Assembly: GCA_017983795.1 (NCBI GenBank)
Contig: JAGOAS010000014.1
Span: 1-64,000 of the forward strand
Reading direction: 5' to 3'
Source of the DNA: Piscinibacter sp.
GTDB taxonomy: Bacteria > Pseudomonadota > Gammaproteobacteria > Burkholderiales > Burkholderiaceae_C
Length of the DNA stretch: 64,000 nucleotides
Shown: in pieces, positions 1 through 64,000 of the stretch
How the letters are laid out: each line of letters starts with the position of its first letter
Position numbering within the stretch: position 1 is the first letter of the stretch
Notes under the pieces: generated by a model
Database searches by the model: none
What the model was told of the DNA's origin: nothing
What the model saw: only the letters and a program-made list of their open reading frames with translations
Program-made: the position numbers and the translations under genes

Positions 1-135
1 GGCGGCCGTGCGCTCTTTACTCAGTCACGGGCTCGATCGCCCCAGCACGTTCCAAGCTACACGGGCCGGTCTGGCCGCCTCATCGGCGACCAGACTCTAC
101 CGTTCTGGCCTGGTCTGAACATACAAGGCACGGCG

Positions 136-675
136 ATGGGCTTCACGCTCGACCCCTTGCTGGCGTGGATCGCGGTGGCCTGCGTCGCCACGCTGTTCGC
201 CCACGCGGCGCTGGCGAAGTTCACCGATGCGGCGCTCTTCGAGCAGCATCTGGCCGCCTACGGCCTGCCGTATCGCCTGCTGCCGCTTGCCACGCGGCTG
301 GTGCCGGCGCTCGAGGCCGCGGCGGCATTGCTGCTGCTGACGCCCTGGCGTTTCGCCGGCGCGCTGCTCGCCGCCGCGCTGCTGCTCGGCTACGGCGCGC
401 TGATGGCGCTGCACCTGGCCCGCGGCCGCTCGCTCGACTGCGGCTGCGGCGGCGAAGCGCTGCCGGTGTCGTGGCCGCTGGTGCTGCGCAACCTCATGCT
501 GGCCGCGCTCGCGCTGGCCGCCGTCGTGCCGACCTCGCCACGCCCCATGACGGGCGGCGACTTCCTCGTCGTCGCCGCGGCGCTGCTGCTGGCCACGCTG
601 CTCTACGCCGCGCTGCACCAGTTGCTGCGCCACCGCACCGGCCCGTCCGCGCGCCCGCTCTTCCGGAGGACCTGA
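136..675 (+). CDS. mauE: MauE/AauE-type membrane protein for amine dehydrogenase maturation
   Basis: A polytopic inner-membrane protein of 179 residues with about four to five hydrophobic segments. It carries the motif LDCGCGG near residue 96, a cysteine pair typical of MauE, which is thought to help disulfide formation in the tryptophylquinone (TTQ) light chain in the periplasm. It is followed 4 bases later by the thioredoxin-like mauD and then by the light-chain gene, the order E-D-A known from aau and mau clusters. The ATG has an AAGG about 8 bases upstream. The frame stays open back to base 1, so a longer start cannot be excluded, but residues 1-45 of that extension look non-coding. Bases 1-135 hold no gene I can support; the heavy-chain gene would be expected just upstream of the window. 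Confidence 0.85.
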   Translation: MGFTLDPLLAWIAVACVATLFAHAALAKFTDAALFEQHLAAYGLPYRLLPLATRLVPALEAAAALLLLTPWRFAGALLAAALLLGYGALMALHLARGRSLDCGCGGEALPVSWPLVLRNLMLAALALAAVVPTSPRPMTGGDFLVVAAALLLATLLYAALHQLLRHRTGPSARPLFRRT

Positions 676-679
676 GACC

Positions 680-1270
680 ATGGATGCCCTGACCGTTTCC
701 GTCGTGTTGTTGTGGGCCGCGGTGATCGCGCTCGGCCTGCTGCTGTGGGCCTTGTCGCGCCAGGTCGGCGTGCTGTTCGAGCGCGTCGCGCCGATGGGCG
801 CGCTGGTCACCGACGCCGGCCCGGCGGTCGGCACCGCCTCGCCGAGCTTCGCGCTGCGCGGCATCCAGAGCGAGCCGGTGACGATCGGCGGCGCTGCCGA
901 GCGGCCCACGCTGGTGTTCTTCCTCTCGCCGACCTGCCCGGTGTGCAAGAAGCTGATCCCGGTGCTGAAGGCGCTGGTGCGCGACGAGCGGCGCCGCCTG
1001 TCGGTGGTGCTGGCCAGCGACGGCGAACAGGCCGATCACCTGCGCTTCGTGCGCGAGCAGGGGCTGGAGGCGATGCCCTACGTGCTGTCCACCGAACTGG
1101 GCATGAGCTACCGCGTGTCGCGGCTGCCCTACGCGGTGCTGCTCGACGCGCAGGGCACGGTGGCCGCCAAGGGCCTGGTCAATTCGCGCGAGCAGCTCGA
1201 CAGCCTGCTCAATGCGCATGACATGGGCACGCCGACGATCCAGCAATACCTCGGCGGCTCGGCCGCCTGA
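680..1270 (+). CDS. mauD: MauD-type thioredoxin-like maturation protein
   Basis: A 196-residue membrane-anchored thioredoxin-fold protein: one N-terminal transmembrane segment (about residues 5-27), then a periplasmic thioredoxin domain with the redox motif SPTCPVCK near residues 84-90. MauD is needed in known systems for correct folding and disulfide pairing of the cysteine-rich light chain. The start follows the GAGGACCTGAGACC sequence that also contains the mauE stop, and the next gene begins 18 bases after its stop, so mauEDA form one transcription unit. Family and context agree; whether it serves an aromatic amine dehydrogenase rather than methylamine dehydrogenase rests on the next gene. 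Confidence 0.88.
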   Translation: MDALTVSVVLLWAAVIALGLLLWALSRQVGVLFERVAPMGALVTDAGPAVGTASPSFALRGIQSEPVTIGGAAERPTLVFFLSPTCPVCKKLIPVLKALVRDERRRLSVVLASDGEQADHLRFVREQGLEAMPYVLSTELGMSYRVSRLPYAVLLDAQGTVAAKGLVNSREQLDSLLNAHDMGTPTIQQYLGGSAA

Positions 1271-1288
1271 ACCCAAGGAGCAAGAGCG

Positions 1289-1834
1289 ATGCGCTGGTTC
1301 CTCGACCTCATCGACCGTGCCACCGAGCGCCGCGTGCGCCAGGTGGCCCACAGCCACGGCCGCCGCAGCCTGGTGACCCGGCTCGGCGTGGCGCTGGTCG
1401 GCGGCGCCGTGCTGCCGATGCTGCCGTTCGACCGCAGCGGCCAGTTCGGCGCCGCCCATGCCGCCGGCGCCGCCAAGGCCAAGTCCAACCCGGTCGCCGA
1501 CGACCCGACCAAGTGCGAGTACTGGCGCTACTGCGCCTTCGACGGCTATCTGTGCAGCTGCTGCGGCGGCTCGCTGACGCAGTGCCCGCCGGGCACCGAG
1601 GCGTCGAAGGTGTCGTGGGTCGGCACCTGCCTGAACCCGACCGACAACCGCCAGTACCTGATCTCGTACAACGACTGCTGCGGCAAGGCCTCGTGCGGCG
1701 AGTGCCTGTGCAACAACAACGAGCGCGAGCGCCCCGGCTACCGGCTCGGCGTGCACAACGACATCAACTGGTGCATGGCCAACACCAGCCTGATGTTCCA
1801 TTGCACGACGTCGGTCATCGTCGGCGTCGCATGA
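1289..1834 (+). CDS. mauA: Aromatic/aralkylamine dehydrogenase light chain (TTQ subunit)
   Basis: The TTQ-bearing small subunit, 181 residues as a precursor. A twin-arginine-like leader (GRRSLVTRLGVALV, residues 24-37) precedes a mature domain very rich in cysteine (SCCGG, DCCG, CGEC). Trp110 and Trp161 are 51 residues apart, the same spacing as Trp57 and Trp108 that cross-link to form TTQ in methylamine dehydrogenase. The strings CPPG, RERPGY and NWCMAN are closer to what I recall of the Alcaligenes faecalis AauA chain than to MauA, so phenylethylamine or tyramine is a likelier substrate than methylamine. The product would be an arylacetaldehyde released in the periplasm. It overlaps the next cytochrome gene by ATGA. 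Confidence 0.9.
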   Translation: MRWFLDLIDRATERRVRQVAHSHGRRSLVTRLGVALVGGAVLPMLPFDRSGQFGAAHAAGAAKAKSNPVADDPTKCEYWRYCAFDGYLCSCCGGSLTQCPPGTEASKVSWVGTCLNPTDNRQYLISYNDCCGKASCGECLCNNNERERPGYRLGVHNDINWCMANTSLMFHCTTSVIVGVA

Positions 1835-2271
1835 AGCGCGCCGGAGCCTTCGCCGTGCTGGGGGTCGCCGCCTTCGCTGCCGGCGCGCAACCTGCGCCCG
1901 ATGGTGCGGCGCTGTTCGCGCAGCACTGCGCCGCCTGCCACCAGCCCGACGGCGCCGGCACGGTGGGCCTGGCGCCGGCGCTCAGAGGCGAGCACTGGGC
2001 CAAGCTGGGCGCCGAACGCGCCTACCTGCCGACGGTGCTGGTCAAGGGCCTGTCGGGGCCGATCAAGGTCAACGGTCAGGCCTTCTCCGGCAGCATGCCG
2101 GCCTTCGGCGCGCAGCTCGACGACACGACGCTGGCGGCCATCGCCAGCCACGTGCGCCGGCTGCAGGGCGCTGACGGCGACTACGCGGCGGCCGAGCTGC
2201 AGGCGGTGCGCGCCAAGGCGGGCGGCCCGCCGCAGACGCGCGCCCTGCGTGCGCAGCTGGTGGGGCCATGA
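1831..2271 (+). CDS. Periplasmic monohaem cytochrome c, amine dehydrogenase electron acceptor candidate
   Basis: A 146-residue secreted cytochrome with a short signal peptide ending near AGAQ (residue 20), one haem motif CAACH (Cys33, Cys36, His37) and a candidate axial methionine in GSMPAFG further on. It is translationally coupled to the light-chain gene through ATGA. The A. faecalis aau cluster also has a small periplasmic monohaem cytochrome directly after aauA, so a role in carrying electrons from the TTQ enzyme is a reasonable inference. The C-terminal 30 residues (after position 115) are basic and poorly conserved in appearance. Confidence 0.85.
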   Translation: MKRAGAFAVLGVAAFAAGAQPAPDGAALFAQHCAACHQPDGAGTVGLAPALRGEHWAKLGAERAYLPTVLVKGLSGPIKVNGQAFSGSMPAFGAQLDDTTLAAIASHVRRLQGADGDYAAAELQAVRAKAGGPPQTRALRAQLVGP

Positions 2272-2768
2272 TGCGGCGCCTGCACGTGCTCGCCGCCGTG
2301 GCCGTGCTCTTGCACGCTGGCGCGGCCGTCGCGCAGGAGGCACAGAACACCACGCTGGGCCGCCAGGTGATGGCCCGGCCCGACGCGCCGGCGGTGGTGG
2401 CCACCACCCAGGCACGCTCGCAGTTCGTGCTGCACTGCGCCGGTTGCCACGGCGTCGACGGCGCCGGCTCGACGCTGGGCAACGTGCCCGACATGCGCCG
2501 CCTCGGCGACTTCTTGCGCGTGCCGGGGGGCCGCGCCTTCATCGTCAGCGTGCCCGGCGTGATGGGCTCGGGGCTGGACGATGCGCAGGTCGCAGCGGTC
2601 ACCAACTGGGTGCTGGCCACGCTGGCGCGCGACTCGGTGCCCGGGGACCACCGGCCGTTCGATGCCGCCGAGATTGCACGGGCGCGCAGCGCGCCGCTGG
2701 TCGACGTGGCCGCGGCACGGGGCGCGCTGCAGCAGCGCGCCGCTGCGCTGGGCATCCGGATCGACTGA
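2268..2768 (+). CDS. Second periplasmic cytochrome c
   Basis: A 166-residue protein with a signal peptide (about residues 1-22, cleavage after AVAQ) and a single haem site CAGCH (Cys57, Cys60, His61). Possible axial methionines lie in the NVPDMRR and GVMGSG segments. It overlaps the previous cytochrome gene by ATGA, so the two haem proteins are made together with the amine dehydrogenase light chain. It may form a relay with the first cytochrome towards a terminal oxidase or reductase; that order is inference only. Fifty-four bases separate it from the next gene, which starts a different functional group. Confidence 0.82.
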   Translation: MMRRLHVLAAVAVLLHAGAAVAQEAQNTTLGRQVMARPDAPAVVATTQARSQFVLHCAGCHGVDGAGSTLGNVPDMRRLGDFLRVPGGRAFIVSVPGVMGSGLDDAQVAAVTNWVLATLARDSVPGDHRPFDAAEIARARSAPLVDVAAARGALQQRAAALGIRID

Positions 2769-2822
2769 TTCCGTTTCGACACAACAGGCTAGCGCCGTCT
2801 CGGCGCGCACGAGGAGGAAGCG

Positions 2823-4196
2823 ATGGATCGAGGAACTCGACGGGGCGCCGCCGTGGCGCTGCTGGCTGCCGCCGCGCTGGCGCCGACGGCCGCGCCGGCG
2901 GCCAGCGACGCACAGGCGCAGGCGCTCGGCAAGGAGCTGACGCCGGTGGGCGCCGAACGCGGCGCCAACAAGGACGGCTCGATCCCCGCCTGGAGTGGCG
3001 GCGATCTGAAGGCGCCGGGCGGCTGGAAGCCGGGCCAGGCGCGGCCCGACCCCTATGCCGCCGAGAAGCCGCTGTTCACGATCGACGCCGCCAGCGCCGA
3101 CAAGTACAAGGACCGGCTCAGCGAAGGCCAGCTCGCGCTGCTCAAGCAGCTCAAGGGCTATCGCATGGACGTCTACCCGACGCACCGCTCCTGCGGCTAT
3201 CCGCAGCAGGTCTACGACAACACGCGCAAGAACGCCACCGGCGCCAAGCTGGCCGCCAACGGCTTCGACCTCGGCGCGGCGGTCTCCGGCGGCGTGCCCT
3301 TCCCGATCCCGGAGAACGGCGCGCAGGCGATGTGGAACTACAAGATGCACTGGGTCGGCGAAGGCCGCACCGAGCGCTACTCGACGGTGTTCTCGTCGCC
3401 GGGCGACGGCAAGTTCGTGCCGCTGGTGCAGGACCAGCTGACCGCGACGCCGCTGGGCAACATCGCCGGCAAGCCGGTGACCGAGGGCGACGGCATCGAG
3501 TGGTCGGTGCTCAACGAGGTGGTGACGCCGGCGGCGCGCACCGGCGAGATCATCCTGATCCACTACTACCAGGCCAAGGACAACGACGCCTGGCTGTACT
3601 TCCCCGGCCAGCGCCGCGTGCGCCGCGCGCCGACCTTCGCCTACGACAACCCGGTGCCCGGCTACGAGAACCTGCTCGCCGTCGACCAGTACCCGATGTT
3701 CGGTGGCCGCCTCGACCGCTACGACTGGAAGCTGGCCGGAAAGCAGGAGCTGATCGTTCCGTACAACACGTTCCGCTTCAACAACCAGGACGCCAAGCTG
3801 GCCGACGTGTTCGGCGCCGATTACCCGAAGCGCGAGCTGATCCGCTACGAGGCCCACCGGGTCTGGAAGATCGAGGCGACCGTCAAGCCGGGCCAGCGCC
3901 ACCAGTTCCCCAAGCGCACCATCTACCTCGACGAGGACACCTGGGCGATGGTCGCGGTCGACAACTACGACGCACAGGGCAAGGTGTGGCGCGTGCAGGA
4001 GAGCTACCCCTACGTCGCCTGGGAGCTGCCGGCCTGCGTCTACCAGGGCTACGTCGTCTACGACCTGAACGTCGGGCGCTACATGGCCGACAACATGCCG
4101 CAGGAGGGCAAGGTCGACTGGCTGGCCGGCCGCGAAGGCCGCATCGACATGAAGCGCTTCAACCCCGACGAGCTGCGCCGCGCGGGTTCGCGCTGA
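2823..4196 (+). CDS. DUF1329 family outer-membrane-associated protein
   Basis: A 457-residue exported protein with signal peptide (about residues 1-27, AAPAAS). The body matches the DUF1329 / LolA-LolB-like outer-membrane lipoprotein-sorting family: conserved-looking blocks include KDGSIPAW near residue 50 and RRAPTFAYDNPVPGYE near 265. An AGGAGGAAGCG ribosome site precedes the ATG. It is followed by a DUF1302 gene, an RND exporter and a BNR-repeat protein; this quartet recurs in proteobacteria that handle hydrophobic compounds, but the substrate is unknown. It probably acts in the periplasm or at the outer membrane. Confidence 0.85.
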   Translation: MDRGTRRGAAVALLAAAALAPTAAPAASDAQAQALGKELTPVGAERGANKDGSIPAWSGGDLKAPGGWKPGQARPDPYAAEKPLFTIDAASADKYKDRLSEGQLALLKQLKGYRMDVYPTHRSCGYPQQVYDNTRKNATGAKLAANGFDLGAAVSGGVPFPIPENGAQAMWNYKMHWVGEGRTERYSTVFSSPGDGKFVPLVQDQLTATPLGNIAGKPVTEGDGIEWSVLNEVVTPAARTGEIILIHYYQAKDNDAWLYFPGQRRVRRAPTFAYDNPVPGYENLLAVDQYPMFGGRLDRYDWKLAGKQELIVPYNTFRFNNQDAKLADVFGADYPKRELIRYEAHRVWKIEATVKPGQRHQFPKRTIYLDEDTWAMVAVDNYDAQGKVWRVQESYPYVAWELPACVYQGYVVYDLNVGRYMADNMPQEGKVDWLAGREGRIDMKRFNPDELRRAGSR

Positions 4197-4218
4197 GCGT
4201 GCGGAAAGGACCAACGCC

Positions 4219-5988
4219 ATGAAGAAATCCGCCATCGCCATCGCCGTCGCCGCCGCCCTCACCTCGCTGCAGGCGCAGGCCGTGCGCAGCGTCACCGACA
4301 GCGGCACCGAGATCGATTTCAGCTCCACCGTCTCGTTCGGCCTGCAGGTGCGCACCAGCAAGCGCAGCCCGACCACCTTCGGCAACGACAACGGCGCCGC
4401 CGTGCCGACCGGCGCGACGCTGGGCTCGCAGATTAACGGCCCGGGCAACGACGGCGCCGCCAACCCTGACTTCAACTTCCTCAACGGCGACGACGGCAAC
4501 CTCAACTACAACCGCGGCGACATCGTCTCGGCGGCGCTGAAGGGCACGCACGAGTTCGGCCTGAAGACGCCCGACGGCTGGCGCGCGCTGGTGCGCGGCA
4601 CCTGGGTCGGCGATTTCAAGGCCGGCGACACGCGGCGCACGCCGCTGTCGGACGAGGCCAAGAGGATCGCCACGCGCAACGTCACGCTGCTCGATGCCTG
4701 GGTCTCCAAGGACCTGAAGCTGATCGACGAGCGCACCGCGACGGTCCGCCTGGGCAACCAGGTGATCTCGTGGGGCGAGGACATCTTCATCATCGGCGGC
4801 ATCAACCAGATCAACGCCTTCGACCTGCGCAAGCTGCACACGCCGGGCACGCAGGTCAAGGAGATCCTGCGTCCGGCGCCGATGCTGTCGATCAACGCCG
4901 GCATCAGCGACACGGTCAGCGCCGAGGCCTACTACCAGTTCAAGTGGAACGCCTTCCGCTTCGACCCGGTGGGTACCTTCTTCTCGGGTGCCGACGTGGT
5001 CGGCGCCGGCCAGCGGCCGGCCTACATCCCGACTTCGTCGCTGTCGGCCTTCGGCCTGTGCGGCGCGCCGACGCCCTGCGGCGACAACGGCAGCGGCATC
5101 CAGAACGGCATCAACGTCGTGCCCTTCGAGGACGACAAGCGCCCGCCGAACGGCCAGCAGTTCGGCCTGGCGATGCGCTTCAAGCCCAAGGGCATGGACG
5201 CCGAGTTCGCGCTGTACTACGAGCGCTACCACGACAAGCTGCCGTTCACGACGCTGTTCACCGATCCGACCTACTCGGCCTACAACGTCGCCAACATCGG
5301 CTACTACAACGAGTACGGCAAGAACAAGAACCTGTTCGGCGCCTCGTTCAACACCAAGCTCGGGCCGGTGGCGGTCGGCGGTGAACTCTCGTACCGGCCG
5401 AAGGACTCGGTGGCGATCGACGGCAGCGTGCCGCTGGCCGGCCGCTGGAGCATCTTCGAGGCGGCCAACGCCGACGCCAACGGGCGCATCACGGTGCGCG
5501 GCTACACGGAGGAGAAGAAGTTCCAGGCGCACCTGACCGGCCTGTACTTCACCGAGGTCAACTCGCCGGCCGGCGCGCTGGTCAAGGCGCTGGGCGCGGC
5601 CGAAGGCACGCTGCTCGCCGAGCTGGCGGTGACGCACTACCCCGACCTGCAGCTGGGCACCGTGCCCTACCTGATCTTCCCGTCCTACGCCAGCCCGACC
5701 AAGACCTCCTGGGGCTATGCGCTGGAGTTCGACCTGTCCTACCCGCGCGTCTGGGGCTCGGACTGGAACCTGACCCAGACGACGGTGTTCACGCACGACG
5801 TCGGCGGCATCTCGCCCAACGCGCTGCCCTTCGTGAAGGGTCGCAAGTCGCTGTTCATCGGCCTGAACTTCGACAACAGCTCGGTGTGGAAGGCGCAGTT
5901 CGGCTACACGGCGTTCTTCGGCGGCGGCTTGTCGAACATCGTGCGCGACCGCGACAACCTCGCGGCCAGCCTGTCGTACAGCTTCTGA
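4219..5988 (+). CDS. DUF1302 family outer-membrane protein
   Basis: A 589-residue protein with a classical signal peptide (MKKSAIAIAVAAALTSLQAQA) and alternating beta-strand character that ends in LAASLSYSF, an aromatic C-terminus typical of outer-membrane barrels. It belongs to DUF1302, which is almost always next to DUF1329 and an RND transporter. Twenty-two bases separate it from the preceding DUF1329 gene and a GGAAAGG site precedes the ATG. It is probably the outer-membrane partner of the export system; the cargo cannot be read from sequence. Confidence 0.87.
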   Translation: MKKSAIAIAVAAALTSLQAQAVRSVTDSGTEIDFSSTVSFGLQVRTSKRSPTTFGNDNGAAVPTGATLGSQINGPGNDGAANPDFNFLNGDDGNLNYNRGDIVSAALKGTHEFGLKTPDGWRALVRGTWVGDFKAGDTRRTPLSDEAKRIATRNVTLLDAWVSKDLKLIDERTATVRLGNQVISWGEDIFIIGGINQINAFDLRKLHTPGTQVKEILRPAPMLSINAGISDTVSAEAYYQFKWNAFRFDPVGTFFSGADVVGAGQRPAYIPTSSLSAFGLCGAPTPCGDNGSGIQNGINVVPFEDDKRPPNGQQFGLAMRFKPKGMDAEFALYYERYHDKLPFTTLFTDPTYSAYNVANIGYYNEYGKNKNLFGASFNTKLGPVAVGGELSYRPKDSVAIDGSVPLAGRWSIFEAANADANGRITVRGYTEEKKFQAHLTGLYFTEVNSPAGALVKALGAAEGTLLAELAVTHYPDLQLGTVPYLIFPSYASPTKTSWGYALEFDLSYPRVWGSDWNLTQTTVFTHDVGGISPNALPFVKGRKSLFIGLNFDNSSVWKAQFGYTAFFGGGLSNIVRDRDNLAASLSYSF

Positions 5989-5997
5989 AGTGATGAA

Positions 5998-6065
5998 GCC
6001 CCCAAGCTCACTTCGTTCGCTGCCCCCCGAGGGGGCGCTCAGTGGCTTCGGAACGGCCGGGCGCC
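5998..6065. repeat. Dispersed GC-rich palindromic repeat, copy 1
   Basis: Shares with bases 34338-34410 the palindromic core CCCCCGAGGGGG and, a few bases on, CTTCGGAACGGCCG. It fills the space between the DUF1302 stop and the RND gene. It looks like a short intergenic repeat I remember from Comamonadaceae-like genomes; two copies in 64 kb is directly visible, the lineage link is from memory. Confidence 0.7.
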
Positions 6066-6071
6066 ACTGAC

Positions 6072-8438
6072 ATGCCGATGCTGTCGCGGTTCGTGCTCGC
6101 CTGCGAGCGGCTGATCTTCGGCCATCGGGCCGCGGTGCTGGCGCTGCTCGCGCTGGTCACCGCGGCGGCGGCACTGTTCGCCACGCGGCTGCACATGACC
6201 GCCGGCTTCGGCAAGCAGCTGCCGCTCGGCCACGAGTACACCGAGACCTTCGTCAAGTACAAGGACGTGCTGTTCGGCGCCAACCGGCTGATCGTCGTCG
6301 TGCACGCCCGGCAGGGCGACATCTGGAAGCCCGAGACGCTGAAGAAGCTCAACGAGGTGACGCAGGCGCTGATGTACCTGCCCGGCGTCGACCGCCGCTC
6401 GGTGTCTTCGCTGTGGACGCCGAACACGCGCGTGATGCAGGTCACCGAGGAGGGCTACGAGGCGCGCGACGTGATCGGCGGCGACATCACGCCGGAGAAG
6501 CTTGACGCGGCGGCGGTGGCGAGGATCCGCGACAACGTCGTGCAGGGCGGTTATGTCGGCTCGCTGGTGGCCAGCGACTTCTCCGGCGCGATGGTCACCG
6601 CCGACCTGCTCGACGCCGACCCGCGCACGAAGGAGCCGACCGACTACATCGCGCTCGGGCCGCAGATCGAGAAGGCCTTGCGCACGGCCTTCGAGGACGA
6701 GGGCCACGAGATCCGCATCATCGGCTTCGCCAAGCAGATCAGCGACATCGCGCAGGGCGCGCAGGGCGTGGTGGTGTTCTTCGCGCTGGCCTTCGCGCTG
6801 ACCGCGCTGGCCGTCTGGTGGTACTGCCGCTCCTGGGCCTTCACCGCCGCGGCGCTGACCTGTTCGCTGGTCTCGCTGGTCTGGCAGTTCGCCTCGCTGC
6901 AGCTGCTCGGCTACGGGCTGGACCCGCTGGCCATCCTGGTGCCCTTCCTGGTGTTCGCGATCGGCGTCTCGCACGGCGTGCAGCAGATCAACACCATCGT
7001 GCGCGAGATCGGCGCCGGCACCACGCCCTTCGACGCCGCGCGGCACAGCTTCGGTGCGCTGCTGGTGCCCGGCACGATGGCGCTGGTCACCGCCTTCGTC
7101 GGCTTCGCGACGCTGCTGCTGATCCCGATCCCGATGATCCGCGAGCTGGCCATCACCGCGTCGCTGGGCGTGGCCTACAAGATCGTCACCAACCTGGTGA
7201 TGCTGCCGGTGGTGGCCTCGTTCGTGAGGCTGCCGGCCGACTATGGCCAGCGCATGCACGGCATCCGCGAGCGACGCTCGATGGCGGTGGTGGCGCTGGC
7301 GCGGCTGGCCGAACCGAAGCCGGCGCGCATCGTCGTCGCCGTCGCGGTGCTGCTGTTCGGCCTCGCGCTGTGGGGCGGCCGCGACCGCCATGTCGGCTAC
7401 GTGCAGCCCGGCGCGCCCGAGCTGCGCGACAGCGCCCGCTACAACCGCGACGCGGTGGCGATCGCCGAGAAGTTCTCGGTCGGCCTGGACGTGCTGACGG
7501 TGGTGCACGAGACCGAGCCCGAGAGCTGCTACGACCGCACCCGCATGGCCTACGTCGACGACCTGGCCTGGGAACTGGGCAACACCGAGGGCGTGATCGG
7601 CACCGCCTCGCTGCCGGCGCTGGTGCGGCTCGGCGCGGCCGGCTTCAACGAGGGCAACCCGAAGTGGGGCGACATGCCGCGCGACCGCCGCTCGATGGCC
7701 AGCTTCATCGGCCTGGTCGGCGAAGGCTCGGGGCTGTACGACCCGCGCTGCACCGTGCTGCCGGTGCACGCCTACCTGACCGACCACAAAGCCGACACCA
7801 TCAAGCGCGTCGTGGCGGTGGTCAAGGAGTTCCGCGCCCGCAACACGCTGGACGGCGTGACGGTGCGGCTGGCCAGCGGCAACGCCGGCGTGCAGGCCGC
7901 CACCAACGAGGTGCTGGAGGCCACCGAGCTGCCGATGATGCTGTACGTCTACGCGACCATCGTCGTGCTGGTGTTCCTGACCTACCGCGACTGGCGCGCC
8001 GTGGTGGCCTGCTGCCTGCCGCTGACGCTGGCCACCTTCGTCGGCTACTGGTTCATGAAGGCGCTGGACATCGGCCTGACCGTCGCCACGCTGCCGGTGA
8101 TGGTGCTGGCGGTGGGCATCGGCGTCGACTACGCCTTCTACATCTACAACCGGCTGCAGCTCTACCTGGCCGACGGCATCGCCATCGTGCCGGCCTTCCG
8201 CCGTGCGCTGGCCGAGACCGGCATCGCCACGGTATTCACCGCGATCACGCTGTCGGTCGGCGTGGCCACCTGGGTGTTCTCGCCGCTGAAGTTCCAGGCC
8301 GACATGGGCCTGCTGCTGGCCTTCATGTTCATGCTCAACATGCTGATGGCGATCACCGTGCTGCCGGCCCTGGCGGTGACGCTGGACACGCTGATCCCGC
8401 GGCGCAAGCCGGTGCACCGCCCCTTCATGGCCCATTGA
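6072..8438 (+). CDS. RND superfamily (MMPL-type) exporter
   Basis: A large inner-membrane transporter of 788 residues with two repeats, each made of one transmembrane helix, a periplasmic domain and a cluster of about five helices (first cluster about residues 235-400, second about 620-775). A GTG at 6042 in the same frame would add ten residues, but those ten codons are entirely within the dispersed repeat, so I chose the ATG at 6072 (MPMLSRF). It follows DUF1329 and DUF1302 genes and probably exports or transfers a hydrophobic compound to the cell envelope using proton motive force. The substrate is unknown. Confidence 0.85.
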   Translation: MPMLSRFVLACERLIFGHRAAVLALLALVTAAAALFATRLHMTAGFGKQLPLGHEYTETFVKYKDVLFGANRLIVVVHARQGDIWKPETLKKLNEVTQALMYLPGVDRRSVSSLWTPNTRVMQVTEEGYEARDVIGGDITPEKLDAAAVARIRDNVVQGGYVGSLVASDFSGAMVTADLLDADPRTKEPTDYIALGPQIEKALRTAFEDEGHEIRIIGFAKQISDIAQGAQGVVVFFALAFALTALAVWWYCRSWAFTAAALTCSLVSLVWQFASLQLLGYGLDPLAILVPFLVFAIGVSHGVQQINTIVREIGAGTTPFDAARHSFGALLVPGTMALVTAFVGFATLLLIPIPMIRELAITASLGVAYKIVTNLVMLPVVASFVRLPADYGQRMHGIRERRSMAVVALARLAEPKPARIVVAVAVLLFGLALWGGRDRHVGYVQPGAPELRDSARYNRDAVAIAEKFSVGLDVLTVVHETEPESCYDRTRMAYVDDLAWELGNTEGVIGTASLPALVRLGAAGFNEGNPKWGDMPRDRRSMASFIGLVGEGSGLYDPRCTVLPVHAYLTDHKADTIKRVVAVVKEFRARNTLDGVTVRLASGNAGVQAATNEVLEATELPMMLYVYATIVVLVFLTYRDWRAVVACCLPLTLATFVGYWFMKALDIGLTVATLPVMVLAVGIGVDYAFYIYNRLQLYLADGIAIVPAFRRALAETGIATVFTAITLSVGVATWVFSPLKFQADMGLLLAFMFMLNMLMAITVLPALAVTLDTLIPRRKPVHRPFMAH

Positions 8439-8451
8439 CGTGGACATCGAC

Positions 8452-9417
8452 ATGGCACTCGCACGCCGCGCCTTCATCCTCTGCGCGGCTTCGGCGGCCG
8501 CGGGCGTGCGCGCCGAGCCGTATGCGGCCGACGGCCCGGCGCGCCTGCGCGGCGGCGCGCTGCACGGCGTGCTGCTCGACGTCAGCGCGGCCGGGGCGCG
8601 GCTGGTGGCGGTCGGGGAACGGGGCCATGTGCTGCTGTCCGACGACCAGGGGCGCAGCTGGCGCCAGGCCCAGGCGGTGCCGACACGCACCACGCTGACC
8701 TGCGTGCACGCCAGCGACGCGCGCAGCCTGTGGGCGGCCGGCCACGGCGGCGTGATCCTGCGCTCGGACGACGCCGGCGAACACTGGAGCGTCGCCGCCG
8801 GCAAGGCCGACGGCGCCGACGTGCTGCTGGCGATCCGCGTCGAACCCGGCGGCCGCGGCCTGGCGGTCGGCGGCTTCGGCGTCGCGCAGCAGACCAGCGA
8901 CGGCGGCCAGCACTGGGCGCCGGCCACGCTGGTCGACGGCGAGGCCGGCGAACGCCACCTGAACCGCATTTTCGTCTCGGCGAGCGGCGCCTGGCTGATC
9001 GCCGCCGAAGGCGGCCAGGTGCTGCGCCAGGGCGCCGCCGGCGAGCGCTGGCAGGCGGTCAAGACCCCGTACAACGGCTCGCTGTGGGGCGGCGTCGCGC
9101 TGGGCGAGCGGCTGCTCGCCTGCGGCATGCGCGGCAACCTGGTGATCAGCACCGACGATGGCCGCAGCTGGAGCCACCAGGCGGTCGCCGAGGCCGGCTC
9201 GTTCACCGCCGCGGTGGCGCTGCCCGACGGGCGCGCCGCGCTGGTCGGCGTCGACGGCACGCTGGTGCTCGGCGACGCCGGCGAGCGCCGCTTCCAGTTC
9301 CATCGTCTCGACGACCGTGCCACCCTCACGGGCGCGTTTGCCCTGCCCTCCGGGCCGCTCGCGCTGGCTACGATGAGCGGCATGCGCATCGTCGATCCAC
9401 GGCAGATCGGGCGCTGA
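8452..9417 (+). CDS. BNR/YCF48-like beta-propeller exported protein
   Basis: About 321 residues with an ARRAF leader reminiscent of a twin-arginine signal, then repeated blocks of the type LSDDQGRSW, RSDDAGEHW, QTSDGGQHW and STDDGRSW. These are Asp-box/BNR repeats of the photosystem II stability factor (Ycf48)-like propeller family. A GTG at 8440 would extend it by four residues; I prefer the ATG at 8452. In other bacteria such proteins are encoded with DUF1302/DUF1329 and RND genes, as here, where they are thought to be periplasmic assembly or binding partners. No role in photosynthesis is implied. Confidence 0.8.
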   Translation: MALARRAFILCAASAAAGVRAEPYAADGPARLRGGALHGVLLDVSAAGARLVAVGERGHVLLSDDQGRSWRQAQAVPTRTTLTCVHASDARSLWAAGHGGVILRSDDAGEHWSVAAGKADGADVLLAIRVEPGGRGLAVGGFGVAQQTSDGGQHWAPATLVDGEAGERHLNRIFVSASGAWLIAAEGGQVLRQGAAGERWQAVKTPYNGSLWGGVALGERLLACGMRGNLVISTDDGRSWSHQAVAEAGSFTAAVALPDGRAALVGVDGTLVLGDAGERRFQFHRLDDRATLTGAFALPSGPLALATMSGMRIVDPRQIGR

Positions 9418-9433
9418 TCGACAGGAGCCCACG

Positions 9434-10402
9434 ATGGCCAGGATCCTCCAGCACGAGTCCCGGGACGTCGACGACCAGGCCAAGGCCTTGAACGACTGGC
9501 AGCAGAGCTACGAACAGCTCGGCTGCGGCCGCTTCCGTGGCTCGGCCTGGCAGCTGGTGATGGATCAGGGCGTGCTGCTGCGCGAGTCGACCAACCGGCC
9601 GCTGGCCGAGCACATCACGCCGCCCAAGGACCATCTGGTGCTGGCGCTGCCGGTGACCGTGGAGCCCGGCTCGGTGTTCAGCGGCCGGCCGATGGAGCGC
9701 GACTCGCTGATGGTGCTGTCCGACCGCGAGCAGTACGACGTGATCTCGGCCGGCGCGCTCGACCTGATCGGCCTGTCGGTGCACAGCGACACGGTGGCCG
9801 CGACGCTGGCGCCCTCGAAGATCGAATGGCTGGAGCGCGCCGAGCGCGAGCGCAGCCTCGAGCTGCCCCCCGACGTGGCCGCCTCGATCCGCCAGGTGCT
9901 GCTGGCGGTGTGCGCCGGCGCCGAGCGCAAGATCGACTCGCTGGCCGAGCCCGCCAACGAGACCACGCTGCTGGCGGCCACGCTGACGCAGGCGGTGATG
10001 CTGGCGATGCGCGGCAACGATGCCGAGCGGGCCTCGTCGATCCCGCGCCGCGCCGACAGCCGGCTGCGCGTCGTCAAGCGGGCGATCGAGTTCATGCGCG
10101 CCAACCTGGTCAACGACATCGGCATCCCGGAGATCTGCGCCGCCGCCTTCGCCAGCCGGCGCACGCTGCAGTACTGCTTCGAGGAGTTCATGCACACCAC
10201 GCCGCAGGCGCACCTGCGTGCGCTGCGGCTCAACGAGGCGCGCCGCGCGCTGAAGCTGCGCGCCGACCAGCCGATCACCGAAGTGGCCAGCCTGCTGGGC
10301 TTCAGCAGCGCCAGCCACTTCACGCGCCACTACAAGCTGATGTTCGACGAGCTGCCATCGCAGACGCTGAAATACAACGGCTGCGGCCCGTTCGGCGTCT
10401 GA
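9434..10402 (+). CDS. AraC family transcriptional regulator
   Basis: 322 residues: an N-terminal sensing domain (about 1-200) and a C-terminal double helix-turn-helix of AraC type (about 215-315, with blocks NDIGIPEICAAAFASRRTLQ and EVASLLGFSSASHFTRHYK). The sensing half begins like the AraC regulators found beside amine and alcohol oxidation genes, but the effector cannot be assigned. It lies 16 bases after the BNR gene and 18 bases before an acyl-CoA ligase, both on the same strand, so it may be transcribed with them and regulate this block or the amine dehydrogenase upstream. Confidence 0.88.
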   Translation: MARILQHESRDVDDQAKALNDWQQSYEQLGCGRFRGSAWQLVMDQGVLLRESTNRPLAEHITPPKDHLVLALPVTVEPGSVFSGRPMERDSLMVLSDREQYDVISAGALDLIGLSVHSDTVAATLAPSKIEWLERAERERSLELPPDVAASIRQVLLAVCAGAERKIDSLAEPANETTLLAATLTQAVMLAMRGNDAERASSIPRRADSRLRVVKRAIEFMRANLVNDIGIPEICAAAFASRRTLQYCFEEFMHTTPQAHLRALRLNEARRALKLRADQPITEVASLLGFSSASHFTRHYKLMFDELPSQTLKYNGCGPFGV

Positions 10403-10420
10403 ACTGAGAGGGGGGAAGAC

Positions 10421-12112
<1,692 letters not shown>

Positions 12113-12191
12113 GCGCTGCCCGATCGCCGCCGCGGCGACAATGGGCGCCGGAGCAATCCGCTCGCGACCCCAACAAACGAGGCAACACCCC

Positions 12192-12767
12192 ATGTCAGGC
12201 GCCGGCTTCCACGTCCACGGCCCGCACGACCACGAGGTCGAACACGCGGCGCAGCACGAACCCACCGGCATGGCCGGGCAGATCGCGGTGGTCACCGCCG
12301 TCATCGCCACCATCGGCGCGCTGTTCGCCTACCAGGGCGGGGCGACGCAGGCCAACGCCGGCCTCTTGAAGAACGACGCCGCGATCAAGAAGACCGAGGC
12401 CTCGAACCAGTGGAACTACTACCAGGCCAAGAGCAGCAAGCAGAACCTCTCGGAGCTGGCGCTGGAACTGGTGCCCGAAGCGCGCAAGCCCTTCTACCAG
12501 GACGAGATCAAGCGCTACAAGGCCGAGAAGGCGGAAATCAAGACCGCTGCCGACAAGCTCGAGGCCGAGGCCAAGGACTTCGATGAACGCAGCGCCGAGC
12601 AGATGCACCAGCACCACCGCTGGGCGCAGGCCACCACCGCGCTGCAGGTGGCGATCGCGATGGCGGCCATCGCGCTGCTGACCAAGAGCAAGAAGCTCGA
12701 ATACTTGATGTTCGGCGTCAGCGCGATCGGCCTCGCGCTGGGCGCTGCGGCCTGGTTCCACCTCTGA
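12192..12767 (+). CDS. DUF4337 family membrane protein
   Basis: 191 residues: a histidine-rich N-terminus (HVHGPHDHEVEH), a transmembrane helix (about 30-50), a charged coiled-coil middle (about 75-145, KAEKAEIKTAADKLEAEAK) and two C-terminal helices (about 155-190). This is the layout of DUF4337, of unknown function. The ATG at 12192 is chosen because the longer in-frame start at 12141 lacks a ribosome site and would add a poorly conserved segment. It sits alone after the ligase gene; the 79 bases before it hold no recognised signal. Confidence 0.8.
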   Translation: MSGAGFHVHGPHDHEVEHAAQHEPTGMAGQIAVVTAVIATIGALFAYQGGATQANAGLLKNDAAIKKTEASNQWNYYQAKSSKQNLSELALELVPEARKPFYQDEIKRYKAEKAEIKTAADKLEAEAKDFDERSAEQMHQHHRWAQATTALQVAIAMAAIALLTKSKKLEYLMFGVSAIGLALGAAAWFHL

Positions 12768-12799
12768 GCACCGGCGCCCACCAGCCCAAGCTCTCGGCC

Positions 12800-13384
12800 A
12801 TGCTGCAGGCATTGGCCGCGGACGAGACGCGCGAGCGCATCGCCGTCGCCGACCTGCTCGACGCCCTGGGCGACCGGGCGCTGGCGGCGCTGCTGTTCGT
12901 ATTCGCTTTCCCCAACGTGCTGCCGGTGCCGCCGGGCACCTCGGGGGTGCTGGGCGCGCCGCTGCTGTTCCTGGCCGCGCAGATGGCCTTCAACATGCGC
13001 GCCTGGCTGCCCGCGGTGATCGCGCGCCGCTCGATGGCGCGGCAGGACTACGCCGCGCTGGTGCGCCGCATCGCGCCCTGGCTCGCCCGTGCCGAGCGCC
13101 TGATGAAGCCGCGCCTCACGCCGCTGGCCAGCGGGGCGATGGAGTCGGTGGTCGGCACGGTCTGCCTGCTGCTCGCGCTGGTGCTGGTGCTGCCCGTCCC
13201 GCTGGGCAACATGCTGCCGGCGCTCGCCATCTGCCTGCTGGCGATGGGCATCCTCGAGCGCGACGGCCTGTGGGTGCTGGTCGGGCTCGCCGCGGCGGCG
13301 GCGGCTGCCGCCCTCGTCTCCGGCGTGGTCTGGGCGATCGCGAAGGCGGCGCTCTACTTCGTCACTGGGGTGCTGGGCGGCTGA
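12800..13384 (+). CDS. exoD: ExoD family membrane protein
   Basis: 194 residues with the ExoD signature: a short cytoplasmic start with RIAVADLLDALGDRA, then hydrophobic segments containing FAFPNVLPVPPGTSGVLGAPLL and a second LPVPLGNMLPALAICLLAMGI repeat. ExoD was named for an effect on exopolysaccharide production in rhizobia; its molecular role is not established. No earlier start exists in frame before the stop at the end of the DUF4337 gene. Its 3' end overlaps the convergent copper-binding protein gene by about 30 bases. Confidence 0.8.
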   Translation: MLQALAADETRERIAVADLLDALGDRALAALLFVFAFPNVLPVPPGTSGVLGAPLLFLAAQMAFNMRAWLPAVIARRSMARQDYAALVRRIAPWLARAERLMKPRLTPLASGAMESVVGTVCLLLALVLVLPVPLGNMLPALAICLLAMGILERDGLWVLVGLAAAAAAAALVSGVVWAIAKAALYFVTGVLGG

Positions 13385-13653
13385 AGCTCGGTGACCACGA
13401 GGGCGCCGCCCTCGCGCGCGGCCTTGAAGCGCACCTTGTCGCCGGCCTTCACGCGCTCGAGCAGCGCCTTGTCCTTGACGACGAAGATCATCGTCATCGG
13501 CGGCATCTCGAGATTCTTGATCTCGCCATGCTTGAGCGTGAGCTTGCCGGCGGCCTTGTCGACCTTGCGCACCTCGCCATCGGTCAGCTCGTCGGCGCGC
13601 GCCACGCCGGCGAACGCGAGCGACAACGCGAGCAGCGAAAGCAGCTTCTTCAT
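13354..13653 (-). CDS. CusF-like periplasmic copper-binding protein
   Basis: A 99-residue secreted protein (signal peptide to about residue 20) with the CusF OB-fold pattern: a histidine in KHGEI followed by EMPPMTM. In E. coli CusF the copper ligands are His, Trp, Met, Met in HDPIAAVNWPEMTM; here the tryptophan position is methionine while both later methionines and the histidine remain. It is the last of three copper-type genes on this strand (cupredoxin, DUF411 protein, this one), 17 bases after the DUF411 gene. Role: periplasmic Cu(I)/Ag(I) binding or delivery. Confidence 0.85.
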   Translation of the reverse strand: MKKLLSLLALSLAFAGVARADELTDGEVRKVDKAAGKLTLKHGEIKNLEMPPMTMIFVVKDKALLERVKAGDKVRFKAAREGGALVVTELQPPSTPVTK

Positions 13654-13670
13654 CGGTGGATCTCCAGAGC

Positions 13671-14147
13671 TCAGCGGTAGCTGTTGAACACGCGCGTGCT
13701 GCCGTCGGCGGCGACCAGCAGCACGTCGAAGGCATCCTTGCGGCCGCCGTACTCGGGGCCGTCCATGCCGGGCGAGCCGATCGGCATGCCGGGCACGGCC
13801 AGGCCCACGGCCTCGGGCTTCTCGCGCAGCAGGCGCTGCACGTCCTTGGCCGGCACATGGCCCTCGATGGCGTAGCGGCCGATCAGCGCGGTGTGGCAGG
13901 AGCCCAGCGCCAGCGGAATGCGCATGCGCTGGCGCGCCGCGGTGTTGCCGGTCTCGTGCACGGTGAAGCGGAAGCCGCTCTTTTCCATGTGGGCGATCCA
14001 GTCCTTGCAGCAGCCGCAGGTCGGGCTCTTCCAGACATCGACCTGCTGCACGGCGTTCGCTTGCGCCTGCGCGAGCGCCGCGGCGGGCAGGGCCAGCGCG
14101 GCGAGGCCGGCGAGCGTGAACTGGCGGCGGTTGGTTTGGCTTGTCAT
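13671..14147 (-). CDS. DUF411 family exported CxCC metal-binding protein
   Basis: 158 residues with a leader that could be Tat-like (NRRQFTLAGLAALALPAAALA) and the DUF411 motif SPTCGCCKDW near residue 44, plus the conserved PVPGMPIGSPGM-type block near residue 125 (here LAVPGMPIGSPGM). DUF411 proteins are usually encoded with copper resistance genes, consistent with the neighbours here. Its ATG overlaps the upstream cupredoxin stop. The thioredoxin-like fold with CGCC suggests metal or thiol chemistry in the periplasm. Confidence 0.85.
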   Translation of the reverse strand: MTSQTNRRQFTLAGLAALALPAAALAQAQANAVQQVDVWKSPTCGCCKDWIAHMEKSGFRFTVHETGNTAARQRMRIPLALGSCHTALIGRYAIEGHVPAKDVQRLLREKPEAVGLAVPGMPIGSPGMDGPEYGGRKDAFDVLLVAADGSTRVFNSYR

Positions 14148-14665
14148 TTCAAAAGACTCCGTTTGGCAGCGGCGCGGGCCACGACGACCTGCCCCACCAT
14201 GCCGGCCTGGTAGTGGCCGGCGATCAGGCAGGCGAACTCGAATTCGCCGGCGCGGTTGAAGGTCCACACGATCTCGGCGCTGGCGCCCGGCGCGACGTGC
14301 GCCATGTAGGGCTCGTCGTGCTGCATCTCGGGAAACTTCGCCATCAGCGCGGCGTGCTCGTCCAGCGTCTGCCGGGTGCCGAGCACGAACTCGTGCAGCG
14401 TGGCGCCGCGGTTGCGGATCACGAAGCGCACGGTCTCGCCCTCGCGCACCGCGATGCGCGCGGGCGTGAAGCGCATGTCGTCGCTCATGCCGACCTCGAT
14501 GCGCCGCCGCGCGGCGGCGCGCTCGGCGGCGATGCCCCAGGGCTTCTGTTCCTTGACGACAGTGCCGCGCTGCTGCGCGTGCGCGGCGTCGCCATGCGCC
14601 AGCACGCCGGCGGGCAGCGCGGCGAGCAGCAGCGCCGCGATGCGGCGGCGATCGATGCGAATCAT
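14144..14665 (-). CDS. Secreted cupredoxin (type 1 copper protein)
   Basis: 173 residues from the chosen ATG at 14665 (an in-frame ATG at 14695 would add ten residues before the signal peptide). After a leader ending AGVLAHG comes a plastocyanin-like fold with the copper ligands visible as LHEF (His) and CLIAGHYQAGM (Cys, His, Met at spacing 5 and 5). It heads the minus-strand copper trio. It could shuttle electrons to copper enzymes or supply copper, for example to a nitrous oxide or nitrite reductase; no such reductase is in the window. Confidence 0.85.
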   Translation of the reverse strand: MIRIDRRRIAALLLAALPAGVLAHGDAAHAQQRGTVVKEQKPWGIAAERAAARRRIEVGMSDDMRFTPARIAVREGETVRFVIRNRGATLHEFVLGTRQTLDEHAALMAKFPEMQHDEPYMAHVAPGASAEIVWTFNRAGEFEFACLIAGHYQAGMVGQVVVARAAAKRSLLK

Positions 14666-14784
14666 GTGGGTGCGTGAAGCGCGGACGAGCAGCATGCCCG
14701 GCGGGCGCGACTGTAGCGCGAGCCGGCGCTCACGCGCTGCCGCGCGCCATCAAACCCTGCGCGCCGAGCAGCTTCTGAAACGCC

Positions 14785-14807
14785 TCGACACCATTGAGCG
14801 GTGTCGA
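14785..14807 (-). terminator. Hairpin, possible terminator after badI
   Basis: Perfect 8-bp stem TCGACACC / GGTGTCGA with a 7-base loop, 10 bases after the badI stop. There is no clear T-run, so it may instead be an mRNA-stabilising hairpin. Confidence 0.4.
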
Positions 14808-14816
14808 ATCACCGAG

Positions 14817-15599
14817 CTACTTGGCGTGCTTGCGGAAATCGGGCTTGCGCTTCTCTTTCAGTGCCGCCACGCCTTCGCGCGACTCGTCGGTGTCGTAGTA
14901 CAGCTTGAGCGCATACATGCCCATGCCGGCGATGCCGCTCTGGTGCGCGGTGTCCATGTTGAAGCTGCGCTTGGCGATGGCGATGGCGGTGGGGCTGCGC
15001 TCGCAGATCGTCTCGGCCCATTCCTGCACCGTCGCATCGAGTTGCTCGTGCGGCACGCAGATGTTGGCCAGGCCCATGGCCACCGCCTCGGGGCCCGAGT
15101 AGCGCTTGTTGAGGTACCAGATCTCGCGCGCCTTCTTCTCGCCCACCACGCGCGCCAGGAAGGCCGTGCCGTAGCCCGGGTCGACCGAGCCCATCTTCGG
15201 GCCGACCTGGCCGAAGATCGCCTTCTCGGAGCAGATGGTCAGGTCGCAGATCGTGCACAGCACGTTGCCGCCGCCGATGGCGAAGCCCTGCACGCGCGCA
15301 ATCACCGGCTTGGGCACGTCGCGGATGGCGGTGTGCAGTTCCTCCATCGGCAGGCCGATGGTGCCGCGGCCGTCGTAGTTGCCGTCGTGCGCGCCCTGGT
15401 CGCCGCCGGTGCAGAAGGCCTTCTCGCCGGCGCCGGCCAGCACGATGCAGCCCACGCTGCGGTCGTAGCCCGCCTTGTTGAGCGCCTTGATGAGCTCGTC
15501 GCAGGTGGTGCCGCGGAAGGCGTTCATCTTCTCCGGGCGGTTGATGGTGATCCAGGCCACGCCGTTGCGGATCTCGTAGAGGATGTCCTGGAAGTCCAT
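14817..15599 (-). CDS. badI: 2-ketocyclohexanecarboxyl-CoA hydrolase (BadI)
   Basis: 260 residues of the crotonase superfamily, close to MenB/BadI: GGDQGAHDG near residue 65, the oxyanion-hole block GFAIGGGN near 105, and GSVDPGYGTAFLARVVGEKKAREIWYLNKRY near 140, which parallels the MenB segment GSFDGGYG (quoted only in part here as GSVDPGYG). BadI cleaves the ring of 2-ketocyclohexane-1-carboxyl-CoA to pimelyl-CoA in Rhodopseudomonas palustris. It follows the Rrf2 gene by 26 bases with AAAGG before the ATG, and completes the alicyclic branch whose other members (BadH, BadK-like) are encoded 10 kb away. Confidence 0.85.
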   Translation of the reverse strand: MDFQDILYEIRNGVAWITINRPEKMNAFRGTTCDELIKALNKAGYDRSVGCIVLAGAGEKAFCTGGDQGAHDGNYDGRGTIGLPMEELHTAIRDVPKPVIARVQGFAIGGGNVLCTICDLTICSEKAIFGQVGPKMGSVDPGYGTAFLARVVGEKKAREIWYLNKRYSGPEAVAMGLANICVPHEQLDATVQEWAETICERSPTAIAIAKRSFNMDTAHQSGIAGMGMYALKLYYDTDESREGVAALKEKRKPDFRKHAK

Positions 15600-15625
15600 G
15601 AGTGCCTTTCGTCCTTCGGTCTTGC

Positions 15626-16057
15626 TCAGCCCGCGGCCACCGCGCTGCCCGCGCCCGCCGCACGCCCCACTTCCTTCAGCAGCGTGGCGATGGTGACCGA
15701 GCCCAGCGTCGCCACCGCGATCTGGTCGATCTCGCCCAGCACGCGCGCCAGCGCGTCGTGCGTGGCGCCGGCCTGCGGCGGCGGCTCGGGCAGCCCCTGC
15801 GCCAGGTCTTCGAACAGCACGATGACGTTGAGCAGCGTGAGCCGCCGCGCATTGCCGATGAAGCGGTAGCCGCCGCCGACGCCGCGCACCGACGCGACGA
15901 TGCGCGCCCGTACCAGCTCCGACAGCACCTTGGCCAGGTGGTGTGCCGATTCGCCGTATTTCTCGGCGATCTCGCTGGCCGGGATGTGCTCCTCCGGCCG
16001 CGCCGCGAATTCGAGCACGCTGTACAGCGCGAGCAAGGTGTTCTTCTGCAGCTTCAT
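15626..16057 (-). CDS. Rrf2 family transcriptional repressor, BadM-like, cysteine-free
   Basis: 143 residues with the Rrf2 winged helix-turn-helix (residues 1-80: KNTLLALYSVLEFAA, ASEIAEKY, GVGGGYRF). It contains no cysteine at all, so it cannot ligate an Fe-S cluster in the way IscR or NsrR do. R. palustris BadM, an Rrf2 protein, represses benzoyl-CoA reductase genes, and the neighbour here is badI; a role in controlling the aromatic genes is therefore likely. Its ATG overlaps the GNAT stop (ATGA), and a GGTA-N6-TACC palindrome lies in the promoter of the pair, suggesting autoregulation. The ligand is unknown, perhaps an aromatic CoA ester. Confidence 0.87.
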   Translation of the reverse strand: MKLQKNTLLALYSVLEFAARPEEHIPASEIAEKYGESAHHLAKVLSELVRARIVASVRGVGGGYRFIGNARRLTLLNVIVLFEDLAQGLPEPPPQAGATHDALARVLGEIDQIAVATLGSVTIATLLKEVGRAAGAGSAVAAG

Positions 16058-16599
16058 CGGCGCGTCCTCCGCGCTGCGCCCGCGTCGGCATCGGCCGGCG
16101 CAGCGATCTCCATCTCCAGCGGCAGCAGATGGCCGGCGCGCATGCCCTGGCTGCGGAAGAAGGACTGGATCAGCGAGTTGTTGCTGGCCGTCATCGTGCG
16201 CATCATCTGCACGCCCTCGCGGCGGAAGCGCTGCGCCAGCTCCGACAGCAGCCGCCCGCCCACGCCGCCCTGGCGCGCGCTGGGCATGACGTCGATGGCG
16301 AACAGCCAGCCGCAGGGCGGCGCGCCGAACTCCCAGTCGCGCACCTCGCCGATCACGAAGCCGCACACGCGGCCCTCGCTCTCGGCCACCAGGAAGTGGC
16401 GCTCGCCCTGCCCCTTGATGCCGTAGCGCCGGTAGACGCGCTGCCAGTAGGCGGCCTTGTGCAGGCCGGTCACGGTGGCGTCCAGCGCCACCACCGCGGG
16501 CATGTCGGCCGCCTTGACGGTGCGGATGCGCAGCGCGGGTTCGGCGGCCGGGCTCGCCTTGCCCGCGCGGGTCTTGAGGCGGGGGGGTTCGACGCTCAT
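16054..16599 (-). CDS. GNAT family acetyltransferase
   Basis: 181 residues; a GNAT fold starting at about residue 25 (LRIRTVKAADMPAVVALD) with the acetyl-CoA loop ARQGGVGGRLLSEL near residue 115. It is translationally coupled to the rrf2 gene. R. palustris has a GNAT gene (badL) near badM, so the GNAT-Rrf2-BadI grouping is reminiscent of that locus; a similar substrate or a lysine-acetylation role is inference. The ATG at 16599 lies 34 bases from the palindromic operator, which also faces the divergent DUF2249 gene. Confidence 0.82.
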   Translation of the reverse strand: MSVEPPRLKTRAGKASPAAEPALRIRTVKAADMPAVVALDATVTGLHKAAYWQRVYRRYGIKGQGERHFLVAESEGRVCGFVIGEVRDWEFGAPPCGWLFAIDVMPSARQGGVGGRLLSELAQRFRREGVQMMRTMTASNNSLIQSFFRSQGMRAGHLLPLEMEIAAPADADAGAARRTRR

Positions 16600-16632
16600 C
16601 GTGCGGTTTTGTATCACATCGAAGGTCGAAAT

Positions 16633-16646
16633 GGTATTCTGGTACC
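16633..16646. promoter_or_regulatory. GGTA-N6-TACC palindrome, candidate Rrf2 operator (site 1)
   Basis: GGTATTCTGGTACC between the divergent GNAT-rrf2-badI and DUF2249-NnrS-like operons. Both half-sites match the form seen at four other promoters in the window. A weak FNR-like sequence (TTGTATCACATCGA, 16609-16622) is 10 bases away. Confidence 0.6.
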
Positions 16647-16663
16647 ACAATAGAAACACTGCG

Positions 16664-16951
16664 ATGCAGGCCACCCGCCTCATGAACGCGCCCCCGCTCC
16701 CACCCGATCCGCCGGTCATCCTCGGCGCTGACGGCCGCTGGCACATCGACGTGCGCGGCCTGGCGCCGCCGCAGCCGCTGGTGGCGATCCTGCGCCGCAT
16801 CGATGCGCACGGCGACGACGGCCGGCCGCTGGTGGTGCACCACGACCGCGACCCCGCCCTGCTCTACCCCGAGCTGGCCGAGCGCGGCTGGCGCGCCGAA
16901 CCCATCGCAGGCGAGCCGGGCGAAGTGCGCCTGCTGCTGCAGCCATGGTGA
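16664..16951 (+). CDS. DUF2249 family small protein
   Basis: 95 residues with the TusA/SirA-like DUF2249 pattern: HIDVRGLAPPQPL near residue 27, a middle LVVHHDRDPALLYPEL and a closing EVRLLLQPW. DUF2249 proteins are commonly encoded with NnrS-like membrane proteins, hemerythrins and denitrification genes, as here. A shorter start at 16682 is possible. The stop overlaps the start of the following membrane protein (ATGGTGA). Function unproven; a role in nitric oxide or redox stress is inferred from company kept. Confidence 0.8.
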   Translation: MQATRLMNAPPLPPDPPVILGADGRWHIDVRGLAPPQPLVAILRRIDAHGDDGRPLVVHHDRDPALLYPELAERGWRAEPIAGEPGEVRLLLQPW

Positions 16952-18258
16952 GCCCCGCAGCACCGAAGCGCGCCGCGCTGGGCGGCAGCTTTCTCTCCGG
17001 CGCGACCGGGCGATTGCTGCCGGCCTCGGTGCCGTTTCGCTACTTCGGCGCCGCGACGCTGTTCCATCTCGCCGCCTGGCTGCTGCTGCTGGCCACCGCC
17101 GACGCCTGGCCCGGCTGGCACGGCGGCCTGGGCTGGCCGCTGGCGACGCTGCACCTCGTCACCCTGGGCACGCTGCTGGCCAGCGCCATCGGCGCCAGCC
17201 TGCAGTTGCTGCCGGTGGCCACGCGCCAGCCGGTGCGCTGGCCGCGCCTGCCGGCGCTGCTGTGGTGGCTCTACGTGCCCGGCGTGGCCCTGCTGGTGTG
17301 CGGCATGGGCACGGCGCGGCTCGACTGGCTGGCCGCCGGCGCCGCGATGGTGATCACCGCGCTGCTGCCCTTCGCCGTGCTGCTGGGCCTGAACCTGCAT
17401 GCAGCACGCGGCATGGCCGGCGTGGTGCTGCACGGCTGGGGCGCGCAGGCCGCGTTGGCACTGCTGCTGATCAGCGCAGCGGCCCTGGTGGCGCTGTGGA
17501 CCGGCCACCCGCTGCTGGACCGCGACAGCGCCCGCGGCCTGCACCTGGTGGCCGGCGTCTTCGGCTTCATGGGGCTGCTCGCCTTCGGCTTGTCCTACGT
17601 GCTGCTGCCGATGTTCACGCTCGGCCGCGTGCCCGACGAGCGCCGCCAGGTGATCGCCGGCAGCGTGGCGCTGCTCGCGGTGGCGCTGGCCGCCGCGGCG
17701 CCGCTGCAGCACGCCTTCGCACTGCCGCTGCGCGCCGCGGCGCTGCTGGCCGGCGTGGCCGCGCTGGCGCTGCACCTGCGCCTCGTGCGCGCCATACTGG
17801 CCAGCGCGATGCGCCGCGATCTCGGCACGGCCGGACGCTTGATGGCCGGCGGCTGGGCCGGCCTGGCGCTGGCCCTGGTGGCCGCCGCCGTGGCGCTGGC
17901 CGTCGCGCCCGAGTCGCCCGCCGGCCGGCTGTTCGCGCTGGCCGCCGTGCTCGGCTGGCTGCTGAGCTTCCTGATGGGCGTGCTGCAACGCATCCTGCCC
18001 TTCCTCGCCTCGATGCACGCGGCCCAGGGCCGGCGCCGGCCGCCGACGCCCTCGGCGCTGACCTTGACGCGCGCACTGAGCTGGCATGCCGTCGCACACG
18101 CGCTGGCACTGGCCTTGCTGGCCGCGGGCCTGGCGGCCTCGTCGCCCGTGCTGCTGCGCATCGCCGGCGCGGTGGGCAGCCTGGGTGCGATTTGCTTCGC
18201 CGCCTTCTTCGCCGTGCTGCTGAACCGGTTGCGCCTGTCGCGGGCCGGCGAGGGCTGA
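16945..18258 (+). CDS. Polytopic membrane protein, NnrS / haem-copper oxidase subunit I-like
   Basis: 437 residues, roughly twelve hydrophobic helices. The helix LATLHLVTLGTLLASAIG near residue 70 carries a histidine in the position seen in NnrS-like and CcoN-like haem-binding proteins. NnrS proteins relieve nitric oxide stress. It is coupled to the DUF2249 gene and followed by a hemerythrin gene under the same palindromic operator type, which supports a nitric oxide or oxygen-related job. I am confident of the membrane topology, less so of the exact family. Confidence 0.65.
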   Translation: MVSPAAPKRAALGGSFLSGATGRLLPASVPFRYFGAATLFHLAAWLLLLATADAWPGWHGGLGWPLATLHLVTLGTLLASAIGASLQLLPVATRQPVRWPRLPALLWWLYVPGVALLVCGMGTARLDWLAAGAAMVITALLPFAVLLGLNLHAARGMAGVVLHGWGAQAALALLLISAAALVALWTGHPLLDRDSARGLHLVAGVFGFMGLLAFGLSYVLLPMFTLGRVPDERRQVIAGSVALLAVALAAAAPLQHAFALPLRAAALLAGVAALALHLRLVRAILASAMRRDLGTAGRLMAGGWAGLALALVAAAVALAVAPESPAGRLFALAAVLGWLLSFLMGVLQRILPFLASMHAAQGRRRPPTPSALTLTRALSWHAVAHALALALLAAGLAASSPVLLRIAGAVGSLGAICFAAFFAVLLNRLRLSRAGEG

Positions 18259-18273
18259 GAAGATGTGAATGAA

Positions 18274-18291
18274 CCCGGCGCACCCGCCGGG
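18274..18291 (+). terminator. Hairpin after the NnrS-like gene
   Basis: CCCGGCG / CGCCGGG stem of 7 with a 4-base loop, 16 bases after the stop, followed within 20 bases by CTTGTGTTTAT. Plausible Rho-independent terminator, weak T-tract. Confidence 0.4.
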
Positions 18292-18321
18292 CCCGCCGAC
18301 GGGCTTGTGTTTATCTATTGC

Positions 18322-18335
18322 GGTACTACAATACC
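18322..18335. promoter_or_regulatory. GGTA-N6-TACC palindrome, candidate Rrf2 operator (site 2)
   Basis: The best copy: GCGGTA-CTACAA-TACCGC, a perfect 6+6 inverted repeat (18320-18337) 23 bases before the hemerythrin ATG, where a bound repressor would block transcription. Confidence 0.6.
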
Positions 18336-18360
18336 GCTATTCAATCTGCCCGAGACCGCG

Positions 18361-18840
18361 ATGAGCTTCATGCGCCAGGTGTCCCGACTGCTCGACGACG
18401 AACACCGCAGCAGCATCGCGCTGCTCGATCGAGTCGGCCACGCGCTGGCTTCCGGCGACGCCACCACGCTGCAGTCGCTGGCCGCGCCGCTGCAGCGCCA
18501 GCTCGAGCACGAGATCGGCCATCACTTCGGCTTCGAGGAGAGCGAGCTGTTCCCGCGCATGGCCGAGGCCGGCGACGGTGATCTGGCCACCCTGCTCACC
18601 GAAGAGCACGAGACGCTGCGCGCCGTGGCCGCCGAACTGCGGCCGCTGGCCGCGCAACTGGCCGCCGGCACGCTGCCGCCCGAACAGCGCAGCACGCTGC
18701 AGCGGGTGGCCTCCGAACTGGTCGAGCGCCAGGTGGCGCACATCCAGAAGGAGACGATGGCGCTGCTGCCCATGCTCGACGATCTGCTCGACGACGAGAC
18801 CGATCGCCAGCTCGCCTTCACCTACTCGGTCGACGCCTGA
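18361..18840 (+). CDS. Hemerythrin HHE-domain protein
   Basis: 159 residues, a four-helix diiron protein: DDEHRSS (residues 12-18), HEIGHHFGFEESELFP (about 50-65, HxxxE), EEHETLR (about 81) and AHIQKETMALLP (about 130-141). Such proteins bind oxygen or nitric oxide or repair Fe-S clusters (YtfE type). No ribosome site of note is visible before the ATG, which lies just behind the perfect palindrome at 18320-18337. An upstream in-frame start at 18265 would place that palindrome within the gene and is less likely. Context: protection of oxygen-sensitive anaerobic enzymes is plausible. Confidence 0.85.
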   Translation: MSFMRQVSRLLDDEHRSSIALLDRVGHALASGDATTLQSLAAPLQRQLEHEIGHHFGFEESELFPRMAEAGDGDLATLLTEEHETLRAVAAELRPLAAQLAAGTLPPEQRSTLQRVASELVERQVAHIQKETMALLPMLDDLLDDETDRQLAFTYSVDA

Positions 18841-18892
18841 GCGTCGGCTGCCCCTGCCCCGCCCACCCCTCGAGCCACCGGAGCCTGCCGCC

Positions 18893-19909
18893 ATGTCCAC
18901 GCCTGCCGTTGCTGCCGCCACCGTCCAGATCCGCGCCTTGCAGCCGGCCGACCTCGACGCGGTCGTCGCGATCGACGCCGCCATCGAAGGCCGCACGCGG
19001 CGCGACTACATCGAGCGCCGGCTGCGCAGCGCGCAGAAGCAGCCGCTGCTGCACGCGCAGTTCGCGGCCATGCAGGGCGATCAACTCGTCGGCTACCTGC
19101 TCGGCCGGCTCGCCAGCGGCGAATTCGGCCGCCGCGCACCGGCGCTGCGCATCGAGCTCGTCGGCCTGCGCCCGGAACACAGCCGGCGCGGCGTCGGCCG
19201 CGCGCTCTTCGATGCCCTGCTGCGCTGGGGCGGTCGCCATGGCGCCAGCGAGATCCGCACGCTGTCGAACTGGACGCGCAGCGACATGCTGGGCTGGCTG
19301 GCCGGCCTGGGCTTCGAGCTGGCGCCCAACCTGGTGCTCGAGAGCCGCGTCGGCGAGAACCATCTGTACGCCGACCGCGACGGCCCGCTGTCCATCGAAA
19401 CCGGCGAGGGCCCGGGGCACGAGATCGACTTCGGGCGCGACGAGGGCAACGACCAGGAACGCCACGCACGCCACGGCTGCGACGTGCGCGCGATGACGGC
19501 CGCCGACCTCGACGCCATCGTGCGCATCGACCGCGAGAATACCGGGCGCGACCGGCGCGAGTACCTCACGGCACGCCAGGCCGAGGCCGAGCAGGACCGC
19601 TCGATTCGCGTCTCGCTGGCCGCGCATTGCGACGGCACCGTGGTCGGCTACCTGATGGCACGCGCCGACCTCGGCGACTTCGGCCGCACCGCGCCGGTGG
19701 CCGTGATCGACACGCTGGGAGTGGACCCGAGCTACGCGCACCGCGGCGTCGGCCACACACTGATGGCGCAGCTGTTCGACAACCTGGGCGCGCTGCGCGT
19801 CGAGACGGTCGAGACCGCGGTGCCGCTGGCCAACACCACGCTGCTCGGCTTCCTGCTCGCCTGCGGCCTGCGCAACTCGCCGCGGCTGGCGTTCCGGCGC
19901 GCGGTCTGA
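18893..19909 (+). CDS. Tandem-domain GNAT acetyltransferase
   Basis: 338 residues with two GNAT domains joined head to tail. The first (about 8-150) has RRGVGRALFDALL, the second (about 195-335) has AHRGVGHTLMAQLFDN. Both begin with near-identical DLDAxVxID segments and both contain a GYL-GRL/MAR-x-LGEFG-like block (SGEFGRRAP, LGDFGRTAP), so the protein arose by internal duplication; they also resemble the single-domain GNAT at 16054-16599. Between the halves is an acidic linker (about 155-190). It lies 52 bases after the hemerythrin gene. Substrate unknown. Confidence 0.82.
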   Translation: MSTPAVAAATVQIRALQPADLDAVVAIDAAIEGRTRRDYIERRLRSAQKQPLLHAQFAAMQGDQLVGYLLGRLASGEFGRRAPALRIELVGLRPEHSRRGVGRALFDALLRWGGRHGASEIRTLSNWTRSDMLGWLAGLGFELAPNLVLESRVGENHLYADRDGPLSIETGEGPGHEIDFGRDEGNDQERHARHGCDVRAMTAADLDAIVRIDRENTGRDRREYLTARQAEAEQDRSIRVSLAAHCDGTVVGYLMARADLGDFGRTAPVAVIDTLGVDPSYAHRGVGHTLMAQLFDNLGALRVETVETAVPLANTTLLGFLLACGLRNSPRLAFRRAV

Positions 19910-19914
19910 CGCGC

Positions 19915-19936
19915 CGCGCCGGGCACGCCCGGCGCG
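19915..19936. terminator. Bidirectional hairpin between convergent genes
   Basis: Ten-base perfect stem CGCGCCGGGC / GCCCGGCGCG with a 2-base spacer, exactly in the 37-base gap between the tandem GNAT and the convergent dctP. Likely shared terminator, although no T-run follows on either strand. Confidence 0.5.
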
Positions 19937-19946
19937 CAGCTTCAGC

Positions 19947-20990
19947 TCAACGGTCGAACTGCTGGATCAGCGCGCGCGCCGCATCCAGCAGTGCCTTGCC
20001 GTTGGCGCCCTTGGCCGTGACCTCCTTGACCCACTCGTCGTCGACGCTCTCGCTGGCCTTGATCCAGCGCGTCAGTTCGGCATCGGCGAGCGCGTTCACC
20101 ACGTTGCCGCGATCCGTGGCGAGCTTGTGGTTGGCGGCCACCACGCTGTCGAAGCCGGTGCCGCCGGCCCAGGCCGAGGCCTCGGCGCCGGCATTGGCGT
20201 CGATCACCTTCTTCAGCTCCGCCGGCAGCGCGTCGTAGCGCGCCTGGTTCATCACGAAGGCGAAGATCGAGTTGGCAAACTTCGGCGCACCGGCGGGCAC
20301 GTCGAGGTGGCTCTTGGCGATCTCCTGCAGCTTGGCCGCCGGCACGCCTTCCCAGGGCACCATGGCACCGTCGATCACGCCCTTGGCCATGGCCTCGGGC
20401 ACCGCGGGCAGCGGCATCTGCACCGGCGTGGCGCCCAGCGCGGCCAGCATGCGCGAATTCAGCCGCGTGGCGGCGCGGATCTTCAGGCCCTTCAGCTCGT
20501 CGAGCGTCTTCACGCCCTTGGCCGCGGAGAGGTGGAAGGAGGAGCCGTCATTGGTGTGCAGCCACAGCGGCTTGACGCCCTTGTACTCGTCCAGCGCATG
20601 CGCGTTCACGTAGGTCCAGAAAGCCTGGCTGGAGCCGCGCCCGCTGCGCGTGAAGAAGGGCAGCTCGAACACCTCGCTCTTGCTGAAGCGCCCGGCCGAG
20701 TAGGTGGGAATGGTCCAGACGATGTCGGCCACGCCGTCGCGCGCCTGGTCGAACAGCTGCGCCGGCGTGCCGCCCAGCTGCATGGCCGGGTAGATCTGGC
20801 ACTTGAGCTTGTCGCCCGATTCCTTGGCGATCTTGTCGCACCAGGGCTTGATCAGGTTCAGGTGCACGTTCGACGTGCCGGGCAGGAAGTGGTGCACCTT
20901 CAGCGTCACCGTCTGCGCCGCCGCCGGCAAGGCGGCCGCGGCGGCAATCGCCAGCACGGCCAGCGACGCGATTCTCCGGTTCGTCTTCAT
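19947..20990 (-). CDS. dctP: TRAP transporter substrate-binding protein DctP
   Basis: 347 residues with a signal peptide (about 1-25, cleavage after AAAQ) and the DctP fold: KVHHFLPGTSNVH at the mature N-terminus, QIYPAMQLGGTPAQLFDQARDGVADI near residue 65 and the carboxylate-binding arginine region LKGLKIRAATRLN near 165. It is the last gene of the long minus-strand operon that begins at hcrC. Ligand is presumably an aromatic or alicyclic carboxylate used by the enzymes encoded upstream; sequence alone cannot say which. ATG preceded by GAAGGAGACGAACG. Confidence 0.88.
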   Translation of the reverse strand: MKTNRRIASLAVLAIAAAAALPAAAQTVTLKVHHFLPGTSNVHLNLIKPWCDKIAKESGDKLKCQIYPAMQLGGTPAQLFDQARDGVADIVWTIPTYSAGRFSKSEVFELPFFTRSGRGSSQAFWTYVNAHALDEYKGVKPLWLHTNDGSSFHLSAAKGVKTLDELKGLKIRAATRLNSRMLAALGATPVQMPLPAVPEAMAKGVIDGAMVPWEGVPAAKLQEIAKSHLDVPAGAPKFANSIFAFVMNQARYDALPAELKKVIDANAGAEASAWAGGTGFDSVVAANHKLATDRGNVVNALADAELTRWIKASESVDDEWVKEVTAKGANGKALLDAARALIQQFDR

Positions 20991-21023
20991 CGTTCGTCTC
21001 CTTCGTCGTTGTGAAAGGCGGGC

Positions 21024-22349
21024 TCAGAAGCTGTGAACCAGCGCCAGCGAGAGCGCGGGAAAGAACAGCAGCGCGGCGATGCGCAGGAAGTCCGAGGCCA
21101 GGAAGGGCATCACGCCCTTGAAGGTCTCGGTCAGCGGCACGGTGCGCGCGATGCGGTTGATGACGTAGACGTTCATGCCCACCGGCGGATGCACGAGGCC
21201 GATCTCCACCACCATCAGCGCCAGGATGCCGAACCAGATGCTCTTGTCTGTGTCGCCCAGGCCCCAGAAATCCAGCCCCATCACCACCGGGTAGAACACC
21301 GGAATCGTCAGCAGGATCATCGCCAGGCTGTCCATCACGCAGCCGAGCAGGATGTAGACGACCAGGATCGCCACCATCACCAGCAGCGGCGGCAGGCCGC
21401 TGTCCTTCACCCACAGCGCCAGCTCGGCCGGCATCTGCGATACCGCCAGCGCGGTGTTGAGCTGGTCGGCGCCGAGCAGCACCAGGAAGATCATCGCGGT
21501 GGACTGCGCCGTGCCCAGCGCCGTGTCGAGCAGGCCGCGCCAGCGCATGCCGCCGCTCACCACCGCCAGCACGCCGCAGGCGGCCGCGCCGATGGCCGCG
21601 GCTTCGGTCGGGTTGGCCCAGCCGCCGTAGATGCCGATGATGACCACCGCGAACACGCCGAACACCGGCGCCACCGCGGCCAGCGCGCGCAAGCGTTCGG
21701 GCCAGGGCGCGCGCGGACCGGCGGGGCCGATCTCGGGCTTCCAGGCCACCATCGCGCGGATCACCAGCATGTAGCCGAGCATCGCGATCACGCCCGGCAG
21801 CACCGCCGCCATGAACAGCTTGCCGATGCTCTCCTGCGTGAGGATGGCGTAGATGACCAGCGGCACCGAGGGCGGGATCATGATGCCCAGCGTGCCGCCG
21901 GCGGCCAGCGTGCCGGTGGAGAGGCTGCCCGCATAGCCGAGCCGCTTGAGCTCGGGCAGCGCCACCTGGCCCATGGTGGCTGCGGTGGCCAGCGAGGAGC
22001 CGCAGATCGCGCCGAAGCCCGCGCAGGCGCCCACCGCGGCCATCGCCACGCCGCCGCGCCAGTGGCCCATGAAGGCGGCGACGAAGCGGAACAGCGCGCG
22101 CGACAACCCGCCATGCGTGGCGAACTGCCCCATCAGCAGGAACAGCGGGATGACGATCAGGTCGTAGTTCGACAGCCGCGCATAGGCCAGGTTCTTCAGC
22201 GAGTTGAGCAGCGGCGTCCACTCGCCACCGCTCAGCCACACATAACCGCCGGCGCCCACCGAGAACATCGCGATGCCGATGGGCACGCGCAGCACCAGCA
22301 GCACCAGCATCACGCCGAACAGCACCAGGCCCGCGCTGATGCCGCTCAT
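21024..22349 (-). CDS. dctM: TRAP transporter large membrane subunit DctM
   Basis: 441 residues, about twelve transmembrane helices, with typical DctM blocks: LRVPIGIAMF near residue 20, CGSSLATAATMGQVALPELKR near 120, AGGTLGIMIPPSVPLVIYAI near 150 and VHPPVGMNVYVINRIA near 395. It forms the ion-coupled channel of the TRAP system with DctQ and DctP. The start at 22349 overlaps the dctQ stop (ATGA). Thirty-three bases separate it from dctP. Confidence 0.9.
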   Translation of the reverse strand: MSGISAGLVLFGVMLVLLVLRVPIGIAMFSVGAGGYVWLSGGEWTPLLNSLKNLAYARLSNYDLIVIPLFLLMGQFATHGGLSRALFRFVAAFMGHWRGGVAMAAVGACAGFGAICGSSLATAATMGQVALPELKRLGYAGSLSTGTLAAGGTLGIMIPPSVPLVIYAILTQESIGKLFMAAVLPGVIAMLGYMLVIRAMVAWKPEIGPAGPRAPWPERLRALAAVAPVFGVFAVVIIGIYGGWANPTEAAAIGAAACGVLAVVSGGMRWRGLLDTALGTAQSTAMIFLVLLGADQLNTALAVSQMPAELALWVKDSGLPPLLVMVAILVVYILLGCVMDSLAMILLTIPVFYPVVMGLDFWGLGDTDKSIWFGILALMVVEIGLVHPPVGMNVYVINRIARTVPLTETFKGVMPFLASDFLRIAALLFFPALSLALVHSF

Positions 22350-22900
22350 CGCCCGACTCCGCGCTGCACGCGCTGCAGATGCTCGGCGGCGCGATAGAGC
22401 CCGGCCAGCGCCAGCAGCACGAAGCCCGGCAGCATCAGCGCCTGCCCCACCCACAGCGGCAGGCCGAGGATCATGGTGGTCTCGCCGGCCGCGTGCACGC
22501 TGGCCACGCCGGCGCCGGTGCGCCAGGCCAGCAGCGCGCCGAAGGCCGCCACCAGCGCCGAGCCCACGGCGTCGAGCGCATGCACCGCGCGCTCGGGCAG
22601 GCGTTCGGTGAAGAAGTCGACCTTCACGTCGCCGTGGTTGAGGTGGCACCAGGCGAAGAAGGACGAGGACGCGAAGGCCGCGCACAGCTGCAGCAGTTCG
22701 ACATCGCCCGGCACCGGCGCCGAGAACAGCTTGCGCCCGCTGATGGAGACGATGGACATCGCCACCAGCGCCACGAAGACCAGCGCGCCGAGCACCGCCG
22801 CCAGCTGGCAGGCGCCGGCCAGCCAGCGGCCCAGAGCGCCGAAGGCGCGCGGCGGCGCGGCGGCGCCCTCCGCGTGAACGGGTGGTAGCGCCTCGTTCAC
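22346..22900 (-). CDS. dctQ: TRAP transporter small membrane subunit DctQ
   Basis: 184 residues with four transmembrane helices and the DctQ hallmark of a charged segment between helices 2 and 3 ([22 protein letters not shown], about 78-98). The first 25 residues are a proline/alanine-rich cytoplasmic tail. It is coupled to the acyl-CoA dehydrogenase gene upstream (4-base overlap) and to dctM downstream, so uptake and catabolism are co-expressed. Confidence 0.87.
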
Positions 22901-24093
22901 GAACGCTGCTCCTGCGCCGCCGCCTCCAGCGTGCGCGCGCCGATGATCAGCTCCAGCACCTCGCTGGCGCCTTCGTAGATGCGCAGCGCGCGGATCTCGC
23001 GGTACAGCCGCTCCACCACCACGCCCTGCACCACGCCCAGGCCGCCGAACAGCTGCACCGCGCCGTCGATGACGCGCTGCGCCGCCTCGGTGGCATGCAG
23101 CTTGGCCATCGAGGCCTCGCGCGTGACGCGCACGCGCTGCACGTCCTTGGTCCAGGCGGCGCGATAGACCAGCAGCGCCGAGGCGTCGATGGCCACCGCC
23201 ATCTCGCCGATCTTCTTCTGCGTGAGCTGGAAGTCGGCCAGCGTGTGGCCGAACATGCGCCGCCCGCGCGCGCGTTGCATGGCCTCCAGCATGGCGCGGC
23301 GCGCGAAGCCCAGGCCCGCCGCGCCGACGGTGGTGCGGAAGCTGTCGAGCGTGCCCATGGCGATCTTGAAGCCCTGCCCCGGCTCGCCCAGCAGCGCGTC
23401 GTCATCGACGCGGCAATCGGTCAGGCGCACGGTGCCCAGCGGGTGCGGGGCGATGACGGGGATGCGCTCGCTGGCGTCCAGCCCCGGCGTGCGCGCGTCG
23501 ACCATGAAGGCCGAGATGCCGCGTGCGCCGGCTTCGCCGCTGCGCGCGAAGACCACGTAGTGGTCGGCCAGGCCGGCGTTGGAGATCCAGGTCTTGGTGC
23601 CGTCCAGGCGCCAGCCGCCACCGGGCAGGCGCGTGGCGGTGGTGCTCATCGCCGCCACGTCGGAGCCGGCATCGGGCTCGGAGAGCGCGAAGGCCGTGAT
23701 GATGCGCCCCTCGGCCACGCCGGGCAGCAGGCGCTGCTGCTGCGCCGCGCTGCCGAACAGCGTGACCGGCGCGCTGCCCAGGCCCTGCATGGCGAGTGCG
23801 AAATCGGCCAGGCCCGAGGCGCGCGCCAGCACCTCGCGGCCGAGCGCCAGCGAGCGCACGTCGAGCTGCTCACGCACCCCGCCGCAGGCCGCGGGCACGC
23901 ACACGCGCAGCAGCCCGGCGCGGCCCAGCGAGCGCACCAGCCGCTCGATGCAGGCGTACACGGCGTCCGAGCTGTCCTCGGCGCCGTGCAGCAGCGCCGG
24001 CAGCTCGTCGGCCACCCAGCGCTCGAACTGCGGCACCAGCGCGCGGTGGCCGTCGTCGAAGAAGGGCCAGGCCAGGTCGGACGGCGCGCTCAT
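22897..24093 (-). CDS. Acyl-CoA dehydrogenase, candidate cyclohexanecarboxyl-CoA dehydrogenase
   Basis: 398 residues of the FAD acyl-CoA dehydrogenase family: [13 protein letters not shown] near residue 135 (FAD/substrate), [16 protein letters not shown] near 165, and the C-terminal [16 protein letters not shown] whose glutamate is the usual catalytic base of medium-chain type enzymes. Lying with a badH-like SDR, two enoyl-CoA hydratases and a CoA ligase, it fits AliB, which forms cyclohex-1-ene-1-carboxyl-CoA. Another possibility is side-chain beta-oxidation of a phenylalkanoate. Start at 24093 is two bases downstream of the hydratase stop. Confidence 0.8.
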
Positions 24094-24095
24094 CG

Positions 24096-24914
24096 TCAAT
24101 CGCCTTCGAAGACGGGCTTCTGCTTGGCGGCGAAGGCGTGGTAGGCGCGCTCGAAGTCCTTGGTCTGCATGCAGATGGCCTGCGCCTGCGCTTCGGCCTC
24201 GATGCATTCGCCCAGGCCCGAATTCCATTCCTGCCAGAGCATGGTCTTGGTCATCGCGTGGCCGAAGGTCGGGCCCTCGGCCAGGCTCTGCGCCAGCGCC
24301 TGCGCTTCGGCCAGCAGTTGCTCGGGCTCGACCAGGCGGTTGTGGAAGCCCATGCGCTCGGCCTCCTCGCCGCCCACGGCGCGGCCGGTGTAGAGCAGAT
24401 CGGCCGCGCGCGACAGGCCGATCAGGCGCGGCAGCAGCGTGCAGGCGCCCATGTCGGCGCCGGCCAGGCCGACGCGCACGAACAGGAAGGCCAGCTTGCT
24501 GCGCGCCGTGGCCAGGCGCATGTCGGAGCCGCAGGCGATCATCGCGCCGGCGCCGGTGCACACGCCGTCGATGGCGGCGACGATGGGCTGCGGGCAGGCG
24601 CGCATGGCCTTCACCAGATCGCCGGTCATGCGCGTGAACTCGAGCAGCTCGGGCATGTCCATCTTCACCAGCGGCCCGATGATCTCGTGCACGTCGCCGC
24701 CGCTGCAGAAGTTGCCGCCCTCGCCGGTGAAGACGATGGCCTTGATGTCGGTGGCGTAGCACATCTCGCGGAACAGGTCGCGCAGCTCGCCGTAGGAATC
24801 GAAGGTGAGCGGGTTCTTGCGATCGGGCCGGTTGAGCCGAATGGTGGCCACCTTGCCGCTGCTCGAGTAGCCGAAATGCCGGGCCTGGTAGCCGGCGAGC
24901 TGGACACGCTTCAT
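24096..24914 (-). CDS. Enoyl-CoA hydratase/isomerase family protein
   Basis: 272 residues of the crotonase fold: [16 protein letters not shown] near residue 27, [15 protein letters not shown] near 66 (first oxyanion-hole half), [19 protein letters not shown] near 118 and [24 protein letters not shown] near 143. The glutamate usually found in the second catalytic position (E144 or E164 of rat hydratase) is not obvious, which could indicate isomerase or hydrolase activity. It is encoded between the BadH-like SDR and the acyl-CoA dehydrogenase and may hydrate an alicyclic or ring-derived enoyl-CoA. Confidence 0.8.
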
Positions 24915-24955
24915 GGACTTGGCTCCGTTGGAGTTGGATGACGTGAAGAAGGCGT

Positions 24956-25702
24956 TCAGCCGGCCATGGTCAGACCACCGCTGACGCTGAGCACCTGGCC
25001 GGTGACGTAATCGGAATGCGCTCCGGCGAAGAAGGCGATGGCATCGGCCACCTCCTGCGGCTGGGCGAGGCGGCGCAGCGGGATGGCCTTGATCAGCGCG
25101 TCCTTCACCTTGTCGGGCACGGCGGCCATCAGCGGCGTGTCGGTCGGGCCCGGGCAGACGCAGTTGACGTTGATGCGGTAGCGCGCCGTCTCGCGCGCCA
25201 GCGCCTTGGTGAAGGCGATCAGCCCGCCCTTGGCGCCGGAGTAGACCGTCTCGCCCAGGCTGCCGACGCGGCCGGCATCGCTGGCCACGTTGACGATCTT
25301 GCCGCGCGCGCGTTCCATCATGGCCGGCAGCAGCGCCTTGGTCAGCGTCATCGGGCCGACGAAGTTGAGCGCCACCACCTGCTGCCAGAACTCCGGCGTG
25401 CCCTCCCAGAACGGCGCGGTGCGGCCCCAGCCGGCGGCGTTGACCAGCACGTCCACCGCGCCGTGCTTGCGCTGCACGGCATCGGCGAAGGCGGCGATCG
25501 AAGCCGCGTCGGTGAGGTCCACCGCGAGGAATTCGGCCTCGTGGCCGGCCGCGCGCAGCTCGGCGGCGGCGCGCTCGCCGGCCTCGGCGTTGATGTCGGC
25601 GACGATGAGGCGCGCGCCTTGCGCGGCCAGCGCCGACGCGGTGGCGCGGCCGATGCCCGATGCGGCGCCGGTGACGACGGCCAGTTGCTTGGGTTCACTC
25701 AT
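24956..25702 (-). CDS. badH: Short-chain dehydrogenase, 2-hydroxycyclohexanecarboxyl-CoA dehydrogenase (BadH-like)
   Basis: 248 residues of the classical SDR family: TGAASGIG nucleotide motif (residues 12-19), VNAAG near 90, catalytic serine in [10 protein letters not shown] near 140 and YSGAK near 154. The order ligase-hydratase-SDR and the presence of badI elsewhere in the window point to BadH, which oxidises 2-hydroxycyclohexane-1-carboxyl-CoA with NAD. The ATG overlaps the stop of the upstream hydratase gene. Assignment to this substrate is by context; SDRs are not substrate-diagnostic by sequence alone. Confidence 0.78.
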
Positions 25703-26484
25703 GCTTGCTCCTTGGTGGGCGCCGCGTTCTTGTCGAGGAAGGCGGTGACGCGGCGGCGGGTTTCGGGGTTCTGATACAGGCGCCGCGTGGCGGCGATCTC
25801 GGCGGCGTAGCCCTCGCCCGGCACGGCCGCGGCCAGCGCGATGCAGCGTTTGTTCTCGGCCAGCGTGTAGCGCGGCACTTGGGCAGCACGCTCGGCCAGC
25901 GCCTGCGCCGCGGACTGCAGCGCAGCGCGCGGCACCGACCACTGCACCAGGCCCATCTGCAGGGCGTGTTCACCCGTCAGCGTCTCGCCGCCGAGGATCA
26001 GCCGCCGCGCCAGGCCGGGGCCGAGCAAGCGCGTCAGGCGTTGCGTGCCGCCACCCGCGGCGAGCAGGCCCAGGCCCGCTTCGGGCAGGCCGACGCGCGC
26101 CTCGTGCGCGGCGATGCGCCAGTCGCAGGCCAGCGCCAGCTCGAAGCCGCCACCCAGCGTGGCGCCGCCGAGCTCGGCGAGCGTCAGGCAAGGCAGCTGC
26201 TCGAGCCGCGCGAAGACGCGCTGCATGGCCTGCACCGTGGCCAGCATGCGCTCCAGCCCCTGCGGCGTGGCGACGCTGGCGCGGATCAGCGCGAGATCGG
26301 CGCCGGCGCAGAACACCTTGTGCGCGCTGCGCAGGTGCAGCACCGCGATGCTCTCGTCGCGCTCGGCCTCGACCAGGGCCGCATCCAGCCTTGCCAGCAA
26401 TTCGTCGTCGATGGCGTTGACCGGCGCCCGATCCAGCGTCGCCACCAGCGTGCCGCCGCGGCGCTCGAGCTGCACCGCGCTCAT
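25699..26484 (-). CDS. Enoyl-CoA hydratase, BadK-like
   Basis: 261 residues, crotonase superfamily: SAHKVFCAGADLALI near residue 52, GGATLGGGFELALACDWRIAA near 105 and LPEAGLGLLAAGGGTQRLTRLLG near 130, where the glutamate of LPEAGLG is the usual catalytic residue. This complete hydratase active site makes it the better BadK (cyclohex-1-ene-1-carboxyl-CoA hydratase) candidate of the two hydratases in this operon. Coupled by ATGA to the ligase fusion upstream and to badH downstream. Confidence 0.78.
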   Translation of the reverse strand: MSAVQLERRGGTLVATLDRAPVNAIDDELLARLDAALVEAERDESIAVLHLRSAHKVFCAGADLALIRASVATPQGLERMLATVQAMQRVFARLEQLPCLTLAELGGATLGGGFELALACDWRIAAHEARVGLPEAGLGLLAAGGGTQRLTRLLGPGLARRLILGGETLTGEHALQMGLVQWSVPRAALQSAAQALAERAAQVPRYTLAENKRCIALAAAVPGEGYAAEIAATRRLYQNPETRRRVTAFLDKNAAPTKEQA

Positions 26485-28625
26485 GCAACTGGCCCCATCA
26501 ATTCCGCGAGCTTGCGGCGCAGCATCTTGCCGGTGGCGGTGCGCGGGATGGCCTCCACCGTGTGCAGCCAGCGCGGGCGCTGGTAGTGCGGCAGCGTCTC
26601 CATGCGTTCGCGCAAGGCCTGTTCGACGGCGGCCTGCTCGCCTTCGCGGGCGACGAAGAAGTAGGCCAGCGCATCGATGCCGTCGGCATCGGCCACGCGC
26701 ACCGCCGCGCCTTCCACCAGGCCCGGCGTGCCCGAGCCCAGGCGTTCTTCCAGGTCGTTGAGGTTGACCCAGCGGCCCTTGATCTTCAGCAGCGTGTCTT
26801 CGCGGCCGGCGAAGCGCCAGCCGCCGCCGGCGGTGGCCACGAACAGGTCGGCCGGGCAGAAGGCACCGTCGCGGAAGCTGTCGGCCTGCGCGGCCGGGCG
26901 GTCGAGGTAGCCGAGCGCCTGCATGTCGACGCGGAAGCACAGCCGCGTGGGCCGGCCCGTGGCGGCGGCCTCGGCGTCGAGCGGGCGCAGCTGCACGCCC
27001 GGCGAGGGCTGCAGGCCGTCGTCGCCTTCGCAGGCCGTGAGCACCAGCACCAGGGTTTCGGAAGCGCCGTAGCCGTCGACCATGGGCAGCCCGGTCTGCG
27101 CGCGCCAGGCATCGCGCAGGCTCTGCGGCAGCGCTTCGCCGGCCGATACGCACAGGCGCAGCCCGGCCGCTGCCAGGCCCGGCGCCAGGCCCTCGTGCAG
27201 CATCAGGCGGTAGAGCGAGGGCACGCTGAACAGCACCGTCGGCCGCGCCGCGGCCACCGTGGCAGCCACGCTCTGCGCGGTCGGCCACTGCGGATCGAGC
27301 ACCACCGTGGCGCCCAGCTTCAGGCCGGCCCACAGGCTGTTGGTCTGCGGGTAGGAGAAGAAGAGGCGCGAGCTCGCGAACAGGCGATCCTCGGCCGTGA
27401 TGCCCAGCCGCTCGCGCGAGACGCGCTCGACCTCGCGCGCGAAGCGGTGCGCATGCACCACCGCCTTGGGCTTGCCCGAGGTGCCCGAGGAGTGCACCCA
27501 GAAGGCCGGCGTGTCGGGGTCGACCAGGCGCGGCGCCACCGGGCTGGCCGCAGACACCGCGCGCCGCCCTTCGTCGACCAGCACGACCTTGTCGCGCCAG
27601 GGCGGCGGCGTGTCGTCGGCGCTCTCGGCGAGGATGACGGTGAAGCCCGCCTCGTCGAGGATGTAGTGCCACTCGGGCGTCGGGATCTTCGGATTCACCG
27701 CCACCGCGGTGCCGCCCGCCCACAGCGTGCCGAGAAAGGCCACCACCCAGTCCAGCCCGTCGGGCAGCTTGATGGCGACGCGGTGGCCGCGCTCCAGGCC
27801 GCGTGCGCGCCACACGGCGGCGGCGCGGGCGACGCGGTCGCGCAGCTCGCCGTGCGTGAGCTGCTGGTCGCCGCACACCAGCGCGATGCGCTCGGCATCG
27901 TGGCCTTGCAGCAGCAGCGCGGCGGCGTTGATCAGGCCTTCGGCCGAGCTCGCAACCGGACTCGAGGCCGCCGCCGCACCGGCGCCGAACAGCCCCGGCC
28001 GGCCCTGCTGCCAGCGCTGCAGCTCGGTGGCGAGCGTGCTGGCGTGCTCCTGCTCCTCGGCGGCCAGTTCGCGGAACAGCGCGGCCTCGGCCGAACCCGC
28101 GGGCGCGGCATCGGCATGCTCGGTGAAGAAGGCCGCGGCGCGCCGCTCCAGCGCGATGGCGATGCGGAACAGGTTGTCGGGATCCTGCGGGCGGTGCGCC
28201 ACGTCGGCGAACAGCGCCGCCACCTCGACGCGGAAGGTCGGCGAGGGGTCGGGCACGTCGAGGTGGTAGCGCCGCGCCAGCGTCTCCATGTGCTCGCCTT
28301 CCATCACGGCGAAGCGGCCGAACAGCTGGCGCAGCGCGGGGTCGGTGCTGTCGGCCGCGGCGCGCTGGTAGAAGGCGCGGCCGCCGAGCTCGATCTCGAA
28401 GGCCATGCGCACCGCATGCAGCGCGGCGCCGCCCGGCACGGCCCGCTCGCCTTCGCACAGCTGCAGCGCGCCGCCGCATTGCGGGCAGCGGCCGTAGGGC
28501 AGCGCGAAGCCTTCGCTCAGCTTGCCGCAGCCCTCGCAGCGCCATTGCATGGGCGCGCCGGCGCAGCAGATGTAGGGGCCTTCGCTGTCGTCGGCCAGCG
28601 GGCGTTGGCAACGGGGGCACAGCAT
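26481..28625 (-). CDS. Fusion: zinc ribbon + rubrerythrin-like diiron domain + benzoate-CoA-ligase-type AMP ligase
   Basis: 714 residues in three parts. Residues 1-60 hold four cysteine pairs (C3/C6, C20/C21, C30/C33, C47/C50). Residues 65-205 form a ferritin-like four-helix domain with E77/E79, E109-x-x-H112, E160 and E191-x-x-H194. Residues 240-714 are an ANL ligase of the benzoate-CoA ligase family: SSGTSGKPKAVVHAH, YGASETLVLV, GREDTLLKIKG and RTATGKMLRRK. Position before badK-like, badH and the acyl-CoA dehydrogenase suggests activation of cyclohexane- or cyclohexene-carboxylate (AliA role) or 4-hydroxybenzoate, since it also follows hcr genes. The ATG at 28625 sits behind ACGGAG; a start at 28670 would overlap the upstream gene. 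The fusion is open throughout with no frameshift. Confidence 0.85.
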   Translation of the reverse strand: MLCPRCQRPLADDSEGPYICCAGAPMQWRCEGCGKLSEGFALPYGRCPQCGGALQLCEGERAVPGGAALHAVRMAFEIELGGRAFYQRAAADSTDPALRQLFGRFAVMEGEHMETLARRYHLDVPDPSPTFRVEVAALFADVAHRPQDPDNLFRIAIALERRAAAFFTEHADAAPAGSAEAALFRELAAEEQEHASTLATELQRWQQGRPGLFGAGAAAASSPVASSAEGLINAAALLLQGHDAERIALVCGDQQLTHGELRDRVARAAAVWRARGLERGHRVAIKLPDGLDWVVAFLGTLWAGGTAVAVNPKIPTPEWHYILDEAGFTVILAESADDTPPPWRDKVVLVDEGRRAVSAASPVAPRLVDPDTPAFWVHSSGTSGKPKAVVHAHRFAREVERVSRERLGITAEDRLFASSRLFFSYPQTNSLWAGLKLGATVVLDPQWPTAQSVAATVAAARPTVLFSVPSLYRLMLHEGLAPGLAAAGLRLCVSAGEALPQSLRDAWRAQTGLPMVDGYGASETLVLVLTACEGDDGLQPSPGVQLRPLDAEAAATGRPTRLCFRVDMQALGYLDRPAAQADSFRDGAFCPADLFVATAGGGWRFAGREDTLLKIKGRWVNLNDLEERLGSGTPGLVEGAAVRVADADGIDALAYFFVAREGEQAAVEQALRERMETLPHYQRPRWLHTVEAIPRTATGKMLRRKLAELMGPVA

Positions 28626-28641
28626 GGTGTTCGGGCTCCGT

Positions 28642-30999
28642 TCAGTGCGAGGCGGCAACGCCGGCCGCATCGGCGGTGTCGGCAGCGTCGGTCGTGGCCA
28701 GCGGCACCGGCGCCGGCGGCCACTCGGCGCGATCGCCCTGCAGCCAGTGGTGGATGGCCTGCGCGGCGCGGCGGCCGGCGGCCATGGCCAGGATCACGGT
28801 GGCGCCGCCGGTGACGATGTCGCCGCCGGCGAAGACGCCGCGCAGGCTGGTGGCCTGGGTCTGGCCATCGGCGGAGATGAAGCCGCGCGCATCCAGCGTG
28901 AGCCCCGGCGTGGCGCGGCCGACGATCGGGTTGGCCTGCGTGCCCAGCGCATAGATCACGCTGTCGCAGGGCCACTCGACGAACTCGTCGAGCGGCAGCG
29001 GCTGGCGGCGGCCACGCGCATCGGGCTCGCCGAGCATCATCTTCTGCGCCTTCAGGCCGCGCACGTCGCCCTTGTCGTCGAGCAGGATCTCCACCGGCGC
29101 GTGCAGGAAGGAGAACTGCACGCCCTCCTCGCGCGCATGGCGCAGCTCCTCCACGCGCGCCGGCGCCTCGGCCTCGCTGCGCCGGTAGACGCAGCGCACC
29201 TCGGCGGCGCCGAGGCGGCGCGCGGTGCGCAGGCAGTCCATCGCGGTGTTGCCGGCGCCGATCACCATCACGCGCTGGCCGATGCCCACCGGCGTGTCGT
29301 GGTAGGGGAAGCGGTCGCCGCCCATCAGGTTGACGCGCGTGAGGAACTCGTTGGCCGAGAGCACCTGCCCCGCCGATTCGCCCGGCAGGCCGAGGAACAG
29401 CGGCGCGCCGGCGCCGGCGGCGATGAATACCGCATCGAAGCCCATGCGCTCCATCAGCTGCTGGATGCCGAAGGTCTTGCCGATGACCTTGTTGGTCTGG
29501 AACTTGACGCCGGCATCGCGCAGCTGCTGCAGCTCGCGCTCGATCACGTCGCGCGGCAGCCGGAACGAGGGGATGCCATAGCGCAGCACGCCGCCCACCA
29601 CATGCAGCGCCTCGAACACCGTGACGTCGTAGTCGGCGGCGGCGAGATCGGCCGCCGCCGCCAGCCCGCCGGGGCCCGAGCCGACGATCGCCACGCGGCC
29701 CGGCGCGGCCCAGCCCAGCCCGACCGCGCGCGAGGGCTGCGGCGCCGGCGCGTGATCGCCGACGAAGCGCTCGAGCCGGCCGATGGCCACCGGCTCCATG
29801 CGCGCCTTGATCAGCACGCACTGCGCCTCGCACTGGCTCTCCTGCGGGCAGACACGCCCGCAGATCGAGGGGAACGGACTCGATTCGTGGATCGCCGCCA
29901 GCGCCGCGGGCAGGTCGCGCACCATCAGGTGGCGGATGAAGCGCGGGATGTCGATGCGCACCGGGCAGCCTTCGATGCAGGTCGGCTTGACGCACTGGAT
30001 GCAGCGTTCCGCCTCGCGCAGCGCATCGGCCTGCGCGTAGCCGAGGTTCACTTCGTCGAAGCAGCTGGCGCGCTGCTGCGCGTCGCGCTCGGGCATCGCC
30101 ACCTGGTGCTTCTCGACCGCCGCGTATTTCTTGTAGGTGCGCTTGCCCTGGCGCATCAGCAGGTCTTCCAGGCTGCAGACGTGGGCGTGGTCGGCGTTGG
30201 CCTGCTGTTCCTGCTGGCGGAAGCGCCGCTGGCGCGCCATCAGCTCGTCGAAGTCGATCTGGTGGGCGTCGAAGTCGGGGCCGTCGACGCAGGCGAACTT
30301 CACCTTGCCGGCCACCGTGACGCGGCACGATCCGCACATGCCGGTGCCGTCGACCATGATGGTGTTGAGCGACACCAGCGTGTGCACGCCGAAGGGCCGC
30401 GAGGCCTCGGCGCAGGCGCGCATCATCGGCATCGGACCGATGGCCACCACCAGGTCGGCGCGGTCCTCGCGCAGCACCTCGGTCAACGCGGCGTCGACGA
30501 AGCCGGCACGGCCCGCGCTGCCGTCGTCGGTGCAGACGATCAGCTCGTCGGCCCACTCGGCCAGCTTGTCCAGCCAGAAGCGGCGCGAGGCGTCGCGGAA
30601 GCCGACGATGCAGGTGGTGCGGTTGCCGGCCAGCTTGAAGGCGCGCAGCTGCGGGAAGACCGGCGCCACGCCCAGGCCGCCGCCCACCAGCACCACGTGG
30701 CCGTGCTGGCCGATGTGCTGCGGCAGGCCGAGCGGGCCGACGAAATCGAGCACCTCGTCGCCTTCGGCGAACTGGTCGCGCATCGCGAGCGTGGTCTTGC
30801 CCAGCGCCTGCACCACCACGGTGACGGTGCCGCGCTGGCGGTCGAAGTCGGCCACCGTCAGCGGAATGCGCTCGCCGTCCTCGTGCAGGCGCAGCATCAC
30901 GAAGTGGCCGGGCTCGGCGGCGGCGGCCACGTCGGGCGCCTCGATCTCCCACAGGAAGCTCAGCTCGGAGAACTGCTCGCGGCGAACGATGCGGGCCAT
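28642..30999 (-). CDS. Fused NfnA-NfnB: NADH-dependent reduced ferredoxin:NADP oxidoreductase
   Basis: 785 residues. The N-terminal third (1-290) is NfnA-like: FAD-binding GHFVMLRLHEDGERIPLT, NAD-binding VLVGGGLGVAPVFPQ and the [2Fe-2S] block GTGMCGSCRV...VKFACVDGP. The rest is NfnB-like (GltD family): cysteine motifs AERCIQCVKPTCIEGCP and ICGRVCPQESQCEAQC for two [4Fe-4S] clusters, then VAIVGSGPGGLAAA and VMVIGAGNTAMDC nucleotide-binding sites. NfnAB usually is two subunits and bifurcates electrons between NADPH, NAD and ferredoxin. Placed between hcrB and the CoA ligase, it may supply reduced ferredoxin for 4-hydroxybenzoyl-CoA and benzoyl-CoA reduction. Direction of flow is not shown by sequence. 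Confidence 0.88.
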   Translation of the reverse strand: MARIVRREQFSELSFLWEIEAPDVAAAAEPGHFVMLRLHEDGERIPLTVADFDRQRGTVTVVVQALGKTTLAMRDQFAEGDEVLDFVGPLGLPQHIGQHGHVVLVGGGLGVAPVFPQLRAFKLAGNRTTCIVGFRDASRRFWLDKLAEWADELIVCTDDGSAGRAGFVDAALTEVLREDRADLVVAIGPMPMMRACAEASRPFGVHTLVSLNTIMVDGTGMCGSCRVTVAGKVKFACVDGPDFDAHQIDFDELMARQRRFRQQEQQANADHAHVCSLEDLLMRQGKRTYKKYAAVEKHQVAMPERDAQQRASCFDEVNLGYAQADALREAERCIQCVKPTCIEGCPVRIDIPRFIRHLMVRDLPAALAAIHESSPFPSICGRVCPQESQCEAQCVLIKARMEPVAIGRLERFVGDHAPAPQPSRAVGLGWAAPGRVAIVGSGPGGLAAAADLAAADYDVTVFEALHVVGGVLRYGIPSFRLPRDVIERELQQLRDAGVKFQTNKVIGKTFGIQQLMERMGFDAVFIAAGAGAPLFLGLPGESAGQVLSANEFLTRVNLMGGDRFPYHDTPVGIGQRVMVIGAGNTAMDCLRTARRLGAAEVRCVYRRSEAEAPARVEELRHAREEGVQFSFLHAPVEILLDDKGDVRGLKAQKMMLGEPDARGRRQPLPLDEFVEWPCDSVIYALGTQANPIVGRATPGLTLDARGFISADGQTQATSLRGVFAGGDIVTGGATVILAMAAGRRAAQAIHHWLQGDRAEWPPAPVPLATTDAADTADAAGVAASH

Positions 31000-31022
31000 G
31001 AAGCCTGTCCTTCCCTGCGCGC

Positions 31023-31997
31023 TCAGGCGCGCGTCCAGAGTTCGTCGGTGAGCCGGCGCACCAGCGCCTGCAGCATGCGGCGTCGGTATTTCACCGGCGC
31101 GACGGTGGTCGAGAGCACGTTGGCGGTGGCCTGCACCGCCTTGGCGAGCGTGGCCGCGGCCTCGGTGTCCCAGGCCCGGCCGGTGACACCCTCGGTCGGC
31201 ACCACCAGCGGCGCCGAGTTGGTGCCGGTGATCGCCACGCGCAGGCCGGCGAGCCGATCGCCCTCGCGGCGCAGCGCGACCGCCACGCCGGCGAGCGGGA
31301 AGTCGACCGCATCGCGCACGCGCGCCTTGGCGTAGTCGGCACGCCAGTCGTTCATGGCCGGCACGACGATGGCCGTGAGCCACTCGCCGGGTGCGAGCGT
31401 CAGCCGGCGCGCGCCGTCCTCGACGAACAGCGCGGCCACCGGCAGCGTGCGTGTGCCGGCGGGGCCGGCGATCTCGACGCTCGCATCGAGCGCGATCAGC
31501 GCCGGCGCGACGTCGCCGTGGTAGGTGGCGTAGCAGCGGTCGCTCTTGACGACCACGTGGCATTTGTCGCCGCGCAGCTTGAGGCAGTAGCCATTGCCGG
31601 CGCGCCACCACTCGCTCTGGTTGTAGAACACGCAGCGCGTGTCCTGGCACAGGTTGCCGCCCAGCGTGGCGGCCTCGCGGTGCGTCGGGCCGGCAACGAG
31701 GCCGGCGGCGGTCGCCACTGCCGGCCAGCCGGTGCGCACCGCGGCCTGGCCTGCCAGCGCGGCCAGCGTCGCCGCGGCGCCGACGCGCAGGCTGCCGTCG
31801 GCCTGCACGCTGATCGCATCGAGCGCGGCAATCGCTGTCAGATCGACCAGCACGCGCGGCGTGCCCAGGCCGCGGCGCAGGTTGGGCAGCAGGTCGGTGC
31901 CGCCGGCCAGCGGCTGCGCGCCCTCTTCGGCCAGCGCGCGCACCGCCTCGTCGATGCTCGCCGGGCGCAGCGTGCGCAGATCGTGCAGCGCGTTCAT
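31023..31997 (-). CDS. hcrB: 4-Hydroxybenzoyl-CoA reductase beta (FAD) subunit
   Basis: 324 residues, the FAD subunit of the xanthine oxidase family. It carries the insertion special to 4-hydroxybenzoyl-CoA reductase with cysteines at 122, 138, 146 and 155 ([33 protein letters not shown]), the same numbers I recall for the extra [4Fe-4S] cluster of the Thauera aromatica enzyme. FAD contacts are [10 protein letters not shown] near 31 and [12 protein letters not shown] near 111. It removes the phenolic hydroxyl of 4-hydroxybenzoyl-CoA to give benzoyl-CoA. Its ATG overlaps the hcrA stop. Confidence 0.95.
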
Positions 31998-34336
31998 CGC
32001 ACTTCCTCCGCGCTGCGCGCGGCCTTGGCCGCAGCGGCTTGTTTCGCGTCGAGCAACTCGGCGATGCGATCCGGGCTGAGCGGGAAGCTGTTGCAGTCGA
32101 CGCCGGCGGCTTCCTGCACCGCCTCGCGCAGCGCCGGCAGGAAGCCGGCGAGCATGCCTTCGGAGGCTTCCTTGGCGCCGAAGGGCCCGTTCGGATCGAC
32201 GCTCTCGACGATGAGCACCTCGATGTCCGGGCTCTCGGCCATGGTCGGCACGCGGTAGTCGAGCAGGTTGCCGTGCAGCATGCGGCCGGCGTCGTACTCG
32301 GTCGACTCGGACAGCGCCTGGCCCATGCCCATCCACACGCCGCCCTGCGCCTGGCCTTCGACGGCCAGCGGATTGAGCGCGCGCCCGACGTCGACCGCCA
32401 CCCACACCTTGTGCGCCGTGACCTTGCCGCTCAGTTCGTCGACCGAGGCCTCGACCACCTGCGCCGCGTAGCAGAAGCCCATGGTGGCGCCGATGGCGCT
32501 GCCGCGGATCTTCTTGTCGCCCTGGAACTCGATCGGGCAGGTGTAGGTGCCCTTGACCGTGACGGCACCGCTGTCGACCATCGCCGCGCGCACCGCCTCG
32601 ATCCAGCTCAGGCCCGCTTGCTCGCTGTCGCGCGCGAAGAAGATCTCGTCGCGCACCTCGATGTCGTCCGGCACCACCTTGAGTCGCGCGGCAGCCGCCT
32701 TCACCAGCAGCGCCTTCAGCTCCAGCGCCGCAGCGATCGACGCGCGGCCGACCATGAAGGTCACGCGCGAGGAATAGCTGCCGTTGTCCTTGGGCGTCAC
32801 CGCGCTGTCCGACGAGACGACGCGGATGCGCGAGAGCGCGACGTCCAGCACCTCGGCGGCGCATTGCGCGGCCATGGTGTTGGAGCCCTGGCCGATGTCG
32901 GCGGCGCCGGTGAAGAGCGTCACGCCGCCGTCGAAGTCCAGGCGCAGCTGCACCGTGGCGTGCGGCTCACCCGTCCAGTGCTTGGGCGTGGAGGTGCCCG
33001 ACACGAAGTGCGAGCAGGCCAGGCCGAGGCCGCGGCCCTTGGGCATGTGGCGCTTGCGCTCGTTCCAGCCCGAGGCCGCCTTCACCTTCTCCAGGCACTC
33101 GGGCAGGCCGTAGCTGAGCACGTTCTGCGCATACATCGTGCGGTACGGAATCTGCGGCAGCAGGTTCTTCTGCCGCACGGCCAGCGCATCGAGGCCCAGT
33201 TCGGCCGCCATGTCGGTGAGCAGCGCCTCGAAGGCGGCGCGCGTGTCCACCGTGCCGTGGCCGCGCTGCGCGCCGCAGGGCGGCAGGTTGGTGTAGACGC
33301 GCCAGGCGTCGTGCTTGATGGCCGGGATGTCGTAGATGCCGTGCATCAGCGCCCCGGTGTAGAGGATGGTGATGATCCCGTAGCCGGCATAGGCGCCACC
33401 GGCCTGCGTGGCCTCCAGCGCGAGCGCGGTGATGCGGCCGTCACGCTTGAGGCCGATCTTCATCTTCACCGCCGTCCAGGGCCGGCCGCGGTGGGCGAGG
33501 AAGGTCTCCTCGCGCGTCTGCAGCAGGCGCACGGCGGCGCGCGCGCGGTGCGCCAGCAGCGCGGCGATGATCTCGAAGTGCAGGCACTCGGTGCGCGCGC
33601 CGAAGCCGCCGCCGAGGAAGGGCTTGATCACCCGCACCTGCGCTTCCTGGATCTGCAGGCAGGCCGCCACCTTGAGGTGCACGTAGTACGGCACCTGCGT
33701 GGTGGTGTGCAGCGTCACGCCGTCGCGCTCCATGTCGTACTCGGCGAGCGTGGCGTTGGGCTCCATGTGCGCGTGGTTCACCTCGGCGAAGGTGAAGCTT
33801 TGCTCGCGCACCAGGTCGGCTGCCGCGAAGCCGGCGGCGCTGTCGCCGAACTCGGCGTGCACCTCGCGCAGCACGTTGTCGGGCTTGTCGTCGTGGATCG
33901 CCACCGCGCCGGCCTTGCGCGCCGCCTTGGCGGTGAAATAGGCCGGCAGCACTTCGTACTCGACCGCGATCAGCGCCAGCGCGCGCTCGGCGGTGGCTTC
34001 GTCGACCGCCGCCACCGCGGCCACCGGGTCGCCGCGGTAGCGCACCTTGCCGCGCGCCAGCGGGTATTCGTTCTCGGCGATCGGCAGCACGCCGAAGGGC
34101 ACCGGCGTGTCTTCGCCGGTGCACACCGCCTGCACACCCGGCAGCGCCTGCGCGGCGGCCGTGTCGATGGACACGATGCGCGCATGCGGATGCGGGCTGC
34201 GCAGGATGCGCCCGACCAGTGCGCCGGGCGCCGCGATGTCGGCGGTGTAGCGGGCGCGGCCGGTGACCTTGTCGAAGCCGTCGATCAGCGGCGTGTGCAC
34301 GCCGATGCCGCCGGCGCGGGTCATGCGTGGCTTCAT
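31994..34336 (-). CDS. hcrA: 4-Hydroxybenzoyl-CoA reductase alpha (molybdenum) subunit
   Basis: 780 residues, molybdopterin-cytosine-dinucleotide subunit of the xanthine oxidase family. The N-terminal domain begins [16 protein letters not shown]; the cofactor-binding blocks [11 protein letters not shown] near residue 235 and [15 protein letters not shown] near 475 are clear. It pairs with HcrB and HcrC, here in the gene order C-A-B. Length agrees with the Thauera subunit (about 769). Seventy bases of dispersed repeat separate it from hcrC, yet all three remain on one strand and probably one transcript. Confidence 0.93.
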
Positions 34337-34337
34337 A

Positions 34338-34410
34338 GTGCCCCCTTGGCGCTACGCGCCGTCCCCCCGAGGGGGAGCGAGCGCCTTCGGAACGGCCGCG
34401 CGGCGCTCAT
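34338..34410. repeat. Dispersed GC-rich palindromic repeat, copy 2, inside the hcr operon
   Basis: Core CCCCCGAGGGGG followed by CTTCGGAACGGCCG as in copy 1 at 5998-6065; a second arm GCGCTACGCGC precedes the core. It runs up to the hcrC stop codon and fills the hcrC-hcrA gap. Confidence 0.7.
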
Positions 34411-34883
34411 CTCGCCCCCTTCACAGCGGCCGCCGCCTGCACCGACTCGACGATCTTCACGTAGCCGGTACAGCGGCACAGGTTGCCGGCCAGCGCGGTC
34501 TTGATCTCGTCGACGCTCGGATCCGGGTTGGCGCGCAGCAGGCCTTCGGACGCCATCACCATGCCCGGCGTGCAGAAGCCGCACTGCGCGCCCAGCTTGT
34601 CGTGGAAGGCCTGCTGCACCGCCGACAGCCGGCCCTGGCGGGCCAGGCCTTCGACCGTCTCGATGCGCCGCCCCTCGACCTGCACCGCCAGCGTCGAGCA
34701 GGCCAGCCGCGGCCGGTCGTCGACCAGCACCGTGCAGGCGCCGCACTCGCCGCCGTCGCAACCCTGCTTGGTGCCGGTCAGTGCCAGCGCATCGCGCAGC
34801 ACATCGAGCAGCAGCGCACCGTCGGCCGCGGCGATCTCGTGCACGCGACCGTTGACGTTCAGACTCAGCACCCGCTTGCTCAC
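34407..34883 (-). CDS. hcrC: 4-Hydroxybenzoyl-CoA reductase gamma ([2Fe-2S]) subunit
   Basis: 158 residues with the two [2Fe-2S] motifs of the family: plant-type CDGGECGACTVL near residue 45 with a later cysteine (LACSTL), and CGFCTPGMVM plus NLCRCTGY near 105 and 140. I chose the GTG at 34883 because GGAGGG lies 7 bases before it; the ATG at 34907, eight codons earlier, has no ribosome site and sits beside the palindromic operator. First gene of the hcr-nfn-ali-TRAP operon and divergent from a LysR gene. Confidence 0.92.
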   Translation of the reverse strand: MSKRVLSLNVNGRVHEIAAADGALLLDVLRDALALTGTKQGCDGGECGACTVLVDDRPRLACSTLAVQVEGRRIETVEGLARQGRLSAVQQAFHDKLGAQCGFCTPGMVMASEGLLRANPDPSVDEIKTALAGNLCRCTGYVKIVESVQAAAAVKGAR

Positions 34884-34918
34884 GCCGTCGCCCTCCGGGT
34901 TTTCCATAAGACGATTTC

Positions 34919-34932
34919 GGTACCGCAATACC
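34919..34932. promoter_or_regulatory. GGTA-N6-TACC palindrome, candidate Rrf2 operator (site 3)
   Basis: GGTACCGCAATACC, 36 bases before the hcrC GTG. It is on the gene-proximal side of an FNR-like site, as at the pad and had promoters. Confidence 0.6.
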
Positions 34933-34947
34933 AATAAAGCGATCAGG

Positions 34948-34961
34948 TTGATCTGCGGCAA
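34948..34961. promoter_or_regulatory. FNR/CRP-type half-conserved site upstream of hcrC
   Basis: TTGATCTGCGGCAA matches TTGAT-N4-ATCAA at 8 of 10 defined bases. FNR-type activators (AadR, AcpR) control anaerobic aromatic genes in other bacteria. Chance occurrence cannot be excluded for one site. Confidence 0.4.
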
Positions 34962-35016
34962 CGCCCTGCATCCAGGGTCGGGCGAATCTAGCCCCGCGCA
35001 CCGGTGGACGTCGAAT

Positions 35017-35031
35017 GGATTGTCGGAATCC
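35017..35031. promoter_or_regulatory. LysR-type operator, hcrC/lysR intergenic
   Basis: GGATT-GTCGG-AATCC, a perfect 5+5 inverted repeat of T-N11-A type. It lies within a 30-base block (35009-35038) that is 24/30 identical to the block at 50427-50456 in front of the paralogous lysR gene. Confidence 0.6.
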
Positions 35032-35072
35032 GCCGCATCGGTGCCGCCAATGTCGAACTCGGGGGCCGGGTC

Positions 35073-36029
35073 ATGAACTTCCGTCAGCTCGATCTGAACC
35101 TGCTGCGCGTGCTGTGCGCCATCTACCGCACCGGCTCCGTCACCGAGGCCGGGCAGCAGCTCGCGCTCTCGCAATCGGCCACCAGCAACGCGCTGGCGCG
35201 GCTGCGCCACTGCTTCGGCGACGCGCTGTTCGTGCGCTCGCCCAGCGGCCTGCACCCGACGCGGCTGGCGCAGCGCGTCGCGCCGCTGGTGGCCGACCAC
35301 CTGCTGCACCTCGAGGCCGCGCTGTGCGAAGGCGAGAGCTTCGAGCCGGCGAGCGCCGGCATGCACTGGCGGCTGTCGCTGTCCGACCTGGGCGAGATGA
35401 TGTTCCTGCCGGCGCTGGCGCGCGAGTTGCGCCGCTCCTCGCCGGGCAGCCGCTTGTCGAACGAGGCGGTCGACGCGGCGCGCGTCAGCGCCGCGCTGGA
35501 AGCGCGCGAGATCGACCTCGCCATCGGCATGCTGCAGGCCGATCACCAGGGCGTGCTCGGCGAGCTGCTGTTCCGCGAGCACTACGTGGCGCTGACCGCG
35601 CGCGACTGGCAACCCGCCACCCCCGCGATCGGCCGCCGGCTGGAGCGCTCGCAGCTCTCGCGCGCCGCGCTGGCGCTGGCCGCGCCCACGGCCAGCCTGC
35701 TGGGCAGCGTGCAGCGCGTGCTGGAGCGGCTCGACCTGGGCGGCGCCAACTGCGTGCGCCTGCGCCACTACGGCGCCGTGCCCGAGCTGGTGCGCGGCAC
35801 CGACCTGGTCGCCATCGTGCCGCAGATGTTCGCCGACGCGGTGGCGGCGCGCCACGACCTGCGCGTCTGGCAACTGCCCGACGGCACCTCCTACGACGTG
35901 ATGATGGTCTGGCACCAGAGCGTCAACGGCGACCCGGCGCAGCGCTGGCTGCGCGAGCAGGTGCGTCATTTGTTCGGCCAGGGCCGCGTCGCCGCCAACG
36001 AGCCGGTCGACTGCGCCAGCCTGGGTTGA
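35073..36029 (+). CDS. LysR family regulator of the hcr/pad region (paralogue 1)
   Basis: 318 residues: N-terminal winged helix (MNFRQLDLNLLRVL, GSVTEAGQQLALSQSATSNALARLR) and an effector domain from about residue 90. It resembles NodD/NahR-type LysR proteins. I start at MNFRQL (35073, behind GGGGGCCGGG); an ATG at 35004 would place the LysR operator within the gene. It is about 60% identical by eye to the LysR at 50491-51429. Divergent from hcrC and upstream of the thioesterase-padBCD operon, it probably responds to an aromatic acid or CoA ester. Confidence 0.88.
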   Translation: MNFRQLDLNLLRVLCAIYRTGSVTEAGQQLALSQSATSNALARLRHCFGDALFVRSPSGLHPTRLAQRVAPLVADHLLHLEAALCEGESFEPASAGMHWRLSLSDLGEMMFLPALARELRRSSPGSRLSNEAVDAARVSAALEAREIDLAIGMLQADHQGVLGELLFREHYVALTARDWQPATPAIGRRLERSQLSRAALALAAPTASLLGSVQRVLERLDLGGANCVRLRHYGAVPELVRGTDLVAIVPQMFADAVAARHDLRVWQLPDGTSYDVMMVWHQSVNGDPAQRWLREQVRHLFGQGRVAANEPVDCASLG

Positions 36030-36064
36030 CCCCATCGGGATCGTCCCGGGGTGCGGCCCGTCGT

Positions 36065-36078
36065 TTGCACTGGATCAA
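36065..36078. promoter_or_regulatory. FNR/CRP-type half-conserved site upstream of the pad operon
   Basis: TTGCACTGGATCAA matches TTGAT-N4-ATCAA at 8 of 10 bases and shares CTGGATCA with the site at 59564. It is about 98 bases before the thioesterase ATG. Confidence 0.4.
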
Positions 36079-36096
36079 GTTCTTTAACGGCATTCG

Positions 36097-36110
36097 GGTA
36101 CCAAATTAGC
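36097..36110. promoter_or_regulatory. GGTA-N6-TAGC imperfect palindrome, candidate Rrf2 operator (site 4)
   Basis: GGTACCAAATTAGC, one mismatch from GGTA-N6-TACC, immediately before CTATAG, a possible -10 element. Sixty bases before the first gene of the pad operon. Confidence 0.45.
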
Positions 36111-36169
36111 GCTATAGACCCGCGGCAAGCAGACCGCGGGGCCCGAGTCGACCTTCCTGGAGACAAGCC

Positions 36170-36577
36170 ATGAAACCCAGCCTGCAGCCCGGCGTGACGC
36201 GCAACGTGCGCGTCGACATCGACCGCGAGCGCACCATCGACTTCATGGGCGAGAAGGCGCGCGTCTATGCCACGCCCTCGCTGCTGCGCGACATCGAGGT
36301 TTCCTGCCGCGAGCTGCTGCTCGAGCACCTGGACGCCGGCGAGGATTCGGTGGGCACGCGCGTCGAGCTCGACCACACCGGCGCCACGCTGATGGGCATG
36401 AAGGTCGAGCTGCAGATCGCCATCGCCGAGGTGCAGGGCCGCAGCGTGACCTTCGACGTGAGCGGCAGCGACGGCATCGACGCCATCTGCAAGTGCCGCC
36501 ACCAGCGCTTCGTGGTCGACGTGGCCAAGACCGAGCAGCGGCTCGCGGCCAAGGCGCAGAAGGCCGGGCTGGCGTGA
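36170..36577 (+). CDS. Hotdog thioesterase, FlK (fluoroacetyl-CoA thioesterase)-like
   Basis: 135 residues of the hotdog fold: an N-terminal VTRNVRVDIDRERTIDFMGE, the FlK-like strand YATPSLLRDIEVSCRELLLEHL (about 35-56) and SVGTRVELDHTGATLMGMKV near 62-80, with threonine/glutamate/histidine-type catalytic residues (T37, E50 and H70 region) in plausible places. Its stop overlaps the GTG start of padB. In this operon it could hydrolyse phenylglyoxylyl-CoA or relieve accumulation of phenylacetyl-CoA; that is inference. Start behind GGAGACAAGCC. First gene of a five-gene operon. Confidence 0.82.
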   Translation: MKPSLQPGVTRNVRVDIDRERTIDFMGEKARVYATPSLLRDIEVSCRELLLEHLDAGEDSVGTRVELDHTGATLMGMKVELQIAIAEVQGRSVTFDVSGSDGIDAICKCRHQRFVVDVAKTEQRLAAKAQKAGLA

Positions 36578-39330
36578 GCGCTGCCGCCGCGCCGCCGGCC
36601 GGCACGCGCCGCGTGCCGACCTACTGCTACCAGTGCGTGGCAGGCCCCGACCTGCTGACCGTGAAGGTGCAGGACGGCGTGGCCACCGAGGTCGAGCCGA
36701 ACTTCTGCGCCGCCGCGGTGCACCCCGGCGGCGGCAAGGTCTGCGTCAAGGCCTTCGGGCTGATCCAGAAGACCTACAACCCCAACCGGGTGCTGACGCC
36801 GATGAAGCGCAGCAACCCGAAGAAGGGCCGCGACGAGGATCCGGGCTTCGTGCCCATCAGCTGGGACGAAGCCTTCGACCTGATCGCCGCGCAGCTCAAC
36901 CGCCTGCGCGCCGAAGGCCTGACCGACGCCTCGGGCTACCCGCGCCTGGCCGCCAGCTTCGGCGGCGGGGGCACGCCGCAGTTCTACATGGGCACCCTGC
37001 CCGCCTTCCTGGCCGCCTGGGGGCCGGTGGACATGGGCTTCGGCTCGGGCCAGGGCGTCAAGTGCTACCACTCCGAGCACCTGTACGGCGAGCTGTGGCA
37101 CCGCGCCTTCATCGTCGCGGCCGACACGCCCAGCTGCAACTACCTGATCAGCTGCGGCAACAACATCGAAGCCGCCGGCGGCGTGGTGGGCGTGTGGCGC
37201 CACGCCGATGCGCGCGTGCGCGGCATGAAGCGCGTGCAGGTCGAGCCGCACCTGTCGGTGACGGGCGCCTGCTCGGCGCAATGGGTGCCGATCAAGCCCA
37301 AGACCGACGCCGCGTTCCTCTATTCGCTCATCCACGTGATGCTGCACGAGGCGCCGCGCAGCCAGCTCGATCTGCCGCACCTGGCGCAACGCACCAGCTC
37401 GCCCTACCTGGTGGGGCCGCACGGCTACTACCTGCGTGACCGCGCCACGCGCAAGCCGCTGGTGTGGGACGAAGCCGGCGCGCGCGCCGTGCCGCACGAC
37501 ACGCCGGGCATCCGCGAGGCGCTGTCGGCGCGCGTGCAGGTCGACGCGATCGAGATCGGCGCCGACGAGGAAGTGCTGGCCGATGGCCTGCTCGAGGGCG
37601 AGACGGCCTTCGACAAGCTGGTGGCGCACATGGCGCCCTATTCGCCCGAATGGGCGGCCGGCATCTGCGACGTTCCCGCCGCCACCATGCGCACCATCGC
37701 GCAGGAGTACCTGGCGCACGCCTGCGTCGGCCAGACCATCACCATCGGCGGCAAGACCCTGCCCTTCCGCCCGGTGGCGGTGACGCTGGGCAAGACCGTC
37801 AACAACGGCTGGGGCGGCTACGAATGCTGCTGGGCACGCACGCTGCTGGCCACGCTGGTGGGCGCGCTCGAAGTGCCGGGCGGCACCATCGGCACCACGG
37901 TGCGTCTGGTCAAGCCCATGGCCGAGCGGCACGACAGCGTGCGCGCCGGCGAAGACGGGCTGATGGACTACCCCTTCAACCCCACCTCGAAAGAGCAGTG
38001 GTCGGCGCAGCCCAACATCCGCAACGCCTACAAGACCATGGTGCCGCTGACCGGCAACAACGCCTGGGCGCAGGCGCTGGGGCCGACGCACTTCTCGTGG
38101 ATGTTCCTCGACAGCACGCCCAAGGGCCTGCCCAAGGTCGAGCCGCCCGACGTGTGGTTCGCCTACCGCACCAACCCGGCGATCTCGTTCTGGGACACGC
38201 CGGGCGTGGCGGCCAAGATCGCGCGCTTTCCGTTCATCGTCGCCTTCGCCTACACGCGCGACGAGAGCAATCATTTCGCCGACGTGCTGCTGCCCGACGC
38301 CACCGACCTCGAAGGCCTGCAGCTGCTGCGCCTGGCGGCCACCAAGTACCAGGAGCAGTTCTGGGAGCACGAAGGCTTCGCGCTGCGCCAGCCGGTGGTG
38401 GCCCCCCGCGGCGAAGCGCGCGACTTCACCGACATCTGCACCGAACTGGCGCGGCGCTGCGGCATCCTCGAGAAGTACAACGCCGCCATCAACCGCGGCA
38501 CCTGCGGCGTCAAGCTCGACGGGCCTCATGGCGACTTCTCGCTCGACCCCAAGGTGGCGCACGGCCGCGACGCCATCTGGGATGCCGCCTGCAAGGCCGC
38601 CAGCGCGGAGCTCACCGAGGGCGCCGAGGTGCTGGGCCTCGATTGGTGGAAAGAGAACGGCCTCAAGACGCGGCCCTTCCCGCGCGAGCAGTGGTACCTC
38701 TACCCGACCGTGGTCGAGCGCGGGCTGCGCTTCGAGATGCCCTACCAGGAGCGCCTCAAGCGCATCGGCGTGCAGCTCGGCCGGCGCCTGCACGAGGCCG
38801 ACATGCACTGGTGGGACAAGCAGCTCGAGGAATACCAGGCACTGCCGCCCTGGAAGGATTTCCCCGGCCTGTGGGAAGCCAGCGTCGCCAAGGCCGGCGG
38901 CGAGCTTGCCGACTACCCGTTCTGGCTGGTCACCGCGCGCAGCATGCAGTACGCCTGGGGCGGCAACGTCGGCGTGCAGATGATCCGCGAGGTGGCGGGC
39001 AACATCAGCGGCCACGGCGGCGTGGTGATGAACCCGCGCGCCGCCGAGCGCCTGGGGCTGGCCGAAGGCGACCTGGTCGACATCGCCACCCCGCGCCGCG
39101 CGACGCAGGGCCACGTGGTGCTGCGCCAGGGCATACGCCCCGACACGCTGCTGCTCATCGGCCAGTTCGACCACTGGGTCACGCCGCTGGCCAAGGACTT
39201 CGGCGTGCCCAGCCTGAATACGCTGGCCGAGATGTCGCTCGACCTGACCGACGCCACCGGCTCGGGCGCCGATCTGGTGCGCGTGAAGCTGAGCAAGGCG
39301 CGCGGCGCGCTGAAGGGGGCCCGCACATGA
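36574..39330 (+). CDS. padB: Phenylacetyl-CoA:acceptor oxidoreductase, molybdenum subunit PadB
   Basis: 918 residues, DMSO-reductase family (bis-MGD) enzyme. The N-terminal [4Fe-4S] ligands are visible as CYQC (about residues 18-21), NFC and KVCVKAF. The C-terminal molybdopterin-binding domain includes AWGGNVGVQMIREVAGNISGHGG-type segments near 790 (quoted in part) and DWWK/EWW-like loops. The family catalyses four-electron oxidation of phenylacetyl-CoA to phenylglyoxylate. The GTG at 36574 overlaps the thioesterase stop (GTGA); no Tat signal precedes the cysteine motif, implying a cytoplasm-facing enzyme. PadC and PadD follow with ATGA couplings. Confidence 0.88.
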   Translation: MSAAAAPPAGTRRVPTYCYQCVAGPDLLTVKVQDGVATEVEPNFCAAAVHPGGGKVCVKAFGLIQKTYNPNRVLTPMKRSNPKKGRDEDPGFVPISWDEAFDLIAAQLNRLRAEGLTDASGYPRLAASFGGGGTPQFYMGTLPAFLAAWGPVDMGFGSGQGVKCYHSEHLYGELWHRAFIVAADTPSCNYLISCGNNIEAAGGVVGVWRHADARVRGMKRVQVEPHLSVTGACSAQWVPIKPKTDAAFLYSLIHVMLHEAPRSQLDLPHLAQRTSSPYLVGPHGYYLRDRATRKPLVWDEAGARAVPHDTPGIREALSARVQVDAIEIGADEEVLADGLLEGETAFDKLVAHMAPYSPEWAAGICDVPAATMRTIAQEYLAHACVGQTITIGGKTLPFRPVAVTLGKTVNNGWGGYECCWARTLLATLVGALEVPGGTIGTTVRLVKPMAERHDSVRAGEDGLMDYPFNPTSKEQWSAQPNIRNAYKTMVPLTGNNAWAQALGPTHFSWMFLDSTPKGLPKVEPPDVWFAYRTNPAISFWDTPGVAAKIARFPFIVAFAYTRDESNHFADVLLPDATDLEGLQLLRLAATKYQEQFWEHEGFALRQPVVAPRGEARDFTDICTELARRCGILEKYNAAINRGTCGVKLDGPHGDFSLDPKVAHGRDAIWDAACKAASAELTEGAEVLGLDWWKENGLKTRPFPREQWYLYPTVVERGLRFEMPYQERLKRIGVQLGRRLHEADMHWWDKQLEEYQALPPWKDFPGLWEASVAKAGGELADYPFWLVTARSMQYAWGGNVGVQMIREVAGNISGHGGVVMNPRAAERLGLAEGDLVDIATPRRATQGHVVLRQGIRPDTLLLIGQFDHWVTPLAKDFGVPSLNTLAEMSLDLTDATGSGADLVRVKLSKARGALKGART

Positions 39331-39998
39331 CGCGTTGGGCCATGGTTGCCGACCTGCGCCGCTGCGTGGGCTGCCAGACCTGCACCGCGGCCTGCAAGCA
39401 CGCCAATGCCACGCCGCCGGGCGTGCAGTGGCGCCGCGTGATCGACATGGAGGTGGGCGAGTACCCCGACGTGCAGCGCGCCTTCGTGCCGGTCGGCTGC
39501 CAGCACTGCGACGAGCCGCCGTGCATGGAGGTGTGCCCGAGCACGGCGACGAAGAAGCGTGCCGACGGCATCGTCACCATCGACTACGACCTGTGCATCG
39601 GCTGCGCCTACTGCGCCGTGGCCTGCCCCTACCAGGCGCGCTACAAGACCGAGCGGCCGAGCTTCGCCTACGGCCGGCAGACCGAGCAGGAGCGCAAGCG
39701 CCAGGACGACTCGCGCCTGGGCGTGGCCACCAAGTGCACCTTCTGCGTCGACCGCATCGACTACGGCATGGAGAACAACCTCACGCCCGGCGTCGACCCC
39801 GAGGCCACGCCGGCCTGCGTCAACGCCTGCATCGCGCAGGCGCTCGCCTTCGGCGACCTCGACGATCCGCAGAGCAACGTGTCCAAGCTGCTGGCCGAGA
39901 ACCAGAGCTTTCGCATGCACGAGGAACTGGGCACCGGGCCCGGCTTCCACTACCTGTGGGACCGCAAGGACGGCGACGAGACGCCGCCAACGTCATGA
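39327..39998 (+). CDS. padC: Phenylacetyl-CoA:acceptor oxidoreductase, iron-sulfur subunit PadC
   Basis: 223 residues with four [4Fe-4S] cysteine sets in the DmsB/NrfC style: CVGCQTCTAACKH near residue 13, CQHCDEPPCMEVCP near 58, CIGCAYCAVACP near 91 and CTFC...CVNAC near 138-172. It passes electrons from the molybdenum subunit to the membrane subunit. ATGA overlaps join it to padB and padD. No signal peptide. Confidence 0.9.
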   Translation: MTRWAMVADLRRCVGCQTCTAACKHANATPPGVQWRRVIDMEVGEYPDVQRAFVPVGCQHCDEPPCMEVCPSTATKKRADGIVTIDYDLCIGCAYCAVACPYQARYKTERPSFAYGRQTEQERKRQDDSRLGVATKCTFCVDRIDYGMENNLTPGVDPEATPACVNACIAQALAFGDLDDPQSNVSKLLAENQSFRMHEELGTGPGFHYLWDRKDGDETPPTS

Positions 39999-40831
39999 GC
40001 TTTGGTCCGAATCCCTGGCAGCAGCAGAGCTGGGACGCGCGCGCCGCCGGCAATTTCATCGGCGGCGGCGCGGGCTGCGGCCTGCTGCTGTTTGCCACGC
40101 TGGCCGATGCCCAGGGCCTGCTGCGCCAGGGTCTGCTGGTGCTGGCGCTGCTGCTGGTCTCGCTCGGGTTGCTGTGCGTGTGGGCCGAGATCGGCCGGCC
40201 CTGGCGGGCGATCAACGTGCTGTTCCATCCGCGCACCTCGTGGATGACGCGCGAGGCGCTGCTGGCGCCACTGCTGCTGGGCTGCACCGCCGCCGCCGTG
40301 CTGTGGCCCGCGCTGCAGCCGCTGGCGGCGCTGCTGGCGGCGGCGTTCCTCTACTGCCAGGCGCGCATCCTGCAAGCGGCGCGCGGCATCCCGGCCTGGC
40401 GCGAGCCGCTGACCGTGCCGCTGCTCGTGGCCACCGGCCTGGCCGAAGGCGCCGGCCTGTACTGGCTGGCCGCGGCGGCGTGGCAGCCCGGCCGCGGCAC
40501 GGCCTGGCTGGCGCTGGGCGTGCTGCTGGCACTGCGCCTGGCCCTCGTCATGCTCTGGCACCGCCGCCTGGCAACCCAGCTGCGGCCGGCCGCACTGCGT
40601 GCGGTGCGCCACACGGCGATGCTCTGCAACGCCGCCACGCTGGCCGCGCTGGCGCTGGTGCTGCTGGTGGCCGTGGCTCCGGTGGCGCCGTCGGCGGCGC
40701 CGCTGCAGGCGCTGGCCGGCGTGCTGGCCGCGGCCGGTGGCGCGCTCTTCAAATTCATGCTGGTCACACGGGCCGGCTTCAACCAGGGTTTTGCGCTGCC
40801 GCACCTGCCGGTGCGCGGCAGCCGTCGCTGA
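39995..40831 (+). CDS. padD: Phenylacetyl-CoA:acceptor oxidoreductase, membrane subunit PadD
   Basis: 278 residues, about eight transmembrane helices, DmsC/NrfD-like quinone-interacting anchor. The N-terminus MSFGPNPWQQQSWDARAAGNF precedes helix 1; RPWRAINVLFHPRTSWMTREAL (about 68-89) is a conserved-looking loop that resembles DmsC-type anchors. It would transfer electrons to the quinone pool, matching the membrane-bound enzyme described in Thauera and Azoarcus. Coupled to padC by ATGA; 42 bases to the ligase gene, with CCTAGGAGGCGTC as its ribosome site. Confidence 0.85.
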   Translation: MSFGPNPWQQQSWDARAAGNFIGGGAGCGLLLFATLADAQGLLRQGLLVLALLLVSLGLLCVWAEIGRPWRAINVLFHPRTSWMTREALLAPLLLGCTAAAVLWPALQPLAALLAAAFLYCQARILQAARGIPAWREPLTVPLLVATGLAEGAGLYWLAAAAWQPGRGTAWLALGVLLALRLALVMLWHRRLATQLRPAALRAVRHTAMLCNAATLAALALVLLVAVAPVAPSAAPLQALAGVLAAAGGALFKFMLVTRAGFNQGFALPHLPVRGSRR

Positions 40832-40873
40832 ACGCATCGGCATCGTCGTCCCCCCTCACCCCTAGGAGGCGTC

Positions 40874-42217
40874 ATGGTGGCTACCCTTTCCGCCGCGGCA
40901 CCCGCCGCGCCGCGCGCGCCGGGCCTGCATGCCCAGCTCGAAACCCTGCCGCGCGAGACGCTGCAGCAGCTGCAACTGCAGCGCCTGCAGGAGACGCTGC
41001 GCAATGCCTGGGAGAACGTGCCCTGGCACCAGCAGCGGCTGCGCGCCGCCGGCCTCACCGACCCGCGCGACCTCCATTCGCTGGATGATCTGCGCCGGCT
41101 GCCCTTCACGGTGAAGACCGACCTGCGCGACAACTATCCCTTCGGTCTGTTCACCCGCCCGGTGCAGCAGCTGGCGCGGCTGCACGCCTCGTCGGGCACC
41201 ACCGGCAAGCCGACCGTGGTGGGCTACACCGCGCAAGACCTCTCCACCTGGTCCGACCTGGTGGCGCGCTCGCTGCACTGCGCCGGCGTGCGCCCGGGCG
41301 ACCTGGTGCACAACGCCTACGGCTACGGCCTGTTCACCGGCGGCCTGGGCGCGCACGACGGCGCCGGGCGGCTGGGCTGCCCGGTGGTGCCGATCTCCGG
41401 CGGTGGCACCGAGCGCCAGGTGGCGCTGATCATGGACTTCGGCCCGCGCGTGCTGTGCGCGACGCCGTCGTATGCGCTGGCCATCGCCGAGGTGGCCGAG
41501 CAGCAGGGCGTGAACCTGCGCGACAGCGCCTTGCGCATCGGCATGTTCGGCGCCGAGCCCTGGAGCGAGGCGATGCGCCGCGAGATCGAGGCCCGCATGG
41601 GGCTGCGCGCGGTCGACATCTACGGCCTCTCGGAAATCATGGGCCCGGGCGTGGCCTGCGAGTGCGAAGTGCGCAACGGCCTGCACGGCTGGGAAGACCA
41701 CTTCCTGTTCGAGACCATCGACCCCGACAGCGGCGCGCCGGTGCCCGAAGGCGAACCCGGCGAGCTGGTGATCACCACGCTGACCAAGCAGGCGCTGCCG
41801 ATGCTGCGCTACCGCACGCGCGACATCACGCGGCTCGAGCGCAGCCGCTGCGATTGCGGCCGCACGCATGTGCGCATCCTGCGCGTGACCGGCCGCAACG
41901 ACGACATGCTGATCATCCGCGGCGTCAACGTCTACCCGTCACAGATCGAGGCCGTGCTGGTGGGCCGCCCCGGCGTGGCACCGCACTACCAGCTGGTGCT
42001 GGAGCGCCAGGGCGCGCTCGACCATGTGCGGCTGGAGATCGAGGCCCTGCCCTCGGTGAACGCGGCCGACTACCCGCGCCTGGCCGCCGATGCGACGCAC
42101 CACATCAAGTCGATGATCGGCATCAGCGCCAAGGTGCAGGTGCTCGCCCCGGGCGCGGTGCCGCGCTCGCAGGGCAAGGCGGTGCGGGTGCGGGATCTGC
42201 GGCCGAAGGCGAGCTGA
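40874..42217 (+). CDS. padJ: Phenylacetate-CoA ligase
   Basis: 447 residues of the PaaK subfamily of AMP-forming ligases: ATP motif HASSGTTGKPTVVGYT near residue 112, IYGLSEIMGPGVACEC near 250 and GRNDDMLIIRGVNVYPSQIEAVL near 350, the hallmark hinge of PaaK enzymes. An N-terminal 20-residue alanine/proline tail is extra. It makes phenylacetyl-CoA, the substrate of PadBCD encoded immediately upstream. paaK is an equally valid name; the anaerobic context favours padJ. A hairpin follows the stop by 6 bases. Confidence 0.9.
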   Translation: MVATLSAAAPAAPRAPGLHAQLETLPRETLQQLQLQRLQETLRNAWENVPWHQQRLRAAGLTDPRDLHSLDDLRRLPFTVKTDLRDNYPFGLFTRPVQQLARLHASSGTTGKPTVVGYTAQDLSTWSDLVARSLHCAGVRPGDLVHNAYGYGLFTGGLGAHDGAGRLGCPVVPISGGGTERQVALIMDFGPRVLCATPSYALAIAEVAEQQGVNLRDSALRIGMFGAEPWSEAMRREIEARMGLRAVDIYGLSEIMGPGVACECEVRNGLHGWEDHFLFETIDPDSGAPVPEGEPGELVITTLTKQALPMLRYRTRDITRLERSRCDCGRTHVRILRVTGRNDDMLIIRGVNVYPSQIEAVLVGRPGVAPHYQLVLERQGALDHVRLEIEALPSVNAADYPRLAADATHHIKSMIGISAKVQVLAPGAVPRSQGKAVRVRDLRPKAS

Positions 42218-42223
42218 ATACCT

Positions 42224-42240
42224 CCCCGGCCAAGCCGGGG
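42224..42240 (+). terminator. Terminator hairpin after the phenylacetate-CoA ligase gene
   Basis: CCCCGGC / GCCGGGG stem of 7 with a 3-base loop, 6 bases after the stop. No T-run; moderately convincing from position. Confidence 0.5.
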
Positions 42241-42343
42241 CTCGTCGTAGGCTTCTGGGCTGATCACCGTCGGGGCGCGATCCAGCAGCGCCTCTTCGGC
42301 CGGCAGGCGTGCACGACCATGCCGCAACAGGTAACCTACGCGC

Positions 42344-42664
42344 ATGGATAAGGATCACGGCACGAGCGACGAGCAGAGCTGGCGCCTCACGCGTGCGGCC
42401 GTGGACGTCCTCCTCGCCCGGCCTGAGCTCGCAGCCACGGCGTTGGCCACGCTGGACCGTTGGGACAGCGTCGCTCCGCCGGACTCGGCCGCGCTGCGCG
42501 CCGCTTGGCGCGATGCCCTGATCCGGCGTGACTTCGCGCCTGTGCTGGCACGCAATGACCGCGGCCAACAGCTCCGCCAGGCCTCCCCTCTGGCGCGCGT
42601 GCTGCCACAGGCGCAACGACTGGCGATCATCAGAGCATGCAAAGGTCGCAGCTCGAACACCTGA
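42344..42664 (+). CDS. Small protein encoded before a nucleotidyltransferase (possible antitoxin)
   Basis: 106 residues, no recognised domain. It is helical in character (LTRAAVDVLLARPELAATALATLDRW) with a basic C-terminus. It overlaps the next gene by 28 bases in another frame. Small proteins in this position before DUF6036-type nucleotidyltransferases are common, and such pairs behave like type IV (AbiEi/AbiEii-like) modules; an antitoxin role is therefore a guess from arrangement. The 104 bases before it, after the terminator, hold no signal I can name. Confidence 0.6.
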   Translation: MDKDHGTSDEQSWRLTRAAVDVLLARPELAATALATLDRWDSVAPPDSAALRAAWRDALIRRDFAPVLARNDRGQQLRQASPLARVLPQAQRLAIIRACKGRSSNT

Positions 42665-43173
42665 TTCGCGCCGCTGGCGAGATCACGAACCAGTACGAGT
42701 TCGTCGTCATCGGCAGCCAGGCCATCCTCGGATCCGTCGAGCAGCCGCCTGCCGAGTGCCTGGTCTCGATGGAGGCGGACATCTATCCGCTTCAGGCGCC
42801 CGAGCTGGCCGACCTGATCGACGGCAGCATCGGCGAGCTGTCGTTCTTCCACGAACATTTCGGCTACTACGCGCAGGGTGTCGGGCCCGAGACGGCCCAC
42901 CTGCCACGCGGCTGGCGGGATCGCTTGATCCGGTTGCAGACGCCAGGCACCAACCAGCGCATTGCCTACTGCCTTGATCCGGTCGACCTGTTCGTGTCCA
43001 AGGCCTGCGCCGGTCGCGAGAAGGATCGCATCTTCGACCGTGCCCTGCTTGCGAGCGGCATTGTCGATGTCAATGCGGCGCTGGAGCGTGCGGCGTTGCT
43101 GGAGGACGCCGGGGAGTCCGCGAGGGTACAGAACTGGATTCGCCGGCTGGCGGCGAACTCGCGCCGCTCTTGA
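42637..43173 (+). CDS. DUF6036-like nucleotidyltransferase fold protein
   Basis: 178 residues of the minimal nucleotidyltransferase superfamily: FVVIGSQAILGS (hG[GS] motif, residues 23-34) followed by SMEADIYP (residues 45-52) in the place of the DxD metal site, here E-x-D. PVDLFVSKACAGREKDRIF (about 113-131) is the K-x3-G-R-x-K-D block shared by DUF6036 and AbiEii-like proteins. The middle region (60-110) is lineage-specific. With the upstream 106-residue protein it looks like a small toxin-antitoxin or phage-defence module inserted between the two convergent pad operons. No mobile element is visible beside it. Confidence 0.7.
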   Translation: MQRSQLEHLIRAAGEITNQYEFVVIGSQAILGSVEQPPAECLVSMEADIYPLQAPELADLIDGSIGELSFFHEHFGYYAQGVGPETAHLPRGWRDRLIRLQTPGTNQRIAYCLDPVDLFVSKACAGREKDRIFDRALLASGIVDVNAALERAALLEDAGESARVQNWIRRLAANSRRS

Positions 43174-43218
43174 CGTCGCCGACCTGCTCCGAACGCTTCG
43201 GCGGGCCGCGCAACACCG

Positions 43219-44523
43219 CTACCCCAGCTTCCCCGGCAGCCACAGGCTCAGCACCGGGAAGGCGCACAGCAGCACCAGCCGCACCAGGTCGACCGCGATG
43301 AAGGGCATGGTGCCGCTGTAGATGCGCGTCAGCGAGATGTCGCGCGCGATCGAGTTGATGACGAAGACGTTCATGCCCACCGGCGGGCAGATCATGCCGA
43401 AGGTGACCGCCATCACGATGATTACGCCGAACCACACCGGGTCGAAGCCCAGCGTCATCATCACCGGGTAGACGATGGGCACGGTCAGCAGGATCATCGC
43501 CAGCTCGTCCATCACCGCGCCCAGCACCAGGTAGCCGACCATCACCAGCGCCAGCACGCCGTAGGCGCCGATGGGCAGGTGCACCAGCAGGTCCACCGCC
43601 TTCTGCGTGAACTGCGTGACGGTGAGGAAGTAGCCGAACAGGTAGGCGCCGACGACGATCAGCATGATCGCCGACGACACGCGCAGCGAATCGATCAGCG
43701 CACGCTTGATGGCGCGGCCGTCGAGCTGGCCGCGCGCGAGGCCGATGGCCAGCGCGCCGCTGGCGCCGATGCCCGCGGCTTCGGTGACCGTGACCCAGCC
43801 CAGGTACATGCTGCCCAGCACCAGCATGAACAGCGCCAGCGTCGGCCACAGGTTCTTCAGCGTCGCCAGGCGTTCGCCCCAGCCGTGGCGCCGTCCGGCC
43901 GGGAAGGCCTCGGGATGGCGGTGCGCGATGAAGGCCACCAGGCCAGCGTAGAACAGCACCGCCAGCAGGCCCGGCACCACGCCGGCGAAGAACAGCTTGG
44001 TGATGTCGGTCTCGGTCATGATGCCGTAGAGCACGAAGATCACCGAGGGCGGGATCATGATGCCCAGCGTGCCGCCGGCGGCGATGAGCCCGGCCGAGAG
44101 CCCGGCGTCGTAGCCGGCCTTGCGCATCTCGGGCAGCGCCACCTGGGTCATGGTGGCGGCGGTGGCCACCGAGGAGCCGTTGATCGCCGCGAAGCCCGCG
44201 CAGGCGCCGATGCTGGCCAGCGCCAGCCCGCCGCGCCGGTGCCCCACCCAGGCCAGGCCCGCGTCGAACAGCTCGCGGCTCATGCCGGCGGTCGAGCAGA
44301 ACGCGCCCATCAAGATGAACATCGGGATGACGCTGAGGTTGTAGTCGGTCAGCACCGACAGCGGCACGTTGGCCAGCAGGTTGAGCGCCGGCGCGAAGCC
44401 CGACAGCAGCCCGAAGCCCAGCACGCCCGAGATGCCCATCGCGATGCCGATCGGCACGCGCAGCAGCAGCAGCACGAACATCAGCGCGAAGCCGAGCGCG
44501 GCGACGAGATTCCTGTCCATCAT
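43219..44523 (-). CDS. dctM: TRAP transporter large membrane subunit DctM
   Basis: 434 residues, about twelve helices: LRVPIGIAMGISGVLGFG near residue 22, NGSSVATAATMTQVALPEMRK near 118, AGGTLGIMIPPSVIFVLYGI near 148 and CPPVGMNVFVINSIARD near 380. It starts MMDRN at 44523 overlapping the dctQ stop. It belongs to the padEHGI operon, so uptake of phenylacetate, phenylglyoxylate or a related acid is likely. Related to but clearly diverged from the DctM at 21024. Confidence 0.9.
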   Translation of the reverse strand: MMDRNLVAALGFALMFVLLLLRVPIGIAMGISGVLGFGLLSGFAPALNLLANVPLSVLTDYNLSVIPMFILMGAFCSTAGMSRELFDAGLAWVGHRRGGLALASIGACAGFAAINGSSVATAATMTQVALPEMRKAGYDAGLSAGLIAAGGTLGIMIPPSVIFVLYGIMTETDITKLFFAGVVPGLLAVLFYAGLVAFIAHRHPEAFPAGRRHGWGERLATLKNLWPTLALFMLVLGSMYLGWVTVTEAAGIGASGALAIGLARGQLDGRAIKRALIDSLRVSSAIMLIVVGAYLFGYFLTVTQFTQKAVDLLVHLPIGAYGVLALVMVGYLVLGAVMDELAMILLTVPIVYPVMMTLGFDPVWFGVIIVMAVTFGMICPPVGMNVFVINSIARDISLTRIYSGTMPFIAVDLVRLVLLCAFPVLSLWLPGKLG

Positions 44524-44999
44524 TCGGCTCCGTCCGCGTCGACGATCGTGCCGCCGCGCCACAAGGTCGCCAGGCGCAGCGCCGCCAGCAGCGCCGCAGC
44601 CGTGACGCCGGCGGCCGAGACGGCGTAGAACCACACCAGCGGCAGGCGCAGGTCGCTGGTGGCCTGCGTGCCGGCGCCGCCGAGCTTGACCCACACCATC
44701 CAGGCCAGCGGCAGCAGGAAGGCCAGCGTCAGCGCCGTGGCGACGAGGTCGATGCGGCGCCGGCCCGCGCTGGCGCAGTGCTCCCACAGCAGGTCCACGC
44801 CGATGTGGCTGCCGCGGTAGGTGGCCAGCGCGATGCCCCAGAACATGGCGATCGCCTGCAGCTGCCGGGACAGGTCGAACCAGTCGGGGATCTGCAGGCC
44901 CAGCGTCTCGCGCAGCAGCACGTTGCCGCTGGTCAGCAGCGCAATGGCCAGCAGGAAGGCCGCGGCCACGGCCTCGAACAGCGAGAGCTCACGCTTCAT
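44520..44999 (-). CDS. dctQ: TRAP transporter small membrane subunit DctQ
   Basis: 159 residues, four hydrophobic helices, with WGIALATYRGSHIGVDLLWEHC (about 54-75) as the conserved inter-helix segment of DctQ. Fifteen bases follow dctP and a 4-base overlap joins it to dctM. No cleavable signal. Confidence 0.87.
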   Translation of the reverse strand: MKRELSLFEAVAAAFLLAIALLTSGNVLLRETLGLQIPDWFDLSRQLQAIAMFWGIALATYRGSHIGVDLLWEHCASAGRRRIDLVATALTLAFLLPLAWMVWVKLGGAGTQATSDLRLPLVWFYAVSAAGVTAAALLAALRLATLWRGGTIVDADGAE

Positions 45000-45014
45000 G
45001 GCGCGCGGCCGCCG

Positions 45015-46046
45015 TCAGTAGGCCGCGTTGCGCGACTTCAGCTCGCTGCGCAGGCTCTCCAGCACGGCGCGGCCGTCGGCGCCCGCCTTGTCGGCGCCGG
45101 CGATCCACTGCGCCGTCATCGGCGCCACCGCCTGCCGCCAGGCATCGAGCTGCGCCGGGCTGAGCCGGGTGATGGTGTGGCCGCCCATCTTCTCGATCTT
45201 GCCCTCGCCGCCGTCTTCCCAGCCGCCCCAGGCCACGCCCACCTTGGACGCCCACTCGTTGTTGCAGTGCGCGTCGATCACCTTCTTCTGGCCGGCGGAG
45301 AGCTTGTCGTAGAAGCCCGGGTTCATCACCCACACGAAGCTGGCCGCATACAGCTTGAAGTCGATGTGCTGCTTGGCCACCTTGTCGATGCCGAAGCTGA
45401 TCAGCGAATCCCAGGGGAAGGTGATGGCGTCGGCCACGCCCTTCTCCAGCGCATCGCGCGATTCGGGCGCCGACACCTGCACGTTGGTGCCGCCCAGCAG
45501 CGTGACCATCTGCGCCACCGTGCCGTTGGCCGGGCGGATCTTCATGCCCTTGATCTGGCCCGGCTCGGTGATGAGCTTCTTGCTGTGCAGCGTGCCGTTG
45601 TGGATGTGCGCCATGCACAAGCGCACCTCCTTCATCTCGGTGCCGGCGTAGCGGCGGTACCAGGCGTCCAGCGCCGCCGAGCCGCCGCCGGGGTTGGCCA
45701 TCATGAAGGGCAGTTCGCTGGCGGCGAACAGCGGGAAGCGCCCGGCCTGGTAGCCCGGCGACACCCAGGTCATGTCGGCGATGCCGTCGCGCGCCATGTC
45801 GTAGTGGTCGGGCGCCTTGCCGAGCTGCTGCGCCGGGTACATGGTGACCTTGATGCTGCCGCCCGAGGCCGCCTCCACCGCCTTGGCCCAGGGCTCGAAG
45901 CCGGTCTTGGCCAGCGAATGCTGCGCCGGCAGCCAGTGCGCGAAGCGCAGTTCCACCGGCTTGTCCTGCGCGCGCGCGGCAGCGCTCGCGGCCAGGGCCA
46001 GCATCAGCGCACCCAGGCGCAGGCAAAGGAATCCGGGGGTCGTCAT
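45015..46046 (-). CDS. dctP: TRAP transporter substrate-binding protein DctP
   Basis: 343 residues with signal peptide (about 1-27, AAARAQ) and DctP features: LRFAHWLPAQHSLAKTGFEPW at the mature start, TMYPAQQLGKAPDHYDMARDGIADM near 65 and IKGMKIRPANGTVAQM near 165 with the anion-binding arginine. Start at 46046 follows GGAGACAG. Twenty-six bases after padI, it continues the padEHGI transcript. Ligand presumed to be an arylacetate or arylglyoxylate; not provable here. Confidence 0.88.
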   Translation of the reverse strand: MTTPGFLCLRLGALMLALAASAAARAQDKPVELRFAHWLPAQHSLAKTGFEPWAKAVEAASGGSIKVTMYPAQQLGKAPDHYDMARDGIADMTWVSPGYQAGRFPLFAASELPFMMANPGGGSAALDAWYRRYAGTEMKEVRLCMAHIHNGTLHSKKLITEPGQIKGMKIRPANGTVAQMVTLLGGTNVQVSAPESRDALEKGVADAITFPWDSLISFGIDKVAKQHIDFKLYAASFVWVMNPGFYDKLSAGQKKVIDAHCNNEWASKVGVAWGGWEDGGEGKIEKMGGHTITRLSPAQLDAWRQAVAPMTAQWIAGADKAGADGRAVLESLRSELKSRNAAY

Positions 46047-46072
46047 CGTCTGTCTCCGTTCGTTGTCGTGGT

Positions 46073-46975
46073 TCACTGTTCTGCCGCAGCGCGCCGCACG
46101 AGCCGCGCCCAGCCTTCGTCGATCTCGCCCTGCAGCGCGGCCACGTCGGCCGCCGGCAGGTTGCGGTAGCGGCGCTGCAGCGCCAGGTAGTCGGCCACCG
46201 GCCGCGTCGGCGCGGCGGAGTTGACCGTCCAGCGCACGCCGTCTTCCACCTCGAGCAGCGGGAAGGCGCCGCTGGCCACCGCCAGGCGCGCCGCGCCGAG
46301 CGCGCCGTCGTCGGCCAGGCCCCAGCCGTCCAGGCAGGGAATCAGCAGCGTGATCAGGCGCAGCCCGCGCATCGCCTTGGCCTTGGCGACCTTGCGCCGC
46401 AGGTCGTCGAGGTGGCCCACGCTCGCCGTGGCCACGTAGGGCACGCCGTGCGCGGCCATGATCTCGGTGAGGTTCTTCTTGCGCGTGGTCTTGCCCGCGG
46501 GCGTGGAGCCGGTGCGCGCGAAGTGCGGCGTCGACGAGGACTTCTGCGCGCCGGTATTCATGTAGCCCTCGTTGTCGAGGCAGAAGTAGAGGATGTTCTC
46601 GTTGCGCTCGGCGGCCGAAGAGAGGCACTGCAGCCCGATGTCGTAGGTGCCGCCGTCGCCGGCCAGCACCATCACCTGCGTGTCGCGCTTGCCTTGCGCG
46701 TCGAGCGCGCGGCGCAGGCCCGAGGCGGCGGCGGCGCTGGCTTCCAGCGTCGGCTGGTAGACCGGGATGCGCAGCGAGCTGAAGGGCTGCGGCCCGGCGA
46801 TGATGGCCATGCACGAGGGCGGCACGACGGCGACGGTGTCCGGGCCCAGCACGCCGAGGATGTGGCGCAGCGTGATCGGCTCGGCGCAGCCCGGGCAGGC
46901 GGCATGGCCCGAGCACAGCAGCTCGGGGGCACAGGCCGCGGCGTTGCCGGAGGCTTCGATGGCGATGGTCTGCAT
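46073..46975 (-). CDS. padI: Phenylglyoxylate:acceptor oxidoreductase, TPP-binding beta subunit
   Basis: 300 residues of the 2-oxoacid:acceptor oxidoreductase beta family: CSGHAACPGCAEPITLRHIL near residue 21 (Fe-S/TPP site), MVLAGDGGTYDIGLQCLSSA near 100 with the GDGG TPP-magnesium motif, and DNEGYMNTGAQKSSSTPHF near 132, as in pyruvate and phenylglyoxylate enzymes. I start at 46975 because GAGGTG is 6 bases before; an ATG at 46996 would overlap padG. It decarboxylates phenylglyoxylate with PadG to give benzoyl-CoA. Confidence 0.82.
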   Translation of the reverse strand: MQTIAIEASGNAAACAPELLCSGHAACPGCAEPITLRHILGVLGPDTVAVVPPSCMAIIAGPQPFSSLRIPVYQPTLEASAAAASGLRRALDAQGKRDTQVMVLAGDGGTYDIGLQCLSSAAERNENILYFCLDNEGYMNTGAQKSSSTPHFARTGSTPAGKTTRKKNLTEIMAAHGVPYVATASVGHLDDLRRKVAKAKAMRGLRLITLLIPCLDGWGLADDGALGAARLAVASGAFPLLEVEDGVRWTVNSAAPTRPVADYLALQRRYRNLPAADVAALQGEIDEGWARLVRRAAAEQ

Positions 46976-46980
46976 GTCGT

Positions 46981-48138
46981 TCACCTCACCCAGCACGATT
47001 GCGGCTGCGGCGCTTCGGCCAGCGCCTGGCGCGCGAAGCCGACGATCTGTTCGGGCGCCACGTTGACGCCGCCCACGCCGGCCAGATAGCCGTGCACGCG
47101 CGGCGCGCCGTCCATGCCGTACAGCGCCGCGCGCAGCTCCTGGTGCAGCACGCCGCCGGCGCCGGGCGAATGGTTGCGATCGAGCACCAGCACCTCGGGC
47201 ACGCCGGCCAGCGCAGCGCGCAAGGCCTGCACCGGCAGCGGGCGGAACAGGCGCAGCTTGAGCAGGCCCACCGCCAGCCCGGCCTCGCGCAGCGCATCGA
47301 CGGCGTCGCGCGCGCTGCCGGCCATGCTGCCCATGGTCACCAGCACCAGGCGCGCGTCGTCGCAGCGGTAGCGCTCCAGCACGCCGTGGCTGCGGCCGCT
47401 CGCCTCGGCCCAGGCACGGTCGGCCTGCGCCGCCAGTTCGGGCACGCCTTGCATCGCCGCCTCGATGTCCTGGCGGTGGCGGAAGAACATGTCCTGCGTG
47501 ATCACGTTGCCCCAGGATTCGGGCTGCGCCGGGTCGAGCCGGTGCGGCGGCGCGTAGTCCGGCAGGTAGGCATCCACCGTGGCCTGCGCCGGCACGGCCA
47601 CCGGCTCGAGCGAGTGCGAGACGTAGAACGCATCGAGGTTCACCAGCACCGGCAGCAGCGATGCTTCGGCAACGCGGAAGGCCTGCAGCACGGTGTCGAG
47701 CGCCTCCTGCGGGCTCTCCACGTAGTACTGGATCCAGCCGGTGTCGCGCTGCGCCAGGCTGTCGGTCTGGTCGGGCCAGAAGGCCCAGGGCGAGGCCACC
47801 GTGCGGTTGATGTTGGCCATCACGATGGGCGCACGCGCGCCGCTGGCGTAGTGCAGCAGCTCGTGCATCAGCAGCAGGCCCTGCGACGCGGTGGCGGTGA
47901 AGACGCGCACGCCCGTCAGCGAGGCCGGGATGCAGGCCGACATCACCGAGTGCTCCGATTCGGGCGTCAGCACCTCGGCGTCGAACTCGCCGGCGGCCTG
48001 GAACTCGGTGAGCTTCTCCAGCACCGGCGTCTGCGGCGTGATCGGATACACCGGCACCACCTTGGGCCGCGCCAGCCGTGCGGCCCAGGCGACGGCATGG
48101 TTGCCAGTGAGGAGCATCGTCTGTGCTGGGCTGCTCAT
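46981..48138 (-). CDS. padG: Phenylglyoxylate:acceptor oxidoreductase, alpha subunit
   Basis: 385 residues: the TPP pyrimidine-binding domain (TGNHAVAWAARLARPKVVPVYPITPQTPVLEKL split here as TGNHAVAWAARL and VYPITPQTP near 10-35), TASQGLLLMHELLHYASG near 85 and a C-terminal domain II with VLVTMGSMAGSARDAVDAL near 265. It is the porA-type alpha subunit. ATG overlaps the stop of the flavoprotein gene. Context (padBCD, ligase, bcr) supports phenylglyoxylate as substrate; other aryl-2-oxoacids are possible. Confidence 0.82.
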   Translation of the reverse strand: MSSPAQTMLLTGNHAVAWAARLARPKVVPVYPITPQTPVLEKLTEFQAAGEFDAEVLTPESEHSVMSACIPASLTGVRVFTATASQGLLLMHELLHYASGARAPIVMANINRTVASPWAFWPDQTDSLAQRDTGWIQYYVESPQEALDTVLQAFRVAEASLLPVLVNLDAFYVSHSLEPVAVPAQATVDAYLPDYAPPHRLDPAQPESWGNVITQDMFFRHRQDIEAAMQGVPELAAQADRAWAEASGRSHGVLERYRCDDARLVLVTMGSMAGSARDAVDALREAGLAVGLLKLRLFRPLPVQALRAALAGVPEVLVLDRNHSPGAGGVLHQELRAALYGMDGAPRVHGYLAGVGGVNVAPEQIVGFARQALAEAPQPQSCWVR

Positions 48139-49802
48139 TTGGTGTCCTCGCTCATGGCCATCGATCCGGTCGGGCATTCGCGCACGCACACGCCGCAGCC
48201 CTTGCAGTAGTCGGTATTCACGCGGTAGCCCTCGCCGATGCGCTGCACCGCCAGATCGGGGCAGTAGATGACGCACTGGTCGCAGTGGATGCAGCTGCCG
48301 CAGGAGAAGCAGCGCTGCGCTTCGGCCAGCGCCTTCGCGACGTCCAGCCCGAGCTGCACCTCGTCCTGGTCGGCCATGCGTTCGGCGGCCGGGCGGCGCG
48401 GTGATGCGGCACGCGCCTGCTGCGGGTGGTAGTGCAGGCTGATCGCCGACAGCGGCACCACCGGCTCGCTGCTGGGCGCAGCGTCCGCCGCGGGGCCGAC
48501 GCCGGCGCGCTCGCGCAGCCTGCGGTCGATGGCGCGTGCGGCGCGCTCGCCCATGCCCACCGCTTCGGTGACGAAGCGCGCCATGCTGGCCAGATCGCCG
48601 CCGGCCCAGATGCGCGCATCGCTGGTCTGGCCCTGCGCGTCCATCCACAGCAGCGGCCCGCTGCGGCGCAGCGTTGCGCCCAGATCGTCGAGGCGCGGAT
48701 CCTGGCCGATGGCCGTGAGCACCGCATCCACCTCCAGCGTGAACTCGCTACCTTGCAGCGGCCGCAGCTCGAAGCGGCCGCGCTCGGCGCCGGGCAGGAA
48801 TTCGACGCGCTGGCAGTGCAGGGTCAGCGCCGCACCTTCGCTCACCGAGCGCAGCATCGCGCCGTCGACCAGCGTGATGCCTTCTTCGAGCGCCTCGTCG
48901 ACCTCGTCGCGCTGCGCCGGCATCTGCTTCTCGCGTTCGAGCGCCAGCAGCGTCACCGCGTGGCCGGCGCGGCGCGCGCTGCGCGCCACGTCGATGGCCG
49001 CGCTGCCGCCGCCCACAACCAGCACGCGCGCGCCCAGCGGCGGCGGCTCGCCGCGCGCGCTGGCAGCCAGGTAACGCGCGCCGTCCATGAACCAGGGCCG
49101 CGTGGCGTCGATCTGCGGCAGTGCCTTGGGCTGCTGCGCACCAAGCGCCACGAATACCGCATCGTGCGTGGCGGCCAGATTCTCCAGCGCCTCGGCGCCG
49201 GCCACCGAGTGGCCGCAGTGAACCTCGACACCCGATGCCACGATGCGCGCGATCTCGGCGTCGAGCACGCGGCGCGAGAGGCGGTAGGCCGGGATGCCAT
49301 AGCGCATCACGCCGCCGAGTTCTTCGCTGGCTTCGTACAGGCTCACGCGGTGGCCCATGCGGCGCAGCTGGTAGGCAGCCGACAGCCCCGCCGGCCCGCC
49401 GCCCACCACGGCCACGTGGCCGGCGGCCGGATGCGCTGCGGGCGCCGGCACGGCCCAGCCCTGCTCCAGCGCCTGATCGCCCACGTAGCGTTCGAGCCGG
49501 CAGATCGACAGCGCCTCGTCGTGGCCGCCGCGGTTGCAGGCCGCCTCGCACGGGTGGTGGCAGATGCGCCCGGCGATCGACGGGAAGGGGTTGTGCTTCA
49601 GCAGCGTGAGCCAGGCGCCGTGCGTATCGCCGTTGCGTGCCTGGCCGATCCAGGTGGCGATCTCGCCGCCCACCGGGCAGGCCTGGTGGCAGGGTGAGGG
49701 CGCCACGATGTGGCGCGGCGTGGCGGCGCGCCAGGTGCCGGTGTGGATGCCCTCCGTAGTACCGGTGGTCCAGATGGCCGGCACGGGCAGCACTGCGTTC
49801 AT
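48135..49802 (-). CDS. padH: Phenylglyoxylate oxidoreductase flavoprotein fused to ferredoxin-like domain (PadH-PadF)
   Basis: 555 residues. The N-terminal part is GltD-like: Fe-S cysteines CHQACPVGG (about 38-46) and ICHHPCEAACNRGG (about 80-93), FAD site VAVVGGGPAGLSAAYQL near 130 and NAD(P)H site VLVVGGGSAAIDVARSA near 265. The last 60 residues hold two ferredoxin motifs, CGSCIHCDQCVIYCP and CKGCGVCVRECP, like the delta (PorD/PadF) subunit that is a separate small protein in Azoarcus. The enzyme probably passes electrons from phenylglyoxylate oxidation to NAD. Overlaps padE and padG by four bases each. Confidence 0.82.
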   Translation of the reverse strand: MNAVLPVPAIWTTGTTEGIHTGTWRAATPRHIVAPSPCHQACPVGGEIATWIGQARNGDTHGAWLTLLKHNPFPSIAGRICHHPCEAACNRGGHDEALSICRLERYVGDQALEQGWAVPAPAAHPAAGHVAVVGGGPAGLSAAYQLRRMGHRVSLYEASEELGGVMRYGIPAYRLSRRVLDAEIARIVASGVEVHCGHSVAGAEALENLAATHDAVFVALGAQQPKALPQIDATRPWFMDGARYLAASARGEPPPLGARVLVVGGGSAAIDVARSARRAGHAVTLLALEREKQMPAQRDEVDEALEEGITLVDGAMLRSVSEGAALTLHCQRVEFLPGAERGRFELRPLQGSEFTLEVDAVLTAIGQDPRLDDLGATLRRSGPLLWMDAQGQTSDARIWAGGDLASMARFVTEAVGMGERAARAIDRRLRERAGVGPAADAAPSSEPVVPLSAISLHYHPQQARAASPRRPAAERMADQDEVQLGLDVAKALAEAQRCFSCGSCIHCDQCVIYCPDLAVQRIGEGYRVNTDYCKGCGVCVRECPTGSMAMSEDTK

Positions 49803-50356
49803 GAGCGTGCCTCCTGCAGTTGCGCGGCCATCGCGTGCCAGCCGGCACGCACCGCGGCGATGTTCTCGTCGTGCAGGCGCGGCGCCTGCGCCACCACGGT
49901 CTGGATCAGCACTTCGAGCTCGGGCGCGCCCAGCGCCTGCGCCAGCGCGCCCAGCAGCGCCGAGTTGACGATGCGGCCCAGGCCGTGTTCACGTGCAATG
50001 CCCAGGCCGTCGACCGGCAGCACGCGCCGCCCCGGCAGCAGCGCGGCGAAGTGCGCCGCACTGTGCGCCGAATTCACCACGATCAGCGTGCGCTCGTGCG
50101 CGGCTGCCAGCAGCCGCCCGTCGAGCAGGCTGGCATCGAAGCACAGGATGGCGTCGGCGCGTTCGATGTCGCAGCGCACGCGGATGGGCTTCTCGTCGAC
50201 GCGCAGGTAGGAACTCACCGGCGTACCGCGGCGCGCGCCGCCGTAGCTGGCGAAGCACTGCACCTGCAGCCCCTGCGCGAAGAACGCGGCCGCGAGCAGG
50301 TTGCCCGCCGTCTGCGCGCCCTGCCCTCCACGGCCCTGCACGATGACCTGCCGCAT
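49799..50356 (-). CDS. padE: Phenylglyoxylate:acceptor oxidoreductase, gamma subunit
   Basis: 185 residues of the 2-oxoacid:ferredoxin oxidoreductase gamma family: GRGGQGAQTAGNLLAAAF at residues 8-25, SYGGARRGTPVSSYLRV near 38 and GLGRIVNSALLGALAQAL near 125. It opens the minus-strand operon padE-HF-G-I-dctPQM. Its start lies 134 bases from the divergent lysR, with a LysR box between. GGAGACAAGGC precedes the ATG. Confidence 0.85.
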   Translation of the reverse strand: MRQVIVQGRGGQGAQTAGNLLAAAFFAQGLQVQCFASYGGARRGTPVSSYLRVDEKPIRVRCDIERADAILCFDASLLDGRLLAAAHERTLIVVNSAHSAAHFAALLPGRRVLPVDGLGIAREHGLGRIVNSALLGALAQALGAPELEVLIQTVVAQAPRLHDENIAAVRAGWHAMAAQLQEARS

Positions 50357-50434
50357 GCCTTGTCTCCTGTGTTGATTGCTGTCTGTCGGGCCTGCGCGAG
50401 GGCAATCTAACGAGCGTGTTGGCGTTCGTCGAAT

Positions 50435-50449
50435 GAATTGTGAGAATCG
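50435..50449. promoter_or_regulatory. LysR-type operator, padE/lysR intergenic
   Basis: GAATTGTGAGAATCG, imperfect version of GGATTGTCGGAATCC at 35017-35031. The surrounding 30 bases (50427-50456) are 24/30 identical to 35009-35038, and both are preceded by AATCTA at nearly the same distance. Confidence 0.6.
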
Positions 50450-50490
50450 CCGGCATTCACGATTGAAATGCCACCCGGCTGCACATCAAG

Positions 50491-51429
50491 ATGAACTTCC
50501 GCCAGCTCGATCTCAACCTGCTGCGCGTGCTCGGCGCTGTCTATCGCAGCGGCTCGGTCACCGAGGCCGGGCACCAACTGGCGCTGTCGCAGCCCGCCGT
50601 CAGCAATGCGCTGGCGCGGCTGCGCCGCTACTTCGAGGATCCGCTGTTCGTGCCCTCGCCGGGCGGGCTGCACCCGACGCGGCTGGCGCGCCGCATCGCT
50701 CCCGGTGCGATGTCGCTGCTGCGCGAACTCGAAGCCGAGTTGCTCAGCGGCGAATCATTCGACCCCGCCACCGAAGCCGCGCACTGGCGGCTCTCGCTAT
50801 CGGACCTGGGCGAGCAGTTGTTCCTGCCCCGGCTGGCGCACCGCGTGCGCCGCGAGGCACCGGGTTGCCGCCTGTCCAACGTGTCGGTGCCGGCCGACCG
50901 GCTGGCCACCGCGCTGGAAGCGATGGACGCCGACCTGGCGATCGGCATTCTCAATCCGCAGCACCGCGGCGTGGCCAGCGAGAGCCTGTTCCGCGAGCAC
51001 TTCGTGGCGCTCAGCGCGGCGCACTGGAAGCCGCGCGGCTGGCGTGCCGGCAGCATGCTCAGCGCGCGCCAGCTGGCAGCGGCGGCGCTGGTGGTGGCCG
51101 ACCCCGCGGCCACCACGCACAGCGGCGTGACGCAGATGCTGGCGCGGCTGCAGATCAGCGACAGCGCGATGCTGCAGGTGCGCCACTACGCGGCGATGAT
51201 CGATCTGGTGTGCGACAGCGACCTCGTCGCCATCGTGCCGCAGATGTACGCGCAGACGCTGGCCACCGGCCGCGCCGTGCGCGTATGGGAACTGCCGGGC
51301 CACGGCCCGCACTACGAGGTGCGCATGGTCTGGCACCGCAGCGCCAGCGCCGACCCGGCGCACGCCTGGCTGCGCGATTGCGTGCGCCAGCTCTATGCGC
51401 GGCCTGCGGCGCGCCGCGGCGGAGGCTGA
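50491..51429 (+). CDS. LysR family regulator of the pad region (paralogue 2)
   Basis: 312 residues; helix-turn-helix domain MNFRQLDLNLLRVLGAVYR and GSVTEAGHQLALSQPAVSNA, then the effector-binding domain with HWRLSLSDLGEQLFLPRLAH near 95. The first 60 residues are nearly identical to the LysR at 35073-36029 and the rest clearly homologous, so the two arose by duplication with their promoters. Divergent from padE; convergent with fdx (3 bases between stops). Probably activates the padEHGI-TRAP operon in response to an aromatic intermediate. Confidence 0.88.
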   Translation: MNFRQLDLNLLRVLGAVYRSGSVTEAGHQLALSQPAVSNALARLRRYFEDPLFVPSPGGLHPTRLARRIAPGAMSLLRELEAELLSGESFDPATEAAHWRLSLSDLGEQLFLPRLAHRVRREAPGCRLSNVSVPADRLATALEAMDADLAIGILNPQHRGVASESLFREHFVALSAAHWKPRGWRAGSMLSARQLAAAALVVADPAATTHSGVTQMLARLQISDSAMLQVRHYAAMIDLVCDSDLVAIVPQMYAQTLATGRAVRVWELPGHGPHYEVRMVWHRSASADPAHAWLRDCVRQLYARPAARRGGG

Positions 51430-51432
51430 AGC

Positions 51433-51678
51433 TCAGCTGCGCAGCGCCTCGTACTTGGCCTGCAGTTCCTCGGGCGATTCGACGAAGTCGGGGTGCTGCT
51501 CGATGCAGTCGGCCGGGCACACCAGCTTGCACTGCGGCTCGTCCTCGGCGCCTACGCATTCGGTGCAGCGCAGCGGGTCGATCACGTAGATCGGGTCGCC
51601 GACGCTGATCGCTTCGTTCGGACACACCGGCTTGCAGGCATCGCAGGCGGTGCAGTTCTCGACGATCTGAAGGGCCAT
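51433..51678 (-). CDS. fdx: 2[4Fe-4S] ferredoxin, electron donor for benzoyl-CoA reductase
   Basis: 81 residues: CTACDACKPVCP (about 9-20) and CTECVGAEDEPQCKLVCP (about 38-55), the second with the six-residue insertion between cysteines 2 and 3 seen in Allochromatium-type ferredoxins such as the Thauera benzoyl-CoA reductase donor. A C-terminal helix (FVESPEELQAKYEALRS) is also typical. Last gene of the had-to-fdx operon, 28 bases after bcrD. KorAB, divergent from this operon, is the expected reductant. Confidence 0.92.
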   Translation of the reverse strand: MALQIVENCTACDACKPVCPNEAISVGDPIYVIDPLRCTECVGAEDEPQCKLVCPADCIEQHPDFVESPEELQAKYEALRS

Positions 51679-51706
51679 GGTACTTCTCTCCTCGCGTTGC
51701 TATGGT

Positions 51707-52546
51707 TCAGGCGGTTGCGGCTTCGAGCTGCTCGAGCTTGGCGTGGCGGTAGGCCCCCCACAACGCCGCGCCGATGGCGCCGGCATAGATCGAATCGGGG
51801 TGCGAGCGTGCCTGCACGTTGACCTTCTCGTTGACCATCTCCTCCTGGATGGCGGCGAGCAGGCCGGTGTCCAGCGCCAGGCCGCCGGTCAGCAGCGCCA
51901 CGCCACCCTTCACGCCCGTCACCTTGAGCAGCTTGACGATGCGCGAGGCCATCGAGAGGTGGATGCCCTTGAGGATGTCGGGCGTGGCGATGCCGCGGCT
52001 GACCATGTTGATGACGTCGGTCTCGGCCAGCACGGCGCAGATCGAGCTGACCTTCTCCGGATCCTGCGACGACTTCGACAGCGGCCCGATCTCCTCCACC
52101 GCCACGCCCAGGTAGCGCGCGATGTTCTCCAGGAACTGGCCCGAGCCCGAGGCGCACTGGCTGGTCATCTTGTAGCTGAGCACCTTGCCGCGTTCGTCGA
52201 CGCTGATGGCGCGGCCGTTGAGCGCGCCGATGTCGACCACCGCGCGCGCCTCGGGGTCGAGGTAGACGCCGCCGCGCGCGTGCGTGGTCATCGAGTAGAA
52301 GTGGCCGGTGGAGAACTTGACGTTCTCGCCCTCGCCGGTGGTGGCGGTGTAGGCCACGTCGCCGGGCTTCACGCCGGCATCGGCCAGCACGCCTTCGTAG
52401 CCCTCGCGCGCCAGCGTCATGGGGTCGCGGCGGCGGATGCGCTCGCAGCGCTTGGCCAGCCACTCGGGCCGGCCCTCGCCCTCGCTGCGGAACAGCACGC
52501 TCTTGACGGCGCCCGAGCCGATGTCGATGCCGATGGTGTAGGTCAT
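51707..52546 (-). CDS. bcrD: Benzoyl-CoA reductase subunit D (ATPase)
   Basis: 279 residues, ASKHA ATPase of the BadF/BadG/HgdC family: phosphate loop IGIDIGSGAVKSV (residues 4-16), cluster-binding QCASGSGQFLENIAR near 135 and GGLALDTGLLAA near 225. With BcrA it holds a bridging [4Fe-4S] cluster and couples ATP hydrolysis to electron injection into the BcrBC active site. Length agrees with Thauera BcrD (about 282). Twenty-five bases after bcrA. Confidence 0.94.
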   Translation of the reverse strand: MTYTIGIDIGSGAVKSVLFRSEGEGRPEWLAKRCERIRRRDPMTLAREGYEGVLADAGVKPGDVAYTATTGEGENVKFSTGHFYSMTTHARGGVYLDPEARAVVDIGALNGRAISVDERGKVLSYKMTSQCASGSGQFLENIARYLGVAVEEIGPLSKSSQDPEKVSSICAVLAETDVINMVSRGIATPDILKGIHLSMASRIVKLLKVTGVKGGVALLTGGLALDTGLLAAIQEEMVNEKVNVQARSHPDSIYAGAIGAALWGAYRHAKLEQLEAATA

Positions 52547-52571
52547 GGTGATGTTCTCCTGCTCGCTGCGT

Positions 52572-53903
52572 TCAGGCGCGGGCTTCCGCGGTCTTGCCCT
52601 CTTCCACCACCGCGCGCCACGCGAAGGTGGCGCCGCCCAACGCGCCGGTGTAGATGGAATCGGGGTCGATGTTGAGCGTGAGCTTGCCGTAGTTCTCTTC
52701 GACGAGCTCGTTGAGCGCCTTGACCGCGGCCTCGTTCTTGGCCACGCCGCCGGTGAAGGTGAACTCGTTGCGGATGCCGCCCGAGCGCGCCAGGATGGAC
52801 ATGGCGCGCAGGATGATGGCGCGGTGCAGGCCGGCCATGATGTCCTCGCGCTTGTCGCCCAGCGCCAGCCGGTCGCGCAGCTCGGCGCCGGCGAACACCG
52901 TGCAGGTGCTGTTGATGCGGATCGCCTTGGTGCTCTGCATCGCCAGCGGGCCCAGCTCGTGCAGGCCCATGTTCATCTCGTCGGCGATGTAGCCCAGGTA
53001 GCGCCCGCAGCCGGCGGCGCAGCGGTCGTTCATCTGGAAGCTCTCGACGATGCCCGCCGGATCGACCTGGATGGCCTTGGTGTCCTGCCCGCCGATGTCG
53101 AGCACGGTGGCGGTGCCCGGGTACATCACGTGCGCGCCCAGGCCGTGGCAGAGGATCTCGCTGCGGATGTGCTCCTTGCTGAAGGGCAGCCGCGCGCGGC
53201 CGTAGCCGGTGCCGACGACGTAGGTCTCCTCCATGTCCGTGTCGAGCACCTGCTTGATCGGCGCCGCCACCGCATCACGCTTCGATTGCGTCTCGGGCAG
53301 CGCGGCGAAGGTGCGCTCCAGCGCCGACATCAGGTGACGGCGCACCGAGTCGGCGTAGACGCGGTTCTCGACCTCGATGATGGAGCGGTCGAACAGGTTG
53401 AGCAGGTAGTCGTAGCGCATGCCCAGCGACTTGGCCACATCTTCGCCGATGGCCAGGTACTGGCTGCCGGCGATGTCACGGAAGAAGTCGCTCTTGCGCC
53501 GCGCGCCGGGCGCGAACAGCGCCGGCGCCTCGACGGTCAGGCGCTTGAAGACCTCGTCGAGCGCCTCGGCCACCGGGCCGCTGAAGTTGGAGTGCGCCAG
53601 GTTGCGGCGGCAGGTGGCCTCCAGGTCGACGAGCTGCTCGAGGTACTGCTCGGCGCGGAAGTCGCGTTCGAGCTGGCCGATGAAGTTCTCCAGCGAACCG
53701 TTGAGCGCGCCGCTTTGCTGCAGCGCGCCGCGGAACAGGTGGAAGCGGCCGTTGATCAGCGCCTCGGTCTTGGCCACCGCCGCGGCGGTGTCGTAGTTCG
53801 AGCGCGAGTTGGTGATGCCGCGGCCGATGATGTTCTGCTGCTCGTCGATCACCACCGCCTTGGTGGTGGTCGAGCCCAGGTCGATGCCGATGAAGCAACG
53901 CAT
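52572..53903 (-). CDS. bcrA: Benzoyl-CoA reductase subunit A (ATPase)
   Basis: 443 residues: ASKHA phosphate motif [14 protein letters not shown] (residues 4-17), a family-specific insertion about 50-180 absent from BcrD, then [15 protein letters not shown] near 265, [18 protein letters not shown] near 290 with the cluster cysteine, and [18 protein letters not shown] near 390. Forms the ATP-driven electron activator with BcrD. Start at 53903 (MRCFIG) behind AAAGGAACC. Confidence 0.94.
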
Positions 53904-53932
53904 GTGGTGGTTCCTTTCGCGGTGCGGCCGGC

Positions 53933-55300
53933 TTAGTTGGCGTGGATCGGGATCGCGCGGGCCAGGTTGCCCGGATCCGGATGGCCGTAGGTGCGCTTCT
54001 GCTTGACCATCTGGAAGTAGCTCTCCAGGCGGTTCTTCACGTTGGCGGCCGAGAAGTAGCGCGGGTCCACCAGATCGGTCTCGATGAAGGCGGCCGGCTT
54101 GCCGGTGCGCTTCTCCACCTCGCGCAGGATGAGCAGCTGCCCGGCCGAGAAGCTGTTGCAGCTCTTGATCGAGTTGATCAGCAACCCGTCGGCCTGGTAC
54201 TCGTCGATGTAGCGGCAGATCATGTCCACGCGCGAGGGCAGGTTCAGGTTGGTGTAGCAGCCCAGGCAGTATTCGGCCAGCGATTCGAGCGGGTGGTCGG
54301 GGTCGTGGCGGAAGCCGAAGTCGTACAGGCCGCCGACCTTCGCGTAGGTGGACGACACCACCACCGCGCCCTCGTCGTAGAACATCTTCCAGAAGTCGCG
54401 GAAGCTGGTCCAGTTGGGCGGGCCTTCGACGATCAGGCGGTATTTCTCCTCGCCCATGTCGCCGTCCGGCGTGACCGGCCCCTTGCCCAGGCGCACGCGC
54501 TCCTCGATCTCGGCGCGCAGCGTGGCGTAGTACTGCGTGGCCTCGGGCGTGCCGCGGAAGGCGGTGAAGATGGGGCCGATGTAGTACACCGCGCCGAAGT
54601 AGCCGTCGATCGGGCTGGGCCGGTTCTTGGCCGACTGCAGCACCTTGACCAGATCCTCCTCGGCCTTGACCGACTCGCGCATGTACTGGCGCAGGCGGTC
54701 GATGTCGAACTTGACGCCGGAGATGCGCTCCAGCGTCGGGATCACGGTTTCCTTCAACTGCTTGACCACGTAGTCGCGCATGTTCGGCGCGATGTGGCCC
54801 TCGCCCTGGTAGGGCACGTGCAGCATCACGGTCTCGCAGCCGTACTTGTGGCGGACCAGCTCGAACCACTTCATGAAGGTGAAGCAGCCGGTGTAGCTGA
54901 GCAGCAGGATGTCGGGCCGCGGCATCGGGTCGCCGGTGGGGCCGATCTCGCCGCCCATCATCATGCCCAGGTCGGCCTTCACGTAGGTGCAGACGTCTTC
55001 GCTCTGGCCGTCGCGCTCGGCGTCCATGATCATCTTGCCGCTCTTCTTGCGCATGCCGTTCTGCAGCGCATTGGTCTCCGGCAGGCTGCGCGCGAAGTCG
55101 AAGCACATCAGCAGCTCGTTCAGGTTGCCGGGCACGAAGGTGGCCGACACCTTGCGGTTGTTGGCCCGCGCCGTGGCGAGCTCCATGTAGTTCTTGTTGA
55201 TCAGTTCCTTCTGCAGCCACATCGCGTCTTCCTTCTGGACGTTCTGCGGCTTCTTGGCCGAGCCGGTGGGGCTGGGCATGGCGATGGTCTGGGTGTTCAT
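53933..55300 (-). CDS. bcrB: Benzoyl-CoA reductase subunit B
   Basis: 455 residues of the HgdB/BcrB-BcrC family. Cysteines in [12 protein letters not shown] near residue 132 and [10 protein letters not shown] near 375, with [14 protein letters not shown] near 345, are candidate ligands or active-site residues. Together with BcrC it binds benzoyl-CoA and carries out the two-electron ring reduction to cyclohexa-1,5-diene-1-carboxyl-CoA. The first 25 residues are a poorly conserved extension; a shorter start is possible. Twenty-nine bases before bcrA. Confidence 0.93.
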
Positions 55301-55310
55301 GGGGTGCTCC

Positions 55311-56495
55311 TCAGGCGGCGTTCCACAACTTGATCGAGTCGGCGAAGGTGCCGGCCTGCTCGCGCACCGGCGCCATCTGGCCGGTGTTCTCGGCGTACTT
55401 GAAGGCGGTGTGCGGGATGCCGTGCTGCGAGAGCACGTCCTGCAGCATCGGCCGCTCCAGCAGCGCCGGGTCGCAGAACGAGGGCGCGGCGAAGATCACG
55501 CCCTCGGCGCCGCGCGTCTTGACCTGCTTCATCAGGAAGACGCCCTTCTCCTCGCGGGTGGCGTCGTACTTGGCGGCGGTGCTGGCACTGCGGTGCAGGA
55601 AGGCCTTGGAGAGCTCCTCCAGCGGCTTGGCGTTGGCGGGCACCTCGTCGAGCAGCCAGCGCGTGACGAGCAGGAAGTCGTCGTCGACCACGTAGCAGCC
55701 GGCCATCTCGATGGACTTGATCAGCGCCAGCGGCGGCTGCTCGCAGAAGCTGCCGTTGATCACCACGCGGGCGTTGTCGCGCTTGGGCCGGCTCACCTGC
55801 TCGGCGGCGGCCAGGTAGTCGCGCACCAGCTGCGTGTGCTGCTCCACCGGCAGCACCATGCCGGCGCGCAGCAGCAGGTAGACCTCGGAGGTGGGCGCCT
55901 GCCAGGGCTTGGCGGCGCGGTAGGCGTAGAGATCGCGGATGGCCTGGCGGTTCTCGTTGTAGACCGCGATCGAGGCGTTCAGCTCGGCGTCGGTGATCGG
56001 GCTGCCGCGCATCTTGCCCAGGTCGTCGCGGATCTGCTGCATCTCCTGCTGGTAGAACACGCCGCCGACGTTGTCCTGGTAGTTCTGCGGCACGTCGACA
56101 TAGCGCACGTACTTGTCCTTGAACAGCATCTGCCACATGCCCGAGAGGTTGCGGATCACGTCGCAGATGCTCGGGAACAGCATGCCGTCCAGGCAGTCGA
56201 GCCGGCCGGTCAGGCCCAGCTCGATGGTCGAGCGCGGAATGCGGCAGATGTAGCTCTGGTAGTAGGCGTCGCCCTGGATCACTTCGATCTGGTCGCCGCC
56301 GCCGAGGATGCCCACCGGCAGCATGCCGGCGGCGTGGATCAGCTCGCGCGGAACGTAGACCGGCATGTAGCCGATGGCCTTGCGGCCCGGCACGGCGGCT
56401 TTCCATTCCTTGACGGCTTCGAAATTCAGGTCTTCGAACAGCGCTTCGCAGCGCTGCACGATGCGGGTGACTTCGGGCAGGGTGGTGCTCATCAA
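55311..56495 (-). CDS. bcrC: Benzoyl-CoA reductase subunit C
   Basis: 394 residues of the HgdB-like family: KAIGYMPVYVPRELIHAAGM near residue 40 is a hallmark opening, YQSYICRIPRSTIELG near 85, LDCLDGMLFPSICDVIRNL near 105 and FCEQPPLALIKSIEMAGC near 250. Catalytic subunit partner of BcrB; length agrees with the roughly 44-kDa Thauera subunit. Its ATG overlaps the dch stop and bcrB follows after 10 bases. Confidence 0.93.
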   Translation of the reverse strand: MMSTTLPEVTRIVQRCEALFEDLNFEAVKEWKAAVPGRKAIGYMPVYVPRELIHAAGMLPVGILGGGDQIEVIQGDAYYQSYICRIPRSTIELGLTGRLDCLDGMLFPSICDVIRNLSGMWQMLFKDKYVRYVDVPQNYQDNVGGVFYQQEMQQIRDDLGKMRGSPITDAELNASIAVYNENRQAIRDLYAYRAAKPWQAPTSEVYLLLRAGMVLPVEQHTQLVRDYLAAAEQVSRPKRDNARVVINGSFCEQPPLALIKSIEMAGCYVVDDDFLLVTRWLLDEVPANAKPLEELSKAFLHRSASTAAKYDATREEKGVFLMKQVKTRGAEGVIFAAPSFCDPALLERPMLQDVLSQHGIPHTAFKYAENTGQMAPVREQAGTFADSIKLWNAA

Positions 56496-57262
56496 CGGTG
56501 CTCCCAGGTGGGTGAGCGCTTGGCGAGGAAGGCCGCCAGGCCCTCGTTGGCGTCGCGGGTCTTCATCAGGCTTTGCAGGTACAGGCGCTCCACGCGCGCC
56601 AGTTCGTCGCGCAGTGCGGCCAGGCGCGGTGCGCGCGCGGCCTGCATGGCATGCGCCAGCGCCGCGGCGCTGCGCGGTGCGAGGTGCTCGTCGAAATAGG
56701 CCAGCGCGGCGGCGACCGGGTCATCGGCCAGCATCTGCACCAGGCCGATGGCCAGCGCCTGCGCGGCATCGATGCTGCGGCCGCTGCACAGCAGGTCTTC
56801 CGCCGCCACCGCGCTGACGCGCCAGGGCAGCAGGCAGCTGGCCGCGGGCGCGAAGACGCCCAGCTTGATCTCGGGCTGGCCGAATTGCGCGTTCGGCGCC
56901 GCGAAGATCGGCCCGCCGGCCAGCGCGATCTCGAGGCCGCCGCCCAGGCACTGGCCGCGCACGGCCACCAGCACCGGCACGCGGCAGCCGGCCAGCGCCA
57001 GGATCAGCGCATGCAGCGAGGCCAGCATGCCGGCGCAGCGCTCGGCCAGGTGCTCCTCCACGCTGGCGCCGAAGCTGAAGTGCGGGCCCTCGGCGTCGAG
57101 CAGCACGCCACGCAGCGCGGCGTGGCCGGCGTGCGCGTCCAGCGCCGCCTGCAGCGCCTCGATCATCTGCGCGTCGCAGATGTTGGCCTTGGGGCGGTTG
57201 AGCGTCAGGTGCAGCAGGGCACCGTCGCGCTCGAGCGCCACCTTCAGTGGCGACTCAGCCAT
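56492..57262 (-). CDS. dch: Cyclohexa-1,5-diene-1-carbonyl-CoA hydratase
   Basis: 256 residues, crotonase family: LNRPKANICDAQMI near 22, FSFGASVEEHLAE near 62, VRGQCLGGGLEIALAGG near 100 and FGQPEIKLGVFAPAASCLLPWR near 127, matching Dch enzymes that add water to the cyclic diene. Overlaps the oah stop by 8 bases and the bcrC start by 4. Second enzyme of the benzoyl-CoA pathway. Confidence 0.93.
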   Translation of the reverse strand: MAESPLKVALERDGALLHLTLNRPKANICDAQMIEALQAALDAHAGHAALRGVLLDAEGPHFSFGASVEEHLAERCAGMLASLHALILALAGCRVPVLVAVRGQCLGGGLEIALAGGPIFAAPNAQFGQPEIKLGVFAPAASCLLPWRVSAVAAEDLLCSGRSIDAAQALAIGLVQMLADDPVAAALAYFDEHLAPRSAAALAHAMQAARAPRLAALRDELARVERLYLQSLMKTRDANEGLAAFLAKRSPTWEHR

Positions 57263-58361
57263 GCTTCTTCGCCCTGGGCTGGATCTCGTCGTGCAGCGGG
57301 CCGACCCAGCTCTGGCCGGCGGCCAGCTTCTGGCGCAGCAGCACGAAATCGATCTCGCGGTCGTCCTTGGGGCCTTCGTTGAACGCGGTGAAGCCCGAGC
57401 GTGCCTCGGTCATCATGTTCAGCGCCAGCCAGGCGCGCGAGTTTTCCTTGTTGCGGTTCCAGGCGTCGAGCTTGGGCTTGCGCAGCTCCTCGATCGTCTT
57501 GGTGGTGCAGTCGGGGAAGGTCAGCAGCATCTTGGCGCACAGCTCTTCCACCTTGGCGTCGAGCAGCGACAGATCCACCGTGCCCTTCTTCATCAGCGCC
57601 TTGCCTTCTTCCAGCGCGGCGCCGGTCTTGGGCTCGCCGTAGACGTTGCGGCCGAACTCGTCGACCATGCGCTGCGTCTCCACCGTCGGGTTGGCGACGA
57701 ACTTGCCGTCGATCTTGAGCGCCGGCACCACGTCGGTCAGCACACCCATCTGGTAAGCCTTGTGCGCGCTGAAGGGCTCGCACAGCACGCAGGCGGCCAT
57801 GGCGCGCTCTGCGCCCACCACCACCGGCAGGAAGTCGGTGGCGCCGCCGATCGGCGCCGAGCCGTGCTTGGGGCCGGCCTGGCCGAAGCGCGCCAGATCC
57901 TGCGCGACCGAGAAGTCGCAGGCCATGCCGATCTCCTGCCCGCCGCCGATGCGCATGCCGTTGACGCGGCAGATCACCGGCTTGTCGCAGGCGAGGATGG
58001 CGCTGACCATGTCGTTGAACAGGCGCATGTACTGGCGGTATTCCTGCGGCTGGCCGGCGTAGTACTCGGCGTACTCCTTGGTGTTGCCGCCGGTGCAGAA
58101 GGCCTTGTCGCCGGCGCCGGTGAAGACCACGCAGTTGACGGCGCGGTCGTTGCTCGCCGCGCGCATGGCCAGGATCACGCCCTTGACCATGTCGGTGGTG
58201 TAGCTGTTGAACTGGCTCGGGTTGTCCAGCGTGATCCAGGCGTTGAACAGGCCCGGCACCACCTCGCCGTTGGGCCGTTTGGCCGGACGCCGCTCGTAGC
58301 GCACGCCGGCGCGGCTGATGTCGTCGACGATGTCGTGGTTCTTGAATTCGGGGGCGCTCAC
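57255..58361 (-). CDS. oah: 6-Oxocyclohex-1-ene-1-carbonyl-CoA hydrolase
   Basis: 368 residues, a long crotonase-superfamily member as typical for Oah. Diagnostic blocks are FCTGGNTKEYAEYYAGQPQE near 110, VNGMRIGGGQEIGMACDFSV near 152 and HGSAPIGGATDFLPVVVG near 185. It hydrates and opens the ring to give 3-hydroxypimelyl-CoA. Encoded between had and dch, 40 bases after had. Confidence 0.94.
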   Translation of the reverse strand: MSAPEFKNHDIVDDISRAGVRYERRPAKRPNGEVVPGLFNAWITLDNPSQFNSYTTDMVKGVILAMRAASNDRAVNCVVFTGAGDKAFCTGGNTKEYAEYYAGQPQEYRQYMRLFNDMVSAILACDKPVICRVNGMRIGGGQEIGMACDFSVAQDLARFGQAGPKHGSAPIGGATDFLPVVVGAERAMAACVLCEPFSAHKAYQMGVLTDVVPALKIDGKFVANPTVETQRMVDEFGRNVYGEPKTGAALEEGKALMKKGTVDLSLLDAKVEELCAKMLLTFPDCTTKTIEELRKPKLDAWNRNKENSRAWLALNMMTEARSGFTAFNEGPKDDREIDFVLLRQKLAAGQSWVGPLHDEIQPRAKKHG

Positions 58362-58401
58362 GGCGTGTGTCTCCTCGGTGGGGGTTCGGGTCGGTCGGCG
58401 G

Positions 58402-59469
58402 TCAGGGCACCATCACCGCGCGGCGCGTGATCTCGCGCGCATGCACGGCGTGGAAGACCTCGTTGATGCGCTCCAGCGGGTGCGTCTCGACGAAGGGCGC
58501 GAGACGCACCGCGCCGTCGAGCACCAGGTCGAGCGCCGCGGGGTAGTACTCGGGCGGGCAGCCCCAGTTGCCGAGCGCGCGGGCGTCGAAGGCCATCAGG
58601 TTGGACAGGCGCAGCTCGACCTTGTCCATCGTGAAGCCCACCACCGACAGCGTCGCGCCGTGCACCAGCAGGTTGAAGGCGCTGGTCTGGCCGGCGGCGG
58701 TGCCCGAGCACTCGAAGATCTTCCATTCGGTGCTGCGCAGGCCGGCGCTGCGCGCGAAATCGGCCACCGCCTTCTTGAGCGCCTTGGCATCCAGCTCGCG
58801 CGCGTTCAGCGCCAGCGCGGCGCCGCCATCGGCGGTGGCGGCTTCCAGCTTGCGTGCATCGACGTCGATCGCCACCACCTGGGCGCCGGCGGCGCGCGCC
58901 ACCTGCACGCAGTAGCCGCCCACGCCGCCGGCGCCGACCACCACGGCCAGGTCACCGGGCTCGACGCCGGCGCGGCGCACCGCCTGGTAGGGCGTGGTCA
59001 GCGCATCGGCCACGATGGACACCTGGGCCAGCGTCAGCCCGGCCTTGGCCAGGCGCTGCTCGTCGACCGGGCACAGCCCGCGCGCCGGCACCACGATGTG
59101 CGAGCCGAAGCCGCCCTGGATGTCGTTGCCCGGCATCTTCTGGCTGCGGCAGATGGTGGTGAGGCCGCGGCGGCACAGATCGCATTCGCCGCAGGGCAGC
59201 ACTGCCGGCACGATGACGGCGCGGCCCAGCCAGGCCTCGGCGCCGGCACCCGCGGTCACCACGCGGCCGCTGATCTCGTGGCCGAGCGCCAGCGGCAGCG
59301 GCTGGTTGGTGCGCACGCCGTCGTAGTAGTAGCCCAGGTCGGTGTGGCAGACGCCGCAGCCGGCCACCGCCACCACCACCTCGCCGGCGCCGGGATGCGC
59401 CACGAACTCGGCACGCTGCAGCGGCGCCCCGGGGGCAGTGAACATCCAGCGGTGGGCGGCAAGGGTCAT
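58402..59469 (-). CDS. had: 6-Hydroxycyclohex-1-ene-1-carbonyl-CoA dehydrogenase
   Basis: 355 residues, zinc-dependent medium-chain dehydrogenase: catalytic zinc site CGVCHTDLG (about 38) and GHEISG (about 62), structural zinc site [15 protein letters not shown] (about 93-107), NAD fold [20 protein letters not shown] near 180. Oxidises the hydroxyl formed by Dch. First gene of the operon had-oah-dch-bcrCBAD-fdx; AGGAGC precedes the ATG. The promoter region shared with korA contains the palindrome at 59504 and an FNR-like site at 59564. Confidence 0.94.
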
Positions 59470-59503
59470 CGAAGCTCCTGGTGATGGCTGCGAAGGTTAT
59501 TTC

Positions 59504-59517
59504 GGTATTGCAGTACT
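59504..59517. promoter_or_regulatory. GGTA-N6-TACT imperfect palindrome, candidate Rrf2 operator (site 5)
   Basis: GGTATTGCAGTACT in the had/korA divergent promoter, one mismatch from GGTA-N6-TACC, 35 bases before the had ATG. Confidence 0.5.
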
Positions 59518-59563
59518 GCTTTACGTGTTTTCCCGAGTTTTGACCCGTCGACACCGGTTGACT

Positions 59564-59577
59564 TTGAGCTGGATCAG
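59564..59577. promoter_or_regulatory. FNR/CRP-type half-conserved site, had/korA intergenic
   Basis: TTGAGCTGGATCAG matches TTGAT-N4-ATCAA at 8 of 10 bases, 53 bases before korA and on the far side of the palindrome relative to had. Confidence 0.4.
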
Positions 59578-59630
59578 ATGTGCAGCGGCACGGCGCGCGT
59601 TCACTGAGCGCCTCGAACAGGAGGAGACAC

Positions 59631-61409
59631 ATGCCCTCGCCCGCCCCTACCCCGCCGGGATCCGCACGCAGCTTCTCGCTGGCCATCGCCGGCAGCGGCG
59701 GCGCCGGCGTGATGACCGCCGGCACGCTGCTGCTCGATGCCGCCGCCCGCGCCGGCCTCTACGGCCTGATGGTGCGCACCAGCGGCCCGCAGATCCGCGG
59801 CGGCGAGGCAGCGGCGCTGCTGCGCCTGGCCACGCGGCCGGTGGCCACGCTGGACGACCGCTTCGACGTGCTGCTGGCCATCGACTGGCAGAACCTCAAC
59901 CGCTTCGGCGACGAGATCCCCATCGCCGAAGGCAGCCTGCTGATCGGCGACAGCGATGCCGGCGAAGCGCCCGACGTCTTCCTGCGCCAGGGCGCGCGGC
60001 TGCATGCCCTGCCCCTGAAGAAGACCGCCAAGGCCGCCGGCGGCGGCTGGGTCAACATGGTGGCGCTGGGCCTGGCCGGCACGCTGGCCGGGCTGCCGGC
60101 CGCGGCGCTGGAAGAGGCCTTGCGCGCGAGCTGGAAGCGTTCGGCCGAGGCGCTGGCCTCCAACCTCGCGGCGCTGCAGCAGGGCATCGCGCTGGCCAAC
60201 GGCCTGCCCGGCGAGCGGCCCGCGCCGCTCGAAGGCACGGCGCTGCCGGGCGGGCGCGCGCGCTGGCTGCTCTCGGGCAACGAGGCGGCGGGCTGCGGCG
60301 CGCTGCGCGGCGGCGTGCGCTTCGTGGCCGCCTACCCGATCACCCCGGCCACCGAGCTGCTCGAGTGGATGGCGCCGGCGCTGACGCGCCTGGGCGGCAG
60401 CCTGCTGCAGGCCGAGGACGAGCTGGCCTCGGTGAACATGATCATCGGCGCCTCCTACGGCGGCGTGCCTTCGCTGACGGCCACCGCCGGCCCGGGCCTG
60501 GCGCTGATGACCGAAGGAATCGGCCTGGCTGTGGCGGCCGAGGTGCCCATCGTCGTCGTCGACGTGATGCGCGGCGGGCCCTCCACCGGCATCCCGGCCA
60601 AGAGCGAGCAGAGCGACCTGTCCTTCGCGGTCGACGGCCTGCACGGCGATGCGCCGCGCCTGGTGCTGGCGCCCAACGGCATCGGCGACTGCCTGGCCAC
60701 CAGCGAGTGGGCGGTGCAGCTGGCCGAGGCGCTGCAATCGCCGGCGCTGCTGCTGTCCGACCAGTTCATGGGCCAGTCGCGCGCGGTGATCGACCAGCCC
60801 ACGCAGGCGCCCGTGCCAGCGCAGCGCCTGGTGGCCGCGGCCCATACCGAGGGCTACCAGCGTTATGCCGACACGCCCTCGGGCGTGTCACCGATGGCGA
60901 TTCCGGGCACGCCGGGCATCACCTACACCGCCGACGGCCTGGAGCACACCGAGCGCGGCATTCCCAGCAGCCAGGCGCGCGACCACGTCAAGCAGCTCGA
61001 CAAGCGGCTGCGCAAGCTGATGCAGCACGACTACGGCGCGCGCTGGGCCGACATCGAAGGCGACGCCGACCTGGCCATCGTCACCTTCGGCTCGACCACC
61101 GCCGCGGTGCGCGAGGCGGTGGAGCGCGCGGCGGCCGCCGGCACGCCGCTGCGCATGGTGTCGATCCGCCTGCTGGCGCCGCTCAAGCCCGAGATCGTGG
61201 CACAGGCGCTGGCCGGCGTGCGCCAGGTGCTGGTGGTCGAGCAGAACCACGGCGGCCAGTTGCTGCGCTACCTGCGCAGCCGCTGCGACCTGCCCGGCCG
61301 CCCCGCCGGCCTGCACCGCCCGGGCCCGCTGCCGCTGCGCCCGGGCGATCTGGCCCGCGCCTTCATCGATTGGGCCGCCGCCCACGCCGCAACCGGAGTC
61401 CCCGCATGA
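59631..61409 (+). CDS. korA: 2-Oxoacid (2-oxoglutarate):ferredoxin oxidoreductase, fused gamma-alpha subunit
   Basis: 592 residues. Residues 15-190 are the gamma domain (AIAGSGGAGVMTAGTLLLDAA, MVRTSGPQIRGGEAAALLR); from about 205 the alpha domain with FVAAYPITPATELLEWM near 235, ASYGGVPSLTATAGPGLALM near 275 and a C-terminal IVTFGSTTAAVREAVERA. This gamma-alpha fusion is the usual KorA form in benzoyl-CoA degraders, where the enzyme oxidises 2-oxoglutarate to regenerate reduced ferredoxin. The start has a strong GGAGGAG site; divergent from had. Confidence 0.9.
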   Translation: MPSPAPTPPGSARSFSLAIAGSGGAGVMTAGTLLLDAAARAGLYGLMVRTSGPQIRGGEAAALLRLATRPVATLDDRFDVLLAIDWQNLNRFGDEIPIAEGSLLIGDSDAGEAPDVFLRQGARLHALPLKKTAKAAGGGWVNMVALGLAGTLAGLPAAALEEALRASWKRSAEALASNLAALQQGIALANGLPGERPAPLEGTALPGGRARWLLSGNEAAGCGALRGGVRFVAAYPITPATELLEWMAPALTRLGGSLLQAEDELASVNMIIGASYGGVPSLTATAGPGLALMTEGIGLAVAAEVPIVVVDVMRGGPSTGIPAKSEQSDLSFAVDGLHGDAPRLVLAPNGIGDCLATSEWAVQLAEALQSPALLLSDQFMGQSRAVIDQPTQAPVPAQRLVAAAHTEGYQRYADTPSGVSPMAIPGTPGITYTADGLEHTERGIPSSQARDHVKQLDKRLRKLMQHDYGARWADIEGDADLAIVTFGSTTAAVREAVERAAAAGTPLRMVSIRLLAPLKPEIVAQALAGVRQVLVVEQNHGGQLLRYLRSRCDLPGRPAGLHRPGPLPLRPGDLARAFIDWAAAHAATGVPA

Positions 61410-62239
61410 ACGACATGACCGAGGCGATCAAGCTGACCGCCGCCGATTTCAAGTCCGACTACAAGCCCATCTGGTGCCCCGGCTGCGGTGACTACACCGT
61501 GCTGGGCTCGATCACCAAGGCGCTGTCCATCATCGGCCGCCCGCCGCACGAGGTGGCGGTGGTCTCGGGCATCGGCTGCAGCTCGCGCATCCCGGCCTAC
61601 ACCACCTGCTACGGCTTCCACGGCGTGCACGGCCGCGCGCTGGCCGCCGGCACCGGGCTGAAGGCCGCGCGGCCCGACCTGACGGTGGTCGTCACCGGCG
61701 GCGACGGCGACGGCTACTCGATCGGCGGCAACCACTTCATGCACGCCTGCCGGCGCAACCTGGACCTGACCTACATCGTCATGGACAACCACGTCTATGG
61801 CATGACCAAGGGCCAGGCCAGCCCGACCACCGAACCCGACTGGGACAACAAGCTCTCGCCCGGCGGCACCGGCATCCGCTCGTTCCACCCGCTGGTGATC
61901 GCGCTGGCGGCCGGCGCCAACTTCGTCGCGCGCGCCTTCTCCGGCGACCCCAACGGCACCGCCGACATCATCGCGCAGGCGATCCGCCACCCGGGCTTCT
62001 CGTTCGTCGAGATCCTCAGCCCCTGCGTGACCTTCCGCCCCGAGCAGCGTGGCTGGAAAGACCAGGTGCACGCCGCATCGGTGCCCGAGACCGACGACCC
62101 CGCGCGCGCCGCGCGGCGCATCATGACCGACGACGGCTTCAACATCGGCGTGCTCTACGCCGGCAGCCGCACGCCCTACGCGAAGACACCGGCCGCCAGC
62201 GCCACGCTGGCGCAGATCGAAGAGGAGTTCGCGCTGTGA
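61406..62239 (+). CDS. korB: 2-Oxoacid (2-oxoglutarate):ferredoxin oxidoreductase, beta subunit
   Basis: 277 residues: WCPGCGDYTVLGSI near residue 24 and the TPP motif VTGGDGDGYSIGGNHF near 92, then MDNHVYGMTKGQASPTT near 122. The Fe-S ligand in GIGCSSRIP near 53 is present. Coupled to korA by ATGA and to the ferritin-like gene by GTGA. Feeds electrons to Fdx encoded by the divergent bcr operon. Confidence 0.92.
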   Translation: MNDMTEAIKLTAADFKSDYKPIWCPGCGDYTVLGSITKALSIIGRPPHEVAVVSGIGCSSRIPAYTTCYGFHGVHGRALAAGTGLKAARPDLTVVVTGGDGDGYSIGGNHFMHACRRNLDLTYIVMDNHVYGMTKGQASPTTEPDWDNKLSPGGTGIRSFHPLVIALAAGANFVARAFSGDPNGTADIIAQAIRHPGFSFVEILSPCVTFRPEQRGWKDQVHAASVPETDDPARAARRIMTDDGFNIGVLYAGSRTPYAKTPAASATLAQIEEEFAL

Positions 62240-62775
62240 ACCGCCCACGCTTCACCGGTGCGCAAAGCGCGCCGCGCTCGCTGAACGAACTGATGGGCCA
62301 GGCGCTCACGATGGAGCGCGAGGCCGTGGCCCGCTACACCGAGCTGGCCGACATGATGGAGACGCACAACAACCTCGACGTGGCGGCGCTGTTCCGCAAG
62401 ATGGCGGGCTACGAGCAGCTGCACGTCAACCAGATCCTGGCCGACATGGGCTGGGCCGAAGACGTGGTGGTGCCGCGCCAGAGCGGCGTGTGGGGCACGC
62501 CCGAATCGCCCGAGGTGGTGCCCATCGAGGAGATGCACTACCTGATGCACCCCTGGCACGCGCTGCAGCTGGCGCTCTCGGCCGAGCAGCGCGCCGAGGC
62601 CTTCTTCGCCGAGCTGGCCGGCACCGCCGCCACCGAAGCGGTGCGCAAGGCCGCCGAGGAGATGCGCCAGGAAGAGGCCGAGCACGTGGCGCTGGTGCGC
62701 GAGTGGCTGGCCAAGGTGCCGCAGCCCGACGGCGACTGGTCGGTCGACCCGGATCCGCCGCGCTACATCGACTGA
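62236..62775 (+). CDS. Ferritin-like (rubrerythrin-type) diiron protein
   Basis: 179 residues, four-helix ferritin-like fold with candidate iron ligands E27/E29, E60-x-x-H63, E117 and E147-x-x-H150. The arrangement is the same as in residues 70-200 of the CoA-ligase fusion at 26481-28625. No rubredoxin domain is present. GTG start overlaps the korB stop, so it is co-translated with the ferredoxin reductase. A role in protecting oxygen-sensitive ferredoxin enzymes from peroxide or oxygen is inferred. Confidence 0.82.
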   Translation: MNRPRFTGAQSAPRSLNELMGQALTMEREAVARYTELADMMETHNNLDVAALFRKMAGYEQLHVNQILADMGWAEDVVVPRQSGVWGTPESPEVVPIEEMHYLMHPWHALQLALSAEQRAEAFFAELAGTAATEAVRKAAEEMRQEEAEHVALVREWLAKVPQPDGDWSVDPDPPRYID

Positions 62776-62787
62776 CGCAGCGAGGCA

Positions 62788-63201
62788 ATGGCCATGACCC
62801 TGCAGACCCTGCTGCCCGACGGCTGGAAGGCCCCGATCGGCTACGCCAACGGCATCGTCGCGCCCGTCGGTGCGCGCATCGTGTTCGTCGCCGGACAGGT
62901 GGGCTGGAACGCGCAGCAGATCTTCGAGAGCGAGGAGCTGGCGCCGCAGTTCGAGCAGGCGCTGCGCAACGTGCTGACGGTGCTGGCGCAGGCCGGCGGC
63001 CGGCCCGAGCACATCTGCCGCATGACGGCCTACTGCTGCGACAAGCCCGGCTACCTGGCGGTGCGCAAGCAGCTCGGCGCGGTATGGCGGCAGCTGATGG
63101 GCAGCCACTACCCTGCGATGAGCATGATCTTCGTCTCCGACCTGCTCGACCACCCCGGCAAGATCGAACTCGAAGCCACCGCCGCCGTGCCCGCGGCCTG
63201 A
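62788..63201 (+). CDS. Rid (YjgF/YER057c/UK114) family protein lacking the catalytic arginine
   Basis: 137 residues with the Rid trimer fold: FVAGQVGWNAQQ near 32, FEQALRNVLTVLAQAGG near 54 and the C-terminal SHYPAMSMIFVSDLLDHPGKIELEA. In RidA the segment reads YPARS and that arginine binds the substrate carboxylate; here it is methionine (YPAMS). So imine hydrolysis as in RidA is unlikely and another ligand or activity is expected. Rid proteins also accompany aminobenzoate and other aromatic pathways. Twelve bases after the ferritin-like gene. Confidence 0.82.
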   Translation: MAMTLQTLLPDGWKAPIGYANGIVAPVGARIVFVAGQVGWNAQQIFESEELAPQFEQALRNVLTVLAQAGGRPEHICRMTAYCCDKPGYLAVRKQLGAVWRQLMGSHYPAMSMIFVSDLLDHPGKIELEATAAVPAA

Positions 63202-63216
63202 GGAGCCGAGAGGCGC

Positions 63217-63942
63217 ATGGCCACCCCGCCCCACGCCGACGACGCCCTGCTCAGCGGCCGCGCGCTGCATGCCTGGTACGGCTCCAGCCATGTGCTGCAC
63301 GGCGTGGACATCGCCATCGGCCGCGGCGAGACGCTCGGCCTGCTGGGCCGCAACGGCATGGGCAAGAGCACGCTGATCCGCACGCTGCTGGGCCATGTGG
63401 CGCGGCGCGACGGCAGCATCCGCATCGCCGGCGCCGACCTGTCGCGCGCGCGGCCGCACGAGGTGGCGCGGCGCGGCGTGGCCTACGTGCCCGAGGGGCG
63501 CGGCGTCTTCGCCAACCTGAGCGTGCGCGAAAACCTGGTGATGGCCGCGCGGCCGTCGCAGCACAGCCGCGGCTGGGGGCTGGAGCGCGTGCTGCAGACC
63601 TTTCCGCGCCTGGCCGAGCGGCTGCACCACCTGGGCGGCCAGCTCTCCGGCGGCGAACAGCAGATGGTGGCCATCGGCCGCGCGCTGATGACCAACCCGG
63701 CGCTGATCCTGCTCGACGAAGCCACCGAAGGCCTGGCGCCCAGGATCGCCGCGCTGATCTGGGACGTGATCACGCAGATCCGCAGCGACGGCATCGCCAC
63801 GCTGATCGTCGATCGCAACTACCGCCAGGTGAGCGAACACGCCGACCGCCTGCTGGTACTGCAGAAGGGCCAGGTCGTGCTCGCCGGCAGCGCCGCCGAG
63901 TTGCGCCACGGGCCCGAACTGGCCCGCTACCTGGGCCTCTGA
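63217..63942 (+). CDS. LivF-type ABC transporter ATP-binding protein
   Basis: 241 residues: Walker A GRNGMGKST near residue 45, signature LSGGEQQM near 146, Walker B LILLDEATEGLAP near 165 and YVPEGRGVF near 90, the last two being typical of branched-chain amino acid/aromatic acid (LivF, HbaG-like) ATPases. Sixteen bases after the Rid gene and same strand as korAB. The partner LivG, LivH, LivM and binding protein would lie beyond the window. Substrate probably an aromatic acid given context, unproven. Confidence 0.85.
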   Translation: MATPPHADDALLSGRALHAWYGSSHVLHGVDIAIGRGETLGLLGRNGMGKSTLIRTLLGHVARRDGSIRIAGADLSRARPHEVARRGVAYVPEGRGVFANLSVRENLVMAARPSQHSRGWGLERVLQTFPRLAERLHHLGGQLSGGEQQMVAIGRALMTNPALILLDEATEGLAPRIAALIWDVITQIRSDGIATLIVDRNYRQVSEHADRLLVLQKGQVVLAGSAAELRHGPELARYLGL

Positions 63943-63959
63943 CCCTCTTCGAGCCAGCC

Positions 63960-64000
63960 ATGAACGCAGCCGACAACGACACCACCGACCCCGGCGTGAG
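63960..64000 (+). CDS. Start of a further gene, cut by the window end
   Basis: An ATG at 63960, 18 bases after the LivF-type stop, opens a frame of 13 visible codons (MNAADNDTTDPGV). Too short to identify; likely another transport component of the same operon. Confidence 0.45.
   Translation, partial: MNAADNDTTDPGV

Follow-up and report, generated by a model that had tools for sequence, protein, structure and literature searches.

The gene described here lies on the reverse strand of the window (the whole 64,000-nt stretch of a Piscinibacter sp. contig that was analyzed) and forms a single open frame with its ATG at position 28625. A GGAG sequence precedes the start codon, ending 10 nt before it, and only 16 nt separate the start from the stop codon of the upstream gene, which encodes a homologue of AadN. 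The encoded 714-aa protein combines an N-terminal module (residues 1–206), designated FER, in which an eight-cysteine segment is followed by a four-helix diiron module, with a C-terminal CoA ligase domain; we refer to the gene as the FER-LIG fusion. Besides the Pfam matches given in Table 1, AMP-binding_C was matched at E 6.3e-5 with 24.2 bits, slightly below the cut-off of 24.5. In the AadN homologue, an NfnS-type and an NfnL-type part are joined in a single protein, which matches NF004862 on residues 1–274 (369.3 bits, cut-off 220) and TIGR01316 on residues 308–753 (505.5 bits, cut-off 471.75). The preliminary description of this DNA, made from its letters alone, had proposed looking for an anaerobic aromatic setting, and such a setting was found: the window holds the genes for 4-hydroxybenzoyl-CoA reductase (4-HBCR) and also those for a class I benzoyl-CoA reductase.

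Table 1. Features at the FER-LIG locus (window positions)
Feature	Position	Strand	Basis
FER-LIG fusion gene	26481..28625	-	714 aa; open frame; Pfam and NCBIfam matches; same fusion in relatives
Eight-cysteine N-terminal segment, residues 1-56	28458..28625	-	Rubredoxin-like or zinc-ribbon; Cys conservation and PF21349
Ferritin-like diiron four-helix bundle, residues 66-206	28008..28430	-	PF02915 (Rubrerythrin) E 9e-9; ligand conservation; AlphaFold helices
Linker, residues 207-232	27930..28007	-	Variable, mostly disordered
Benzoate-type AMP-forming CoA ligase domain, residues 233-714	26484..27929	-	PF00501 (AMP-binding) E 1.8e-58, 198.6 bits; solved benzoate-CoA ligases nearest; motifs intact
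AadN homologue, fused pattern-B-like Nfn flavoprotein, 785 aa	28642..30999	-	NF009413 positions 1-764, 1332 bits
4-HBCR beta, alpha, gamma	31023..34907	-	TIGR03195, TIGR03194, TIGR03193, all above curated cut-offs
Enoyl-CoA hydratase ECH1	25699..26484	-	PF00378 E 1.3e-39; start overlaps fusion-gene end
SDR dehydrogenase (BadH-like)	24956..25702	-	TIGR03206 269.9 bits, below cut-off 431.2
Second enoyl-CoA hydratase and acyl-CoA dehydrogenase	22897..24914	-	Hydratase NF006107 above cut-off

A genome scan for FER relatives, from which the best 80 of 225 were kept, showed the same FER-ligase fusion at 38 loci in 36 assemblies, two of which contributed two loci each and two of which are named Ramlibacter isolates (R. 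lithotrophicus and R. monticola); counts out of 39 below refer to these 38 loci and the window protein. Four contigs carry two names in our data (L043/G098, L059/G101, L060/G027, and L094/G094). Within the family, the fusion was present in at least five of 200 genomes, including the window's own. The commonest setting was a 4-HBCR/aromatic operon, and an ECH1 homologue lay directly 3′ of the fusion in 22 of the 34 loci with enough sequence. The joining of a diiron domain and a ligase in one frame, as originally claimed, and the same domain order in other genomes, for which a search had been suggested, were thus both observed. Because the same joint is seen in other assemblies, including those of the two named isolates, the fusion stands against the suspicion of a sequencing error, and codon-level constraint in both FER and the ligase also contradicts an assembly or frameshift error joining two genes, the probability of which we consider negligible. 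Judged from these genomes, the fusion is real and conserved, in some Burkholderiales apparently capable of anaerobic aromatic-acid breakdown.

The ligase domain contains a P-loop (residues 379–388), the sequence YGASE (519–523), a hinge (605–620), and a lysine motif (694–706, with K700). In other words, the class I adenylate-forming motifs (P-loop, A5, A8 hinge, and A10 lysine) are all present, as expected from the earlier claim of a complete ligase with intact ATP, hinge, and lysine motifs. Their key residues occur in 39/39 fusions, the A10 lysine being found in 37/39 and falling in gaps in the other two; two loci end inside the gene. The nearest solved structures were benzoate-CoA ligases (E 2.2e-57; solved members 4rlf and 4eat), whose core motifs the domain shares and from which the whole protein differs by its N-terminal FER. 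The domain scored below the curated cut-offs of the benzoate-CoA ligase model TIGR02262 (258.8 against 375.25 bits) and of the HbdA model NF053567 (313 against 1000). The presence of 4-HBCR in the operon makes 4-hydroxybenzoate the simplest guess at the substrate.

The fusion proteins were aligned for 34 of the 38 loci and the window, leaving out four: L028 and L088 are incomplete, L059 lies at a contig edge, and L036 nearly duplicates L038. Mean pairwise identity was 67% in FER and 64–68% in the ligase, against 30% in the linker (residues 208–232), which spans 9–37 residues between the BLAST-aligned parts and has AlphaFold pLDDT values below 50 at residues 214–228. In a simple NG86 estimate over five pairs, uncorrected for base composition, dN/dS was 0.22–0.33 for FER and 0.20–0.34 for the ligase. 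At the sequence level, FER is therefore as conserved as the ligase, unlike the linker, and this conservation together with the dN/dS values led us to reject decay of FER. An internal ATG serving as a second start for the ligase was also rejected, because methionine at residues 205–299 is never conserved (at most 7 of 35 rows). The whole-protein model had a pTM of 0.62, so that contact between the FER and ligase domains is poorly judged by it.

The diiron signature of FER comprises E79 (with E77), E109-x2-H112, E160, and E191-x2-H194. Among the best 80 of 225 relatives, these ligands are kept in all 23 free FER proteins and all 19 proteins in which AadN and FER share one frame, as well as in 39/39 fusions; E77 and E190 are also invariant. 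The two E...ExxH half-sites are invariant in 81/81 modules, E77/E79 being partly selected because they were included in one of two search patterns. When 60 of the 80 relatives were aligned with the window, PF02915 matched 61/61 members at E 0.1. The proposed diiron domain, with two ExxH motifs and glutamates in helices A and C, is supported by these ligands and by the predicted fold that carries them: a structure prediction, named earlier as a possible refutation, yields with AlphaFold a four-helix bundle in the N-terminal part (residues 65–92, 96–120, 149–173, and 179–206). An extra helix-C glutamate (ExxE) is a hallmark of rubrerythrins. The window genome's own rubrerythrin carries ETHE in helix C (found by a motif scan, the automatic alignment having missed this helix). 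In FER, residue 163, three past E160, is alanine in 81/81 modules; without the helix-C ExxE, FER is not a canonical rubrerythrin. A Foldseek search with the bundle gave 2fzf as the sole match at E ≤0.001, and the neighbors beyond it were mostly bacterioferritins and Dps proteins. The protein encoded after korB (62236–62775), previously said to be the same diiron domain in free form, turned out to be only a distant relative: it shares 28–34% identity with FER over stretches of 55–65 residues (hhalign probability 87%) and has no counterpart of the cysteine segment. It comes closest to 2oh3, a solved COG1633 protein (E 7.8e-32).

The four cysteine pairs reported in the preliminary description were located at C3-x2-C6, C20-C21, C30-x2-C33, and C47-x2-C50; seven of the eight cysteines are invariant in 39/39 fusions, and C21 is present in 38/39. 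The rubredoxin-like model PF21349 scored 15.3 bits on the window protein (cut-off 26.5), and none of its matches in a set of nine FER modules reached the cut-off. At E 0.1, it matched 31/61 FER members, and two zinc-ribbon models matched 26/61 and 25/61. Rubredoxin-like and zinc-ribbon models thus describe the segment about equally well, and a redox iron site there is only putative. An N-terminal cysteine domain followed by a C-terminal diiron bundle is also the layout of the reverse rubrerythrins revRbr1/2 of Clostridioides difficile (PMC7482061), from which FER differs in lacking the helix-C ExxE, in its extra cysteines C3, C6, C20, and C21, and in its fusion to a ligase. Among PDB sequences, no full-length rubrerythrin match was obtained; only the rubredoxin-like part of a rubrerythrin was matched, at E 0.1–0.5.

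FER residues 3–212 match positions 799–1005 of NF009413 (289 bits), and the gene directly upstream matches positions 1–764 of the same model; the whole-model cut-off of 1895 is not reached because the model is split between two genes here (1332 + 289 bits). On this evidence, FER is a module of the AadN encoded upstream, a kinship that the earlier reading had missed. In the "trifunctional" Nfn-ferritin proteins of NF009413/PRK12775, found as one-frame loci in Myxococcota, Thiocystis, and Telmatospirillum, FER is 56–62% identical to that of the window. An AadN-type partner is common to both systems, but FER forms the C-terminus of Nfn there and the N-terminus of the downstream ligase here, where Nfn has its own gene. 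The best 80 of 225 relatives comprised 19 AadN-FER one-frame loci, 23 loci with free FER, and 38 FER-ligase fusions. Free FER had AadN ≤137 nt upstream in 22 of its 23 loci and was followed in 13/23 by a pyruvate:ferredoxin oxidoreductase (PFOR) gene, whose family identity comes from one representative. No aromatic genes were seen with window-gene queries at any of the 19 one-frame loci, so the suggestion that the diiron domain acts chemically on a thioester is not supported so far; nor were aromatic genes recognized near FER in Myxococcota. In 9/38 fusion loci, the gene directly upstream was 4-HBCR beta, not AadN. Twelve of the 17 fusion loci without a close AadN were followed up by searching their genomes for a distant one. 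A full AadN match lay elsewhere in six of these genomes, and one had AadN in two pieces; G958 had separate Nfn-like pairs, G962 had only a partial match, and none was found in G953, G956, and G957, drafts that may be incomplete.

In the ligase tree, 41 fused rows fell into one supported clade (99/97), with unfused relatives outside. For two further rows of this clade, of which one lies at a contig edge, a fusion is not shown. In G143, a family genome inside the fused clade, and in the early-branching G090, the ligase occupies the same operon place without FER, indicating that the operon can do without it. The G094 ligase (72% identity) was set aside as an unfused case, since it lies at one contig edge and a FER copy at another. 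The tree topology agrees with a single fusion event in one lineage, after which FER was lost at least once. At L060 and L077, free FER follows 4-HBCR and AadN, and these two branch as the sister group of all 36 remaining rows with free or AadN-fused FER. Probably, the ligase gene once directly followed an AadN-FER pair, and the fusion arose when the stop codon of FER was lost. The tether may keep FER co-expressed with the entry enzyme at an equal amount, and ligase catalysis need not have changed.

The main text of PMC9973337 describes AadN of Rhodopseudomonas palustris as a pattern-B Nfn; there, as here, a fused Nfn stands beside 4-hydroxybenzoate genes. In R. palustris, growth on benzoate and 4-hydroxybenzoate requires AadN. 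According to Table 4 of that paper, AadN and KorAB are mutually exclusive among R. palustris strains, whereas both occur within one window here. A word search of its main text gave no "ferritin," "rubrerythrin," or "diiron." Likewise, a review of aryl-CoA ligases (PMC8388817) uses neither "ferritin" nor "diiron" in its main text. For the phenylpropanoid ligase genes of Aromatoleum, "ebA53," "HcrCAB," and "rubrerythrin" are absent from the main text of PMC9765128. Among the listed titles and abstracts of the open-access papers searched, no description of this fusion was found; none of these papers combined "benzoate-CoA ligase" with "rubrerythrin," and four mentioned rubrerythrin alongside benzoyl-CoA reductase.

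The fusion, its restriction to one ligase lineage, its intact diiron and cysteine residues, and the kinship of FER with the partner or tail of AadN can be read from the sequences. For the function, we give about an even chance to a two-domain enzyme in which an aryl-CoA ligase for anaerobic (hydroxy)aromatic breakdown carries an AadN-type FER that reduces O2/H2O2 and guards oxygen-sensitive enzymes. Electrons would pass from NAD(P)H through AadN or a similar flavoprotein to FER, as in reverse rubrerythrins with their partners; the cysteine segment would act as a rubredoxin-like relay, and the diiron site would reduce O2 and/or H2O2 to water. Oxidant levels would thereby be lowered around the low-potential, oxygen-sensitive 4-hydroxybenzoyl-CoA and benzoyl-CoA reductases and ferredoxin reductases. 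Such scavenging appears to fit the association of FER with AadN and PFOR. Because aryl-CoA ligases are described as oxygen-insensitive as a class in the text of PMC8388817, protection of the ligase itself is an unlikely purpose of FER. A weak hint comes from data in PMC6974649, in which two unlinked R. palustris ferritin-like proteins of unspecified type were up ~32-fold on 4-hydroxybenzoate, one value being starred as significant.

In each of the three classes, FER is found with AadN at most loci, and L060 and L077 have a free FER after 4-HBCR and AadN. FER might therefore serve AadN and ferredoxin metabolism, its fusion to the ligase being a selectively neutral result of how the genes happened to be arranged, without effect on function. 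We regard this as a possible but less probable account, because all but two of the 43 rows in the ligase clade are shown to be fused and loci that lack a neighboring AadN retain the fusion. The same retention of FER away from AadN, the placement of the fusion in cis at the entry enzyme, and the conservation of fusion and metal sites across the lineage would also suit a switch, in which the oxidation state of the diiron or cysteine sites admits aromatic acids to the CoA pathway only under anoxia. We consider such control improbable: the linker is variable in length and sequence and predicted to be disordered, G143 and G090 manage without FER, and a switch is not supported so far. A version in which the adjacent Nfn flavoprotein feeds this in-cis gate and aromatic-acid commitment is blocked in the presence of oxidants seems similarly doubtful.

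The bacterioferritins and Dps proteins that follow 2fzf among the Foldseek neighbors, and a site of four glutamates and two histidines that we take to resemble that of bacterioferritin, would instead suit a bundle that stores iron or senses metal and does not reduce oxidants. A cage of 714-aa fusions seems unlikely, and the invariant cysteine segment suggests an electron relay or a structural metal, leaving this reading little probability as well. Least credible of these functional alternatives, and very improbable, is a small Box-like pathway of aerobic epoxidation, composed of AadN as the reductase, the diiron domain, the ligase, and the hydratase. FER does resemble a diiron protein, and the gene order presumably resembles the Box set. 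In contrast, FER is a short (~140-residue) ferritin-like bundle with 2fzf as its one Foldseek match at that threshold, it adjoins PFOR, it occurs in Myxococcota away from recognizable aromatic genes, and the window itself holds 4-HBCR and benzoyl-CoA reductase.

Taken together, a diiron module of ferredoxin metabolism has exchanged its Nfn flavoprotein partner for a CoA ligase in an anaerobic aromatic operon and has since been kept under selection. The three natural architectures provide a ready comparison set, and oxidant reduction by FER, if true, would explain what the "ferritin domain" of NF009413 proteins does biochemically. Furthermore, if FER removes O2 or peroxide, it would suggest a concrete and testable means by which benzoyl-CoA and 4-hydroxybenzoyl-CoA reductases are protected in facultative anaerobes living at oxic-anoxic boundaries.

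The fusion gene is a single unbroken frame of 714 codons that begins 16 nt past the upstream gene's stop codon; its ATG is preceded by a GGAG that ends 10 nt earlier. Its protein contains Pfam rubrerythrin-type and AMP-binding domains (the C-terminal lid of the latter scored marginally below the cut-off), all the core ligase motifs are present, and the closest solved relatives of the ligase part (residues 233–714) are benzoate-CoA ligases (E 2.2e−57). At two loci, L019 and L059 (G101), 523 residues of the fused ligase align to 477 of the window's, which suggests a sequence insert of about 46 residues.

When a nine-row alignment of the N-terminal module (FER, residues 1–206, comprising a cysteine segment and a diiron four-helix bundle) was scanned against one genome per species, 225 relatives were found and the best 80 were retained. 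Among these best 80 of 225, FER was fused to a ligase in 38, shared one frame with the fused Nfn-type flavoprotein AadN in 19 (mostly Myxococcota, plus two Thiocystis and one Telmatospirillum), and was a free gene in 23; AadN lay 2–137 nt upstream of 22 of these free genes, and the remaining locus, L087, begins at a contig edge. The joining of a diiron domain to a CoA ligase, proposed in the preliminary description, was borne out by one open frame and by the same domain order in other genomes, and it is a new, conserved domain combination made of known parts; the interpretation offered in that description was supported in part. The fusion loci were recorded as Burkholderiales or its genera, a few under broader names and one as an "Anaerolineales" MAG (L036), whose contig is almost identical in both domains to an Aquabacterium MAG locus (L038) and was probably misbinned. 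Two are from isolates, Ramlibacter lithotrophicus and R. monticola, the latter also carrying a free FER after AadN (L064). FER was rare farther out: two genomes had it among 369 from the class, and two among 398 from the phylum, the window's own genome being counted each time. No match occurred among 72,556 plasmid records at E 1e−5.

AlphaFold predicted four helices in FER (65–92, 96–120, 149–173, and 179–206; mean pLDDT 79, only about 56–60 for the first 20 residues), in agreement with the proposed diiron fold. In Foldseek, the Pyrococcus protein 2fzf was the sole PDB entry to reach an E-value of 0.001 or lower, and most of those ranked after it among the 50 matches listed were bacterioferritins, ferritins, or Dps proteins; a sequence profile search again placed 2fzf and the COG1633 protein 2oh3 closest. 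Because the linker is predicted to be disordered and the pTM is 0.62, the full-length model is uninformative about relative domain placement. FER lacks the helix-C ExxE motif present in the same genome's own rubrerythrin and so does not qualify as a canonical rubrerythrin; it shares the layout of reverse rubrerythrins. In all 39 fusions, C3, C6, C20, C30, C33, C47, C50, E77, E79, E109, H112, E160, E190, E191, and H194 were invariant (conservation of E77 and E79 is partly selected for, because one of the two search patterns included both), and C21 was kept in 38. The same sites were kept in all 23 free FER and all 19 AadN-FER one-frame proteins. Mean pairwise identity across 35 fusions was 67% in both the cysteine part and the bundle and 64–68% in the ligase, with 22% in the short hinge between the former two and 30% in the linker; dN/dS was alike in the two domains.

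NF009413 (PRK12775, "trifunctional") matched the adjacent upstream protein over positions 1–764 (1332 bits) and fusion residues 3–212 over positions 799–1005 (289 bits); because this match is split between the two proteins, FER corresponds to a tail that belongs to the upstream protein in other bacteria. The upstream protein carries both Nfn parts in a single chain (NF004862 and TIGR01316, each above the cut-off) and resembles AadN of Rhodopseudomonas palustris in its fused Nfn parts and adjoining 4-hydroxybenzoate genes. AadN is described as required for R. palustris growth on benzoate and 4-hydroxybenzoate (PMC9973337). In the R. palustris strains of Table 4 of that paper, AadN and KorAB are mutually exclusive, whereas the window has an AadN-type Nfn together with KorAB-like genes.

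Upstream of AadN, the window carries 4-hydroxybenzoyl-CoA reductase (4-HBCR) genes, every one above its curated cut-off; downstream of the fusion are genes for a hydratase (ECH1), a BadH-like dehydrogenase (SDR), a second hydratase (ECH2), an acyl-CoA dehydrogenase, and a TRAP transporter. Class I benzoyl-CoA reductase and subsequent ring-modifying enzymes are also encoded.

Features of the window and of related loci
Feature	Location	Strand	Remark
FER-ligase fusion	window 26481–28625	-	
AadN-type Nfn	window 28642–30999	-	
FlK-like thioesterase, PadBCD-like molybdoenzyme set, phenylacetate-CoA ligase (below equivalog cut-off), phenylglyoxylate-dehydrogenase-like genes	window 36170–42217 and 48135–50356		part of a wider anaerobic aromatic island
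KorAB-like genes	window 59580–62239		
Free ferritin-like protein after korB	window 62236–62775	+	closest solved, COG1633 protein 2oh3 (Magnetospirillum, E 7.8e−32)
SDR-linked free ferritin-like protein	L024:13675–14172		lacks the glutamate of the first ExxH
AadN-FER-PFOR gene order	L085:7620–15270		same order at 12 other loci; AadN out of view in L087
Ligase relative without FER	L126 (G143) 7584–10174		immediately 3' of 4-HBCR beta

Of the 25 fusion loci whose upstream sequence exceeded 4.5 kb, 16 had 4-HBCR beta upstream and nine did not, including L023, L024, and L025, which are among the window's closest relatives. The gene directly upstream was AadN in 21 of 38 loci and 4-HBCR beta in nine; AadN was 991 nt away in one, and neither was seen in seven. 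ECH1 came next after the fusion in 22 of 34 loci; in the other 12, none was seen. A second free ferritin-like protein, 35–40% identical to the korB-linked one among the matches listed, immediately followed SDR in 12 of the 22 fusion loci with enough sequence; the window lacks it, since its SDR-ECH2 gap is only 42 nt. A pyruvate:ferredoxin oxidoreductase (PFOR) gene came next after FER in 13 of 23 free-FER loci (Pfam identity from one representative), followed by a dihydroorotate-dehydrogenase-like gene in 11 of the 13, and this set looks like an electron-transfer operon. With the window-gene queries used, neither PFOR nor the window's aromatic genes showed up at any of the 19 AadN-FER one-frame loci.

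Ligase relatives with ≥45% identity occurred in nine of 200 family genomes, the window's included: five were fused (G000, G098, G017, G199, and G101), three were unfused (G143, 64%; G090, 57%; G027, 47%), and G094 (72%) sits at a contig edge. Among 399 genomes of the order, there was no further fusion passing E 1e−90, with unfused ligase relatives in four and free FER in one. In the ligase tree, 41 fused rows formed a single clade (support 99/97) with unfused G143 and contig-edge G094 nested inside, and unfused G090 and G910 fell outside. In the FER tree, for which midpoint rooting only was used, the 39 fused modules grouped together with four free ones (L039, L040, L050, and L064) nested. 4-HBCR beta directly precedes the ligase in G090 and G143, the latter apparently a natural loss of FER, and 4-HBCR, AadN, and then free FER occur in L060 and L077. 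In the simplest history, AadN-FER would have been placed between 4-HBCR and the ligase, followed by a single FER-ligase fusion event; some lineages would later have lost AadN from the site, and at least one would have lost FER.

FER goes together with an Nfn-type enzyme and frequently with PFOR, both of them makers or users of reduced ferredoxin, and oxygen sensitivity is common among enzymes of this kind. The best reading is that FER is a putative diiron O2/peroxide reductase tethered to the entry ligase, with AadN-type flavoproteins feeding it electrons; the cysteine part may carry iron rather than zinc, and the tether itself may have a functional role. Reverse rubrerythrins, with the same layout, are described as reducing O2 and H2O2 with NADH via partner proteins (PMC7482061). 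In R. palustris, two unlinked ferritin-like-domain proteins (rpa3943 and rpa3308) are reported to change by a log2 value of ~5 on 4-hydroxybenzoate versus succinate (PMC6974649). According to PMC8388817, aryl-CoA ligases are insensitive to oxygen, and therefore protection by FER would serve the pathway, not the ligase.
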